Position numbers and translations under genes: made by a program. The notes below the pieces were generated by a model. The model saw only the letters and a program-made list of their open reading frames with translations. It had not been told where the DNA came from and did not search any database. A stretch of DNA of 64,000 nucleotides from Lantana camara. Taxonomy: Eukaryota > Streptophyta > Magnoliopsida > Lamiales > Verbenaceae. Positions 1 to 64,000 of the stretch are shown one piece after another. How positions within the stretch are numbered: the first letter of the stretch is position 1; every line of letters begins with the position of its first letter. Location: contig CM074858.1 in assembly GCA_037501455.1 (NCBI GenBank), positions 40,545,001 through 40,609,000 on the forward strand, written 5' to 3'.

Positions 1-814
1 TTTGGTTGTGGTTTGGCCAAGTTAGGGCTGAATTAGTGCAACAAGGTCAAGTTGGTCTCCGTTTCGTTTTTCGGTTGGATTTCGGAGTTTCAAATGAATT
101 GGGAAAATTATAAGGCTAATTTTACTAAACTCGAATTTTCGTTACGAGTTCAGCGGAGTTGACGGAACTCGAATCCGAGTTCCCGAGCTCAAGATATTAA
201 ATTCGGAACCAAGGGTACGCTAAGTGCTCGTTAGCTCCCGTTTTGGTTCCTCAATTAAAATTTAATTCGTTAACACAACAAATAAATTCAAAAACATAAT
301 TTGAGCATAAAATCATGTTCATAACACATATATGTACAACATATTACAAAATCGTGGCATTTCAATATCATTTCATAAGAGAACGAAGCACAAAATAAAC
401 GAACAAACTCAATCATACAATTCATGCATAAATTATAATATTCCCATGCATAAATATATTAATTTGCATGCATAAATAAAATCTTCATGCATAATTTATA
501 TATTGTACGTAAATATATATATATATATATGAATAATCAATTAATTAATTAAAACATGATTAATTAATGTAACATATAATTAGCATAATCATTAAATTGA
601 TAATAAAGTAATTAAACATATATATATATATATATATAATACGAAATATATATATATAAAATTTATAATATTAAAATAAAATAATATAATATAACGTAAT
701 AAAATAATAACAACTATAATAAAATTAAATATAAAACAAGTAAAAACGATTAATGCGCGCAATTAGGTAAACACATACGTCGTACCTTTACGTCGAAAAA
801 GTCGGGCCGTTACA
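1..814 (-). repeat. LTR A-1, partial (3' LTR of unit 1)
   Basis: On the minus strand this LTR starts TGTAACGGCCCGAC at 814 and runs off the left edge, so only its first 814 bases (U3) are present. It contains an imperfect inverted repeat at 205-250 (GGAACCAA / TTGGTTCC arms) and AT microsatellites near 515-530 and 620-640. It is followed in minus-strand order only by sequence outside the window. Confidence 0.85.
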
Positions 815-831
815 ATCTCTCCCCCTTAAAA
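815..831 (-). other. Polypurine tract, unit A1
   Basis: On the minus strand the bases TTTTAAGGGGGAGAGAT lie directly before the LTR start. This is the expected plus-strand priming site. The same tract precedes the LTRs of G, F, B and E. Copy 2 is at 8004-8020. Confidence 0.85.
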
Positions 832-847
832 GAATCCGTCCTCGGAT

Positions 848-3065
848 TCATTGCTCACTCGGAACAACTCGGGGTGAAACCTTTTCATCTTATCCTCCGT
901 CTCCCACGTAGCCTCTTCGGTTTTATCACTTCTCCGGAGAACCTTGACTAATGGAATACGCCGATTTCGAAGTTCCTGAAACTTTCGATCCAATAACTTA
1001 ATCGGCTTCTGAACGAAGGTGAGATCCGGTCCTAATTCCACTTCTTCAACCGGTAAAACCTCGGACTCATCTCGATAATACTTTCGGAGTTGTGAAACAT
1101 GAAACACGTTATGAATTCCTGTTAAATTCGGAGGCAAGTCCAATCTCAACCTCCAATTTCTTCCTCCGAAGATCTGCATAACTCTTTTGTCGATCCTGAG
1201 CGGCCTTCATCCGTTGTCTAATTATCTGGACCTTGTCAATAGCCTCTTGTATAGCCTTAGAGGGTTTTTCCTTCTTTTCCCATCTTTTAATCCCTTCTTG
1301 CTTGGTCCAGTTCCATTCCTCCAAGTCAAAGAACAACGGTGATCGACATTTACGTCCATAAAGAGCTTCATAAGGGGTCATTTCAATCGAGGCTTGATAG
1401 CTATTGTTGTAAACAAACTCGATTAACTGTAACTGTTCATTCCACGAACTCTGGAAGTCCAATGCACATGCTCTCACAAATCCTCCAGATACTTAATTAA
1501 CCTTTCTGATTGTCCGTCGGTCTGAGGATGGAAAGCTGTGCTGAATTGAAGCCTTGTTCCCAAACACTTCTGTAATCCTTGCCATAGCCTTGATGTAAAT
1601 CTGGGATCCCAATCCGAGACAATACTAACAGGTACACCAGGAAGCCTGACAATCTCATCATTGTACCTCTTAGCCAACTTACTCACTTATCGGACATTCT
1701 GGTTGCAAGAAAATGAGCGGATTTCGTCAACCTGTCCACAGTAACCCAAATTCCATAAAAACCTACTCTCACTTTTGGTAATCCTAAAACAAAATTCATA
1801 GCTATCTGTTCCCATTTCCACTCCGGGATAGGCAATGAACGAAGTAGCCCCGATGGCTTTTGATGTTCTGCCTTAATCACTTGACAAGTCCTGCAATGTT
1901 TCACAAAGTTGATAACATCCCGTTCTCAATCCATTCCACCCATGGAATTGCTTAAGATCCTTATACCTTTTGTTCCTCCGGGATGTAACGAATACCCTGA
2001 CCGATGGGCTTCCTCAAGAATAATCCTTTTTAATTCTTCTGGGACAACAACTCTATTCTTGAATCTTAGAAGTCCCGAATCATCAAACCCAAACGGACAC
2101 TCTGAATCAGCTCGAGTTTTCCCAGCTAATTTCTGAACCTCGGGATCAATCCTCTGAGTATCAAATAACTTCTGTTTAAGATCTGGTCGAACTGTAATAT
2201 TCCGAACCCTAGCCCTCAGTCTGAACAACTCATTCTCATTTCCAATTTCCACTTTCACATTGGACACACTAGTTTTTCCTGCTAAGTGCATCCGCGACCA
2301 AATTGGCTTTGTCGGGATAGTATAGGATTGTATCCTTATAATCCGCCAAAAGTTCCATCCAACGCCGTTGTCTCTTGTTCAATTCCTTATGTGAGAATAA
2401 GTATTGGAGACTCTTGTAATCAGATAAGACCTCGAACGAAATTCCATGAAAATAGTGTCTCCACTTACCCAAAGCAAAGATCACTGCCACTAATTCCAAA
2501 TCATGAGTGGGGTAGTTCTGTTCATGCTCTTTCAATTTCCTTGAGGCATAAACGATTACTCTTCCATTTTGCATCGGCACACATTCCAAACCTTCCTTTT
2601 GGGGCGCCCATATAAACTGTATATCTTTCTGTACCTTCGGGAAGTGCTAATACAGGAGCGGTGGTCAACTTTCCTTTACAAGTTGAATGCTATCCTCACA
2701 TGCCTCGTCCCACTCAAACTTAACCACCTTCTTAGTCACTCGGGTTAAAGGAGCTGTAATCTTTGAAAGTCCTGTACAAATCTTCGATAGTAATCTGCCA
2801 AACCCCAGAAACTCCTTACTTCTGAAACATTTTTCGGGCTTTGCCATTGAATAACCGTCTCAATCTTAGAAGGGTCTACCTCCAAACCTTTCCTTGAAAT
2901 AATATGACCCGGAAATGCTACCTGATCAATCCAAAACTCGCCTTTGCTAAACTTAGCATACAACCGATGCTCTCTTAAGGTATCCAACACAATCCTGAGG
3001 TGCCTGGCATGATCCTCCGGAGTTCTCGAATAAACTAAGGTGTCTTCGATGAAGATTACCACAAC
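848..3065 (-). pseudogene. pol: Broken pol, unit A1 (RT remnant, RNase H, integrase, chromodomain)
   Basis: This is a minus-strand pol remnant in pieces. The RT begins abruptly at 3062, so all of protease-to-palm is deleted, and its active-site block reads FIEDTLVYS where the family has FIDD. A frameshift near 2800-2850 follows. RNase H (about 2269-2640) has lost its first catalytic Asp: the expected YTDAS block reads YMGAP. The integrase zinc region (1926-2291) loses frame after HPGGTKG. The core (1683-1904) reads AMNFV where AMDFV is expected, an Asp-to-Asn change at the first DDE residue, then shifts frame at SDK. The second Asp (SDWDPRF) and the Glu (GQSERL) remain at 1474-1686. A deletion joins LEVEIG to the distal tail, which keeps the chromodomain-like EEATWETEDKM (826-1179) but is frameshifted at its natural stop. 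It cannot encode working enzymes. Confidence 0.85.
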
Positions 3066-4052
3066 TTATCCTTCCATCAGAACTGAACACTCCCAAACCA
3101 ACTGATCTGTCTGAAGACTACCACCCAGTGGCGAACTCACCAAACAACAAGAAGAAGAAAAGCAAATAACAGACAAGCACGGAATAGCAACTACGTCACA
3201 AGAAATAAGAGAATGCGTGACACCCGAATCAAAGAGTGCATGAATGCTCATGTTATGTATGCATAGGGTACCTTCTATCACAGCTGTGGGATCAATCTCG
3301 GCATCTTGCTCTTCACCTTCGTTAGCGTAAGCACGAGCCGGGATCATTGGCCTTTGAACTCGTCTTTGATATCCGGGGTCTTTATAGGGGCAAGTATCCG
3401 CCATATGGTCGCCTTTTCCACATATAAAGCACAATTTCAACCTCCTCCGACAGTTATAGTAATTATGAGTTGGTCCTCCACAATGTGTACAGGGAGCTTG
3501 AGCCAATCTCGCCACGCTCGGACCTTGTCGATCTTTTGTAGGTGTAGGCAGAGCTTTTGGGACCGGTGGAGTTGGTCCTCCCATTCTTGGCTTCTTAAAC
3601 GGAACCTTAGGAGGGGGACTAGCTTGCATCATCGGCCTCTTTCCCGAATTCGATCCGGAACCTCTTCCCATTGGAGTTCTAAAAACCGGATCCTTCTTTT
3701 TGATTTCCTCCCCTTGCGTAGTAGACTGTCTGACTCCAGATATCCTCTCTACTCGAATCAACCAACCCTCCGAGATCGCATCATCGCTATCACCAGAAGA
3801 TCGAGGGGGGTTATAACTCAGAAACACCCCATGAGGTTCTCTATTGTTATTATGATTCGGTGGAGGGGCTTGTTGTTCTGCCTGTTGTGGTGGGGGAGCT
3901 TGAGCCCTCCTATGCTCGACATAGTTGAAAACCGCTTCCATAAAATTCCCCATATCCATCGGTGGTGCTTGTGGTTGGGGTGGAGGCGTAGGAGATCGAT
4001 CATGATGACGACGGCGTTCGGGAGATCTCTCACGGTGTCTGCGTGGAGGCAT
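3066..4052 (-). pseudogene. gag: Gag-protease with capsid deletion, unit A1
   Basis: The open frame starts MPPRRHRERSP at 4052, the Gag start shared with F. An in-frame upstream extension to 4109 exists but lacks family support. An Arg/Pro/Gln-rich N-terminus leads to SEGWLIRVERI. About 120 capsid residues present in F are then missing at around residue 113 (TTQ joins directly to GEEIKKKD). Two CCHC zinc knuckles follow (residues 188-201 CTHCGGPTHNYYNC and 209-221), then the start of a retropepsin with its DSG triad intact (FDSGVTH, residues 274-280). The frame stops soon after SVLMEG, where the protease-to-RT deletion begins. The product would bind nucleic acid but not form a normal capsid. 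A + strand frame over the same bases (3306-4136) is a shadow. Confidence 0.8.
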
Positions 4053-4247
4053 CCTGTTCAAGAAATACTGAAAATGCATGCTATTTTTAGTCCATGCATG
4101 CAAATGCAATTAATTCGATCAAAATTCAAGATTTAGGGCACACAAGCACGTAAACAATGCATATGCAACACATTGACAAGCTGTTCCTAAAGCCGAACGA
4201 CCTAACTGACTCAGCACGACACTAGAGCCCGGGTTTTGCAACCCTAA

Positions 4248-4259
4248 GCTCTGATACCA
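4248..4259 (-). other. Primer-binding site, unit A1
   Basis: The minus strand reads TGGTATCAGAGC, complementary to the 3' end of initiator tRNA-Met, 8 nt inside the LTR edge at 4268. It fixes the element's orientation and the LTR 3' end. Confidence 0.9.
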
Positions 4260-5026
4260 CTTAAGGATGTAGCACCCGAGCGTAAGGTACCACATCCCCC
4301 GCACCGAGACCCGACCCGTATATGAAATGGAAGTCCATACACGGGCCAAATCCGCGGCGAACGGGGACACAACACACACGCTATGCTAGGTGGGACTAAC
4401 CCCTAAACCAATCAACTCAAGAAACATAAGGAATCAGAGTTAAAGAAAGTTTTGCGGAAGCCATAACGATAAAGCATATACAGTGAGCCACCAAGCTCCG
4501 AAAATAGATATACAAGAGCATTCAAATATGCAATGGCACTCATGGCCTACAAAATCGTAACGCTCCAATCTATAACAGGATCAAATACAAAAGTAGCAAC
4601 CAGAGTATGAATATGAGACTGAAAAGAAGTACTAAACACAAATGCAAGACCTAGACGACTTGTATTCCCGCCTAGCACTCCTATACCTGCACAAAACAGC
4701 TGAAAACAACCGGGTTCAGTCTAAAAGAGACTGGTGGGTATAAAAACGGGGCATAAGATATATAGTATCGCATAAATTAAACACATACATGCAAGCCCTA
4801 ATCCCGTGTGAAGTTTGATAAGAATTTATCAAGTGGTTAAAACAATGAAGACATCAACGGGATTACGACGTTCATTTTCCTTCATAATTGTTCATAAGGG
4901 TTTAAGCTCGGCGAGTGAGCGTGCACAATCTCCAACCTTCTCCTCGTGTAATCATATCATAAATTATTGGTGGTCATACATATCTTTCGTGCACATACAT
5001 AAATGATCATAATCATACATATACAC

Positions 5027-5246
5027 CTTCTTCCTCCGGGTGGTGGACAAGTTAGCTAGACCTGACCACCGGTTCATACATAGGCCAATGGGGGTACATG
5101 AATCCCCCAAGGGCACTCAGCTCCCATTCCTCGCTAAACCTCCTAGCGAGGGCCGGTATCACCGTAGTTTGGTTGGAACTAGTATATGGGATCCCCGTCA
5201 GCCCTTGCTTCCTCGGTTAGCCACATATACTAAGTCCCGGGGCCCG
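5027..5246 (-). other. Conserved structured domain, LTR A-2
   Basis: Minus-strand read: GGGCC start, arms TTAGTATATG / CATATACTAG around the core GCAAGGGCTGACGGGG, hairpin CCTCGCTA / TAGCGAGG with an AGGAG-type loop, hairpin TGGGGG / CCCCCA around ATTCATGTA, and hairpin GGTGG...CCACC. It ends GGAGGAAG. See the first finding for the comparison between families. Confidence 0.7.
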
Positions 5247-6229
5247 TATAAGCATATATATAAATGTGTCTCGCCAAACATAAGGTAGGGTTTCACAATT
5301 AAAAAGGGGTCATACATTTGAAATCATTTACCCAAAATGACTCGATTGATATAAATATATTATTTTGGCTTAAAACTTTACACATAAGGGATTTATAGGG
5401 TTGTTTTAACTAATAGAAGAAAAATCCACCTTTGCCAAAGCAAAATAAAGGCACAAGCGTCTCAATGCTCGCCCTCGTCTCCGACAAAACCCGAATCTGT
5501 GCAAAAGAAAAGGTATGAGACACAATGACCACATATGACGCTCGGCAATGAAGTGAATATGACATGAATGCATAAATGATCATGTTATATTATAAAAATG
5601 TTCATGTGCACGATTAAAGAATTTAAATCATATAATCAAATCATTCGTTCATATCTTTTATTCAATTTCATAATTTCATAAATTCATAATTTCATAAATT
5701 TACAATATTCCTAACATTCATAAATTTATAAATTCATAATGCATAACAATTAATCTAAAATTCATTTAATAAGCACAACACATATTATTCAAATTCACAT
5801 TTAGGAATAAAACAAATAAAACGTTCAATCAATAGTCGGTAGAATAAATACGCGAAATGGAAATCAATTAATTTCAATAATTAAATTAAATCAAATAATA
5901 TTTAAAATATATAATAAATATACATATAATATAATATATACATATAATCATATAATATAATAACATATATACACATTACATATATATATATATACTCACG
6001 TACACACACACCCAAGCATACATGCATATATACTCTATATTATATACATATTATATACTATATATAATTTACATGCATGCAACACATGCATGCACACATA
6101 TTACACAATCAATACACCCACAACACAGACATATATATATATATACAGCCATACAACCACAAAACAGTAGCAGCAACAATATTCACGCGAGGAAGAAGAA
6201 GAAAATGCAGGCTAAAGAATTCAGAAAAA

Positions 6230-6362
6230 CGGGGTGACACCCCCGTGTCACCCTCCCCGCCTGGACCGAGACACCCCCGTGTCTCGGTACAGCAGCTCCA
6301 ATCCACACAGCACCCCCGTTCCTCGCTGGAACGGGCAGAAACGGCACGCCCGTGTCGTGCAG
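6230..6362 (-). repeat. GC-rich palindrome cluster, GTGACAC type, LTR A-2
   Basis: Consecutive near-palindromes: GGTGACACCCCCGTGTCACC, CGAGACACCCCCGTGTCTCG, then CGTTCC...GGAACG and GGCACGCCCGTGTCGTGC. The cluster is an island of high GC in an AT-rich LTR and lies inside the predicted first intron. Copy 2 is at 13419-13551. Confidence 0.8.
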
Positions 6363-8036
6363 CAGCAGCAGTCTCTGTTTTGACAGAAATGGCGCAGAAA
6401 CAGAGCAACGTTCCAGCATGAAATTCGAGCAAAACATGCAGCAATACAAGGCATGAATTACAGCAAGAAATCAGCCACAACCCACACCACAAAGCCACGA
6501 AAACGGACAGCAAAAGAAAGGAGAAACGCAGCACTTTGACAACAACTTTTCCAGGTCAAAAACAGGGCATACTCGACGGAAAACAGAGCCAAACCCAATC
6601 AATCTTCAACCAACATGTTCAGGTATGTTAAGGTCACAAATATGCAGCAAAAGACTCTAGATGAACACACAAATCAGTTCCAAAAGTGATCAATCAAGGC
6701 ATGGAAGCATACGTGACCTTCATGTGGAATTTTCTGAAAATTCCATAAATGATATCTCATATATATCTCAACAAACACGAAAGCAAAGATCATAATTGAT
6801 ATGAGGATGTTAAAACAATTAATCTCAGGCTTGGAATCAATCAAAATCATTGAGAATCAAAGGAGATCAAGAATTTATACAAAAACTCCACTTTTCGGTA
6901 AAATGGCCCAGAATGGATGAAACCATGCTCAAACTTGTGAATGGAAGGATGAAAATGATCAGAATTAATCATACAATACAACCTTAAGCTTACCTTGATG
7001 ATTGGTTGAAGTTTGGAGGAGATTTGAGCTCCAAAATCTCCAAGGGATGAAGGGTTACGGGACTGGAGAGAAAAACAGTAGCTTTGGCTGATGTTTGGGG
7101 TTTGTGTGATGATAATCTCGGTCAAGGCTTGAAATATCTAGATAGGTGGTTGAGTTAGGGTTTACAGGAATCAAACCATGGTTAATTTGGTTGTGGTTTG
7201 GCCTAGTTAGGGCTGAATTAGTGCAACAAGGTCAAGTTGGTCTCCGTTTCGTTTTTCGGTTGGATTTCGGAGTTTCAAATGAATTGGGAAAATTATAAGG
7301 CTAAGTTTACTAAACTCGAATTTTCGTTACGAGTTCAGCGGAGTTGACGGAACTCGAATCCGAGTTCCCGAGCTCAAGATATTAAATTCGGAACCAAGGG
7401 TACGCTAAGTGCTCGTTAGCTCCAGTTTTGGTTCCTCAATTAAAATTTAATTCGTTAACACAACAAATAAATTCAAAAACATAATTTGAGCATAAAATCA
7501 TGTTCATAACACATATATGTACAACATATTACAAAATCGTGGCATTTCAATATCATTTCATAAGAGAACGAAGCACAAAATAAACGAACAAACTCAATCA
7601 TACAATTCATGCATAAATTATAATATTCCCATGCATAAATATATTAATTTGCATGCATAAATAAAATCTTCATGCATAATTTATATATTGTACGTAAATA
7701 TATATATATATATATGAATAATCAATTAATTAATTAAAACATGATTAATTAATGTAACATATAATTAGCATAATCATTAAATTGATAATAAAGTAATTAA
7801 ACATATATATATATATATATATATATAATACGAAATATATATATATAAAATTTATAATATTAAAATAAAATAATATAATATAACGTAATAAAATAATAAC
7901 AACTATAATAAAATTAAATATAAAACAAGTAAAAACGATTAATGCGCGCAATTAGGTAAACACAGACGTCGTACCTTTACGTCGAAAAAGTCGGGCCGTT
8001 ACAATCTCTCCCCCTTAAAAGAATCCGTCCTCGGAT

Positions 8037-10254
8037 TCATTGCTCACTCGGAACAACTCGGGGTGAAACCTTTTCATCTTATCCTCCGTCTCCCACGTAG
8101 CCTCTTCGGTTTTATCACTTCTCCGGAGAACCTTGACTAATGGAATACGCCGATTTCGAAGTTCCTGAAACTTTCGATCCAATAACTTAATCGGCTTCTG
8201 AACGAAGGTGAGATCCGGTCCTAATTCCACTTCTTCAACCGGTAAAACCTCGGACTCATCTCGATAATACTTTCGGAGTTGTGAAACATGAAACACGTTA
8301 TGAATTCCTGTTAAATTCGGAGGCAAGTCCAATCTCAACCTCCAATTTCTTCCTCCGAAGATCTGCATAACTCTTTTGTCGATCCTGAGCGGCCTTCATC
8401 CGTTGTCTAATTATCTGGACCTTGTCAATAGCCTCTTGTATAGCCTTAGAGGGTTTTTCCTTCTTTTCCCATCTTTTAATCCCTTCTTGCTTGGTCCAGT
8501 TCCATTCCTCCAAGTCAAAGAACAACGGTGATCGACATTTACGTCCATAAAGAGCTTCATAAGGGGTCATTTCAATCGAGGCTTGATAGCTATTGTTGTA
8601 AACAAACTCGATTAACTGTAACTGTTCATTCCACGAACTCTGGAAGTCCAATGCACATGCTCTCACAAATCCTCCAGATACTTAATTAACCTTTCTGATT
8701 GTCCGTCGGTCTGAGGATGGAAAGCTGTGCTGAATTGAAGCCTTGTTCCCAAACACTTCTGTAATCCTTGCCATAGCCTTGATGTAAATCTGGGATCCCA
8801 ATCCGAGACAATACTAACAGGTACACCATGAAGCCTGACAATCTCATCATTGTACCTCTTAGCCAACTTACTCACTTATCGGACATTCTGGTTGCAAGAA
8901 AATGAGCGGATTTCGTCAACCTGTCCACAGTAACCCAAATTCCATAAAAACCTACTCTCACTTTTGGTAATCCTAAAACAAAATTCATAGCTATCTATTC
9001 CCATTTCCACTCCGGGATAGGCAATGAACGAAGTAGCCCCGATGGCTTTTGATGTTCTGCCTTAATCACTTGACAAGTCCTGCAATGTTTCACAAAGTTG
9101 ATAACATCCCGTTCTCAATCCATTCCACCCATGGAATTGCTTAAGATCCTTATACCTTTTGTTCCTCCGGGATGTAACGAATACCCTGACCGATGGGCTT
9201 CCTCAAGAATAATCCTTTTTAATTCTTCTGGGACAACAACTCTATTCTTGAATCTTAGAAGTCCCGAATCATCAAACCCAAACGGACACTCTGAATCAGC
9301 TCGAGTTTTCCCAGCTAATTTCTGAACCTCGGGATCAATCCTCTGAGTATCAAATAACTTCTGTTTAAGATCTGGTCGAACTGTAATATTCCGAACCCTA
9401 GCCCTCAGTCTGAACAACTCATTCTCATTTCCAATTTCCACTTTCACATTGGACACACTAGTTTTTCCTGCTAAGTGCATCCGCGACCAAATTGGCTTTG
9501 TCGGGATAGTATAGGATTGTATCCTCATAATCCGCCAAAAGTTCCATCCAACGCCGTTGTCTCTTGTTCAATTCCTTATGTGAGAATAAGTATTGGAGAC
9601 TCTTGTAATCAGATAAGACCTCGAACGAAATTCCATGAAAATAGTGTCTCCACTTACCCAAAGCAAAGATCACTGCCACTAATTCCAAATCATGAGTGGG
9701 GTAGTTCTGTTCATGCTCTTTCAATTTCCTTGAGGCATAAACGATTACTCTTCCATTTTGCATCGGCACACATTCCAAACCTTCCTTTTGGGGCGCCCAT
9801 ATAAACTGTATATCTTTCTGTACCTTCGGGAAGTGCTAATACAGGAGCGGTGGTCAACTTTCCTTTACAAGTTGAACGCTATCCTCACATGCCTCGTCCC
9901 ACTCAAACTTAACCACCTTCTTAGTCACTCGGGTTAAAGGAGCTGTAATCTTTGAAAGTCCTGTACAAATCTTCGATAGTAATCTGCCAAACCCCAGAAA
10001 CTCCTTACTTCTGAAACATTTTTCGGGCTTTGCCATTGAATAACCGTCTCAATCTTAGAAGGGTCTACCTCCAAACCTTTCCTTGAAATAATATGACCCG
10101 GAAATGCTACCTGATCAATCCAAAACTCGCCTTTGCTAAACTTAGCATACAACCGATGCTCTCTTAAGGTATCCAACACAATCCTGAGGTGCCTGGCATG
10201 ATCCTCCGGAGTTCTCGAATAAACTAAGGTGTCTTCGATGAAGATTACCACAAC
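8037..10254 (-). pseudogene. pol: Broken pol, unit A2
   Basis: Same arrangement and lesions as the unit 1 pol: RT truncated to FIEDTLVYS onward, RNase H first Asp lost, integrase AMNFV, the SDK frameshift, and the deletion before the chromodomain tail. One further lesion is private to this copy: the WEQIAMN segment has a TAG in place of the Gln codon (+ strand CTATCTATTCCC near 8996), so the integrase core piece that is open in unit 1 is closed here. The motif LHGVPVS near 8825 has the family-standard His where unit 1 has Pro, so unit 1 carries that private change. Confidence 0.85.
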
Positions 10255-11241
10255 TTATCCTTCCATCAGAACTGAACACTCCCAAACCAACTGATCTGTC
10301 TGAAGACTACCACCCAGTGGCGAACTCACCAAACAACAAGAAGAAGAAAAGCAAATAACAGACAAGCACGGAATAGCAACTACGTCACAAGAAATAAGAG
10401 AATGCGTGACACCCGAATCAAAGAGTGCATGAATGCTCATGTTATGTATGCATAGGGTACCTTCTATCACAGCTGTGGGATCAATCTCGGCATCTTGCTC
10501 TTCACCTTCGTTAGCGTAAGCACGAGCCGGGATCATTGGCCTTTGAACTCGTCTTTGATATCCGGGGTCTTTATAGGGGCAAGTATCCGCCATATGGTCG
10601 CCTTTTCCACATATAAAGCACAATTTCAACCTCCTCCGACAGTTATAGTAATTATGAGTTGGTCCTCCACAATGTGTACAGGGAGCTTGAGCCAATCTCG
10701 CCACGCTCGGACCTTGTCGATCTTTTGTAGGTGTAGGCAGAGCTTTTGGGACCGGTGGAGTTGGTCCTCCCATTCTTGGCTTCTTAAACGGAACCTTAGG
10801 AGGGGGACTAGCTTGCATCATCGGCCTCTTTCCCGAATTCGATCCGGAACCTCTTCCCATTGGAGTTCTAAAAACCGGATCCTTCTTTTTGATTTCCTCC
10901 CCTTGCGTAGTAGACTGTCTGACTCCAGATATCCTCTCTACTCGAATCAACCAACCCTCCGAGATCGCATCATCGCTATCACCAGAAGATCGAGGGGGGT
11001 TATAACTCAGAAACACCCCATGAGGTTCTCTATTGTTATTATGATTCGGTGGAGGGGCTTGTTGTTCTGCCTGTTGTGGTGGGGGAGCTTGAGCCCTCCT
11101 ATGCTCGACATAGTTGAAAACCGCTTCCATAAAATTCCCCATATCCATCGGTGGTGCTTGTGGTTGGGGTGGAGGCGTAGGAGATCGATCATGATGACGA
11201 CGGCGTTCGGGAGATCTCTCACGGTGTCTGCGTGGAGGCAT
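10255..11241 (-). pseudogene. gag: Gag-protease with capsid deletion, unit A2
   Basis: The predicted protein matches the unit 1 copy (MPPRRHRERSP start, two CCHC knuckles, retropepsin DSG triad, stop after SVLMEG), with the same capsid deletion. The only difference noticed nearby is a base in the leader just upstream of the ATG (position 11255). Confidence 0.8.
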
Positions 11242-11436
11242 CCTGTTCAAGAAATATTGAAAATGCATGCTATTTTTAGTCCATGCATGCAAATGCAATT
11301 AATTCGATCAAAATTCAAGATTTAGGGCACACAAGCACGTAAACAATGCATATGCAACACATTGACAAGCTGTTCCTAAAGCCGAACGACCTAACTGACT
11401 CAGCACGACACTAGAGCCCGGGTTTTGCAACCCTAA

Positions 11437-11448
11437 GCTCTGATACCA
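11437..11448 (-). other. Primer-binding site, unit A2
   Basis: TGGTATCAGAGC on the minus strand, 8 nt from the LTR edge at 11457. Confidence 0.9.
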
Positions 11449-12215
11449 CTTAAGGATGTAGCACCCGAGCGTAAGGTACCACATCCCCCGCACCGAGACC
11501 CGACCCGTATATGAAATGGAAGTCCATACACGGGCCAAATCCGCGGCGAACGGGGACACAACACACACGCTATGCTAGGTGGGACTAACCCCTAAACCAA
11601 TCAACTCAAGAAACATAAGGAATCAGAGTTAAAGAAAGTTTTGCGGAAGCCATAACGATAAAGCATATACAGTGAGCCACCAAGCTCCGAAAATAGATAT
11701 ACAAGAGCATTCAAATATGCAATGGCACTCATGGCCTACAAAATCGTAACGCTCCAATCTATAACAGGATCAAATACAAAAGTAGCAACCAGAGTATGAA
11801 TATGAGACTGAAAAGAAGTACTAAACACAAATGCAAGACCTAGACGACTTGTATTCCCGCCTAGCACTCCTATACCTGCACAAAACAGCTGAAAACAACC
11901 GGGTTCAGTCTAAAAGAGACTGGTGGGTATAAAAACGGGGCATAAGATATATAGTATCGCATAAATTAAACACATACATGCAAGCCCTAATCCCGTGTGA
12001 AGTTTGATAAGAATTTATCAAGTGGTTAAAACAATGAAGACATCAACGGGATTACGACGTTCATTTTCCTTCATAATTGTTCATAAGGGTTTAAGCTCGG
12101 CGAGTGAGCGTGCACAATCTCCAACCTTCTCCTCGTGTAATCATATCATAAATTATTGGTGGTCATACATATCTTTCGTGCACATACATAAATGATCATA
12201 ATCATACATATACAC

Positions 12216-12435
12216 CTTCTTCCTCCGGGTGGTGGACAAGTTAGCTAGACCTGACCACCGGTTCATACATAGGCCAATGGGGGTACATGAATCCCCCAAG
12301 GGCACTCAGCTCCCATTCCTCGCTAAACCTCCTAGCGAGGGCCGGTATCACCGTAGTTTGGTTGGAACTAGTATATGGGATCCCCGTCAGCCCTTGCTTC
12401 CTCGGTTAGCCACATATACTAAGTCCCGGGGCCCG
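12216..12435 (-). other. Conserved structured domain, LTR A-3
   Basis: Copy of the 5027-5246 domain; I saw no difference in any of the four stems, consistent with recent duplication. Confidence 0.7.
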
Positions 12436-14988
12436 TATAAGCATATATATAAATGTGTCTCGCCAAACATAAGGTAGGGTTTCACAATTAAAAAGGGGTC
12501 ATACATTTGAAATCATTTACCCAAAATGACTCGATTGATATAAATATATTATTTTGGCTTAAAACTTTACACATAAGGGATTTATAGGGTTGTTTTAACT
12601 AATAGAAGAAAAATCCACCTTTACCAAAGCAAAATAAAGGCACAAGCGTCTCAATGCTCGCCCTCGTCTCCGACAAAACCCGAATCTGTGCAAAAGAAAA
12701 GGTATGAGACACAATGACCACATATGACGCTCGGCAATGAAGTGAATATGACATGAATGCATAAATGATCATGTTATATTATAAAAATGTTCATGTGCAC
12801 GATTAAAGAATTTAAATCATATAATCAAATCATTCGTTCATATCTTTTATTCAATTTCATAATTTCATAAATTCATAATTTCATAAATTTACAATATTCC
12901 TAACATTCATAAATTTATAAATTCATAATGCATAACAATTAATCTAAAATTCATTTAATAAGCACAACACATATTATTCAAATTCACATTTAGGAATAAA
13001 ACAAATAAAACGTTCAATCAATAGTCGGTAGAATAAATACGCGAAATGGAAATCAATTAATTTCAATAATTAAATTAAATCAAATAATATTTAAAATATA
13101 TAATAAATATACATATAATATAATATATACATATAATCATATAATATAATAACATATATACACATTACATATATATATATATACTCACGTACACACACAC
13201 CCAAGCATACATGCATATATACTCTATATTATATACATATTATATACTATATATAATTTACATGCATGCAACACATGCATGCACACATATTACACAATCA
13301 ATACACCCACAACACAGACATATATATATATATACAGCCATACAACCACAAAACAGTAGCAGCAACAATATTCACGCGAGGAAGAAGAAGAAAATGCAGG
13401 CTAAAGAATTCAGAAAAACGGGGTGACACCCCCGTGTCACCCTCCCCGCCTAGACCGAGACACCCCCGTGTCTCGGTACAGCAGCTCCAATCCACACAGC
13501 ACCCCCGTTCCTCGCTGGAACGGGCAGAAACGGCACGCCCGTGTCGTGCAGCAGCAGCAGTCTCTGTTTTGACAGAAATGGCGCAGAAACAGAGCAACGT
13601 TCCAGCATGAAATTCGAGCAAAACATGCAGCAATACAAGGCATGAATTACAGCAAGAAATCAGCCACAACCCACACCACAAAGCCACGAAAACGGACAGC
13701 AAAAGAAAGGAGAAACGCAGCACTTTGACAGCAACTTTTCCAGGTCAAAAACAGGGCATACTCGACGGAAAACAGAGCCAAACCCAATCAATCTTCAACC
13801 AACATGTTCAGGTATGTTAAGGTCACAAATATGCAGCAAAAGACTCTAGATGAACACACAAATCAGTTCCAAAAGTGATCAATCAAGGCATGGAAGCATA
13901 CGTGACCTTCATGTGGAATTTTCTGAAAATTTCATAAATGATATCTCATATATATCTCAACAAACACGAAAGCAAAGATCATAATTGATATGAGGATGTT
14001 AAAACAATTAATCTCAGGCTTGGAATCAATCAAAATCATTGAGAATCAAAGGAGATCAAGAATTTATACAAAAACTCCACTTTTCGGTAAAATGGCCCAG
14101 AATGGATGAAACCATGCTCAAACTTGTGAATGGAAGGATGAAAATGATCAGAATTAATCATACAATACAACCTTAAGCTTACCTTGATGATTGGTTGAAG
14201 TTTGGAGGAGATTTGAGCTCCAAAATCTCCAAGGGATGAAGGGTTACGGGACTGGAGAGAAAAACAGTAGCTTTGGCTGATGTTTGGGGTTTGTGTGATG
14301 ATAATCTCGGTCAAGGCTTGAAATATCTAGATAGGTGGTTGAGTTAGGGTTTAAAGGAATCAAACCATGGTTAATTTGGTTGTGGTTTGGCCAAGTTAGG
14401 GCTGAATTAGTGCAACAAGGTCAAGTTGGTCTCCGTTTCGTTTTTCGGTTGGATTTCGGAGTTTCAAATGAATTGGGAAAATTATAAGGCTAAGTTTACT
14501 AAACTCGAATTTTCGTTACGAGTTCAGCGGAGTTGACGGAACTCGAATCCGAGTTCCCGAGCTCAAGATATTAAATTCGGAACCAAGGGTACGCTAAGTG
14601 CTCGTTAGCTCCCGTTTTGGTTCCTCAATTAAAATTTAATTCGTTAACACAACAAATAAATTCAAAAACATAATTTGAGCATAAAATCATGTTCATAACA
14701 CATATATGTACAACATATTACAAAATCGTGGCATTTCAATATCATTTCATAAGAGAACGAAGCACAAAATAAACGAACAAACTCAATCATACAATTCATG
14801 CATAAATTATAATATTCCCATGCATAAATATATTAGTTTGCATGCATAAATAAAATCTTCATGCATAATTTATATATTGTACGTAAAAATATATATATAT
14901 ATATGAATAATCAATTAATTAATTAAAACATGATTAATTAATGTAACATATAATTAGCATAATCATTAAATTGATAATAAAGTAATTA

Positions 14989-14992
<4 letters not shown>

Positions 14993-15033
<41 letters not shown>
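14993..15033. repeat. (AT)n microsatellite in LTR A-3
   Basis: An uninterrupted AT run of about 40 bases; the equivalent tracts in LTR A-1 and LTR A-2 are about 20 and 24 bases long. Confidence 0.85.
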
Positions 15034-15037
<4 letters not shown>

Positions 15038-15210
15038 CGAAATATATATATATAAAATTTATAATATTAAAATAAAATAATATAATATAACGTAATAAAA
15101 TAATAACAACTATAATAAAATTAAATATAAAACACGTAAAAACGATTAATGCGCGCAATTAGGTAAACACATACGTCGTACCTTTACGTCGAAAAAGTCG
15201 GGGCGTTACA

Positions 15211-15343
15211 GGTTTTCTCACTTCTTGGTGCAAGACGGGGTTCTTTCATTCTTGTTCAAGAGACGGGGTCTCTTATGGCTTGTGCATCGTTTTAAAACTT
15301 GACAGTGGACCTGGGGACCAGGTCCTTTTAAGGGGGGGAGAGT
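15211..15343 (+). mobile_element. 3' tail of element K internal region
   Basis: Only the last 133 bases of K's interior remain to the right of array A. They carry GAGACGGGG-type direct repeats (15228-15270), a perfect 8-bp hairpin GGACCTGG-gga-CCAGGTCC (15307-15325) and a polypurine tract (AAGGGGGGGAGAG) abutting the LTR. Element B ends with the same three parts, so the two share a 3' end design although their LTR sequences differ. Confidence 0.75.
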
Positions 15344-16251
15344 TGTAACACCCCGAATTTTATTTATTAATATCTTATGTTTTAAAATAATTTTATAAAT
15401 TATATTTTAAAATACTTTCAAGAAAATTTTATGAATTTATATCAAATTGAGAATTTCCTTCATGACTGGAAAATATTCATTTCGTAAAATATTTACCGGG
15501 TATGAGTTAACTACCAAATTGTCCCTAGATAGATATTTCTTTAAACTTGGGGACTAAATTGCATGGGTTTCAAGGACCTAATTGACCATATTTCAAAACC
15601 CTATATCCTTAATTGCATGACTTGAACTCTTAGAGGATTAATTGGCAAAATTGGACATCTCACACATTTCAAAATTGGATGGATCGTTATATGCATCTCC
15701 AAGCTTCTTCCTTGCTCTCACATCATCCAAAAATCTCCCAACCACAATTGCTTCTTGCTCTCGGTTCATACAAGAAAGAAAAGGGAAGAGAATTCATCAT
15801 TTACCTCAAGAATTCTCAAGAAAGGTTTCAAGAAATTGAGTTGATCATCATCATCACCCATCTTCTTCATTCTTTTCATTTCAAGGTTGGCTTGCATGAA
15901 GTATTGATTCTTGATCATGTTTGAATTGACTAGGGTTTGAGTTTGATATGATAGATGGATTATTGGTAGATGGAAGCATGATTATGTGACCTTATATTGG
16001 ATTATGGCATGATTTATAGCTTGAATCTTTGAATATTGAGCTTGAATGATCAAGTTTGATCATGAACATGAATCTTGAATTCTTGATGATTTTTCCATGA
16101 TTGATATGCTTAAGTGTTATTTTATCAACTATTGAACATATGTGTATCATATTTCCAGAAAATCATAGCTTTGTTGATTGGGAATGGAATTTGTGGCTTG
16201 CTTTGTTGTTTCCCGTAGCCATGCTCTGTTTTGTTCTGTTTCTTTCCAGTT

Positions 16252-16490
16252 GCAGAACTGGGAACGACCGTTCCCAGCCTCAAGGCATTATGGGAACGGG
16301 CGTTCCCACCCTTTCAAAGAAACTAGGCGGCCGAGCATGGGAACGGCCGTTCCCATTTTGGCCTTGGTGCCGGAAGGGCCGTTCCCAGCTAAAGGCGCCC
16401 TTTGTATTTAAAATCGTTGCCACGTCTTTGGGGTTACGGGAACGACTGTTCCCATTTACAAAGGGAAGCTGGAACGGCCGTTCCCACCTG
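16252..16490 (+). repeat. GC-rich palindrome cluster, GGGAACG type, LTR K
   Basis: At least five copies of GGGAACGnCCGTTCCC-like palindromes, for example GGGAACGGCCGTTCCC and GGGAACGACCGTTCCC. The position in the LTR is the same as that of the GTGACAC palindromes of A, F and G, but the arms are entirely different. Confidence 0.85.
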
Positions 16491-17019
16491 ACATGCAGAA
16501 CAAAATATTCTGCATAAAATTACAATTTTAGCCCCTCGATCCGACGACTTCTTTGACCCCGATTTGCTATTATATGATCTAATGTGTACTGAAACAACAT
16601 GTTTTCATGCCACATTGTATATTGCATGTCATCTCGATGCATTTCCGCCGTTCGTCATATTTGGTCCATTTTAGAGTCATGTCTCACGTGTACACGTCGT
16701 GTTTGCACAGATCCTTGTCTCGTGACGTGGAGCAGGGGCCGTAGGCCGTGTCTTAACTTGCATTTGTCGGTAAAGGTGAGGTTTAGTTATTAATTATCTT
16801 GAACCCTATAACCCTTATATGGATTTCGGCCAAATTACACATGCGTATATCTTTATAATCGTTTTCCAACAAAAAGGGATTTAATAACTACTCGTGTATC
16901 ATGTTACAAATCGTGTTGCCTGAAACTAATCATGCTCATGACAAGCAAATCGTGTATCGTGTTTGTAATCAAGCCATGAATCGTGTTATCGTGTACCGTG
17001 TATCATGTGTCGTGTTTAT

Positions 17020-17230
17020 GGGCCCGAGGGTGAGTGTTTGGGCCAACCGGGAAAGCATAGGGCTGACGGGTAACTCACACACCTCTCTCAAACCGTGGGG
17101 ATGCCCCCTGAATCCACCAGGAGGATTGGTGGAGGAAGGAGTCCCGTACGTGGGAGTCATGTTCCCGACGTGCAACGTGATATCGTGGGTGGTTCGGGTC
17201 TTGCAAACCCACCACCATTGGAGAAAGGAG
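17020..17230 (+). other. Conserved structured domain, LTR K
   Basis: GGGCCCGAGG start, core GCATAGGGCTGACGGG, hairpin TCCACCA / TGGTGGA with GGAGGA loop, hairpin GGG-agtcatgtt-CCC, and hairpin GGTGG..GGG-tcttgcaaa-CCC.CCACC. The outer stem (P1) is weak here. Confidence 0.65.
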
Positions 17231-17897
17231 AATTTCGTGTTATTGATCGTGTGCACTTTAATGACTTGCATGATAACTTAATTAAATGAAAGTGCAACCC
17301 TTGTTCACTGTCGAGGTTGGTTGGAGATCGTACACGCTCTTCGCCAGGGCCACTGATTGTTATAATAACCATGATTATCGTGTTAAACCTGATAGTTGTA
17401 ATCTCGGGCGAGTATTGATATTCTTGCACTTTTGTTGATATTATTATTTGGTTACCAAAACCTTACCTGAGATTATAACTTGCATGCTACTTGTGTTTAT
17501 ATATATATTGCCCCTCAGTCGGTCTTCACAGACTGACGCCTCCACCTTTCAGGTTTTGTTCGTGGCGTGCTAGGCGGGAGTCGGGTCGTGTCTTTCTATC
17601 CAGCTGAGTCTAGCATAGCTTTTCTTCTCATGTATTAATAGTTCAGAGTATCATGTTGATAGTTCTAAGGGCATATATGTGAACGTTACTTGGAAGATGA
17701 TAATGTATTGATATGATGATATAATATTCTTATGCTTCCGCTTTATATTGTTACATGTAAGTTATCCCGCCTAGACGGTCGTGTATTGCATTGTCACCCG
17801 TTCGCTATAGGTTGGTTCATGTACGGTTCGCCCATTTCGTATGTGGATTGACCTATAGTGCGGGGGTGTGGCACCTTCACGTGTCGGGGGTGCTACA

Positions 17898-17940
17898 GTC
17901 GATGTGTTGGTTGGCCGAGATCTTGTCGATGTGGTGGCAT
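17898..17940 (-). pseudogene. gag: Truncated Gag start of element H
   Basis: Fourteen codons beginning MPPHRQD, preceded by the CAGG-less but otherwise typical GGATGCC context. The identification rests on the MPP start, the position downstream of the primer-binding site, and the basic/polar composition. The frame ends at the K LTR. Confidence 0.5.
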
Positions 17941-18214
17941 CCTAAAAATTTCAACAACTACAATATGGAAATATGCATGCCAATTAGTATGTGAGGATGC
18001 CACTTAAATAAGTCAAATGAGAGCAACTGGGATAAATACAATGCATCACGGAAGATAGTATCAACAAGAAAGTAAATATCAAATGTATATCATAGTAAAT
18101 CATAATGCAAATGCAAACTTATAATCACGTTGTCCTATGCCGTTCGAATTAGACTAATACAACATGACTCTGAGCCCAGGTTTTGCAACCCAGAGCTCTG
18201 ATACCACTTTAGGA
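17898..18214 (-). mobile_element. Element H internal leader and gag start
   Basis: Read on the minus strand this is H's sequence from the LTR edge through the primer-binding site (18195-18206, TGGTATCAGAGC) and an untranslated leader. Reading continues to ATGCCACCACATCGA at 17940, which encodes MPPHRQDLGQPTHR, a Gag N-terminus like MPPRR of the others. The K insertion at 17897 cuts the frame after about 14 codons. The rest of H lies left of the window. Confidence 0.7.
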
Positions 18215-18980
18215 CGTAGCACCCCGCACGGTGTCACCACATCCCCCGCACCTAAGCCCAATCCACATACGAGATGGGAAACCCGTACATGAACCAAGCA
18301 GAGGCGAACGAGAGCAGACAGACTCACACCTAAGCTAGGCAAGACGTAGACCATACAAATTAAAACAAATCACAAAACAAATGTGAATGTGAAAGCCAAA
18401 CATATATCAAAATTTAAAAGTACAAATAGTAGATGACGGGTTCAACTAGCATAGATACCTAATTCCGAATATAACAATAATCATAAAAGCAGACGGGTTC
18501 AAATCTGTTCCTAGAAGCCTGTCCCAAAATCATATTACATAAAAACAAACCTTACAAAACATACCAACATACATATACAAAATCCAAATCGAATGTAATG
18601 CAACAGACCCAAACAAATAAATGAAAGACACGACAGACTCCAAGGACACGACACACCGCCTAGCTCGAACCCCCACAACGCTCACTAAAAATAAAGGGGG
18701 GAGGGGTCAGTCAAACGGACTGATTACCCACACACGCTATATACGTATAGAGCAAAGCACGTAAAGCACACAATGTTAGTGAACTCATGGGTAGTTTTTG
18801 TACAATAAAACATTTGCCCGTGATACGTACATATAGGGTTTTCTTAATAAAACAAAACAAAACTTAACTTAACAAATTCTTACGTACCTTACATATCAAA
18901 TCTTAACAAATCTTATCAAATCAAATCATATCTTACCTTATACTTTCAAAGATTCATATTTTATCTTAATTATAAGTCCA
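18215..18980 (-). repeat. LTR H, partial (3' part of 5' LTR)
   Basis: The minus-strand LTR end reads GCTACG, one base off the usual GCTACA. The next bases match the conserved LTR tail (CGCACCGTGCGGGG-type, GTATGTGGATTGGGC). A CAGTCCGTTTGACTG hairpin lies near 18710. The LTR stops at 18980 where element B is inserted; the duplication is GTCCA before and GTCTA after B. I see no micro-exon or structured domain in what remains. Confidence 0.7.
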
Positions 18981-19937
18981 TGTAACGCCCCGTTTTTCTC
19001 GACAAGTCACATTCTATTATATGATTTACGGCTATCTAATTTTCTTTTCATTATTTTATCTGCACAATTTAATTTATTTACTTGTAATCTTTTGTGAATT
19101 ATATGATTTAAATTGCTAATCTTCGTAAATTAAATTACGTGACTGTGTATTCATTTTCCCGAACGTGATTTATGTGTTTAATTATTTCTAATTGTGAGAA
19201 TTACATATTTAATTATCCTTAATTGCAACCTTGTGTAATTCTTGAACTTAATTGATAAATTGATAAGGAATAAATTGCCACATTCATATATTTGATACTT
19301 GATTGCATTCATTTTAATTCCTTGAAGACTTGATTGCAATTTCCCTATCCTCTCTCCCTCATTCTCATGATATAACCTATACATACACACATATATCTTT
19401 ATTTTCATTTCATCTCCTAAGAACAAACCCAAGACAACTCCATCTCTTTCTCTCTTCCATTTCGGTCCAAGCAAGCAAGGAGAAGCCAAGGGTTTCTTCC
19501 ATTTCTATCCAAGAAATCAACCTCCATACCATCATCTCTCTTTTCCACTTTATCTCCTTTCTTCTCCAAGGTAAGATCATGCATATATTTGATGAATTCA
19601 TGGAGCTTTGCTAGGGTTTTATGATTCTTTGAATTCCATGACTTAATTGAAGCATGTATGTTGATCTTAAGTTGGTTTTATATATTTATAACTTGAATTC
19701 ATGAAGCTTAAAGCATGATTGATCACTTGACTTCATAAGGGTCCTTGATATAATTTTGATGAATTTGTACATGTTTCCATGGATTAAATGTTGCTTAATT
19801 GATATATATGATCATATACATGTTATCTGTTAGTTTGGGGTTGAATTCTTGCATTGGTTTGGTGTGAAAGTGGATTGGAAGCCAAATTTCGAGCTTACCC
19901 TATTTTTCCCGAGTCTTTTTGCTGCTGCTGGAATTCA

Positions 19938-20035
19938 GGTCGCGCTAGCGACCGTTTTTGTGACCGTTTTGGTCGCGCCCGTGACCAACACCCCGAGAGC
20001 TTTCTGTTTTTCCGTCGCGGTCGTGACTACTTTTC
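19938..20035 (+). repeat. GC-rich palindrome cluster, GGTCGCG type, LTR B
   Basis: GGTCGCGCTAGCGACC is followed by degenerate copies (GTGACCG, GGTCGCGCCCGTGACC, CGTCGCGGTCGTGAC). The 3' LTR equivalent (42436-42560) is more decayed. Confidence 0.65.
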
Positions 20036-21183
20036 AGTATAATTTTTCTATGGCCTCGATGCCTTCAAAAGTGCTCCGATTGACCTGATTGTTGTACCGT
20101 TGGAAACCTCTTGATGTCTAAAATAACGTACAATTAGAATCATCTCAATATCTTTTGTCAATTTAGAGATATAATCAATTCTTTTTGGTGTCGCCACTTC
20201 ACCGACCATTTGCATTCATCCAACTTCGGGCTTACGCCATTTTTATCTCGCTTTGAACCAGAAAATGAGACATATATCATCGAAAAGGTATTTTTGTCTA
20301 GTTTCATTCCCAATAAGCAAAACTCAATTCCAACTTCTAGAACTCAAGATATGCTCAATTTTTTACAGCTTGTGCTTTCCAGAAACTGTCAGCTCTCACC
20401 TAAACTTGCTCAAATCCATATTCTTACTTTCCTTCCACTCTCTCGGACTCCGTATGTGACTTGAATGAATTTTATGCTTGATTAATTGATAATATGTGAT
20501 ATATTTTGTTATGATTATGGATTTTATCTTGTGAATTCAATGTGTTAACATGAAAGATAATGTGCACATTTACATGATACAATATAACCTTCTTTGTAAC
20601 TATTACATTCCCTATGTGTCTAATGAATTCCTTGAACCTCTAAATACTTCATATGCATTGTAAACATGTTATAACATATGTTATGAATATTGTATAAAGC
20701 ATATGGCTCGATTGATAAAAAATATGAAAGATATGAAACGCATGATTATGAAACCCCCATGTATTGAACATTTTGAATGAATTACTTGATTATATGTCCT
20801 CATAACATGATTCATGCTTTTTATGCATCTCATATCATGTGTATAACATGTCGTGCGTCATATATGGTTCACTTAGAGTCTTGAGTCTCACGAGTCCACT
20901 ACCTTGTCCTTTGTACAGTTTCTCCTGGGCGGAGACTTGTCGGGTTCTTAAGCTACCTTCTTGTCTTATTTTCGTCTTGGTATCATGCGGTAAGGTGTAA
21001 CAGGTCGGTTTCTCTACTATTAGTTAAGAAATGACCCGATATACCCTAATATGCATGATTTCGGCCAAAAATATATCTATATCTGTATCGAATCTTTCAT
21101 AGAGTCAATGATTTCGAACGTTAAACCCTTTTTTATGATTACCCTACTAATGTTTTGGCGAGAATTGATTGATCACAATGAAT

Positions 21184-21400
21184 GGGGGCCCTTGGACTTG
21201 GTGCACATGGCGATCCGGAGAAGCAAGGGCTGACGGGGATCCCGTGTGCTAGTCCTAAACAAATTACAGATTTTGAAACTCGCTAGGAGGTTAGCGAGGA
21301 AAGGGGGCTGAGCGCCTTTGGGGAACTCATGAAACCCCACTGGTCAATGATTGAGGTGGCCGGGCCTTGCTAACCCGTCCACCGCCCGGAGGAAAAAGGT
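21184..21400 (+). other. Conserved structured domain, LTR B 5'
   Basis: Core GCAAGGGCTGACGGGG, P1 GCACA / TGTGC, P2 CTCGCTA / TAGCGAG with the AGGAG-type loop, P3 GGGG-aactcatgaaa-CCCC, P4 GGTGGcCGGG-ccttgctaa-CCCGtCCACC. Confidence 0.7.
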
Positions 21401-22238
21401 GTAAGTGTAATGAATGATTGATTGAACGAATGATTGAATGAACAAATGATTGTGACTGAATGAATGATTGTATGATCACTAATTAACGAATAAATGAATA
21501 AATGCACACATGAGGTGGAGGTTGGAGATTTTGCCCTCTCGTCGGGCTCACGTAATGACCGTATGATTGTAATGATTGAATTAAATTGATTGTTGTAATC
21601 CCGCGCGTTGTTTTATTTCATTTTCACCCACTTGGGAAATATTTTAAAACCTCGCACGGGATTATAGCTTGCATGCGTGGGTGTTTAAATTCTTGTAATA
21701 TTATAATATTAAACCCTGTTTTATACCCACCAGTCTCCTATAGAGTGAACCCGGCCTTGTTTTCAGTTCTTTTGCAGGTTTTGGAGTGCTAGGCGGGATT
21801 GTGGGTCTGTCGAGTCCTGGGGTTAAGTCAGAGTCACACCACACACATATTGTAATTTGAATCAGTTTATATGTAGAAATGTATGAATGATTATGATTGT
21901 GTTATATTGATTCGGGACAGGCTTCTAGGGATAGATTAACCCCATGTAGTATGATTTTGATTTATGATTTATATTTGAATTTTAGGGACTAGGAATTTAT
22001 GCTAGTGGAACCCGTCATTATTGCTTGTATTTGTGATTGATTACTTGTTTGCTTCCACACGTGCCTTTATTCTATCGAATTGCTTTTTTTTTTTTGTTTT
22101 ATACTTAGCTCTCATCTAGTATAGCAAGTGAGTGAGTCCCCGTTCGTCGTGACTTGGCATATGTATGGACTTCCCATTTCATATACGGGTCGGGTCTCGG
22201 TGTGGGGGATGTGGCTACCTAGCGTTCCGGGTGCTACA

Positions 22239-23334
22239 TCCTAAGGTGGTATCAGAGCTCTAGGTTACAAAAATGGAGTTCGAGTGTCGTGTCGGGTCAA
22301 GTATAGGTCGTACGGCATAGGAAATTAATTGTTAACTTGAGAGTCTTGCATTTTATTTGAAATTATCTGATTACTTGAATCCCTCGAATTACTTGAAATA
22401 CTTGATAACTTGAGCATTGTATTGATTCTTGTCTATAAATGTTGATTATTTGACCTTACATTGCTTGAAGATTTACATACCCAATGTGTTCTATTGTCAA
22501 TTTTGTTGAATTAGTTATTGCATTTTGAATCAAATTCTAGTTGTTGGTGACAATTATGTGGCATGAGCATGTATTAACCCCATGCATTTATATTTGAGAC
22601 AAGTTGTGCTTATACGATATAAAGATCATGTCAAACCACGGCCAATTTCTACGACAACTTCAATCTACCGCAAGCTCCTTTCTTTCGCTTTGAAGTTGTA
22701 AGGAATGCACCGGGGAACTTTATGCAAGAATTCAAGAGCCATGGATTTCTCTAATTGGGTTCTAATTCAAGTGGTAAGATCAGGAATAGAAGAATTAATA
22801 GTGGTAGTAATTCACAAGCTCTAGGAAGTTAGAGGATAAAAGAGGAAAGTTTGCAAGCTATGGTATGAATGGAACATTCACTTGGGAGAAAAATGAAAGG
22901 AGTCTCAAAGATGTTTGGGTTTGAGGTTTCCATCAACAAGGAATGATGTTTATAACTTGCAAAATAAACATGTGAGACCACATTATTAAAGAAGTTGGTT
23001 AAGAGAGAGTGAATGAAGTTTTGCAGTTACTAAGGATTCAGGTTTTGGAATTTCAAACAAGTCGAGGATATTCTACTAGTTGGAACTAAAATCAAGATGT
23101 CAGAGGAAAGTAACTCAAATGATTCGGGTTGAGGTCGAAATTTGTGAATTAAGTTTGAGATGAATCGAGACACTTCAGACTTTGAAATAGAGTTCGGATC
23201 AATTGGGAAAAATTAAAAAATTGATCTATTTTGGGTTCTTGGAAACAACAAGTAGAAGAATAGAACATTGAAGTAATCAATGTAGCTCTACAAAGAATCA
23301 AGATATTTTGGATTTCGGGTTAAAAAGGAAGACG
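22239..23334 (+). mobile_element. Element B interior, left part
   Basis: Primer-binding site TGGTATCAGAGC at 22247-22258, then AT-rich sequence. The best open stretch is about 40 codons near 22635-22760 (..PFFRFEVVRNAPGNF..), without a family match that I recognise. The F target site AGACG is at 23330-23334. Confidence 0.7.
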
Positions 23335-24547
23335 TGTGACGCCCCGATTTCTCCAAATCGTTCAGGTATGAATTATGTGATAATTACGTGTGCGTTTAAT
23401 TTATTTTAATTACGTTATTTAATTTCTTTATCTTATATTATATTAATTAGAGGATATTTAATTATTTGAAATATTTGAATTTATATGAATTTTCTTTGAA
23501 CTATTTGCGCTTGAACGAAGTATTTGCTTGCCGTTTATACGTGAAATGATTTCGGAATTTTGTGTGCATTTAAGATGTTGGACTTATATGTGTTATGAAT
23601 ATGGTTATATGCTCGTTTCATGTTTTTGAGTTTGTTTGATTGAGATTTGAATTTATTTTGATTCGTAATCCAAAACGGGGGCGAACGAGCAATTAGCGCA
23701 CCATTGGTTCCTTATTTCATAACTTGAGCTAGGAAACTCGGATTCGAGTTTCGTCAACTTCGTTGAACTCGTATCGAAAATTTGTGTTTGATGAGCTTAG
23801 CCTTATATTTTTCCAAAGCCATTTGAATTCCCGGAATTCAACCAAAACACTTAACAGACGCCTAAACTGACCTTGCTACACCAAAATGACCATAACTTAT
23901 TCATTTGTTGACCAAATTAACCATGGTTAGACTCTATGGAACCCTAACTCAACCCTTTCTTCAGCCATTAACCCCTCAAACCTAGATAACCCTTCTCACT
24001 TGGGGTAAATTGGCCAAACACCCTCTGCATTCCAGAAATCCCATCACCCAAGCCCTTCTGGGAAATTCAAGCTCAAATCTCCTCCCAAACCCCCATTAAT
24101 CCACAAGGTAAGCTTGGATATGTTATGTACATTCAATTTGAGTCATTTTCATTCATTCATCCCTAAATTTGAGCATGGTTTCATGAGTTTTGGCCAAGAT
24201 GCATATATAGTTAGGTTTTGAGCATTTTAGTTGATCTCTTCCAACCCTTGAACTTTTTGAATGATTCCAAGCATGAAAATGATTGTTTTGATCTCCTCTT
24301 TACATTTATGGTGATGTATTAGTTGTTAGTTGAGGTATTTATGAGCCACCATTAATGAGCTATTGAAGTTTTGGTATGATTTGGTCACCACACACTAACT
24401 CTCACATTTCAAGGTCTTGGGAGCATGATTGGGAGTTGTTTTTAAGTGGTTTCATTGCATCTTGGTTGTCTTTTGTTGATTGAATGTGTTGAGATGTTGT
24501 ATCTTGGTTATGCCCTGTTTCTGCGCGTTTTTTTCTCTGATGCGTGC

Positions 24548-24755
24548 ATGCCACGGTCGTATCACCCCTTTCTTCTTTTGGGTGACATGGGGGGTGCAGT
24601 TTTGCTTGGTTCCGCTGTACCGTGACACGGGGGTTTCACGGTTTGCCTTGTAGTGGTGACACGGGCGTGTCACCCTCTGATTTCTTGTCCTGACTGTACC
24701 GTGACACGGGGGTGTCACGGATTGCTTTGTGTTGGTGACACGGGCTTGTCACCTT
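24548..24755 (+). repeat. GC-rich palindrome cluster, GTGACAC type, LTR F 5'
   Basis: Four to five units alternate between CGTGACACGGGGGTGTCACG and GGTGACACGGGCGTGTCACC, spaced about 40-50 bases apart. The 3' LTR equivalent is 37545-37755 and is better preserved. Confidence 0.85.
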
Positions 24756-25216
24756 CTGTTTTCATGCATTTTGTGGGTTCATGCATGTTGTGTATGTATG
24801 CATGTGTATATATATATACATATATTTTGATTATAGGATTTAAATTCCTCATTAGTGCACATGGACATGTTCATTACATAACATATTCTTTTCCATACTC
24901 ATAGCATGATCATTTCATTGCCGAGCATCTTAGTTGGTCATTTTGAGTCTCACGTCACCTTTCTTGCACAGATTTTGATCCCGTTGGAGACGAGGCCGGT
25001 CCTTGAGGCTTTCATCTCTTCCTTTTCCGGTTCGAGGTGGATTTCACTACTAATAGTTATCTTGTCCCAATATAACCCTTATGTGACCGTTTTAAGCCAA
25101 AAGTTATACTTATACTTATCAAGTCTTTTAAAGAGTCTTATGATTTTCGATTGTTAAGACTTCTTTATGAAAACCTACCTTATGTTTTGGCGAGAGTGCA
25201 TGTATGTTATGATCAC

Positions 25217-25430
25217 GGGCCCCGGAGCTTAGTGTATCATGGTAAACCGGGGAGGCAAGGGCCGACGGTGAACCCGTGCACTAGTTCCAACCATTTTACG
25301 TCGAAACGGATCTCATCAGGAGTTTTGACGAGAAAACGCTAGTTGGGCTTTTGAGGATTCATGTACCTCACTAGCCATTATGTATGAGGTGGTCGAGTCT
25401 TGCAAACTCGTCCACCACCGGAGGAAGAAG
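25217..25430 (+). other. Conserved structured domain, LTR F 5'
   Basis: P1 TAGTGTA / TGCACTA, core GCAAGGGCCGACGG, P2 CTCATCA / TGACGAG (one mismatch), P3 TGAGG-attcatgta-CCTCA, P4 GGTGGtCGAG-tcttgcaaa-CTCGtCCACC. Confidence 0.72.
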
Positions 25431-26181
25431 GTGTATATGAATGATTATGATCATTATGTATGTGCACATATGTTATGTATGATAACTTATGAATTTTTGA
25501 ATATGTTTACACGAGGAGAAGGTTGGAGATGATGTACGCCCATTCGCCGGGCCTTAAACCCTATGTTAATTATGAATGAATATGATAGTCGTAATCCCAT
25601 TGATGTTTTATTTGCTTTGCCCGCTTGGGAAATTTATTATCAAACTTCTATGGGATTAGGGCTTGCATGTATATGTTTCAATTCTGCGATATTTATACTT
25701 ATGCCCCACTTTTATAGCCACCAGTCTCTTTTAGACTGAACCCGATTGTTTTCAGTTGTTTCGTGCAGGTTTGGAGGTGCTAGGCGGGAATTCGAGTCGT
25801 CTAGGTCTTGCATTTGTGTCTACCATTTCCTTTACACTCAATTGCACTCATATTTTGTATCTTGGATTTGTATGGAACGAATTATGTTATTTGAGCCGTG
25901 AGGGCATTGCTACCACTTATTGTATAGGTTGTTCTATTTTGGAGCTTGGATGCTCAATGTGAATATTTATGTTTATTGCTTCTGCTATTGCTCTTGTTTC
26001 TCGATTTTAAACTCCTGTTGGCTATTGTTTGGTTAAGGGTTAGCTCCCGCCTAGCTTAGCGTATGTGTTGTGTCCTCGTTCGTCGTGATTTGACACGTGT
26101 AGGGATTTTCCATTTCCTATGCGGGTCGGGTCCCGGTGCGGGGCATGTGGCGCCTCGCGCTCGGGCGTTACATCCTTTGAG

Positions 26182-26193
26182 TGGTATCAGAGC
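26182..26193 (+). other. Primer-binding site, element F
   Basis: TGGTATCAGAGC, 9 nt after the LTR end at 26172. Confidence 0.9.
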
Positions 26194-26397
26194 CAAGGGT
26201 TGCAAAACCCGGGCTCTAGTGTCGTGTGAGTCAGTCTAGGTCGTTCGGCTTTAGGACTAATTGACAATGTGATTGCATATGCATCTCTTATGAATTCTAT
26301 ACGTGCTTATGTGCTCTATACTTCGATCTTGACTGAACTAATTGCATTTTCATGCATTAACTAAAGATAACATGCACTTCAGTGTTTTCTGAACAGG

Positions 26398-27447
26398 ATG
26401 CCTCCACGTAGACATCGTGAGAGATCACCGGGGCAACGTAGACACTGTGATCGTTCCCCTTCACCACAAGGACAACAACAACCGCCTCCGATGGACATGG
26501 GAAATTTTATGGAAGCGGTTTTTAATTATGTGAAACATCGGCGAGCTCAAGCTCCTCCACTACAACCCTTTGAACAACCGGCTCCGTTGAATAACAACAA
26601 TCATAGAGATCCTCATGGGACATTTCTAAGTTACAACCCTCCACGGTTTTCTGGCTCAATTGATGATGAAAAATCGGAGGGATGGCTGACGAGAATAGAG
26701 AGGATATTTGGAGTTCGATAATTTACCACCCAAGAGAAAGTTCAGTTCGCCGTATTTCAGTTGGATGGCGAAGCTTATGATTGGTGGGAAATGTCGAGGG
26801 AAAAGGTAGAGGTTGATGAAGAGGAGATTACGTGGGAAGTCTTCAAAAGAGAGTTTCGAGAGTGTTTTGTGCCCGAGGTGGTGAGAGAGAGAAAGGAGCA
26901 AGAATTCATGAACTTGAAGCAGGGTAGTCGTTCAGTGGCTCGGTACATCGCCATTTTCAACCGACTTGGAAAGTATGCACCTCATATCACGAGGGATGAA
27001 AAGAGGAAGGCGAAGAAGTTTATTGCCGGACTTAGACAGGATTTGAGGCATGGCCAAGCGGGATATAATTACTTATCTTTTGCTGATACGGTGCAGAGAG
27101 CTTTGGAACAAGAAGAGGAATTCAAGAAGAAAGATCCAATTTTTAAGGCTCCTATGGGACGAGGATCGGGGTATGGCAAGACGCCTATGGTACAAGCCGC
27201 TCCACCTACACAAGGTCCTTTCAAAAGACCTAAGTTTGGAGGGCAAGTTTCTCAGATTGCTCCGCCTCGAGTGGTGGCTTCTAAAACTCAACAGACTTTG
27301 AGTGAGGATCATTTGTCTAAGCCGCCATGTACGTATTGCGGAGGTCCTACCCACAACTTCTTCAATTGTTGGAAAAGATTGGGCTTATGTATCATATGTG
27401 GAAAAGCGGATCACATGGCGAATACGTGTCTTGACAAGAACCCTTGA
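26398..27447 (+). pseudogene. gag: Gag of element F with two in-frame stops
   Basis: One continuous frame begins MPPRRHRERSPGQR. A Pro/Gln-rich N-terminus leads to FMEAVFNYV and SEGWLTRIERIF, then a TAA (26719-26721) right after GVR. The frame stays open past it through the full capsid region (LDGEAYDWWEM, EFMNLKQGSRSV, RYIAIFNRLGKYAPHI, KKFIAGLRQDLR), which array A has lost. Two CCHC knuckles follow (CTYCGGPTHNFFNC and CIICGKADHMANTC), then a TGA at 27445-27447. There is no frameshift between the stops, so the gene is decayed only by point changes. It would form the particle shell if the stops were absent. The same frame continues into the pol ORF. Confidence 0.85.
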
Positions 27448-27471
27448 TTTCTGAACGGGGCTCCAAAGCCT

Positions 27472-29922
27472 ATGATCCGAGCTCGTGCTTCTGCCCTCGA
27501 GGGTGAGGAACAAAATGTAGAAGTTGATCCCAACGCCGTGGTGGAAGGTACAGTTTGCATCCATAACACGAGCATTCATGCATTATTTGATCCGGGTGCC
27601 ACCCATTCTTTCTTATCTCGTGATCTATGTGCTTCTCTGTGCCTACCTGTTTTATGTGCCAATTCTTGTTATTTTGTGAGTTCTCCTCTTGGAGGAAATT
27701 TGCAGACGGATCAAGTAGTTCGGGGTTGTTCGGTTTTGATAGAAGGGAAAGACTATCCAGCCGATTTCATCGTAATGTCTATGAAGAGATATGGGGTAAT
27801 CTTTGGGATGGATTGGTTATACCGGCATCGGGCCGAGGTTGATTGCTTTAAGAAGAAGATTAAGGATTTCTCAAAGATTGCGGCTCCTTTAACCCGATTG
27901 ACTAAGAAAGCGGTTAAGTTTGAGTGGGATGAGGCATGTGAAGCTAGCTTCCAACTTTTAAAGGAAAAGTTGACCACCGCTCCTGTATTAGCACTTCCCG
28001 AAGGTACAGAAGGATATACAGTTTATACGGATGCCTCAAAGGAAGGTTTGGGATGTGTATTGATGCAAAATGGAAGAGTAATTGCCTATGCCTCAAGGAA
28101 ATTGAAAGAGCATGAACAGAACTACCCCACTCACGATTTGGAATTAGCGGCAATGATCTTTGCTTTGGGTAAGTGGAGACACTATCTTTATGGAATTTCG
28201 TTCCAGGTCTTCTCCGATCACAAGAATCTCCAATATTTATTCTCGCAAAAGGAATTGAACAAGAGACAACGGCGTTGGATGGAACTTTTGGCGGATTATG
28301 AGTGTACAATCCGATACCATCCCGACAAAGCCAATTTGGTCGCGGATGTGCTTAGTCGGAAAGCTAGCGTGTCCAATGTGAAAGTGGAAATTGGAGATGA
28401 GAATGAGTTGTTCAGACTAAGGGCTAGTGTTCGGAATATCACGGTTCAACCCGATCTTAAACAGAGATTATTTGATGCTCAGAGGATTGATCCCGAGGTT
28501 CAGAAATTAGCTGAGAAAGCTCGAGCTGATTCAGAGTGTCCGTTTGGGTTTGATGATACGGGACTTCTAAGATTCAAGAATAGAGTTGTTGTTCCGGAAG
28601 AGTTAAAAAGGATTATTCTTGAGGAAGCCCATCAGTCAGGTTATTCGATACATCCCGGAGGGAACAAAATGTATAAGGATCTTAAGCAATTCTATTGGTG
28701 GAATGGATTGAAACGGGATGTGATCGACTTCGTGAAGCATTGTATGACTTATCAAGTAGTAAAGGTAGAACATCAAAAGCCATCGGGGCTACTTCAACAA
28801 TTGCCTATCCCGGAATGGAAATGGGAACAAATAGCTATGGATTTTGTTTCGGGATTACCAAAAGTGAGAGGAGGTTTCGATGGAATTTGGGTTATCGTGG
28901 ACAGATTGACAAAATCAGCTCATTTTCTGGCTATCAGAATGTCCGATCAGGTGAGTAAGTTGGCCAAGAGGTACAATGATGAGATTGTCAGGCTTCATGG
29001 TGTACCTGTTAGTATTGTCTCGGATCGGGATCCCAGATTTACTTCAAGGTTATGGCAAGAATTACAGAAGTGTTTGAGAACAAGGCTTCAATTCAGCACA
29101 GCTTTCTATCCTCAGACCGACGGACAATCAGAAAGGTTAATTAAGTATCTGGAGGATTTGTCGAGAGCATGTGCATTGGACTTTCAGAGTTCGTGGAATG
29201 AACAGTTGCCGTTAATCGAGTTTGCTTACAACAATAGCTATCAAGCCTCGATTGAAATGGCCCCTTATGAAGCTCTTTATGGACGTAAATGTCGATCACC
29301 ATTGTTCTTTGACTTGGAGGAATGGAATTGGACCAAGCAAGAAGGGATTAAAAGAGGGGAAAAGAAGGAAAAACCCTCTAAGGCTGTACAAGAGGCCATT
29401 GATAAGGTCCAGATAATTAGACAACGGATGAAGGCTGCTCAGGATCGACAAAAGAGTTATGCAGATCTTCGGAGGAAGAATTTGGAGTTTGAAATTGGAG
29501 ATAGGGTTTTCTTAAAGGCTTCCCCACGAAAAGGGTTCTCAAGGATTGGACGAGGAGAAAAATTGAACCCTCGGTATATGGGACCATATGAGATTTTAGA
29601 GAAGATTGGGGATACGGCCTATCGACTGGACTTGCCTCCGAGTTTGACTGGAATTCATAACGTGTTTCATGTTTCACAGCTCCGAAAGTATTATCGAGAT
29701 GAGTCCGAGGTTCTACCGGTTGAAGAAGCGGAATTAGAACCGGATCTCACCTTCGTTCAGAAGCCGATTAAGATATTGGATCGAAAGTTTCAGGAACTTC
29801 GAAATCGGCGTATTCCACTAGTCAAGGTTCTTCGGAGAAGTGATAAAACCGAAGAGGCTACGTGGAAGACGGAGGATAAGATGAAAAGGTTTCACCTCGA
29901 GTTGTTTCCGAGCGAGCAGTGA
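27472..29922 (+). pseudogene. pol: Chimeric pol: F protease joined to G RNase H-integrase-chromodomain
   Basis: An open frame of 816 codons in the gag frame. Residues 1-126 are a retropepsin region (FDPGATHSF, where the family triad is DSG) ending GMDWLYRHRAEVDCFKKK. At about residue 127-133 (27850-27870) it jumps to KDFSKIAAPLTRL, the end of the RT, so the whole RT catalytic core is missing. RNase H follows (YTDAS near residue 185, then LELAAMIF, SDHKN, VADVLSR). The integrase HHCC lacks its last Cys (HCMTYQ), but its catalytic set looks intact (AMDFV, SDRDPRF, GQSERL). The tail has the GPYEILEKIG block and the chromodomain-like EEATWKTEDKM. The right part matches array A and the adjacent LTR G. 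I infer that a deletion fused two elements in frame. An RT-less polyprotein could not copy itself. Confidence 0.75.
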
Positions 29923-31596
29923 ATCCGAGGACGGATTCTTTTAAGGGGGAGAGATTGTAACGCCCCGACTTTTCGGACGTAAAGGTACGACGTATGTGTT
30001 TACCAAATTGCGCGAATTAATTATTTTTACGTGTTTTATATTTAATTTTATTATAATTGTTATTATTTTATTATATTATATTATATTATTTTATTTTAAT
30101 ATTATTAATTTTATATATATATATTTCGTAATATATATATATATATTTTTAATTATTTTATTATTAATTTAATGATTATGCTAATTATATGTTATGTTAA
30201 TTAATCATGTTTTAATTAATTAATTATTCAAATATATATTTATACGTTGACTAAATTATTTATGCATGAAAATCATAATTTTTGCATGGGAATTATTATT
30301 GCATGAATTTTATTTCATTTTTGCATGGGATTTGTGTATTTATGCATGAATTGCATGGATTGAGCATATTATTAATTTTGAGCTTCGTTCTTGTATGAAA
30401 TGATATTGAAATGCCATGAATTTGTAATATGTCGTATATATATGTGTTATGAACATGATTTTATGCTCGGGTTATGTTTTCGTATTTAATTGGTAGGTTA
30501 ACGAATTTAATTTGTTTGGAGGAACCAAATCGGGGGCTAACGAGCACTTAGCGTACCCTTGGTTCCGAATTTAATATCTTGAACTCGGGAACTCGGATTC
30601 GAGTTTGTCAATTCCGCTGAACTCGTAACGAAAATTCGATTTTAGTAAACTTAGCCTTATAATTTTCCTAAGTCATTTGAAACTCCGAAATCCAACCGAA
30701 AAACGAAACGGAGACCAACTTGACCTTGTTGTACAAAATCAGCCATATCTCATCCAAACCATAACCAAATTAACCATGGTTTGATTCTTTGAAACCCTAA
30801 CTCAACCATCTATCATGACATATCAAGCCTTGACCGAGATTATCCTCACACAATCCCCAAAACTCAGCCAAAGCTACTGTTCTTCATTCCAGTCCCGTAA
30901 CCCTTCCATCCTTGGAGATTTTGGAGCTCAAATCTCATCCAAACTTCAACCAATCATCAAGGTAAGTTAAGGGTTGTATTATATGTTTAATTCTGATCAT
31001 TTCCACCCTTTCATTCATGAATTTGAGCATGGTTTCTTCATTTCTGGGCGTTTTTCCGAAAATAAGAGATTTTGGGTAAATTCTTGATCTTCTTCGATTC
31101 TCAATGATTTTGATTGATTCCAAGCTTGAGATTGATTGTTTTGACATCCTCATATCATTTATGGTCACTGATTTCGTGGTTGTTGAGATAATTATGATAT
31201 ATCATTTATGACATTTTTGAGAAAATCCACATGAATGTCACGTACGCTTCCATGTCTTGATTGATCACTTTTGGAACTGATTTACTTGTTGAATACGTGA
31301 TATTTTGCTGCTTATTTGTTGGCCTTAACTGAGTAAATGGATGGAGAAGGATTGAATGCAAGCATGCCCTATTTTTCCCGCAGCTTTGCCCTGTTTTCTT
31401 TCACGCTGAATTGCTGTCAATTTGCTGAGATTCCTTCATGCTTTTGCTGTCAACTTTCTTGGTCTTTTAGCTTGTGTTGTGTTGAGTTTTGTTGCCATTT
31501 ATGCCTTGCTTTGTTGCCTTCTTTCTTGCTGGAAATGGCTGCCTTTTTCCTGCTCTGTTTTCTACGTGTTTAGCTGTCTGTTACGGGGGAACTGCT

Positions 31597-31730
31597 GTTG
31601 TGCGACACGGGGGTGTCGATTGTTGCGTTTTCGGCGAGACACGGGGGTGCTGTGTGGGCTGGTCTTGCTGTACCGAGACACGGGGGTGTCTCGGTCCAGG
31701 CTTAGGAGGTGACACGGGGGTGTCACCCCG
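31597..31730 (+). repeat. GC-rich palindrome cluster, GTGACAC/GAGACAC type, LTR G
   Basis: Contains CGACACGGGGGTGTCG, CCGAGACACGGGGGTGTCTCGG and GGTGACACGGGGGTGTCACC. The order mirrors array A. Confidence 0.85.
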
Positions 31731-32668
31731 TTTTTCTGGTTTTCTCTGTTGCTTCTTCATTGTCTGTTGATGCTGATTATTTTGGGCATGGCTGTATGTT
31801 TTGTGCAGAGTGTGTGTTGTGTGCATGCATGGCTTTGTATATGATTTTGCATGCATGTGTAGTACATATGTAATATATATATATATAGGTATTTAATATA
31901 TAATACATTTTGCATGCATGGGTGTAATTGTGTTTGTGTATATACGTGCATGCATGTGTGAGTATATATATATATATTTATATATTATATATATACTATA
32001 TGTTATTATATTATATATTATATATGTTTATTATATATTTATTATATATTTTGAATATTATTTGATTTAATTTAATTATTGAAATTAATTGAATTCTATT
32101 TCGCGTATTTATTCTACCGACTATTGATTAAACGTTTTATTTATTTTATTTCTAAATGTGAATATGAATATTATATGTTATGTTTATTGAATGAATGTTA
32201 GATTAATTGATATGCATTATGAATTATGAACGTTATGAACTTATGAAATTGAATGAAATATATGAACGAATGAATGATTATATGATTTAAATCTCTTAAT
32301 AGTGCACATGAACATTTTATTGATATAATATGATCATTTATGCATTCATGTCATATACACTTCATTGCCGAGCGTCATATGTGGTCATTGAGTCTCATAC
32401 CTTTTCTTTTGCACAGATTCGGGTTTGGTTGGAGACGAGGGCGAGCCTTGAGACGCTTGTACCTTTCTTTTGCTTTGGTAAAGGTGGGTTTTTCTTCTAT
32501 TAGCTAAAACAACCTTATATATTCCTTATGTGCAAAGTTTTAAGCCAAAACCGTATATTTATATATATCGAGTCATTTTGGGTAAATAATTTCAAACGTA
32601 TGACCCCCTTTTTATTTATGGAACCCTACCTTATATTTAGCGAGACACATTTATATTTATGCCTGTTC

Positions 32669-32890
32669 GGGCCCCGGGACTTAGTATATGTGGCTAACCG
32701 AGGAAGCAAGGGCTGACGGGGATCCCATATACTAGTTCCAACCAAACTACGGTGATACCGGCCCTCGCTAGGAGTTTTAGCGAGGAATGGGAGCTGAGTG
32801 CCCTTGGGGGATTCATGTACGCCCATTGGCCCATGTATGAACCGGTGGCCGGGTCTTGCAAGCCCGTCCACCACCCGGAGGAAGAAGGTG
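32669..32890 (+). other. Conserved structured domain, LTR G (reference copy)
   Basis: GGGCCCCGGG start; P1 TTAGTATATG / CATATACTAG enclosing GCAAGGGCTGACGGGG; P2 CCTCGCTA / TAGCGAGG with loop ggagttt; P3 GGG-attcatgtacg-CCC (one base less regular than in A); P4 GGTGGcCGGG-tcttgcaag-CCCGtCCACC; end ACCCGGAGGAAGAAGG. Frames on the opposite strand (32626-32874) are shadows of these repeats. Confidence 0.75.
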
Positions 32891-33664
32891 TATATGAATG
32901 ATTATGATCATGTATTTATGCGCACCAAAGAATTTATGTATGATAATGAATTATTGAATAATTAATTATGATTACACGAGGAGTAGGTTGGAGATTGTGC
33001 ACGCCCACTCCCCGGGCCATAACCCTTATGAACAATTATGAACAATTATGAATGAATATGAACGTCGTAATCCCGTTGATGTTTTCTTTTGTTTTAACCA
33101 CTTGGTAAATTCTTATCAAACTTCACTCGGGATTAGGGCTTGGATGTATGTGTTTAATTTATGCGATATTATGTATCTTATGCCCCATTTTTATACCCAC
33201 CAGTCTCTTTTAGATTGAACCCGGTTGTTTTCAGTTGTTTTGTGCAGGTATAGGAGTGCTAGGCGGGAATACAAGTCGTCTAGGTCTTGCATTTATGTTT
33301 AGCACTTCCTTTTGTCTCATATTCATACTCTTATTGGTATTTTGTATATGATCATAGTTTATGCTTGGAGCGTTACGATTTTTGTAGGCCTTGAGCGCCG
33401 TTGAATATTTGAATGCTCTTGTATATCTATTTTTGGAGCTTGGTGGCTCATTGTATATGCTATGTTATTCTTGCTTCCGCGAATTTTATTTTAACTCTGA
33501 TTTTATGATTCTTGATTTGTTTGGTTTAAGGGTTAGTCCCGCCTAGCATAGCATGTGTGTTGTGTCCCCGTTCACTGTGGATTTGGCACGTGTATGGACT
33601 TCCATTTCATATACGGGTCGGGTCCCGGTGCGGGGGATGTGGTACCTCACGCTCGGGTGCTACA

Positions 33665-36300
33665 GTATAGATTACCGGGAGCTTAATCGAAGGACTATCA
33701 AGAATAAATATCCATTACCCCACATCGAGGATTTATTTGACATGTTTCAAGGTTCAGGAGTTTATTCGAAATTGGATCTCAAGCAAGGCTACTATCAGTT
33801 GAAAATCTGGGAAGAGGACATACCTAAGACAGGATTCAATACCCGGTATGGACACTATGAATTCACTGTGATGCCTTTCGGTTTAACTAATGCTCCCGCA
33901 GCATTCATGGATATGATGCATCGGACTTTTCGGCCTTATTTGGACAAATTCGTAGTAATCTTTATCGATGATATTCTGGTCTATTCGAGGAATCCGGAGG
34001 ATCATGCAAGGCATCTCAAATTGGTATTGGAGACATTGAGAGAGCACCGGTTGTATGCGAAGTTTAGTAAGTGTGAGTTCTGGATCGACCGGGTTGCTTT
34101 TCTAGGTCATATTGTCTCGAGTAAAGGCTTGGAAGTTGATCCTGCAAAGATAGAGACTGTTATTCAGTGGCAGAGTCCGAAGAATGCTTCCGAGGTCAGG
34201 AGTTTCTTGGGTTTGGCTGGATACTACCGAAGATTTGTTAAGGATTTTTCTAAGGTTGCAACTCCTTTAACTCGTTTGACGAAGAAGGAAGTTAAGTTTA
34301 ATTGGAACGAGGCATATGAGGCGAGTTTCCAACTCTTGAAGGAGAAGTTGACCACTGCACCGGTACTAGCACTCCCTGAAGGCACAGAAGGATACATGGT
34401 TTATACGGACGCCTCGAAAGAAGGGTTGGGATGTGTTTTGATGCAGAATGGTAAGGTGATAGCCTATGCCTCGAGGAAGTTAAAGGATGATGAACAGAAT
34501 TATCCCACTCACGATCTCGAGCTAGCAGCGGTGATCTTTGCTTTGGGGAAGTGGAGACACTACTTATATGGAATTCCTTTCGAGACCTTTTCTGACCACA
34601 AGAGTCTTCAATATTTGTTTTCTCAGAAGGAGCTAAACAAGAGACAAAGGCGTTGGATGGAGACTTTAGCGGATTATGAGTGTACGATCCGATACCATCC
34701 TGGAAAAGCTAATTTGGTCGCGGATGCACTTAGCAGGAAGGCGAGTGTATCTAATGTAAAAGTGGAAGTTAGAGAGGAATCTGAGTCTTTCAAGCTAAGA
34801 GCCAGTATTCGGAATATTTCAGTACAACCAGATCTGCAGCAAAGGTTATTTGAGACTCAGGGAAAGGATCCCGAGGTTCAGAAATTAGCTGAGAAAGCTA
34901 GGGTGGATCCCGAGTGCCCGTTTGGATTTGATGATACGGGACTCTTAAGGTTTAAGAACAGGATTGTGGTTCCGAATGAGTGGAAGAGAATTATCATGGA
35001 AGAAGCCCACCGTTCAGGGTATTCGATACATCCCGGAGGTAATAAAATGTATAAGGATTTGAAGTAGTTCTATTGGTGGAATGGACTTAAAAGGGATGTA
35101 ATAAATTTCGTGAGACATTGTTTGACTTGTCAAACTGTTAAAGCTGAGCATCAGAAGCCATCGGGGCTACTTCAACCGCTACCTATCCCAGAATGGAAAT
35201 GGCAACAAGTGGCGATGGATTTTGTTTCGGGTCTTCCTAGAGTGAGAAGTGGTTTCGATGGGATTTGGTTGATCGTGGACCGGTTAACGAAATTGGCACA
35301 TTTTCTGGCTTTTCGGATGTCGGATAAGGTACCTAAGTTGGCAAAGAAGTATGTTGATGAGATTGTTCGACTTCATGGTGTGCCGGTCAGTATTGTATCA
35401 GATCGAGATCCGAGGTTTACTTCTAGGTTTTGGCAAGAATTGCAAAGGAATCTGGGAACAAGGCTTCAATTCAGCACAACTTTCCATCCTCAGACAGATG
35501 GCCAGTCGGAGAGATTAATCAAGTATTTGGAGGATATGTTGAGAGCATGTGCATTGGACTTTTCGAGTTCATGGAACGAGCAGCTGCCATTAATTGAGTT
35601 TGCCTATAATAACAATTTTCAAGCTTCGATAGGAATGGCGCCTTATGAAGCCCTTTATGGACGAAAGTGTAGATCTCCCTTATTCTTCGACCTTGAGGAA
35701 TGGAGTTGGACAAAACAAGAGGGAGTGAAGCGAGGGGAAAAGAAAGAGAAGCCTTCTAAGGCCGTGCAAGCAGCGATTGACAAGGTTCAGTTCATTCAGC
35801 AAAGAATGAAAGCAGCTCAAGATAGACAGAAGAGTTATGCGGATCGGCGAAGAAAGAATCTTCAGTTTGAGGTTGGTGATAGAGTATTTCTGAAAGCTTC
35901 ACCACGAAAAAGATTTTCGAGGATTGGAAAAGGAGGAAAATTAAATCCTCGTTATCTAGGACCGTATGAGATTCTTGAGAAAATTGGAGACATGGCTTAT
36001 CGCTTGAATCTACCTCCGAGTTTGACGGGAATCCATAATGTATTTCATGTCTCCCAACTTCGCAAATATTATCCGGATGAAGCCGAGATCCTACCCGAGA
36101 AAGAGGTAGAAATTGAACCTAATCTCACCTTCGTTCAGAAACCGGTTAAGATTTTGGATCGAAAGTTTCAAGAATTAAGAAACCGGCGAATCCCACTGGT
36201 TAAGGTGTTATGGAGAAGTGATAAGACGGAAGAGGCCACGTGGGAAACGGAAGATAAGATGAAAAAGTTTCATCCTAAGCTGTTTCCGAGCAATCAGTGA
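33665..36300 (+). pseudogene. pol: Pol of element F: RT, RNase H, integrase, chromodomain (one stop)
   Basis: Starts within RT at [19 protein letters not shown], just after the G insertion. RT palm motifs are intact ([38 protein letters not shown] with the catalytic DD pair), followed by the thumb, RNase H ([29 protein letters not shown]) and the integrase HHCC region. A TAG at 35065-35067 replaces a Gln codon (DLK-stop-FYWWNG). After it the frame is open to 36300: HCLTCQ zinc Cys pair, AMDFVSGLP, SDRDPRF, GQSERL, GPYEILEKIG, and the chromodomain-like EEATWETEDKM. It is the best-kept pol in the window: one nonsense mutation and no frameshift, but severed from its protease and N-terminal RT. 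Confidence 0.88.
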
Positions 36301-36318
36301 ATCCGAGGACGGATTCTT

Positions 36319-36334
36319 TTTAAGGGGGAGAGGT
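36319..36334 (+). other. Polypurine tract, element F
   Basis: TTTTAAGGGGGAGAGG directly before the 3' LTR. Confidence 0.8.
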
Positions 36335-37544
36335 TATGACGCCCCGATTTCTCCAAATCGTTCAGGTATGAATTATGTGATAATTACGTGCGCGTTTAAT
36401 TTATTTTAATTATGTTATTTAATTTCTTTATCTTATATTATATTAATTAGAGGATATTTAATTATTTGAAATATTTGAATTTATATGAATTTTCTTTGAA
36501 CTATTTGCGCTTGAACGAAGTATTTGCTTGCCGTTTATACGTGAAATGATTTCGGAATTTCGTGTTAATTTAAGATGTTAGACTTATATGTGTTATGAAT
36601 ATGGTTATATGCTCGTTTTATGTTTTCGCGTTTGTTTGATTGAGATTTGAATTTATTTTGATTCGGAATCTAAAACGGGGGTGAACGAGCAATTAGCACA
36701 CCATTGGTTCCTTATTTGATAACTTGGGCTAGGAAACTCGGATTCGAGTTTTGTCAACTTCGTTGAACTCGTATCGAAAATTTGAGTTTGATGAGCTTAG
36801 CCTTATATTTTTCCAAAGCCATTTGAATTCCCGGAATTCAACCGAAACACTTAACGGATGCCTAAACTGACCTTGCTACACCAAAATGACCATAACTTAT
36901 TCATTTGTTGACCAAATTAACCATGGTTAGACTCTATGGAACCCTAACTCAACCCTTTCTTCAGCCATTAACCCCTCAAACCTAGATAACCCTTCTCACT
37001 TGGGGTAAATTGGCCAAGCACCCTCTGCATTCCAGAAATACCGTCACCCAAGCCCTTCTTGGAAATTCAAGCTCAAATCTCCTCCCAAACCCCCATTAAT
37101 CCACAAGGTAAGCTTGGATATCTTATGTACATTCAATTTGAGTCATTTTCATTCATTCATCCCTAAATTTGAGCATGGTTTCATGAGTTTTGGCCAAGAT
37201 ACATATATATTTAGGTTTTGAGCATTTTAGTTGATCTCTTCCAACCCTTGAACTTTTTGAATGATTCCAAGCATGAAAATGATTGTTTTGATCTCCTCTT
37301 TACATTTATGGTGATGTATTAGTTGTTAGTTTAGGTATTTATGAGCCACCATTAATGAGCAATTGAAGTTTTGGTATGATTTGGTCACCACACACTACCT
37401 CTCACATTTCAAGGTCTTGGGAGCATGATTGGGAGTTGTTTTTAAGTGGTTTCATTGCATCTTGGTTGTCTTTTGTTGATTGAATGTGTTGAGATGTTGT
37501 ATCTTGGTTATGCCCTGTTTCTGCGCGTTTTTTTCTCTGTTGCG

Positions 37545-37755
37545 TGCGTGCCACGGGCGTGTCACCCCTTTCTTCTTTTGGGTGACACGGGGGTGCAGTT
37601 TTGCTTGGTTCCGCTGTACCGTGACACGGGGGTGTCACGGTTTGCCTTGTCGTGGTGACACGGGCGTGTCACCCTCTGATTTCTTGTCCTGACTGTACCG
37701 TGACACGGGGGTGTCACGGATTGCTTTGTGTTGGTGACACGGGCGTGTCACCTTC
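37545..37755 (+). repeat. GC-rich palindrome cluster, GTGACAC type, LTR F 3'
   Basis: CCGTGACACGGGGGTGTCACGG occurs twice and GGTGACACGGGCGTGTCACC twice, with perfect arms where the 5' LTR has several mismatches. Confidence 0.85.
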
Positions 37756-38216
37756 GGTTTTCATGCATTTTGTGGGTTCATGCATGTTGTGTATGTATGC
37801 ATGTGTATATATATATACATATATTTTGATTATAGGATTTAAATTCCTCATTAGTGCACATGGACATGTTCATTACATAACATATTCTTTTCCATACTCA
37901 TAGCATGATCATTTCATTGCCGAGCGTCTTAGTTGGTCATTTTGAGTCTCACGTCACCTTTCTTGCACAGATTTTGATCCCGTTGGAGACGAGGCCGCTC
38001 CTTGAGGCTTTCGTGTCTTCCTTTTCCGGTTCGAGGTGGGTTTCTCTACTAATAGTTATCTTGTCCCAATATCACCCTTATGTGACCGTTTTAAGCCAAA
38101 AGTTATACTTATACTTATCGAGTCTTTTAAAGAGTCTTATGATTTTCGATTGTTAAGCCTTCTTTATGAAAAAATACCTTATGTTTTGGCGAGAGTGCAT
38201 GTATGTTATGATCATG

Positions 38217-38430
38217 GGCCTCGGAGCTTAGTGTATTGTGGTAAACCGGGGAGGCAAGGGCCGACGGTGAACCCGTGCACAAGTTCCAACCATTTTACGT
38301 CGAAATGGATCTCGTCAGGAGTTTTGATGAGAAAACGCTAGTCGGGCTTTTGAGGATTCATGTACCTCACTAGCCATTATGTATGAGGTGGTCGAGTCTT
38401 GCAAACTCGTCCACCACCGGAGGAAGAAGG
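38217..38430 (+). other. Conserved structured domain, LTR F 3'
   Basis: As in the 5' LTR, but P2 reads CTCGTCA / TGATGAG, fully paired with one G-U. The mismatch of the 5' copy is therefore a late change. Confidence 0.7.
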
Positions 38431-41123
38431 TGTATATGAATGATTATGATCATTATGTATGTGCACATATGTTATGTATGATAACTTATGAATTTTTGAA
38501 TATGTTTACACGAGGAGAAGGTTGGAGATGATGCACGCCCATTCGCCGGGCCTTAAACCCTATGTTAATTATGAATGAATATGATAGTCGTAATCCCATT
38601 GATGTTTTATTTGCTTTGCCCGCTTGGGAAATTTATTATCAAACTTCTATGGGATTAGGGCTTGCATGTATATGTTTCAATTCTGCGATATTTATACTTA
38701 TGCCCCGCTTTTATAGCCACCAGTCTCTTTTAGACTGAACCCGGTTGTTTTCAGTTGTTTCGTGCAGGTTTGGAGGTGCTAGGCGGGAATTCGAGTCGTC
38801 TAGGTCTTGCATTTGTGTCTAGCATCCTTTACACTCAATTGCACTCATATTTTGTATCTTGGATTTGTATGGAGCGAATTATGTTATTTGAGCCGTGAGG
38901 GCATTGCTACCACTTATTGTGTAGGTTGTTCTATTTTGGAGCTTGGATGCTCAATGTGAATATTTATGTTTATTGCTTCCGCTATTGCTCTTGTTTCTCA
39001 ATTTTAAATTCCTGTTGGCTGTTGTTTCTCAATTTTAAATTCCTGTGTGTTGTGTCCTCGTTCGCCGTGATTTGACACGTGTAGGGATTTTCCATTTCCT
39101 ATGCGGGTCGGGTCCCGGTGCGGGTGATGTGGCGCCTCGCGCTCGGGCGTTACAAGACGGATATAAAGGAGTAAAGAAGATTGATTAATATAGTGGGTTC
39201 AAGTTATGGAAAGCCAAGATACTTAAGATTCTATCTTCAGTTAAATTGAGTTAATTTTCGGATCCAAGATGAATTGCTCTATAGTGAGGTTAAATTGGGA
39301 GATATGGAGCAACAAATGGAAACTATGAAGAAAGGCAAGTCATATAACTAATTCTAGTTCAAAAAGAGTAAATTGAGAGGACTTCAACCGAGGTAACGCC
39401 TAAATGAAGTCGAGACAACAATGGGGGATTAGTCCCTTGAGAGAAGTTGGGATAATAACTTCATAAGTGGAAAAGAATTTGAATTCAAGAATTACAATCT
39501 CAGATTATAAGGTTATACAAGAGATACAAGGAAACTTTGATCGAGGAGATAATTGTGGTAAAGATTTGGGCAATACTTAGAGATCGATACTTGGAAAAGA
39601 ATCGAGTTCAAGAAATTTCATTCCCGGGTAATGGAAATGTATGGGTTGAGGATAGAGAATTTTGAAGAATTGGAAGACCGTGGGTAACGAGAGATGACCA
39701 ACAAACTTGACACAAGCTTGTAATTCAATAAATAAGGAACAAGTGCCGATTTAAAGCCTATCACTACAACGGTGACAGGTTCAGTGAATTCATCGCACGT
39801 ACATCATACCTCGCATTAAATTAATTAAATTCCCTTAATTATATGTGTGCGTGCATCTCTACTTGTTATGATTCTTTAATGTGTTGCCTATCTTGAGTGG
39901 TACGTGCATTGGCATCTTAATCCGACATGCATTGTTTAGTGTTTACTTGATAGGAAATTTTTCTCCGCTTCCCCATCAAGTGATATCTCAACCGAGCTAT
40001 TGTCGAATCAAGGTATGTGGCTTTGGTAGAACCTCTTTGAGAAAGAAGCTAAGTTGAAGTGGTCGTAAGTATTCGATCTATGAAGTAATAGAACGATTTC
40101 AAGGAATTAGGATACAAGCTTTTAAGGGGGAAAGCATAACCGGGAGATGATTTAAATGTTTGGTTGGGCCGAACGGATCATTTGTAGAAGCGAGAATGGA
40201 AATTCAAGAGTCTACAAGTAACAGAAATTCTACAGAAGTGATAAGGGAGAAATTAGGAGAGTTTGGTACCTGATAAACATCAAGGTCGAGTTGGGTAAAT
40301 ACTTCATGAGTGATATTGGAAGATACATGTACTCCGAAAGATAAAGATGTGGAATCAAGAAGTGATTGGGAATTGAATCGATAAGATAAGATAGGGGATG
40401 ATCAGTGACGACTTCGGTTATGGAATCAATGTCGTTGGTATCCTATTACCGGATACGCATAAACCTAATCTTCTAAGGTTGAAAGAATTCTGTATGGTGT
40501 ATCGCGTCTCATGCCTTGGAGATGATGGAATCGTGAAAGGATTTTTTTTAGAGTTGGTAAGGAAGTTATTGGGTAAGAGAACCCAATCTAATCATCATAT
40601 TCTATAAGGGACAAAGTGAGCGTCAATTCAACCATGCAATGGAAGTGGAATAACTAGGAGAGATCCCAAGCATCCGAGAAAGGTTGAGTGTAATTCCTAG
40701 AGAAGAATGAACTGACTGGGCTAAGACCAAGTGTACCCTCAAGACTTGGAGCCTTAGACTGTGGTGTTGGTAGAGATAAGAGACTTAATCGTGGATGGAA
40801 ATCGTATGATCATTGAAGTATCAAACATATTGGGGATTTCAAGGCAATTGACACTTTGGTTAGAAGTACATCCCAACCAAAGAATGAAGTGTTCAACCGA
40901 ATCGCCACCATGAATGAATTCTAACCAATGGTGAACGGTACATCTAAACATGCATATCAAGTGCATCATGTATTTTAGTAATGCAGTACATGGATTCTTG
41001 TTAATTGTTAATTACCTTTGTATGAACGACAATTAATGTGCTTGCTATTTTCCTACTTGTTTCTTACATGGTTGGCGTGAGTGTTCCTTTAATTGTTCTT
41101 TTGGGTTGCGGTTCTGTTGGTCG

Positions 41124-41227
41124 AGAGACGGGGTTCTTTCGTTTCCTGTTTGAGAGACGGGGTTCTCTCGTGCTTGTTTGAGAGATGGGGTTCTCTCGTG
41201 TTTGTTTAAGAGACGGGGCTCTCTCAT
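41124..41227 (+). repeat. GAGACGGGGTTCT direct repeats, 4 units
   Basis: Units near 41126, 41152, 41180 and 41210 share GAGAGACGGGGTTCT with variable ends. Two decayed units of the same repeat lie in the tail of K (15228-15270). Confidence 0.8.
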
Positions 41228-41426
41228 CGTTGTCTGTTACTTGTTTTAGCAGCAGTTTAGATTTTCGAGTGTTTAGATTCCGGTGAGTTAAGGGTCGGGA
41301 CTTAATAACATTTGAAGACCCCTTATTGTTGGAAGAACTTTTCTGAACTAATTCCTGACGGGGAGTTGCTAACCCGTGTGGGATGAATACGAGAGAGTTG
41401 CTTATGAGTCCAGAACTCAAGGCAGT

Positions 41427-41445
41427 GGACCTGGGGACCAGGTCC
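41427..41445 (+). other. Perfect hairpin next to polypurine tract, element B
   Basis: GGACCTGG-gga-CCAGGTCC, 8 bp per arm, six bases upstream of the purine tract. It is identical to 15307-15325 in K. Confidence 0.8.
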
Positions 41446-41462
41446 TCTTAAGGGGGAGAGAT

Positions 41463-44400
41463 TGTAATGCCCCGTTTTCTCGACAAGTCAGGTATGCGCT
41501 CCACGCCTGTGAGTTTTGAGATTTACGGCTATCCAATTCTCTTTTCATTATTTTATTTGTGCAATTTAATTTATTTACTTGTAATCTTTTGTGACTTATA
41601 TGATTTAAATTACTAATCTTCGTGAATTTCAATTACGTGAGTGTGTATTCATTTTCCCGAACGTGATTTATGTGTTTAATTATTTCTAATTGTGAGAATT
41701 ACATATTTAATTGTCCTTAATTGCAAGCTTCTGTAATTCTTGAACTTAATTGATAAATTGATAAGGAATAAATTGCCACATTCATATATTTGATACTTGA
41801 TTGCATTCATTTTAATTCCTTGAGGACTTGATTGCAATTTCCCTATCCTCTCTCCCTCATTCTCATGATATAACCTATACATACACAAATTTCTCTTTAT
41901 CTTCATTTCATCTCCTAAGAACAAACCCAAGACAACTCCATCTCTTTCTTTCTTCCATTTTGGTCCAAGCAAGCAAGGAGAAGCCAAGGGTTTCTTCCAT
42001 TTCTCTCCAAGAAATCAAGCTCCATACCATCATCTCTCTTTTCCACTTCATCTCCTTTCTTCTCCAAGGTAAGATCATGCATATATTTGATGAATTCATT
42101 GAGCTTTGCTAGGGTTTTATGATTCTTTGAATTCCATGACTTAATTGAAACATGTATGTTGATCTTAAGTTGGTTTTATATATTTATAACTTGAATTCAT
42201 GAAGCATAAAGCATGATTGATCACTTGACTTCATAAGGGTTCTTGATATAATTTTGATGAATTTATACATGTTTCCATGGATTAAATGTTGCTTAATTGA
42301 TATATATGATCATATACATGTTATATGTTAGTTTGGGGTTGAATTCTTGCATTGGTTTGGTGTGAAAGTGGATTGGGAGCCAAATTTCGAGCTTGCCCTG
42401 TTTTTCCCGAGTCTTTTTGCTGCTGCTGGAATTCAGGTAGTGCCCACGACCGTTTTTGTGACCGTTTTGGTCGCGCCCGCGACCAACAACCCGAGAGCTT
42501 TCTGTTTTTCCGTCGCTGCCCCGACTGCTTTTCAGTATAATTTTTCCGCGGCCGCGACGCCTTCGAAAGAGCTCCGATTGACATGATTTTTAAACCGTTA
42601 GAAATATATTGAAGTCTAGAATAACCTACAATTGGAATTATCTCAATATCTTTTGTCAATTGTGAGATATAATCAAGTATTTTTGGTATCGCCACTTCAC
42701 CGACCATTTGCATTCATCCAATTTCGGGCTTACGCCATTTTCACCTCGCTTTGAACCAGAAAATGACCCATATATCATCGGAATGGTATTTTTGTCTAGT
42801 TTCATGCCCAACAAGAAAAACTCAATTCCATCTTCTAGAACTCAAGATATGTTCAATTCTTTTTAGCTTGTGCATTCCAGAAACTGTCAGCTCTCACCTA
42901 AACTTGCTCAAATCCGTATTCTTACTTTTGTTCCACTCTCTCGGACTCCGTATGTGACTTGAATGAATTGTATGCTTAATTAATTGATAAAATGTGATAT
43001 ATTTTGTTATGATTATGGATTTTATATTGTGAATTCAATGTGTTAACGTGAAAGATAATGTGAACATTTACATGATACAATATGACCTTCTTTGTAACTA
43101 TTACATTCCCTATGTGTCTAATGAATTCCTTGAACCTCTAAATGGTTCATATGAAAGAAATGAAACGCATGATTATGAAACCACCATGTCTTGAACATTT
43201 TGAATGAATTACTTGATTATATGACCTCATAACATGATTAATGCTTTTTATGCATATCATATCATGTGTATAACATGCCGTGTGTCATATATGGTTCACT
43301 TAGAGTTCTGAGTCTCACTAGTCTACTACCTTGTCCTTTGTACAGTTTCTCCTGGGCGGAGACTTGTCGGGTTCTTAAGCTACCTTCTTGTCTTATTTTC
43401 GTCTTGGTATCATGCGGTAAGGTGTAACAGGTCGGTTTCTCTACTATTAGTTAAGAAATGACCCGATATACCCTAATATGCTTGATTTCGGCCAAAAATA
43501 TATCTATATTTGTATCGAGTCTTTCATAAAGTCAATGATTTCGAACGTTAAACCCTTCTTAATGATTAACCTACTAATGTTTTGGCGAGAATTGATTGAT
43601 CACGTTGAATGGGGGCCCTGGGACTTGGTGCATGTGGCGAACCGGGGAAGCAAAGGCTGACGGCGATCCTGTGTGCTAGTCCAAACCAAATTACAGATTC
43701 CGAAACTCGCTAGGAGGTTAGCGAGGAAAGGGGGCTGAGCGCCTTTGGGGAGCGCGAAGGAAAAAGGTGTAAGTCTAATGAATGATTACATGAATGATTG
43801 ATTGAATGAACGAATGATTATGACTGAATGAATGATTGTATGATCACTAATTAGCGAATAAATGAATAAATGCACACAGGAGGTGGAGGTTGGAGATTTT
43901 ACCCTCTCACCGGGCTCACGTAATGACCGTATGATTGTAATGATTAAATTAAATTGATTGCTGTAATTCCGAGCGTTGCTTTATTTCATTTTCACCCACT
44001 TGGGAAATATTTCAAAACCTCGCACGGGATTATAGCTTGCATGCGTGGGTGTTTAAATTCTTGTAATATTATAATATTAAACCCTGTTTTATACCCACCA
44101 GTCTCCTATAGACTGAACCCAACCTTGTTTTCAGTTCTTTTGCAGGTTTTAGAATGCTAGGCGGGATTGTGGGTCTGTCGAGTCCTGTGGTTAAGTCAGA
44201 GTCACACCACACGCATATTGTAATTTGAATCAGTTTATATGTAGAAATGTATGAATGATTATGATTGTATTATATTGATTCGGGATAGACTTCTAGGGAT
44301 AGATTGAACCCATGTAGTATGATTTTGATTTATGATTTATATTTGAATTTTCGGAACTAGGAATCTATGCTAGTGGAACCCGTCATTATTGCTTGTATTT

Positions 44401-44608
44401 GTGATTGATTACATGTTTGCTTCCGTACGTGTCCATATTCTATCGAATTGATTTTTTTTTTTTGGTTTTGATACTTAGCTCCCGCCTAGTATAGCGAGTG
44501 AGTGAGTCCCCGTTCGCCGTGACTTGGCACGTGTATGGACTTCCCATTTCATATACGGGTCGGGTCTCGGTGCGGGGGATGTGGCTACCTAGCGTTTCGG
44601 GTGCTACA
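41463..44608 (+). repeat. LTR B 3', 3146 bp
   Basis: TGTAATGCCCCG...GGTGCTACA. Donor CCAAG|GTAAGA (42068), decayed palindromes 42436-42560, micro-exon 43346-43416, structured domain 43611-43769 with a deletion of about 100 bases, second acceptor near 44145. It is 112 bp shorter than the 5' LTR. Confidence 0.85.
43611..43769 (+). other. Conserved structured domain, LTR B 3', truncated
   Basis: Core GCAAAGGCTGACGGCG and P2 CTCGCTA / TAGCGAG remain. A deletion joins TTTGGGGAGC directly to GAAGGAAAAAGG, so P3's right arm and all of P4 are absent. Confidence 0.65.
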
Positions 44609-44808
44609 GTCTACCCCCCTTTCATGAACTCTAACAGAGCATACATCCATACATATATAACTCGGCGGGTACAAGTACCTAATCCCATCCTGGGCTCCTC
44701 CGAATAAACATACATATCAAGACAAATGAAAAATAACATACTCATAGAATAACCTCCTTCTTCGGTGATTGAAGGGTTACGCGACCCCAACCATCTGTAC
44801 AGAAGAGT
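44609..44808. other. Orphan 200-bp segment between B and C
   Basis: GTCTA (44609-44613) is the right duplication of B. The rest does not match other parts of the window. On the minus strand, bases around 44611-44622 read AAAGGGGGGTAGAC, which resembles a polypurine tract. It could be the end of a minus-strand element's interior whose LTR was replaced, or the remainder of H. I cannot decide between these. Confidence 0.3.
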
Positions 44809-45787
44809 TGTAACATCCCGATCGTTCGAACTTCAAGGTACGCCTTTAAGGGTGTGAAACATGTGCGATTTAATTATTTAATTACGCAATTATGTGAAAT
44901 TTTAATGTTTATATGATTATTTGAATTTATTTGTTTAAGTATGAATTTGAATTTTTGAATGTTTACGCTTTTATGCATTAATTTTCTCTATTTGTACCCG
45001 AATTTAATTCTGTTTCTTGTGAATTCTTCATATACGTGAATTACGTAAGTTATGAACTTGATTATATGCTCGTGTTGTGATTTTGAATTTATTTGGTTTA
45101 GTTTTGGCTCATTTTAATTTTTACGGGACCTAAAGGAGGCTAAAGAGCATTTAGCGCACCTTGGGTTCCGGGCGGTGTAATTTGAGCTCGGGTGTTCGGA
45201 TTTGAATTCTAGAAGAGGCGTTGGATTCGTAACAAAATTTGGGAGCTTTAGAATCTAACCGCATATTTTTCTAAGTTCATTTGGACCTCCAAATTTCTAC
45301 CAAAACGAGAACCTCGCATTAAAGTGACACCTTTTGACTAGTTTTGAGTTTGTGGGACCACCTTAACCCCAATTAAACCTAAACCTTGACTAATATTAAC
45401 TAGAGTCACTCCTCTATTCTACCTATCAACTCCCATTTGAATTCTCCCCCCTCCCCCCACACTAGAGAACAAAAGTGCAGCTCCAAGAAGAAAGAAAGAA
45501 GAGAAGAAGAAGCCCTATTCATATCTTGATCCTTTGAGTTCCATTCACTTCCATACTTCATCATGTCTCAAAGGTAAGTGTATTTTTGCAATCCTTGGAT
45601 TTTGGCTCCATTTCTTGCACTTGTGATTTCTATGATTGATGGTTGTTGTGTAACTCGTTTTCATGGTCTTTTGTCGGTTGTTTGATGCTGTTATTACCTC
45701 TTTTTCCTTCCATTCTTGCTGGTGCTGCTGCATTAAGGCTATAAAAGGGGAAAAATCCATGGCCCGCTGCATGAGAATGAAGAAGTT

Positions 45788-46000
45788 AGGGGTAATACCC
45801 ATTACCCCGATTCCTCTACGGGGAGAGTAACGCTCGTTACTCTCCAAACCCGTGCGCCTGCCTCCATTAATAGGGGTTACGCTTTTTGAACTGGAACATG
45901 GTAACCTCCGTTACCTCCTTGGAAGATTTGAAGTGTTGCTATTGGGTGCCTTAACGAGCGTTACTCCAACAAGCTTGGAGAGGAGTGACCCCGTTACCTT
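45788..46000 (+). repeat. GC-rich palindrome cluster, GTAACG type, LTR C
   Basis: GAGAGTAACGCTCGTTACTCTC, GGTAACCTCCGTTACC, TAACGAGCGTTA and related units, spaced like the other clusters. Confidence 0.8.
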
Positions 46001-46610
46001 CCCTTCTCTTGTGAACCATTTGGGTGGTGCTTTGTTGTTTAATGTTTACACTTTATATCTGAATTACATGCTTCCCTTATGACTTAATTACAATGTTCAT
46101 ATGTTAAATGATGTGTTATAATTTATGTTTTCATCCATAGCGTGATTTAAGTGCTCATATGTGAAGTATGAACTTTTGTGACCTAAGTATGATTTCTCTT
46201 CATATTATTTGCATCATTTACATTCATATACATTTGCTGAGCATCTATTTGGTACATTTCGAGTTTAAGAGTGTCTCTTGTTGTTTGTTTTGCACAGATG
46301 ACCTTCCCATCGACGACAAGCTTGCTCCTTAAGCATCCGTTTCACACTCTTTTATCCCAACTGCATGCTTAAAAGGTGAGGTTTTGTTCTTTTAGCTATA
46401 TTGACCTACAACCTTTTGTGTTTTGAAGCCCGCATGCGAATTATGTATACTATATGATAAATATGTGTATGATATGTACTTTAAGGGCTTGTCCCCTTTG
46501 TCATATGACTTCGAAAACAATTTATATATGTATAAAAGCTATTTTTCGTTTGATTTGAAAACAATTTGAAACATAAGCTTTGTGAAATGAGAACTTTGAA
46601 TTTTTCATTT

Positions 46611-46840
46611 GGGCCCCGAAGAGTGGTATGGTATCTCGGGATGACTGTGGGGTCGCCGAGCTCTCCCATCAACACTTTCCATTTGAGAGTCTCACCCAAC
46701 CTTAGGAGGTTGAGAAAGGGTGTTTCTCGTGAGCCGACAGAGGCAACCGCCGAAGGTTTCAAGGACGTAATTAAGCCTTGTCTCGTGTGCATTTTGACAA
46801 TAGCTAGGGCCGTCAACCTTCTATCACCCGGAGAAAAGGT
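46611..46840 (+). other. Conserved structured domain, LTR C (most diverged)
   Basis: GGGCCCCGAAG start, P2 CAACC-ttagga-GGTTG and the CACCCGGAGAAAAGG end are recognisable. The core and P1, P3 and P4 are poorly conserved, so this copy supports P2 only. Confidence 0.45.
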
Positions 46841-47635
46841 GGTTTCTGAATTTCGTTTTGATTATGCCTTTGATTATGGAAGTTGGAGGGATAACTCGTT
46901 CTCGCTGAGTTGTGTGACTTTGTATGATTTATGAAACGGGAATGGATTTGTAATTACCTAAAACTTGTTATTTTGGCCTATGGCCCTTAACTTCTTTTAA
47001 GTATATATATATCTACTATCACGGGAAACATTTTAGCTTGCAAAAACCATTCTCGGTTCATGGATCTTTATGAATTTTGCTCAGTGTTTTGCTCTATACG
47101 TATTATGGGTGCATGTCTTAGCCCCCTCACTAGTCATTAGGACTAACCCTCGTTGTTGTTTCTTCTTTTCCCCTTTTGTTTTGAGTTGCAGGTACAGTTT
47201 GAGTTGAACTAGGCGGAAAGTGGTCATAGAGTCTTACTTGTGGCATAACTCGAGTCTCATTTGTATTGTAGTGGCTTTAACCTTGATATTTATGATCTAC
47301 TTTTGGAGATTTGTATTATGATACTTGTATACTAATCTACTTCATCATTTTGGCCTAGGATGGGCATGGATATGTATATTACTTTTGTAGTTGCTCTTTT
47401 CATCTAGTTTGTTGATCTTGGAATGTTTGATATGATTTGTTTAATCGCTTCCGCTATATTCTTGATTTGATATGCACTCTTCTTGAGGGTCTAGACAGCC
47501 TAGCTAGAGTGTGAGTTTTGTTTGTCACCCGTTCGCTATTGTTTGATACGTGTGCGGGCTTTCTATTTCATTACACCTGTCGAACTTTAGTGTGGGGGAT
47601 GTGGTGCCCTCCGCTCGGGGTGCTCCATCCTAAAG

Positions 47636-47647
47636 TGGTATCAGAGC
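47636..47647 (+). other. Primer-binding site, element C
   Basis: TGGTATCAGAGC, 8 nt after the LTR end. Confidence 0.9.
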
Positions 47648-47835
47648 TCTGGGTTATAAAACCAGAGCTCTAGAGTCGTGTCGAGTCTGTTTGGGTCGTT
47701 CGGCTTAGGATTATGTGACTATTTGCATTCATTTACATATTTATGTGACTTATTTATTTAAATTTTTATTAATTGCTTACACGAACATGTACTGAACCCC
47801 ATGCATCGAAATTTTTTTGATTTTTTATTTTCAGG

Positions 47836-48830
47836 ATGCCTCCACGAAGGAGAGAACGAGAGCAAACACCTGGCCTTAATCAACCTCCTCTACCACCACC
47901 ACCACCACCACCACAGTTGAATGCCGAGAATATTGTTCAGGCTCTTCTGAATCAACTCCAACAGAATCAAAGAAATAACCCTCTTAGGGAAGCACAAGAG
48001 GGACAAGTTACACCGGCCTTTAGGGTGTTTCGAAAAAATAATCCTCCGAAGTCGTAGGGGGGTGACGATATTAAAGAGGAGGAGTGGCTGTCATAAATCT
48101 TTGGGATATGGGAGATATGCCTTGCACCTTCTTATGAGAAAGTTGTTTATACGGCTCGCTTTGTTCAAGGCCCTGCATCCAATTGGTTGAAGGCTATGAG
48201 GGCCCGGTTGGAGAGGGTTGGTGAGGAATTCAAATGGGAAAGATTTACAAGAGAATTCCGGCACAAGTATATTCCCCCGAGTGCTCGACAGAGAAGACTC
48301 CAGGAATTCACGGAGTTAAAGAAAGGGAATAGATCCGTAGAGGATTACATCTTAGAATTTGAGAGGGTTGCTCCGTATGCTCCCCACATCACCAATGATG
48401 ACACTCAGAAAGCTCAAAATTTTGTTCATGGATTGAGAAATGAGATTCAATATGCCCTACAAACTGCTACTATGGACACTTGGGAAAAGGCTACGAGGAA
48501 GGCACTCAAAGTTGAAGCTCAGAGGTTGAGGTTAAGGCCCCCGGCTTATTCTTCAGGGCAAGGTTCGGGCTCCGGATCAAACTTGGGTAAGAGGCCCGTA
48601 CCACATGGTGGGCCTCCGGTCTTCAAGCCCCAAGTTTTAACACTTCTAACAAGAAAGCCCGACCTCCTATACCGGCTGTACCCGCTCTACCGGTGCCGAT
48701 ACAATGTTCCTATTGCAAAGGCCTCAACCATACCAAGGAGACGTGCCAGAAGAAGTTAAGAAGGTCTTATGGATGTGGAGAACCCAGTCACATGGTTAAT
48801 GTTTGTCCGAATAAGAAGGATCCCAAGCCC
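47836..48830 (+). pseudogene. gag: Gag of element C, broken
   Basis: Starts MPPRRREREQTPG after a CAGG context and has a polyproline run. In-frame stops are at 48055-48057 (TAG) and 48094-48096 (TAA), with the same frame open between and after them. The capsid continues: YTARFVQGPASNWLKAM, EFRHKYIPPSARQRR, EFTELKKGNRSVEDYI, YAPHITNDDTQKA, NFVHGLRNEI. A frameshift near 48635-48660 moves reading to the frame with the zinc knuckles. The first knuckle is complete (CSYCKGLNHTKETC); the second has lost its first Cys (SYGCGEPSHMVNVC). The sequence is clearly another family than F or A Gag, with about the same layout. Confidence 0.8.
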
Positions 48831-50009
48831 TTGAATGTTATACCTCCGAGAGCTCCTATCCAAGCTAGGGCTTACGCATTGCAAGAAGAGGAAGAGGATG
48901 CCGAAGTCGATGCTAATGCCGTTGTGGAAGCTACTATTAGCATACATGGAATTCCATTGCATGCATTGTTTGATCCGGAAGTAATGCATTCTTTTATTGC
49001 TTCCCTGCTTATTTCTATTCTGTCTTTGCCTGCTATTTGTGTTGTTGATTCCTTTGTGATAAGATCTCCTCTTGGGGGGAGCTTGGTGACGGACTGAGTG
49101 TTCTGAGAGTGCCCGGTGAGTATTGAGGGCCAAGAATATTCGGCGAACTTGATTGAGATGCCGATGAAGAAGTATGGGGTGATCTTGGGGATAGATTGGT
49201 TGTTTTGGCATCGAGGGAAGATGGATTGTTTTGCTAAGAAGGTTACTTTGGGCTCTACGGTGTTTTCGGGTCAGAGGTTGAAAACCTGCCCGTTTGTTTC
49301 CTTCATGGAAGCTAATAGGTTATTCCGGGATGGCGTGACGGGCTATGTGGCTTATCTTTTAAATAAACCGAAGGGTCGGGACATGCTCGAGGAGACGGAG
49401 ATTGTGAAGGAATTTCTCGATATTTTCCCAGAGAGTTTGGGATCTCTACCACCGGATCGGGACATTTTGTAATCGATCTCTATCCCGGAGCGGAACCTTA
49501 TGTGAAATCTCCCTATAGGATGGCTCTGACTCAGTTGAAGGAGCTGAAGACGCAACTTGATGAGCTCTTAGAATATGGTTACATTCGCCCGAGCACTTGT
49601 CCGTGGGGTGCTCCTGTCCTGTTTGTAAAGAAAAAAGATGGGACGTTGCGAATGTGTATTGCCTACCGTGAGCTGAACCGATTAATAGTTAAGAACAAAT
49701 GCCCACTTCCTCATATTGAAAAGCTGTTTGATCTCCTTCAAGGTACGTGTGTCTACTCCAAGTTGGATTTGAGGCAAGGGTATTATCAATTGTGTATCCG
49801 GGAGGAAGACGTACCAAAGACGGGTTTCAATACCCGTTGTGGGCATTTTGAGTTTGTGGTCATGCCTTTCGGCCTTACAAATGCCCCAACTACGTTTATG
49901 GATACGATGCACCAAACATTCCGGCCTTACCTCAATAAATTCGTGGTCATCTTGTTAGATGATGTTCTTGTGTATTCGAGGTCTGTGGAAGAGCATGCAT
50001 AGCATTTGA
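48831..50009 (+). pseudogene. pol: Protease and N-terminal RT of element C, broken
   Basis: The retropepsin region reads HALFDPEVMHSF, so the DSG triad is lost. A stop follows GGSLVTD near 49095, then an open piece ILGIDWLFWHRGKMDCF (49116-49472) that ends at PDRDIL with a stop. RT resumes at 49502: [85 protein letters not shown] with the DD pair kept. A TAG after VEEHA is followed within a few bases by LTR D. Together with F's pol it shows what RT looked like here, but the gene is severed before the thumb. Confidence 0.82.
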
Positions 50010-50770
50010 TGTAGCACCCGAGCGCAAGGTACCACATCCCCCGCACCGAGACCTGGCCCGTATATGAAATGGAAGTCCATACACGTGCCAAATCACGGCG
50101 AACGGTGACACAACACACACGCTATGCTAGGCGGGAGCTAACCCTTAAACCATTCAAGATCAAGATAATATAAAAATCAGAGCAATAACAAAATGCGGAA
50201 GCAGATACTAATAAATAGAATATACAACCAGCTACCAAGCTCTAAAATAGATATACAAGTTCCATCTAAGTATTCTATGGTCCACACGGCCTAACAAAAT
50301 CATAACGCTCCAAATATGTAAACATATACAAAAATAAGAGTATGAGTGTATGTGAAACTGAACGGAAGTGCTAAACACTAATGCAAGACCTAGACAACTT
50401 GTATTCCCGCCTCGCACTCGTTAAGCTGCACAAAACCACTGAACAACAAACCGGGTTCAGTCTATAGGAGACTGGTGGGTATAAAACAGGGTATAAATAT
50501 AAATATCGCGGAATTTAAACACATACATGCAAGCTATAACCCCGTATGAAGTTTTTACAAAACTTCCCAAGTGGGTAAAATAAGAAGAACATCTATGGGA
50601 TTACAACTATCATATTCATTCATTCTTTCATTCAGAAGAAGGTTCATGGCCCGGTGAGGGGGCGTGCATCATCTCCAACCAACACCTTGTGTAAACACTT
50701 CATAATTTATTCATTATCACACATATATCCTTCGTGCATATTCATAGTCATGATCATAATCATACATATA

Positions 50771-50992
50771 CACCTTTTTCCTCCGAGTGGTGGAAGGGCT
50801 TGCAAGACCCGACCACCGGTCCATACATAGGCCAATGGGGGTACATGAATCCCCCAAGGGCATTCAGCTCCCATTCCTCGCTAATCTCCTAACGAGGTCC
50901 GGTATTACCGTAGTTTGATTAGAACTAGTACATGGGATCACCGTCGGCCCTTGCCTCCCCGGATAGCCACATGCACTTAGTCCCTGGGCCCG
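50771..50992 (-). other. Conserved structured domain, LTR D
   Basis: Minus-strand: core GCAAGGGCCGACGG, P2 CCTCGTTA / TAGCGAGG (one G-U), P3 TGGGGG-attcatgta-CCCCCA, P4 GGTGGtCGGG-tcttgcaag-CCCttCCACC. Confidence 0.7.
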
Positions 50993-51852
50993 TGCTTTCA
51001 TAATCATGTTCTCGCCAAAACATAAGGTAGGATTTCATAAAAGAAAGACTTACGTTTGAAATCATTTACTCTTGAAAGACTCGATATTTAAATATACTAT
51101 TTTGGCTCAAAAAATTTCACATAAGGGATATATCAGGTCATTATAGTTATTAGAAGAGAAACCCACCTTGAAACGGGAAAAGAGAAGTACAATAGCCTCA
51201 AGGATCGCCCACGTCTCCGACTAGACCCAAGTCTGTGCAAAAGAGAGTGAAGTGAGACTCAATATGACCATATACGACGCTCGGAAAATGCTATGCACAT
51301 GATATGAGATGCATCCGAGATATAAATCATGTTATGAAGCCATATAACCAAGTAGTTCAATCAAGACGTTCAATACTTGAAGGTTTCACGTTCCTCGTTT
51401 CATAACTTTCATGAGTGATATCAAAACGGGCCATAAGCTTGATATATTAATCATAACACATGTACCGACATGTATACAATGCACATAAATAAAAAATAAA
51501 TGAATAAGAGGCATAAAAACCAACTAAAGAAGTACGAGAACCAAACACGCGAGATTGAATTATTTAAGATCATACTATATAAAATCTAATTCAAATAATT
51601 CAATAATTAAATATTATATATATATATATGCACACACATGCACAATATATCATATATACACTACATTAGAATAATATATATATATATATACACACACACA
51701 TGCATAACTACACAAAAACACACGTCCACACATGCACAAGATATATTATATATTTACACATGCATTCACAATACATAATATACTATATATACACATACCT
51801 TACACTTAAATAAACAACACAACACAAACGGGGTTCAAAGTGAAAAGGAGGG

Positions 51853-52075
51853 GTTGGTAATGGGAGTTACACTTAACAATAGAAAAAGGTTAACGGGGGT
51901 TAAGGAGTGCAGACGATTTCCTTCAAATCTTCATGCAAGGTAACGGGGGTTACCATGCTTCAAGTTAAAATGTGTAATGGGCGTTAATAGAGGCAGTGAT
52001 CTTCATCTCCATGGTAACGGGAGTCACCAAAAGCTCAAGGAATAGGGATAACGGGTGTTACCCCTTGCAACTCCA
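51853..52075 (-). repeat. GC-rich palindrome cluster, GTAACG type, LTR D
   Basis: GGTAACGGGGGTTACC, GTTAACGGGGGTTAA, GGTAACGGGAGTCACC and ATAACGGGTGTTACC. The arms match those of LTR C although the LTR ends of D are of the A type. Confidence 0.78.
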
Positions 52076-53654
52076 AAATGTGCAGAGTTCGTGAGCTTCT
52101 CCTCTGTTCCAGACCTTCATAGCAGTAGCAACATACACAAGGAGGAAATGCAGCAGCAATTCACCAAATCCCAGCCACAACCCAGGTACTAATTAACCCC
52201 AAAGTCACTCCAAACCAACCGGCAACAAGGAGGAACGAAGGCAACAACATTTCATAAAGAAAGTTCGGAAAATCTCTTAACTTCAATAATGGTATGTAAC
52301 GCCCCGACTTTTCAGTCGTACAGGTATGACGTATGTGTTTACCAAGTTGCGCGAATTAATTGTTTATAAGTGTTTAATAAATTTAATTTTATTATAAATT
52401 GTTATTATTTTATTTTACTTTATTTTCGTTAAATTAGTATATTTAATTTTATAATTAAGTGTTAAATGTTAATTAATTATATCTTTAATTATATTATTAT
52501 TATTTTCAAAATTATTCGTTGAATTTTATATTTAATTTAAAATGGAATTTAATTTTTATTATTCAATTTGGAATGTTATGAAATTGTAAATGCTTTGCGC
52601 ATGAGTGTTTTAATCGCGCTTCGTTCTCATATGAATTGAAATCGAAATTTCGTGAAAATTTAGTATGTCATAGATTTATGTGTTATGAACATGTCTACAT
52701 GCTCGTTTCATGTTTTTGATCTAATTTGATGTGGTAATGAATTTATTTTGAGTTGTGGAACCAAATCGGGGGCTAACGGGCAATTATCGCACCCTTGGTT
52801 CCGTATGTGATATCTTGAGCTCGGGAACTCAGATTCGAGTTCCATCACCTCCACTGAACTCGTATCGAAGATTCGGGTTCAATGGAACAAGCCTCATATT
52901 TTTCTACGCCCGTTTGGATATCCGAAATTTAACCGAAACTTGTAACTTTCGCCTAAATGACCACCTCGCACAATTTTAATCATATCTTGAACCATGGTTA
53001 ACCAAATTGAGCTAGGTTTTAACCCACAAGACCTTCACTTAACCTCTAATCATCCAACTTGACTCCCATTCCTTTTCACACTCCAAAACCAAGCCAAAAG
53101 CAGTTGCAAACCGAGATCCTTGGGAAAAGAAGAGAAACAATTTTCATTTCACCCTTTTGAGCTCATCTCTCCATCCAATCACTCCAAACTTGAAAGGTAA
53201 GTCCATGAATAGGTTTTGCATCTTCTCCTCTTTCTTATGAATGCTTATTTGCTGATTTTGATTGAGATTTTGAAGTGTATTAGATTTTATGATGAATAGT
53301 AAGGGTTTATGTCCTTTTTATGAACCTTTCATGTTTCCTTGTGATTTGTTTGAGTTTAATGCATGAAATTGGATATCATGAACTTTATTTAATGTTATAT
53401 GAACTTATATTGCTTGGTAGTTGAGAATTGATAAGGTACCATTAATGAATTTTGTATGAAAATGCCTTCTTTTCCTCCTTGATTTCGTGTTGCTGCTACT
53501 GCGTGTTTTGGGGCTGTTTTGGGGCTTGATTTGCTGAGTATTTGTTGCCTTTCATTATCTTAATTTGGTGGCTTCATTGTTGGTGGAAACCTTGTTCGTT
53601 CTTGCCCTGTTTCCTGCGTGAAGTACTGTTGCTATTGCTGCTCTGTTCCTGCCG

Positions 53655-53790
53655 TAACACTCTCCCCGGGCGGGGAGAGTTTGAACTGGAAGTGTCCCCG
53701 GGCGGGGACACTTTGTGAAGAATCCTTCTGCATCTCCTTCCCCGGCCGAGGAAGGTCTGTGAAGAAATTCTCCCCGGGGCGGGGAGCTCT
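53655..53790 (+). repeat. GC-rich palindrome cluster, CTCCCCGGG type, LTR E 5'
   Basis: ACTCTCCCCGGGCGGGGAGAGT, TGTCCCCGGGCGGGGACA, CTTCCCCGGCCGAGGAAG and CTCCCCGGGGCGGGGAG. The last base pairs of the arms differ from unit to unit, but both arms change together. Confidence 0.85.
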
Positions 53791-53847
53791 CTACTTGGAA
53801 TTTCTTGTTGCTGCAACTTGCTCTTGTGCTACTTATATGTACCTGTT

Positions 53848-53850
<3 letters not shown>

Positions 53851-53901
<51 letters not shown>
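53851..53901. repeat. (TA)n microsatellite in LTR E 5'
   Basis: About 50 bases of alternating TA; the 3' LTR has only about 14 at the equivalent site. Confidence 0.9.
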
Positions 53902-53905
<4 letters not shown>

Positions 53906-54030
53906 TTTAATTTGGTGTGTTTGTGCATGGTATATATATATGATTTTGCATGCATGTATATGTGTATATATATATATTACGTGAGTATATAAATATGTGT
54001 GTGTGTGGTAGTATTTATATAGTATATATA

Positions 54031-54624
54031 TGTCACGCCCCTGGTCCGTGGACCCGTTGGACACGAGCGCAAGTATCCAAGCCCACCGAGTATAACGTAA
54101 AACTGGGCCTAAACCACTGCCCAACAGGGATATCCATTGGTTATACTTGGACTCTTTAACTTATATACTGAACTTAACTCTCATACTTTCCCGATGTGGG
54201 GTAGGGGTATCACAATCACCCCTCCTTCAGAATCGCGACGTCATCGTCGCGGCATGACATATAGCCCATGACCGACTCGTTTGCATTGGGACTCCAGAGA
54301 TGGCTCCTACGGGCTCAAGAGGTGGCTCTCAGACATGTATCACTTTGCCCCGCATGCTCAAGAGTTGGCTCCTATGTGCGTAGCACTTTGCCCCGTATAT
54401 CACTTACCTCCTGTGGTTGACGAGTGGCTTTGATACCATTTGTCAGGCCCCGGGTCCGCAGGCCCGTTGGACGTGAGCAGAAGTCTCCAAGACCACCGAG
54501 TATAACCTGAAATTGGGCCTAAACCACTACCCAAAAGGGATATCCATTGGTTATACTTGGACTCTTTAACTTATATACTGAACTTAATTCTCATACTTTC
54601 CCGATGTGGGACAGGGGTGTCACA
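54031..54624 (-). mobile_element. TRIM element, single complete copy, 594 bp
   Basis: Two terminal repeats of 184 bp (54031-54214 and 54441-54624; TGTGACACCCCTGTCCC...TGACA on the minus strand) flank a 226-bp interior. The interior has TGGTATCAAAGC next to the 5' repeat (primer site, 54427-54438) and GAAGGAGGGGTGATTG (purine tract) next to the 3' repeat. It has no coding capacity. ATATA flanks both sides, and the E 3' LTR shows the empty site near 62705. It depends on other elements' enzymes to move. Confidence 0.88.
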
Positions 54625-54642
54625 ATATATATTTATGCATAA

Positions 54643-54677
<35 letters not shown>

Positions 54678-55413
54678 CACGTACCTATATATATGTATAT
54701 TTGCATGCATGAAGTATATATATATGTATTTATGTATTGTATGATTGGGAGTGCATGCATGAATATGTATATATGTTAAATGCATGATCATTGTTTGCAT
54801 TATAATATAATATTATAAAGTATATTATATATACTAAGTATTATTTGATTTATTTCAATTATAGAATTTAATTGTTATCTATTTCGCGTTATTAATTTCT
54901 GATCATGACTTGAACGTTTTTATTTGTCTATTTTCTAATTGTAAACTTGTTATCTTTGAGCTATAAATGTTATATGAATTCATGACTTCAATTGCTATGA
55001 ACTATGAAACGGTTAAACGTGAAACCTTCAAGTATGGAACGTGTTGAATGAACTAATTGGTTATATGGCTCCATAACATGATTTATACCTAGTATGCGTA
55101 TCATATCATCTGCATAGCATTGCTGTGCATCGTATATGGTCATTTTGAGTCTCACCCTACCTCTTTTGCATAGATTCGGATCCAGTCGGTGACATGGGCA
55201 ATCCTTGAGGCTGTTGTGCTTCTTCTTTTGCTCTTAAGGTGGGTTTCTCTTCTAATAGCTAATACGACCCGATATATCCCTTACGTGAAATGTTTTAACC
55301 CAAAATAGCATATTTATATATCGAGTTTTTTAAGATTAAATGATTTCAAACGTAAGCCTTACTTTTATGAAACCATATCCTATGATTTTGGCGAGAGCAT
55401 GTTATAAACGAAT

Positions 55414-55634
55414 GGGCCCCGAAACTTAGTGTATGTGGCTATCCCAGGAGGCAAGGGCCGACGGTGATCTCATATGCTAGTTCCAACAAAATGTACGGTA
55501 AAACCGACCTCGTTAAGGAGTTTTGATGAGGAAAGGCTAACCGGGCTTTTGAGGATTCATGTACCTCACTAGCCACATTGATATGTTTAGGTGGTCCGGC
55601 CTTGCAAACCCATCCTCCACCCGGAGGAAGAAGT
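55414..55634 (+). other. Conserved structured domain, LTR E 5'
   Basis: P1 TAGTGTATG / CATATGCTA with two G-U pairs, core GCAAGGGCCGACGG. P2 CTCGTTA / TGATGAG is decayed; P4 is decayed too. Confidence 0.6.
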
Positions 55635-57519
55635 TGTATATGTATGATTATGATCATGTTATGTATGAGCACGAAAGAATTATGTGTCATAATGAATAAT
55701 TAATGTTATGATTACACGAGATGTTAGATGGAGATTGTGCACGCCCACTCGTCGGACCATAAAACCTTATGAACGAATATGATTGTCGTAATCTCGTTGA
55801 TTTTTTCTTTGTTTTGCCCACTTGGAAATTCTTATCAAACTTCACAGGGATTAGGGTTTGCATGAATGTGTTTAAATTCTACGATATTTATATCATATGC
55901 CCTGTTTTATACCCACCACTCTCCTATAGACTGAACGCGGATTGTTTTCAGTTGTGTTGTGTAGGTTTAAGGAGTGCTAGGGGGGAATACAAGTCGTCTA
56001 GGTCTTGCATTAGTGTTTAGCACTTCCTTTCAATTTCGCGTACACTCATACTCTTATTTTTGTATATGATTACATATTTGGAGCGTTATGATTTTGTTAG
56101 GCTGTGTGTGTGACACCCCTGTCCCACATCGGGAAAGTATGAGAGTTTAGTTCGATTTATAAGTTAAAGAGTCCAACTATAACCAATGGATATCCCTTTT
56201 GGGCAAGTTTTTCAGGGCCAATTTCAGGTTATACTCGGTGGGCTTGGAGACTTTTACTCGCGTCCAACGGGCCTGCGGACCCGGGGCATGACAAATGGTA
56301 TCGGAGCATCTTGTCAGCCGCAGGAGCTAAGTGCTATACTGGGCAAAGTGCTACGCACATGGGAGCCACCTCTTGAGCCTGCGGGGCAAAGCGCTACATG
56401 TGTGGGAGCCATCTCTTGAGCCCGTAGGAGCCACCTCTAGAGTCCCAATGTAGACGAGTCGGTCATGGGCCATATGTCATGCCGCGACGAGGACATCGCA
56501 ATTCTAAAGGAGGGGTGATTGTGACACCCCTGTCCCACATCGGGAGAGTATGAGAGTTAAGTTCAGTTTATAAGTTAAAGAGTCTATGTAACGCCCAAAT
56601 TCCGGAAGTTCAGGTAAGCACGCCACGTGCGGGTCTTCGGGAGTTGGGAGTTTAAGTTTATACATTTACTTGCTTATTATGATTTCATTATAATATTGTG
56701 TGCATTATACAATTCTCTATATTTATATGAATTAATTTTAATGAGAAATTCATGAATTAAGTGATAGTGTGCTTAATTGTATTATGTGACTTTAATTGAT
56801 CATTTCATGAATTGATGGACTCAATTGCATAACTTGGTTTGGAGCTGATGGATCTTTTAGGTAGGGATAATACTTGATTGCATTCATTTAAATAACCTAG
56901 GGACTTGTTTGCAAATTGGGGACATATGTTTAGATAGTGGTTGATATAATATATATCTAGTATATGCATCTCTTCCAACACTCTCATACATCATATACAC
57001 ACAAGAACATCACACATACACACCCTAAGGATCAGTTCTTACACATTCAAGAGAGAAGAAGGAAGATTTCAACTAATCTCAAGCTATTTTGAAGAACTTT
57101 GGAGCTAGAAGCATCAACATCTTCATCTCTTCATCTCATCTCATTCTTCATTCATTTCAAGGTATATATGGAAGCATGGATTGAATTTCTTGATTGGTTA
57201 TATGAGTAGGGTTTGATGTTAGCTTGATGCTTTCTTGGTTATTCTTGTATAGAAGCATGTTTAGGTCCTTTTTCCCTTCATTCCTTGCATGAAACATGAG
57301 GTTATGTGATGGTTGGTGTATATGAATAATTATGGGGTTTTGGGGCTTGATTCTTGGAGATTTGATGCATATTTATTGGTTTGATTGTTGAATACTTGAA
57401 GTATGATGCATATATGAGGTGTTTTAACAATTGTTTTGGTTGGTGTTTGGGATTTATTTGGGTTGGAGTTGGTTTTGCATGGAAACCCCTGTTTTCTCCC
57501 CTGTTTTTCTGTCACGCAC

Positions 57520-57740
57520 AGGTGACACGGGCGTGTCACCTTTGCTTTGTTTTGCGTGACACGGGGGTGCGGGTTGGCTGGGGCGGTTTTTCTGTACCGT
57601 GACACGGGGGTGTCACGGTTTGCCTTGTTTTGGTGACACGGGCGTGTCACCTTGTTTTGCAAGCTTTTGGTCCGCTGTACCGTGACACGGGGGTGTCACG
57701 GCTTAGTGTAATTTTGAGACACGGGCGTGTCACTCCCTGT
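57520..57740 (+). repeat. GC-rich palindrome cluster, GTGACAC type, solo LTR
   Basis: GGTGACACGGGCGTGTCACC, CCGTGACACGGGGGTGTCACGG and repeats of both, in the same alternation as LTR F although the rest of the LTR is distinct. Confidence 0.85.
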
Positions 57741-58171
57741 TTTCTTGCATATTGTTTCGCATGCTTGGATGTACGTGTATGTGTTATATACTTGGGTTAT
57801 TGACATCATGCTCGTATTTGACATTCATTAAATAATTATTGCATAACATATTGGTGCATGATTTTGCCGTTCGTCATACTTGGTTCATTCGAGTCGAGTC
57901 TTACTTCACACTTGTCCTTGTTGCACAGATCACGGTCCCGGTTTTGAGGAGCCCGCTCAGTAGGGTGCCCTCTTGCTTTCTTTTGGTCGTCTGGTCAGGT
58001 GAGGTTTAAATTCTAGATAAATAGAACCCGTACAACCTCTATGTGACTATTTCGGCCAAAATGTATATATATATCTATAGTTTGCGAACCTGATGACTTT
58101 CAAATGATCCGATAAAATTGATTGATTGATTTACGGATTGATTGTATTGGGCGAGTATTGAATTGCACTGT

Positions 58172-58377
58172 GGGCCCGAGGATAGTGGCTCGAGCCAACC
58201 GGGAAAGCATGGGCTGACGGGTAACTCGAGTGCTATCCTCACCAAATGGGATGACCCCTGAACCCCCTAGGAGATTAGGGGAGGAAAGAGTTCCGGGCTT
58301 AGGGATTCATGTACCCTCTGCCCAGACTGATTGGATGGTGGGGCCTTGCAATCCCACCATCACCCGGAGAAAGAAGG
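58172..58377 (+). other. Conserved structured domain, solo LTR
   Basis: P1 GATAG..CTCGAG / CTCGAG..CTATC, core GCATGGGCTGACGGG, P2 CCCCTA / TAGGGG, P3 AGGG-attcatgta-CCCT, P4 GATGGTGGG-gccttgcaat-CCCACCATC. All stems have arms unlike those of G or F yet pair fully. Confidence 0.75.
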
Positions 58378-59664
58378 ATGGACTGAAACTGCTAATTGTG
58401 CACAGTAAATAATTGCTTGATCACCTAATCACCTAATAAATTGATTGATTGTACACGGTCGGAGCAAGGTTGGAGAATTGCCCTCACTCGCCGAGCCACA
58501 TATTGATTGTATTGAACTGAATGAATTGATAAACTGAATTAGTGGTAATCTCGGGCGATATTATCTCTTCTTTTCTAAATCGTATTGTTATTTTCCAAAA
58601 TTATTACCCGAGATTATAACTTGCATGTAAGTGCGCATATATTTATTTATACCCCTCGCTCAGTCCGTTTGGACTGACACCTCAACTTTTCAGATTTTGC
58701 AGGTTCGTGCTAGGCGGGGATTAGAGTCTCGTGTCTTTTATTCGGGTCTAGCACTGCACCTTCATACTTTGTGCTGGTTATTTTGTATTAAATCTTACAT
58801 TATACCTGAATGGAGATTGTATTGGTATGATTTGTCGGTACCTATAAGTAAATATGTAAATATGGTATCTATAGGTATTGAATGCTTTTGCTTCTGCTAT
58901 TTTATTGCTCTGAGTTGTTTTGGTTTTTATTGAGGGTACCCGCCTAGCTTTGTGTTTTTTTTATTGTCTCCCGTTCGCTATAGTTTCGGTTCATGTATGA
59001 ATTGCCCTTTTCATATGTGGATTGAGCCTATAGTGCGGGGGATGTGGCGCCTAGCGTTCCGGGTGCTACAGTCTAAGTATAACCAATGGATATCCCTTTT
59101 GGGAATTGGTTTATGCCCAATTCCAGGTTATACTCGGTGGGCTTGGAGGCTTCTGCTCACGTCCAATGGGCCTGTGGACCCGGGGCATGACAAATGGTAT
59201 CAGAGCCGCTTGTCAGCCGCAGGAGCTAAGTGCTATACGAGGCAAAGTTCTACACACATGGGAGCCACCTCTTGAGCCTGCGGGGCAAGTGCTACATGTG
59301 TGGGAGCCACCTCTAGAGTCCCAATGCAGACGAGTCGGTCATGGGCTATATGTCATGCCGCGACGAGGATGTCGCGATTCTGAAGGAGGGGTTATTGTGA
59401 CAACTCTGTCCCACATTGGGAAAGTATGAGAGTTAAGTTCAGTTTATAAGTTAAAGAGTCCAAGTATAACCAATGGATATCCCTTTTGGGCAGTGGTTTA
59501 GGCCCAATTTCAGGTTATACTCGGTGGGCTTGGAGACTTCTGCTCGCGTCCAACGGGCCTGCGGACCTGGGGCGTGACAAGCTTAGGCCCAATTTCAGGT
59601 TATACTCGGTGGGCTTGGAGACTTCTGCACGCGTCCAACGGGCCTGCGAACCCGGGGCGTGACA

Positions 59665-60942
59665 ATTTGTACATCCCGGAGGAAACAAGATGTACAAGGA
59701 TTTAAAGCAATTTTATTGGTGGAATGGCTTGAAACGGGATGTGATCAATTTCGTGAAGCATTGTATGACCGGTCAAGTAGTAAAAGCGGAACATCAAAAG
59801 CCATCGGGGCTACTTCAACCCTTACCTATCCCGGAGTGGAAATGGAAACAAATAGCTATGGATTTTGTTTCTGGTTTGCCAAGAGTGAAAGGAGGTCTTG
59901 ATGGAATTTGGGTAATTGTGGACAGGTTGACAAAATCAGCTCATTTTCTTGCCATCAGAATGTCCGATAAGGTGAGTAAGTTAGCTAAGAAGTATAATGA
60001 TGAGATTTTCAGGCTTCATGGAGTACCCGTTAGCATTGTCTCGGATCGGGATCCAAGATTTACTCACGGTTTTGGCAAGAATTACAGAAGTGTTTGGGAA
60101 CAAGGCTTCAATTCAGCACAGCTTTTCATCTTCAGACGGACGGACAATCCGAAAGGTTGATTAAGTATCTGGAGGATATGTTGAGAGCTTGTGCATTGGA
60201 CTTTCAAAGCTTGTCGAACGAACAATTGCCATTAATCGAGTTTGCTTACAACAATAGCTATCAAGCCTCGATATGGATGGCCCCTTATGAAGCTCTCTAC
60301 GGACGTAAATTTAGATCCCCGTTGTTCTTTGTCTTGGAGGAATGGAATTGGACCAAACAAGAAGGCGTGAAAAGAGGGGAGAAGAAGGAAAAACGCTCTA
60401 AGGCCGTACAAGAGGCTAATGACAAGGTCCAAATAATTAGACAACGGATGAAGGCCGCTCAGGATCGACAAAAGAGTTATGCAGACCTCCGGAGAAAGAA
60501 TCTCGAGTTTGAGGTTGGAGACAGAGTCTTCATAAAGGCATCTCCACGAAAAGGATTTTCAACGATTGGTCGAGGAGGAAAATTAAACCCTCGGTATATG
60601 GGACCGTATGAGATTTTAGAGAAGATTGGGGATACGGCCTCTCGATTGGATTTGCCTCCGAGTTTGATCGGAATTCACAATGTGTTTCATGTTTTACAAC
60701 TTCGGAAATATTATCGAGATGAATCCGAGGTTCTACCAGTTGAAGAAGTGGAATTAGAACCAAATCTCACCTTCGTTCAGAAGCCGATTAAGATATTGGA
60801 TTGAAAATTTCAGGAACTTCGAAATCGGCATATTCCACTAGTCAAGATTCTTTCGAGAAGTGATAAAACCGAAGAGGCTACATGGGAGATGGAGGAAAAT
60901 ATGAGAAAGTTTCACCCCGAGTTGTTTCCGGGCGAGCAGTGA
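59665..60942 (+). pseudogene. pol: Integrase and chromodomain of element E, broken
   Basis: Begins in the integrase zinc region ([17 protein letters not shown]) directly at the TRIM edge, so the two His of HHCC may be partly lost. The Cys pair reads HCMTGQ, one Cys gone. Core motifs AMDFVSGLP and SDRDPRF are present. A frameshift near 60062-60094 follows (a few bases missing before NYRSVWEQ), then the new frame has GQSERL, GPYEILEKIG and FVQKPIKILD. A TGA at 60802-60804 interrupts the chromodomain-like tail, which reads on to EEATWEMEENM and a stop at 60940-60942. It is non-functional and closest to the A/G integrase. Confidence 0.85.
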
Positions 60943-60958
60943 ATCCCATGACGGATTC

Positions 60959-60975
60959 TTTTAAGGGGGAAAGAT
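60959..60975 (+). other. Polypurine tract, element E
   Basis: TTTTAAGGGGGAAAGAT precedes the 3' LTR. Confidence 0.8.
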
Positions 60976-62332
60976 TTTAACGCCCCGACTTTTCAGTCGT
61001 ACAGGTATGACGTATGTCTTTACCAAGTTGCGCGAATTAATTGTTTATAAGTGTTTTATATATTTAATTTTATTATAAATTGTTATTATTTTATTATATT
61101 TTATTTTATTTTCGATTTAATTTTATAATTAAGTGTTAAATGTTAATTAACTATATTTTTAATTACATTATTATTAATTTCAAAATTAATCGTTGACTTT
61201 TATATTTAATTTAAAATGGAATTTAATTTTTATTATTCAATTTGGAATGTTATGAAATTGTAAATGCTTTGTGCATGAGTGTTTTAATCGCGCTTCGTTC
61301 TCATTTGAATTGAAATCAAAATTTCGTGAAAATTTAGTATGTTCTAGATTTATGTGTTATGAACATGTCTATATGATTGTTTCATATTTTCGATCTCGTT
61401 TGACAAGGTAACAAATTTATTTTGAGTTGGGGAACCAAATCGGGGGCTAATGGGCAATTAGCGCACCCTTGGGTCCGTATGTGATATGATGAGCTCGGGA
61501 ACTCGGATTCAAGTTCCGTCACCTCCGCTGAACTCGTATCGAAGATTTGGGTTCAATGGAACAAGCCTCATATTTTTCTATGCCCATTTGAACCTCCGAA
61601 ATTTAACCGAAACTTGTAACTTTCGCCCAAATGACCACCTCCCACTATTTTAATCATATCTTGAACCATGGTTAACCAAATTGAGCAAGGTTTGAACCCA
61701 CATTACCTTCACTTAACCCCTGATCAGCTAACTTGACTCTCATTCCTTTTGACCCTCCAAAACCAAGCCAAAAGCAACTGTAAACCGAGATCCTTGGGAG
61801 AAGAAGAGAAACACTTTTCATTTCAACCTTTTGAGCTCATCTCTCCATCAAATAACTCCAAACTCTAAAGGTAAGTCCATGAATGTGTTTTGGATCTTCC
61901 CTTCTTTCTTATGAATGCTTATTTACTGATCTTGATGGAGATTTGGAAGTGTATTGGATTTTATGATGAATAGTAAGGGTTCATATCCTTTTTATGAATC
62001 TTTCATGTTTCCTTGTGGTTTCTTTGAGTTTCATGCATGAAATTGGATCTCATTAGCTTCATTTAATGTTATACGAACTTATATTGCTTGGTCGTTGAGA
62101 ATTGATGAGCTACCATTAATGAATTTTGTATGAAAATGCCTTCTTTTCCTCCTTGATTTTGTGTTGCTGCTTTTGCGTGTTTTGGGGCTATTTTGGGGCT
62201 TGATTTGCTGAGTATTTGTTGCCTTTCATTGTCTTAATTTGGTGGCTTGATTATTGGTGGAAACCTTGTTCGTTCTTGCCCTGTTTCCTGTGCAAAGAGT
62301 TGCTGCTACTGCTACTCTGTTCTTGCCGTAAA

Positions 62333-62462
62333 ACTCTCCCCGGGCGGGGAGAATTTGAACTGGAAGTGTCCCCGGACGGGGACACTTTGTCCAGAAACCG
62401 CCTGCATCTCCTTCCCCGACCGGGGAAGGTTTGTGAAGAAATTCTCCACGGCCGGGGAACTC
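62333..62462 (+). repeat. GC-rich palindrome cluster, CTCCCCGGG type, LTR E 3'
   Basis: CTCCCCGGGCGGGGAG, GTCCCCGGACGGGGAC and CTTCCCCGACCGGGGAAG. Unit two differs from the 5' LTR only at its centre. Confidence 0.82.
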
Positions 62463-62615
62463 CCAACTTGGAATTTCTTATTGCTGCAACTTCCTCTTGT
62501 GCTGCTCATATGTACCCGTTGTGATATATATATATATGCTGTGTGTAAATTGTGTTTGTGCATGAGTTTTATTTGGTGTGTGTGTGCATGGTATATTTAT
62601 ATGATTTTGCATGCA

Positions 62616-62657
<42 letters not shown>

Positions 62658-63473
62658 CTGAGTATATATATATATATGTGTGTGTGGTAGTATTTATATA
62701 GTATATATATATTTATGCATGACTTATATATTATGTGCGTACCTATATATATGTATATTTGCATGCATGAAGTATATATATGTATGTATTTATGTATTGT
62801 ATGATTGGGAGTGCATGAATATATATATATATATATTAAATGCATGATCATTGTTTGCATTATAATATAATATTATAAATTATATTATATATATTAAGTA
62901 TTATTTGATTTATTTCAATTATAGAATTTAATTGTTATCTATTTCGCGTTATTAATTTCCGATCATGACTTGAACGTTTTTATTTGTCTATTTTCTAATT
63001 GTAAACTTGTTATCTTTGATCTATAAATGTTATATGAATTCATGACTTGAATTGCTATCAACTATGAAACGGTTAAACGTGAAACCTTCAAGTATGGAAC
63101 ATGTTGAATGAACTAATTGGTTATATGGCTCCAGAACATGAGTTATACCTCGTATGCATCTCATATCATGTGCATAGCATTGCCGTGAGTCATATATGGT
63201 CAATTTGAGTCTCACCCTACCTCTTTTGCAAAGATTCGGGTCCAGTCGGAGATGTGGGCGATCCTTGAGGCTGTTGTGCTTCTTCGTTTGCTCTTAAGGT
63301 GGGTTTCTCTTCTAATAGCTAATACGACCCGATATATCCCTTACCTGAAATGTTTTGAGCCAAAATAGCATATTTATATATCGAGTCTTTTAAGAGTAAA
63401 TGATTTCAAACGTAAGCCTTTCTTTTATGAAACCATATCCTTTGATTTTGGCGAGAGCATGTTATGAACGCAC

Positions 63474-63692
63474 GGTCCCCGAAACTTAGTGTATGTGGCT
63501 ATCCCGGGAGGCAAGGGACGACGGTGATCCCATATGCTAGTTCCAACCAAATTTACGGCGAAAACGACCTCGTTAAAGAGTTTTAACGAGGAAAGGCTAA
63601 CCGGGCTTTTGAGGATTCATGTACCTCATTAGATACATTGATAGGTTTAGGTGGCCGGGCCTTGCAAACCCATCCATCACCCGGAGGAAGAA
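63474..63692 (+). other. Conserved structured domain, LTR E 3'
   Basis: P2 here is CCTCGTTAA / TTAACGAGG, nine perfect pairs, longer than in the 5' LTR. The P1 and P4 state resembles the 5' copy. Confidence 0.65.
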
Positions 63693-64000
63693 TGTGTATA
63701 TGTTTGATTATGATCATGTTTTGTATGAGCACGAAAGACTTATGTGTTATAATGAATAATTAATGTTATGATTACACGAGGTGTTGGATGGAGATTGTGC
63801 ACGCCCACTCGCCAGGCCATAAAACCTTATGAACGAATATGATTGTCGTAATCTCGTTGATGTCTTCTTTGTTTTGCCCACTTAGGAAATTCTTGTCAAA
63901 CATCACACGGGATTAGGGCTTGCATGAATGTGTTTAAATTTTGCGATATTTATATCACATGCCCCGTTTTATACCCACCATTCTCCTATAGACTAAACCC

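Follow-up and report, generated by a model that had tools for sequence, protein, structure and literature searches.

To our knowledge, little has been settled about the selection, export and packaging of genomic RNA by plant LTR retrotransposons. Constitutive transport elements feature in the available part of PMC4829213. The domain reported here resembles RRE, CTE, the IAP RTE, the musD MTE and the MLV PTE in being a structured, multi-hairpin and putatively cis-acting RNA of an LTR element, and like them it would act on unspliced genomic RNA. Those elements belong to animal viruses and retrotransposons; the plant domain sits in the LTR itself, and its export activity is putative. Compared with psi/DIS, its Gag binding and dimerization are likewise putative, and a loop position for its GGGCCC palindrome would be conjectural. 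Another comparison is with BARE, which is a Ty1/copia element. In barley, BARE makes one class of RNA for translation, another for packaging and, via splicing, a further one for Gag (available text of PMC3735527). Like psi/DIS and BARE, the plant LTR domain would mark unspliced RNA.

Plant retrozymes bear hammerhead ribozymes in their LTRs (PMC4918200, in part). As far as that text goes, a structured RNA motif inside plant LTRs is what they share with the present domain; in contrast, no ribozyme matches here, and the host elements are long, some with open gag-pol frames. A screen of gene regions in 130 plant genomes gave 16 structured-RNA candidates; significant covariation was reported in four of these motifs, at a mean of 0.625 pairs per candidate, and five are linked to alternative splicing (accessible text of PMC12218528). 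Those RNAs (DEAD, 45ABC and others) covary, as does ours, and some of them adjoin splice sites; they were sought in clusters of gene regions, and the accessible text contains none of the strings 'transpos', 'LTR' or 'Gypsy'. Conserved LTR structure is also the subject of Benachenhou et al. (PMC3601003), where, according to the accessible text, length variation of plant Metaviridae LTRs prevented their modelling; the present domain lies in the LTR class left out there. No account of this domain was found in the accessible portion of the open-access literature.

The earlier note knew no named RNA family that fits, and comparison with Rfam agrees. At the curated gathering scores of release 15 there are no matches in the window or in 12 loci with further copies, and when 32400-33664 was searched with relaxed settings, the two matches obtained lay far under their gathering scores and outside the block. 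Hammerhead/retrozyme and other known ribozymes were rejected, there being no match to an Rfam covariance model. A tRNA or tRNA-like origin was rejected as well (ARAGORN, bacterial settings, no genes in the window).

Copies of the block and their host elements

The window, that is, the whole 64-kb stretch of DNA analysed here, is part of a 114.7-Mb contig in a 1.27-Gb assembly and is rich in nested Ty3/gypsy elements. Thirteen blocks in LTR sense had been listed in the earlier note. All 13 are present at the coordinates below, and every copy with a mapped LTR has the LTR sense; except where indicated, each has a profile and a covariance-model match.

5027-5246, - strand, block copy
12216-12435, - strand, block copy, same sequence as 5027-5246
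17020-17230, + strand, block copy, family R, LTR 15344-17897 (identical twin at L025 used in training)
21184-21400, + strand, block copy, family C
25217-25430, + strand, block copy, family A, LTR 23337-26172
32669-32890, + strand, block copy, family B, LTR 29958-33664
38217-38430, + strand, block copy, family A, LTR 36337-39154
43611-43769, + strand, block copy that has lost P4
46611-46840, + strand, block copy, deeply diverged (profile match; model R1 18.2 bits, R3 15.1)
50771-50992, - strand, block copy
55414-55634, + strand, block copy, family D
58172-58377, + strand, block copy, in training set A4
63474-63692, + strand, block copy, family E

With at most two mismatches, the 14-mer core GCAAGGGCYGACGG matched 11 of the 13 blocks (shuffles: mean 0.19, maximum 2). 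The copies at 17020 and 46611 were missed by this pattern and recovered with a block profile, which gave exactly 13 matches in the window, having been built from the same 13. The copies are all there, but as independent observations they come to only about nine. Those at 5027 and 12216, identical in block sequence, both lie in a 7.2-kb tandem unit; 25217 and 38217 belong to the two LTRs of one element; the stretches holding 21184 and 43611 are 93-96% alike; and 55414 and 63474 show 92.6% identity across 1305 bases. Positions 1-14674 contain an LTR element in tandem, with a period of about 7,185-7,189 bases, perhaps the product of unequal LTR-LTR recombination.

The domain is carried in the LTRs of many chromovirus-like Ty3/gypsy families. 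Pfam matches in a 1386-aa frame give gag, protease, RT, RNase H and integrase in Ty3 order, and three other frames hold parts of this order; the protease is an aspartic protease by its Pfam match. A candidate chromodomain (PF00385) matched in one of the four frames, from family A, at E 5e-5 and 23.6 bits, under the cut-off of 25.1. The best 120 of 7902 relatives of the host-element RT are plant proteins (from Solanum and Tanacetum, for example), with a few from the alga Chara. Going by the long LTRs, the lineage may be Tekay/Del. A T37-type element (L018:4984-9088 and L019:5347-9452) has 4.1-kb LTRs that are 99.0% alike; its 1386-aa open gag-pol frame stops inside integrase and gave no chromodomain match.

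Five elements have paired LTRs, with LTR-LTR identities of 97.1-99.0%; by this comparison many block copies are recent. In all five, 878-1258 nt separate the block start from the LTR 3' end; one of them, family S, has an LTR whose start is probably incomplete. Close LTR families match each other widely with blastn, and profiles detect the block in families with few or no mutual blastn matches. Families A and Q share one 77-base stretch, which lies within the block. Neither R nor S gave any match to A at E<=0.01, yet the profile detects the block in both. The matches between family B and P258 fall in the block, at the end of the LTR and in repeats, and A and F46611 match over 408 bases near the LTR start.

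There are 22,985 exact matches to the 14-mer core (11,416 + 11,569) in the 1.27-Gb genome, against 1 + 1 for the reversed control. A 24-mer core of T37, a deeply diverged family, has 1,462 genome matches and its control none. The same profile found more copies, several of them much diverged, in the 200 kb upstream of the window and in five further loci; clustering the 76 profile matches of this enlarged set at 80% identity, fragments counted, gave 14 groups. In the T37 family four hairpins keep their order, their arms are new and the P3 loop has changed, as judged by eye and from the MFE fold of one copy. One T37-type LTR seems to hold two blocks about 500 nt apart (L009:6980-7196 and L009:7489-7705, minus strand). 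At L010:3383-3447 and L010:9832-9896 the P1 part alone matches, with 11.8 and 15.8 bits; this is maybe another family or a truncated domain. Viral contigs scanned for the core gave no match, and none was confirmed in the scan for the polyprotein and reverse transcriptase of the elements.

Architecture of the domain and of its surroundings

The block comprises about 210 bases that are predicted to fold as RNA into a common multi-hairpin shape across families. The order of its parts is P1 with the core hairpin, mini-hairpin, P2, P3, P4 and purine-rich tail. In the LTR of family B the parts and the surrounding elements lie as follows; a slash marks a predicted splice junction.

29958-33664, + strand, LTR carrying the block (LTR mapping)
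30962-32416, + strand, predicted leader intron 1, CAAG/GTAAGT ... TGCACAG
32484-33247, + strand, predicted leader intron 2, AAG/GTGGGT ... TTTTGTGCAG/GT, containing the block
32669-32675, + strand, GGGCCCC leader, with GGGCC(C) in most copies including deep families
32676-32690, + strand, P1 5' arm, pairing with 32726-32739
32705-32714, + strand, core hairpin (A/G)GC-AAGG-GC(U/C), inside P1 and overlapping the 14-mer core
32726-32739, + strand, P1 3' arm, partner of 32676-32690
32750-32760, + strand, mini-hairpin CGGU-GAU-ACCG (sequence and MFE fold)
32763-32785, + strand, P2 hairpin with AGGAG loop, AGGAGUUUU at 32770-32778 (covariation)
32800-32830, + strand, P3 hairpin made of an inner and an outer helix, with loop AUUCAUGUA at 32811-32819 (covariation)
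32844-32872, + strand, P4 hairpin, loop UCUUGCAAG at 32854-32862 (covariation)
32873-32888, + strand, conserved purine-rich tail ACCCGGAGGAAGAAGG (alignment of copies)
33068-33146, + strand, P5, a distal hairpin of GUAAUCCCG with CGGGAUUA, then a CUUGCAUG-type motif, here CUUGGAUG (shuffle test)
33201-33217, + strand, small hairpin CAGUC...GA(C/U)UG before a pyrimidine tract (by eye)
33258-33268 and 33537-33547, + strand, long-range inverted repeat of 11 nt, GCTAGGCGGGA and TCCCGCCTAGC (sequence)

Stem arms that differ among families and still pair, around fixed loops, had been described in the earlier note and are seen in the aligned copies. The outer arms of P3 vary as GCC with GGC, GGGC with GCCC and GGUAU with AUACU, while its conserved loop is UUCAUGUA. 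The P4 arms GGTGGcCGGG, GATGGTGGG and GATGGTGAAGG each have a matching partner, and the P4 loop is UUGCAA or, in some families, UAGCUA. In other families the mini-hairpin is GGG-AUGA-CCC and its register shifts. Stems P1, P3 and P4 exist, but they are longer and more irregular than those first quoted; likewise, the block is there, but conserved pieces reach well past the 160-230 nt once given as its extent. The P2 pairing of CAACC with GGTTG quoted for the 46611 copy consumes the GG of the loop and differs in register from the other families.

The GGGCCC at 32669-32674 is a palindromic 6-mer found at the start of most copies, deep families included; it has no evident pairing partner and is a possible dimer contact. 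No open frame runs through the block on either strand in 28 of 36 copies, and a protein-coding block was rejected on this ground. A pairing of CCGGG with CCCGG between the P1 internal loop and the tail, given by RNAalifold, is speculative: it is broken in some families and too invariant for covariation to judge. A kink-turn in the purine-rich internal loop was rejected by eye.

Upstream of the block, a C-rich stretch ends in AAG/GTAAG in families A, B and C, with weaker GT sites in Q and R. Next come an acceptor-like CAG, a short stretch resembling an exon, and AG/GTGAGG or GTGGGT. This second donor-like site was found in 17 of 25 copies (not in the other eight), and in 16 of the 17 it lies 164-243 nt upstream of the block start. 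On the other side, 3' of the small hairpin (CAGUC with GACUG), come the pyrimidine tract, mostly CAG/GT, and then GCTAGGCGGGA. The acceptor-side motif is present in 20 of 25 copies and absent from five; in all 20 it lies 529-716 nt after the block start. From sequence only, we infer that the leader is spliced and that the block lies within its second intron. A group II intron was rejected: there is no Rfam match, and the acceptor-like end is YAG (20/25 copies, by eye), not AY.

P5 was scored in 23 of the 25 copies, two being too short. In 10 of the 23, at most one of 200 mononucleotide shuffles was as stable; the copy at 32669 had 7/200. An anchored search of the deepest families (46611, 177650, 108789, T37, 147325 and 164022) gave one T37 copy that came near (2/200) and no other. 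The inverted repeat GCTAGGCGGGA...TCCCGCCTAGC, whose halves are about 200-290 nt apart, starts just past the acceptor-like site in most LTRs of L006-L025 and may form a long-range stem. Upstream of the block, the LTR has repeats of GC-rich palindromes that are specific to families (31600-31730, 37549-37760 and L007 about 8285-8500): families A and B have the GTGACACGGGGGTGTCAC type, Q and R the GGGAACGGCCGTTCCC type. Their look is that of hairpins or of binding sites in tandem.

Covariation and held-out models

Covariation was tested with an R-scape-like program, not R-scape itself, which applies a G-test with average-product correction. In the null model, which uses FastTree and Fitch, substitutions are re-dealt along the branches and column rates are kept. 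Of the 76 profile matches, 48 were kept, leaving out eight fragments or broken copies as well as near-copies of at least 96% identity; 36 of the 48 are of the main type and form alignment A3, and 20 of these 36 form A4. An alignment fitted to the covariance model (CM) holds 44 of 56 matches and a sequence-only alignment 45 of 53, fragments and copies more than 97% alike being left out.

Covariation is present under this careful test, and it is strong where the structure is allowed to guide the alignment. On the CM-fitted alignment of 44 non-redundant copies, 17 of 43 pairs reach E<0.05, with one or more significant pairs in each of eight helices, and the slid controls give 0 of 42-43 each. Structural pairs make up 12 of the top 14 among 20,910 column pairs. 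In this structure-fitted alignment 88.9% of cells are paired and 39 of 43 pairs have two-sided changes, a level that none of 500 shuffles attained. The loop-anchored alignment of 36 copies, which leans to structure because the length of the P2 loop and the register of P4 were fitted, has seven of 53 pairs at E<0.05 (slid controls 0, 0, 2, 3, 1 and 1). When the structure is re-applied to the 45 rows of the sequence-only alignment, three of 43 pairs pass, in the core, P2 and P4, with none in P3 at E<0.05 and none in the slid controls. Among the ten outer pairs of P1, four have E<0.05 on the CM-fitted alignment and none on the other two. The core hairpin has E<0.05 on the CM-fitted and sequence-only alignments and E 0.08 on the loop-anchored one.

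All-pairs tests were more sparing. Four structural pairs pass on the CM-fitted alignment, together with one non-structural pair, and no structural pair passes on the sequence-only alignment; the procedures differ from those of PMC12218528, so that a comparison with its accessible figures is loose. When 23 diverse copies were aligned blind with MAFFT (A2), the core hairpin was the top column pair (E<0.01) and nothing else passed. In the blind A3 of 36 main-type copies no structural pair has E<0.05, and one non-structural pair stands at 0.045. Covariation over phylogenetic expectation, on which the earlier note had staked its claim, was thus found at three, seven or 17 pairs, depending on the alignment.

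Three models were built from A4 (20 copies, one family group): R1 with the structure, R2 without any and R3 with a sham structure slid by 3. They differ in effective sequence number, and their E-values are rough. Over 37 sources at E<=1 they gave 56, 38 and 46 matches, respectively; three of the 56 for R1 are fragments or doubtful (L010 twice and 22946 in the window). R1 scored above R3 in 11 of 11 held-out window copies and above R2 in all ten of these that R2 detects, the one at 46611 giving R2 no match at E<=1. For the copy at 32669 the scores are 103.6 (R1), 68.4 (R2) and 74.0 bits (R3). R1 alone detects T37-type copies (L019:8193, L018:7830, L012, L014:1583, L011 and L009:7489), which are one related family. 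At the diverged locus L022:4022 the sham model is higher (R1 15.9 against R3 19.5 bits), and at L051 R1 and R2 score about equally.

Over 1080 cells at 30 pairs there are 85 G-U against 21 A-C, where shuffles expect 138 against 93; helices whose register was not fitted (P1, P3 and core) have 59 against 15. This bias fits a sense-strand RNA, and C-to-T decay of old copies can also add G-U. Folding energies discriminate weakly: the mean z is -1.28 for the block (9/20 below -2), -1.13 for its antisense and -0.24 and +0.27 for the flanks.

The RNA structure of the domain is well supported, and by its covariation the domain is a conserved structured RNA. The helices recur from family to family on the sense strand, their arms compensating and their loops fixed, and in the five paired elements they stand about equally far from the 3' end of the LTR.

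Possible roles

These results suggest an unnamed RNA signal that the elements may need for copying themselves. We give about an even chance to the reading that it is a cis-acting element which, from within a predicted leader intron, marks the unspliced genomic RNA for export, packaging or dimerization. The first part of the LTR would supply a promoter and a C-rich leader exon, and two leader introns would come next, with the domain inside the second. Because R-U5 is copied from the 5' end of the RNA, a spliced RNA would be unable to rebuild the LTR by reverse transcription. The unspliced RNA alone would therefore be a useful genome, and a domain confined to it would for that reason be a natural mark. 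Bound by Gag and/or a host export factor, and possibly dimerizing, the domain would bring about nuclear export of the unspliced RNA and its entry into the particle, and the spliced RNA would serve translation. We infer the transcription start, the introns and the role from sequence features. If this reading holds, the domain would work like psi, RRE and CTE/RTE/MTE; we claim membership in none of these. The wider proposal of an ancient RNA family, present in the LTRs of a whole lineage of plant chromoviruses and serving from the leader intron as a mark of genome identity, is tentative and somewhat less likely than not.

Alternatively, the domain, tail, P5 and small hairpin might govern the leader splice sites as a splicing or intron-retention switch, with no role in packaging or export. 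The block sits between conserved splice-like sites, and its tail GGAGGAAGAAGG presumably resembles a purine-rich splicing enhancer. A link to alternative splicing is also given, in the accessible text, for five of the 16 RNAs of the plant screen (PMC12218528). We consider such a switch unlikely. The block is not at a predicted splice site: the donor-like site is 164-243 nt away in 16 of 17 copies, and the acceptor-side motif follows only after 529-716 nt. An IRES or shunt taking ribosomes past a 2-kb leader to gag would suit the long leader that results if transcription starts, as presumed, early in the LTR, and structured leaders serve in this way in plant pararetroviruses (available part of PMC5902531). 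Spliced gag mRNA would lack the block, which starts 878-1258 nt before the LTR end, and this function is quite unlikely. Within R, LTR sequence would be present at both RNA ends, and the block could act in the 3' LTR on termination, polyadenylation or RNA stability; the splice-like sites and the C-rich stretch suggest a leader position instead, and a 3'-end element is quite unlikely as well.

Plant retrozymes, with their LTR-borne hammerheads (PMC4918200, in part), invite the idea that the LTR hosts an RNA that acts in trans or on its own, for instance a new ribozyme or a small RNA released by processing. The fold is compact and the loops are strict, but no Rfam match of any kind and no tRNA in the window accompany them, and we regard this as very improbable. 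Finally, RNA might not be involved at all: the block could work at the level of DNA, or the pattern could come from relatedness and from fitting the alignment. Many copies are recent, the registers of P4 and P2 were partly fitted in the loop-anchored alignment, the antisense folds nearly as well, and all-pairs tests on unfitted alignments give the core hairpin alone or no structural pair. The phylogeny-aware null, the slid controls, and the held-out and sham models favour structure, as does the excess of G-U over A-C, and this last explanation is hardly credible.

If the wider proposal of an ancient family is true, the domain would play in plants the part that psi and the export elements play in animals, this genome would encode it tens of thousands of times, and through it the host and Gag would distinguish unspliced genomic RNA from spliced mRNA. 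A covarying domain common to deeply diverged families with recent copies offers a concrete cis element. Well-supported covarying RNAs seem rare in plants, to judge from the accessible part of PMC12218528. As a structural marker, the domain would allow old LTRs that escape sequence search to be detected and classified, and genes that pick up LTR sequence may acquire a folded RNA too.
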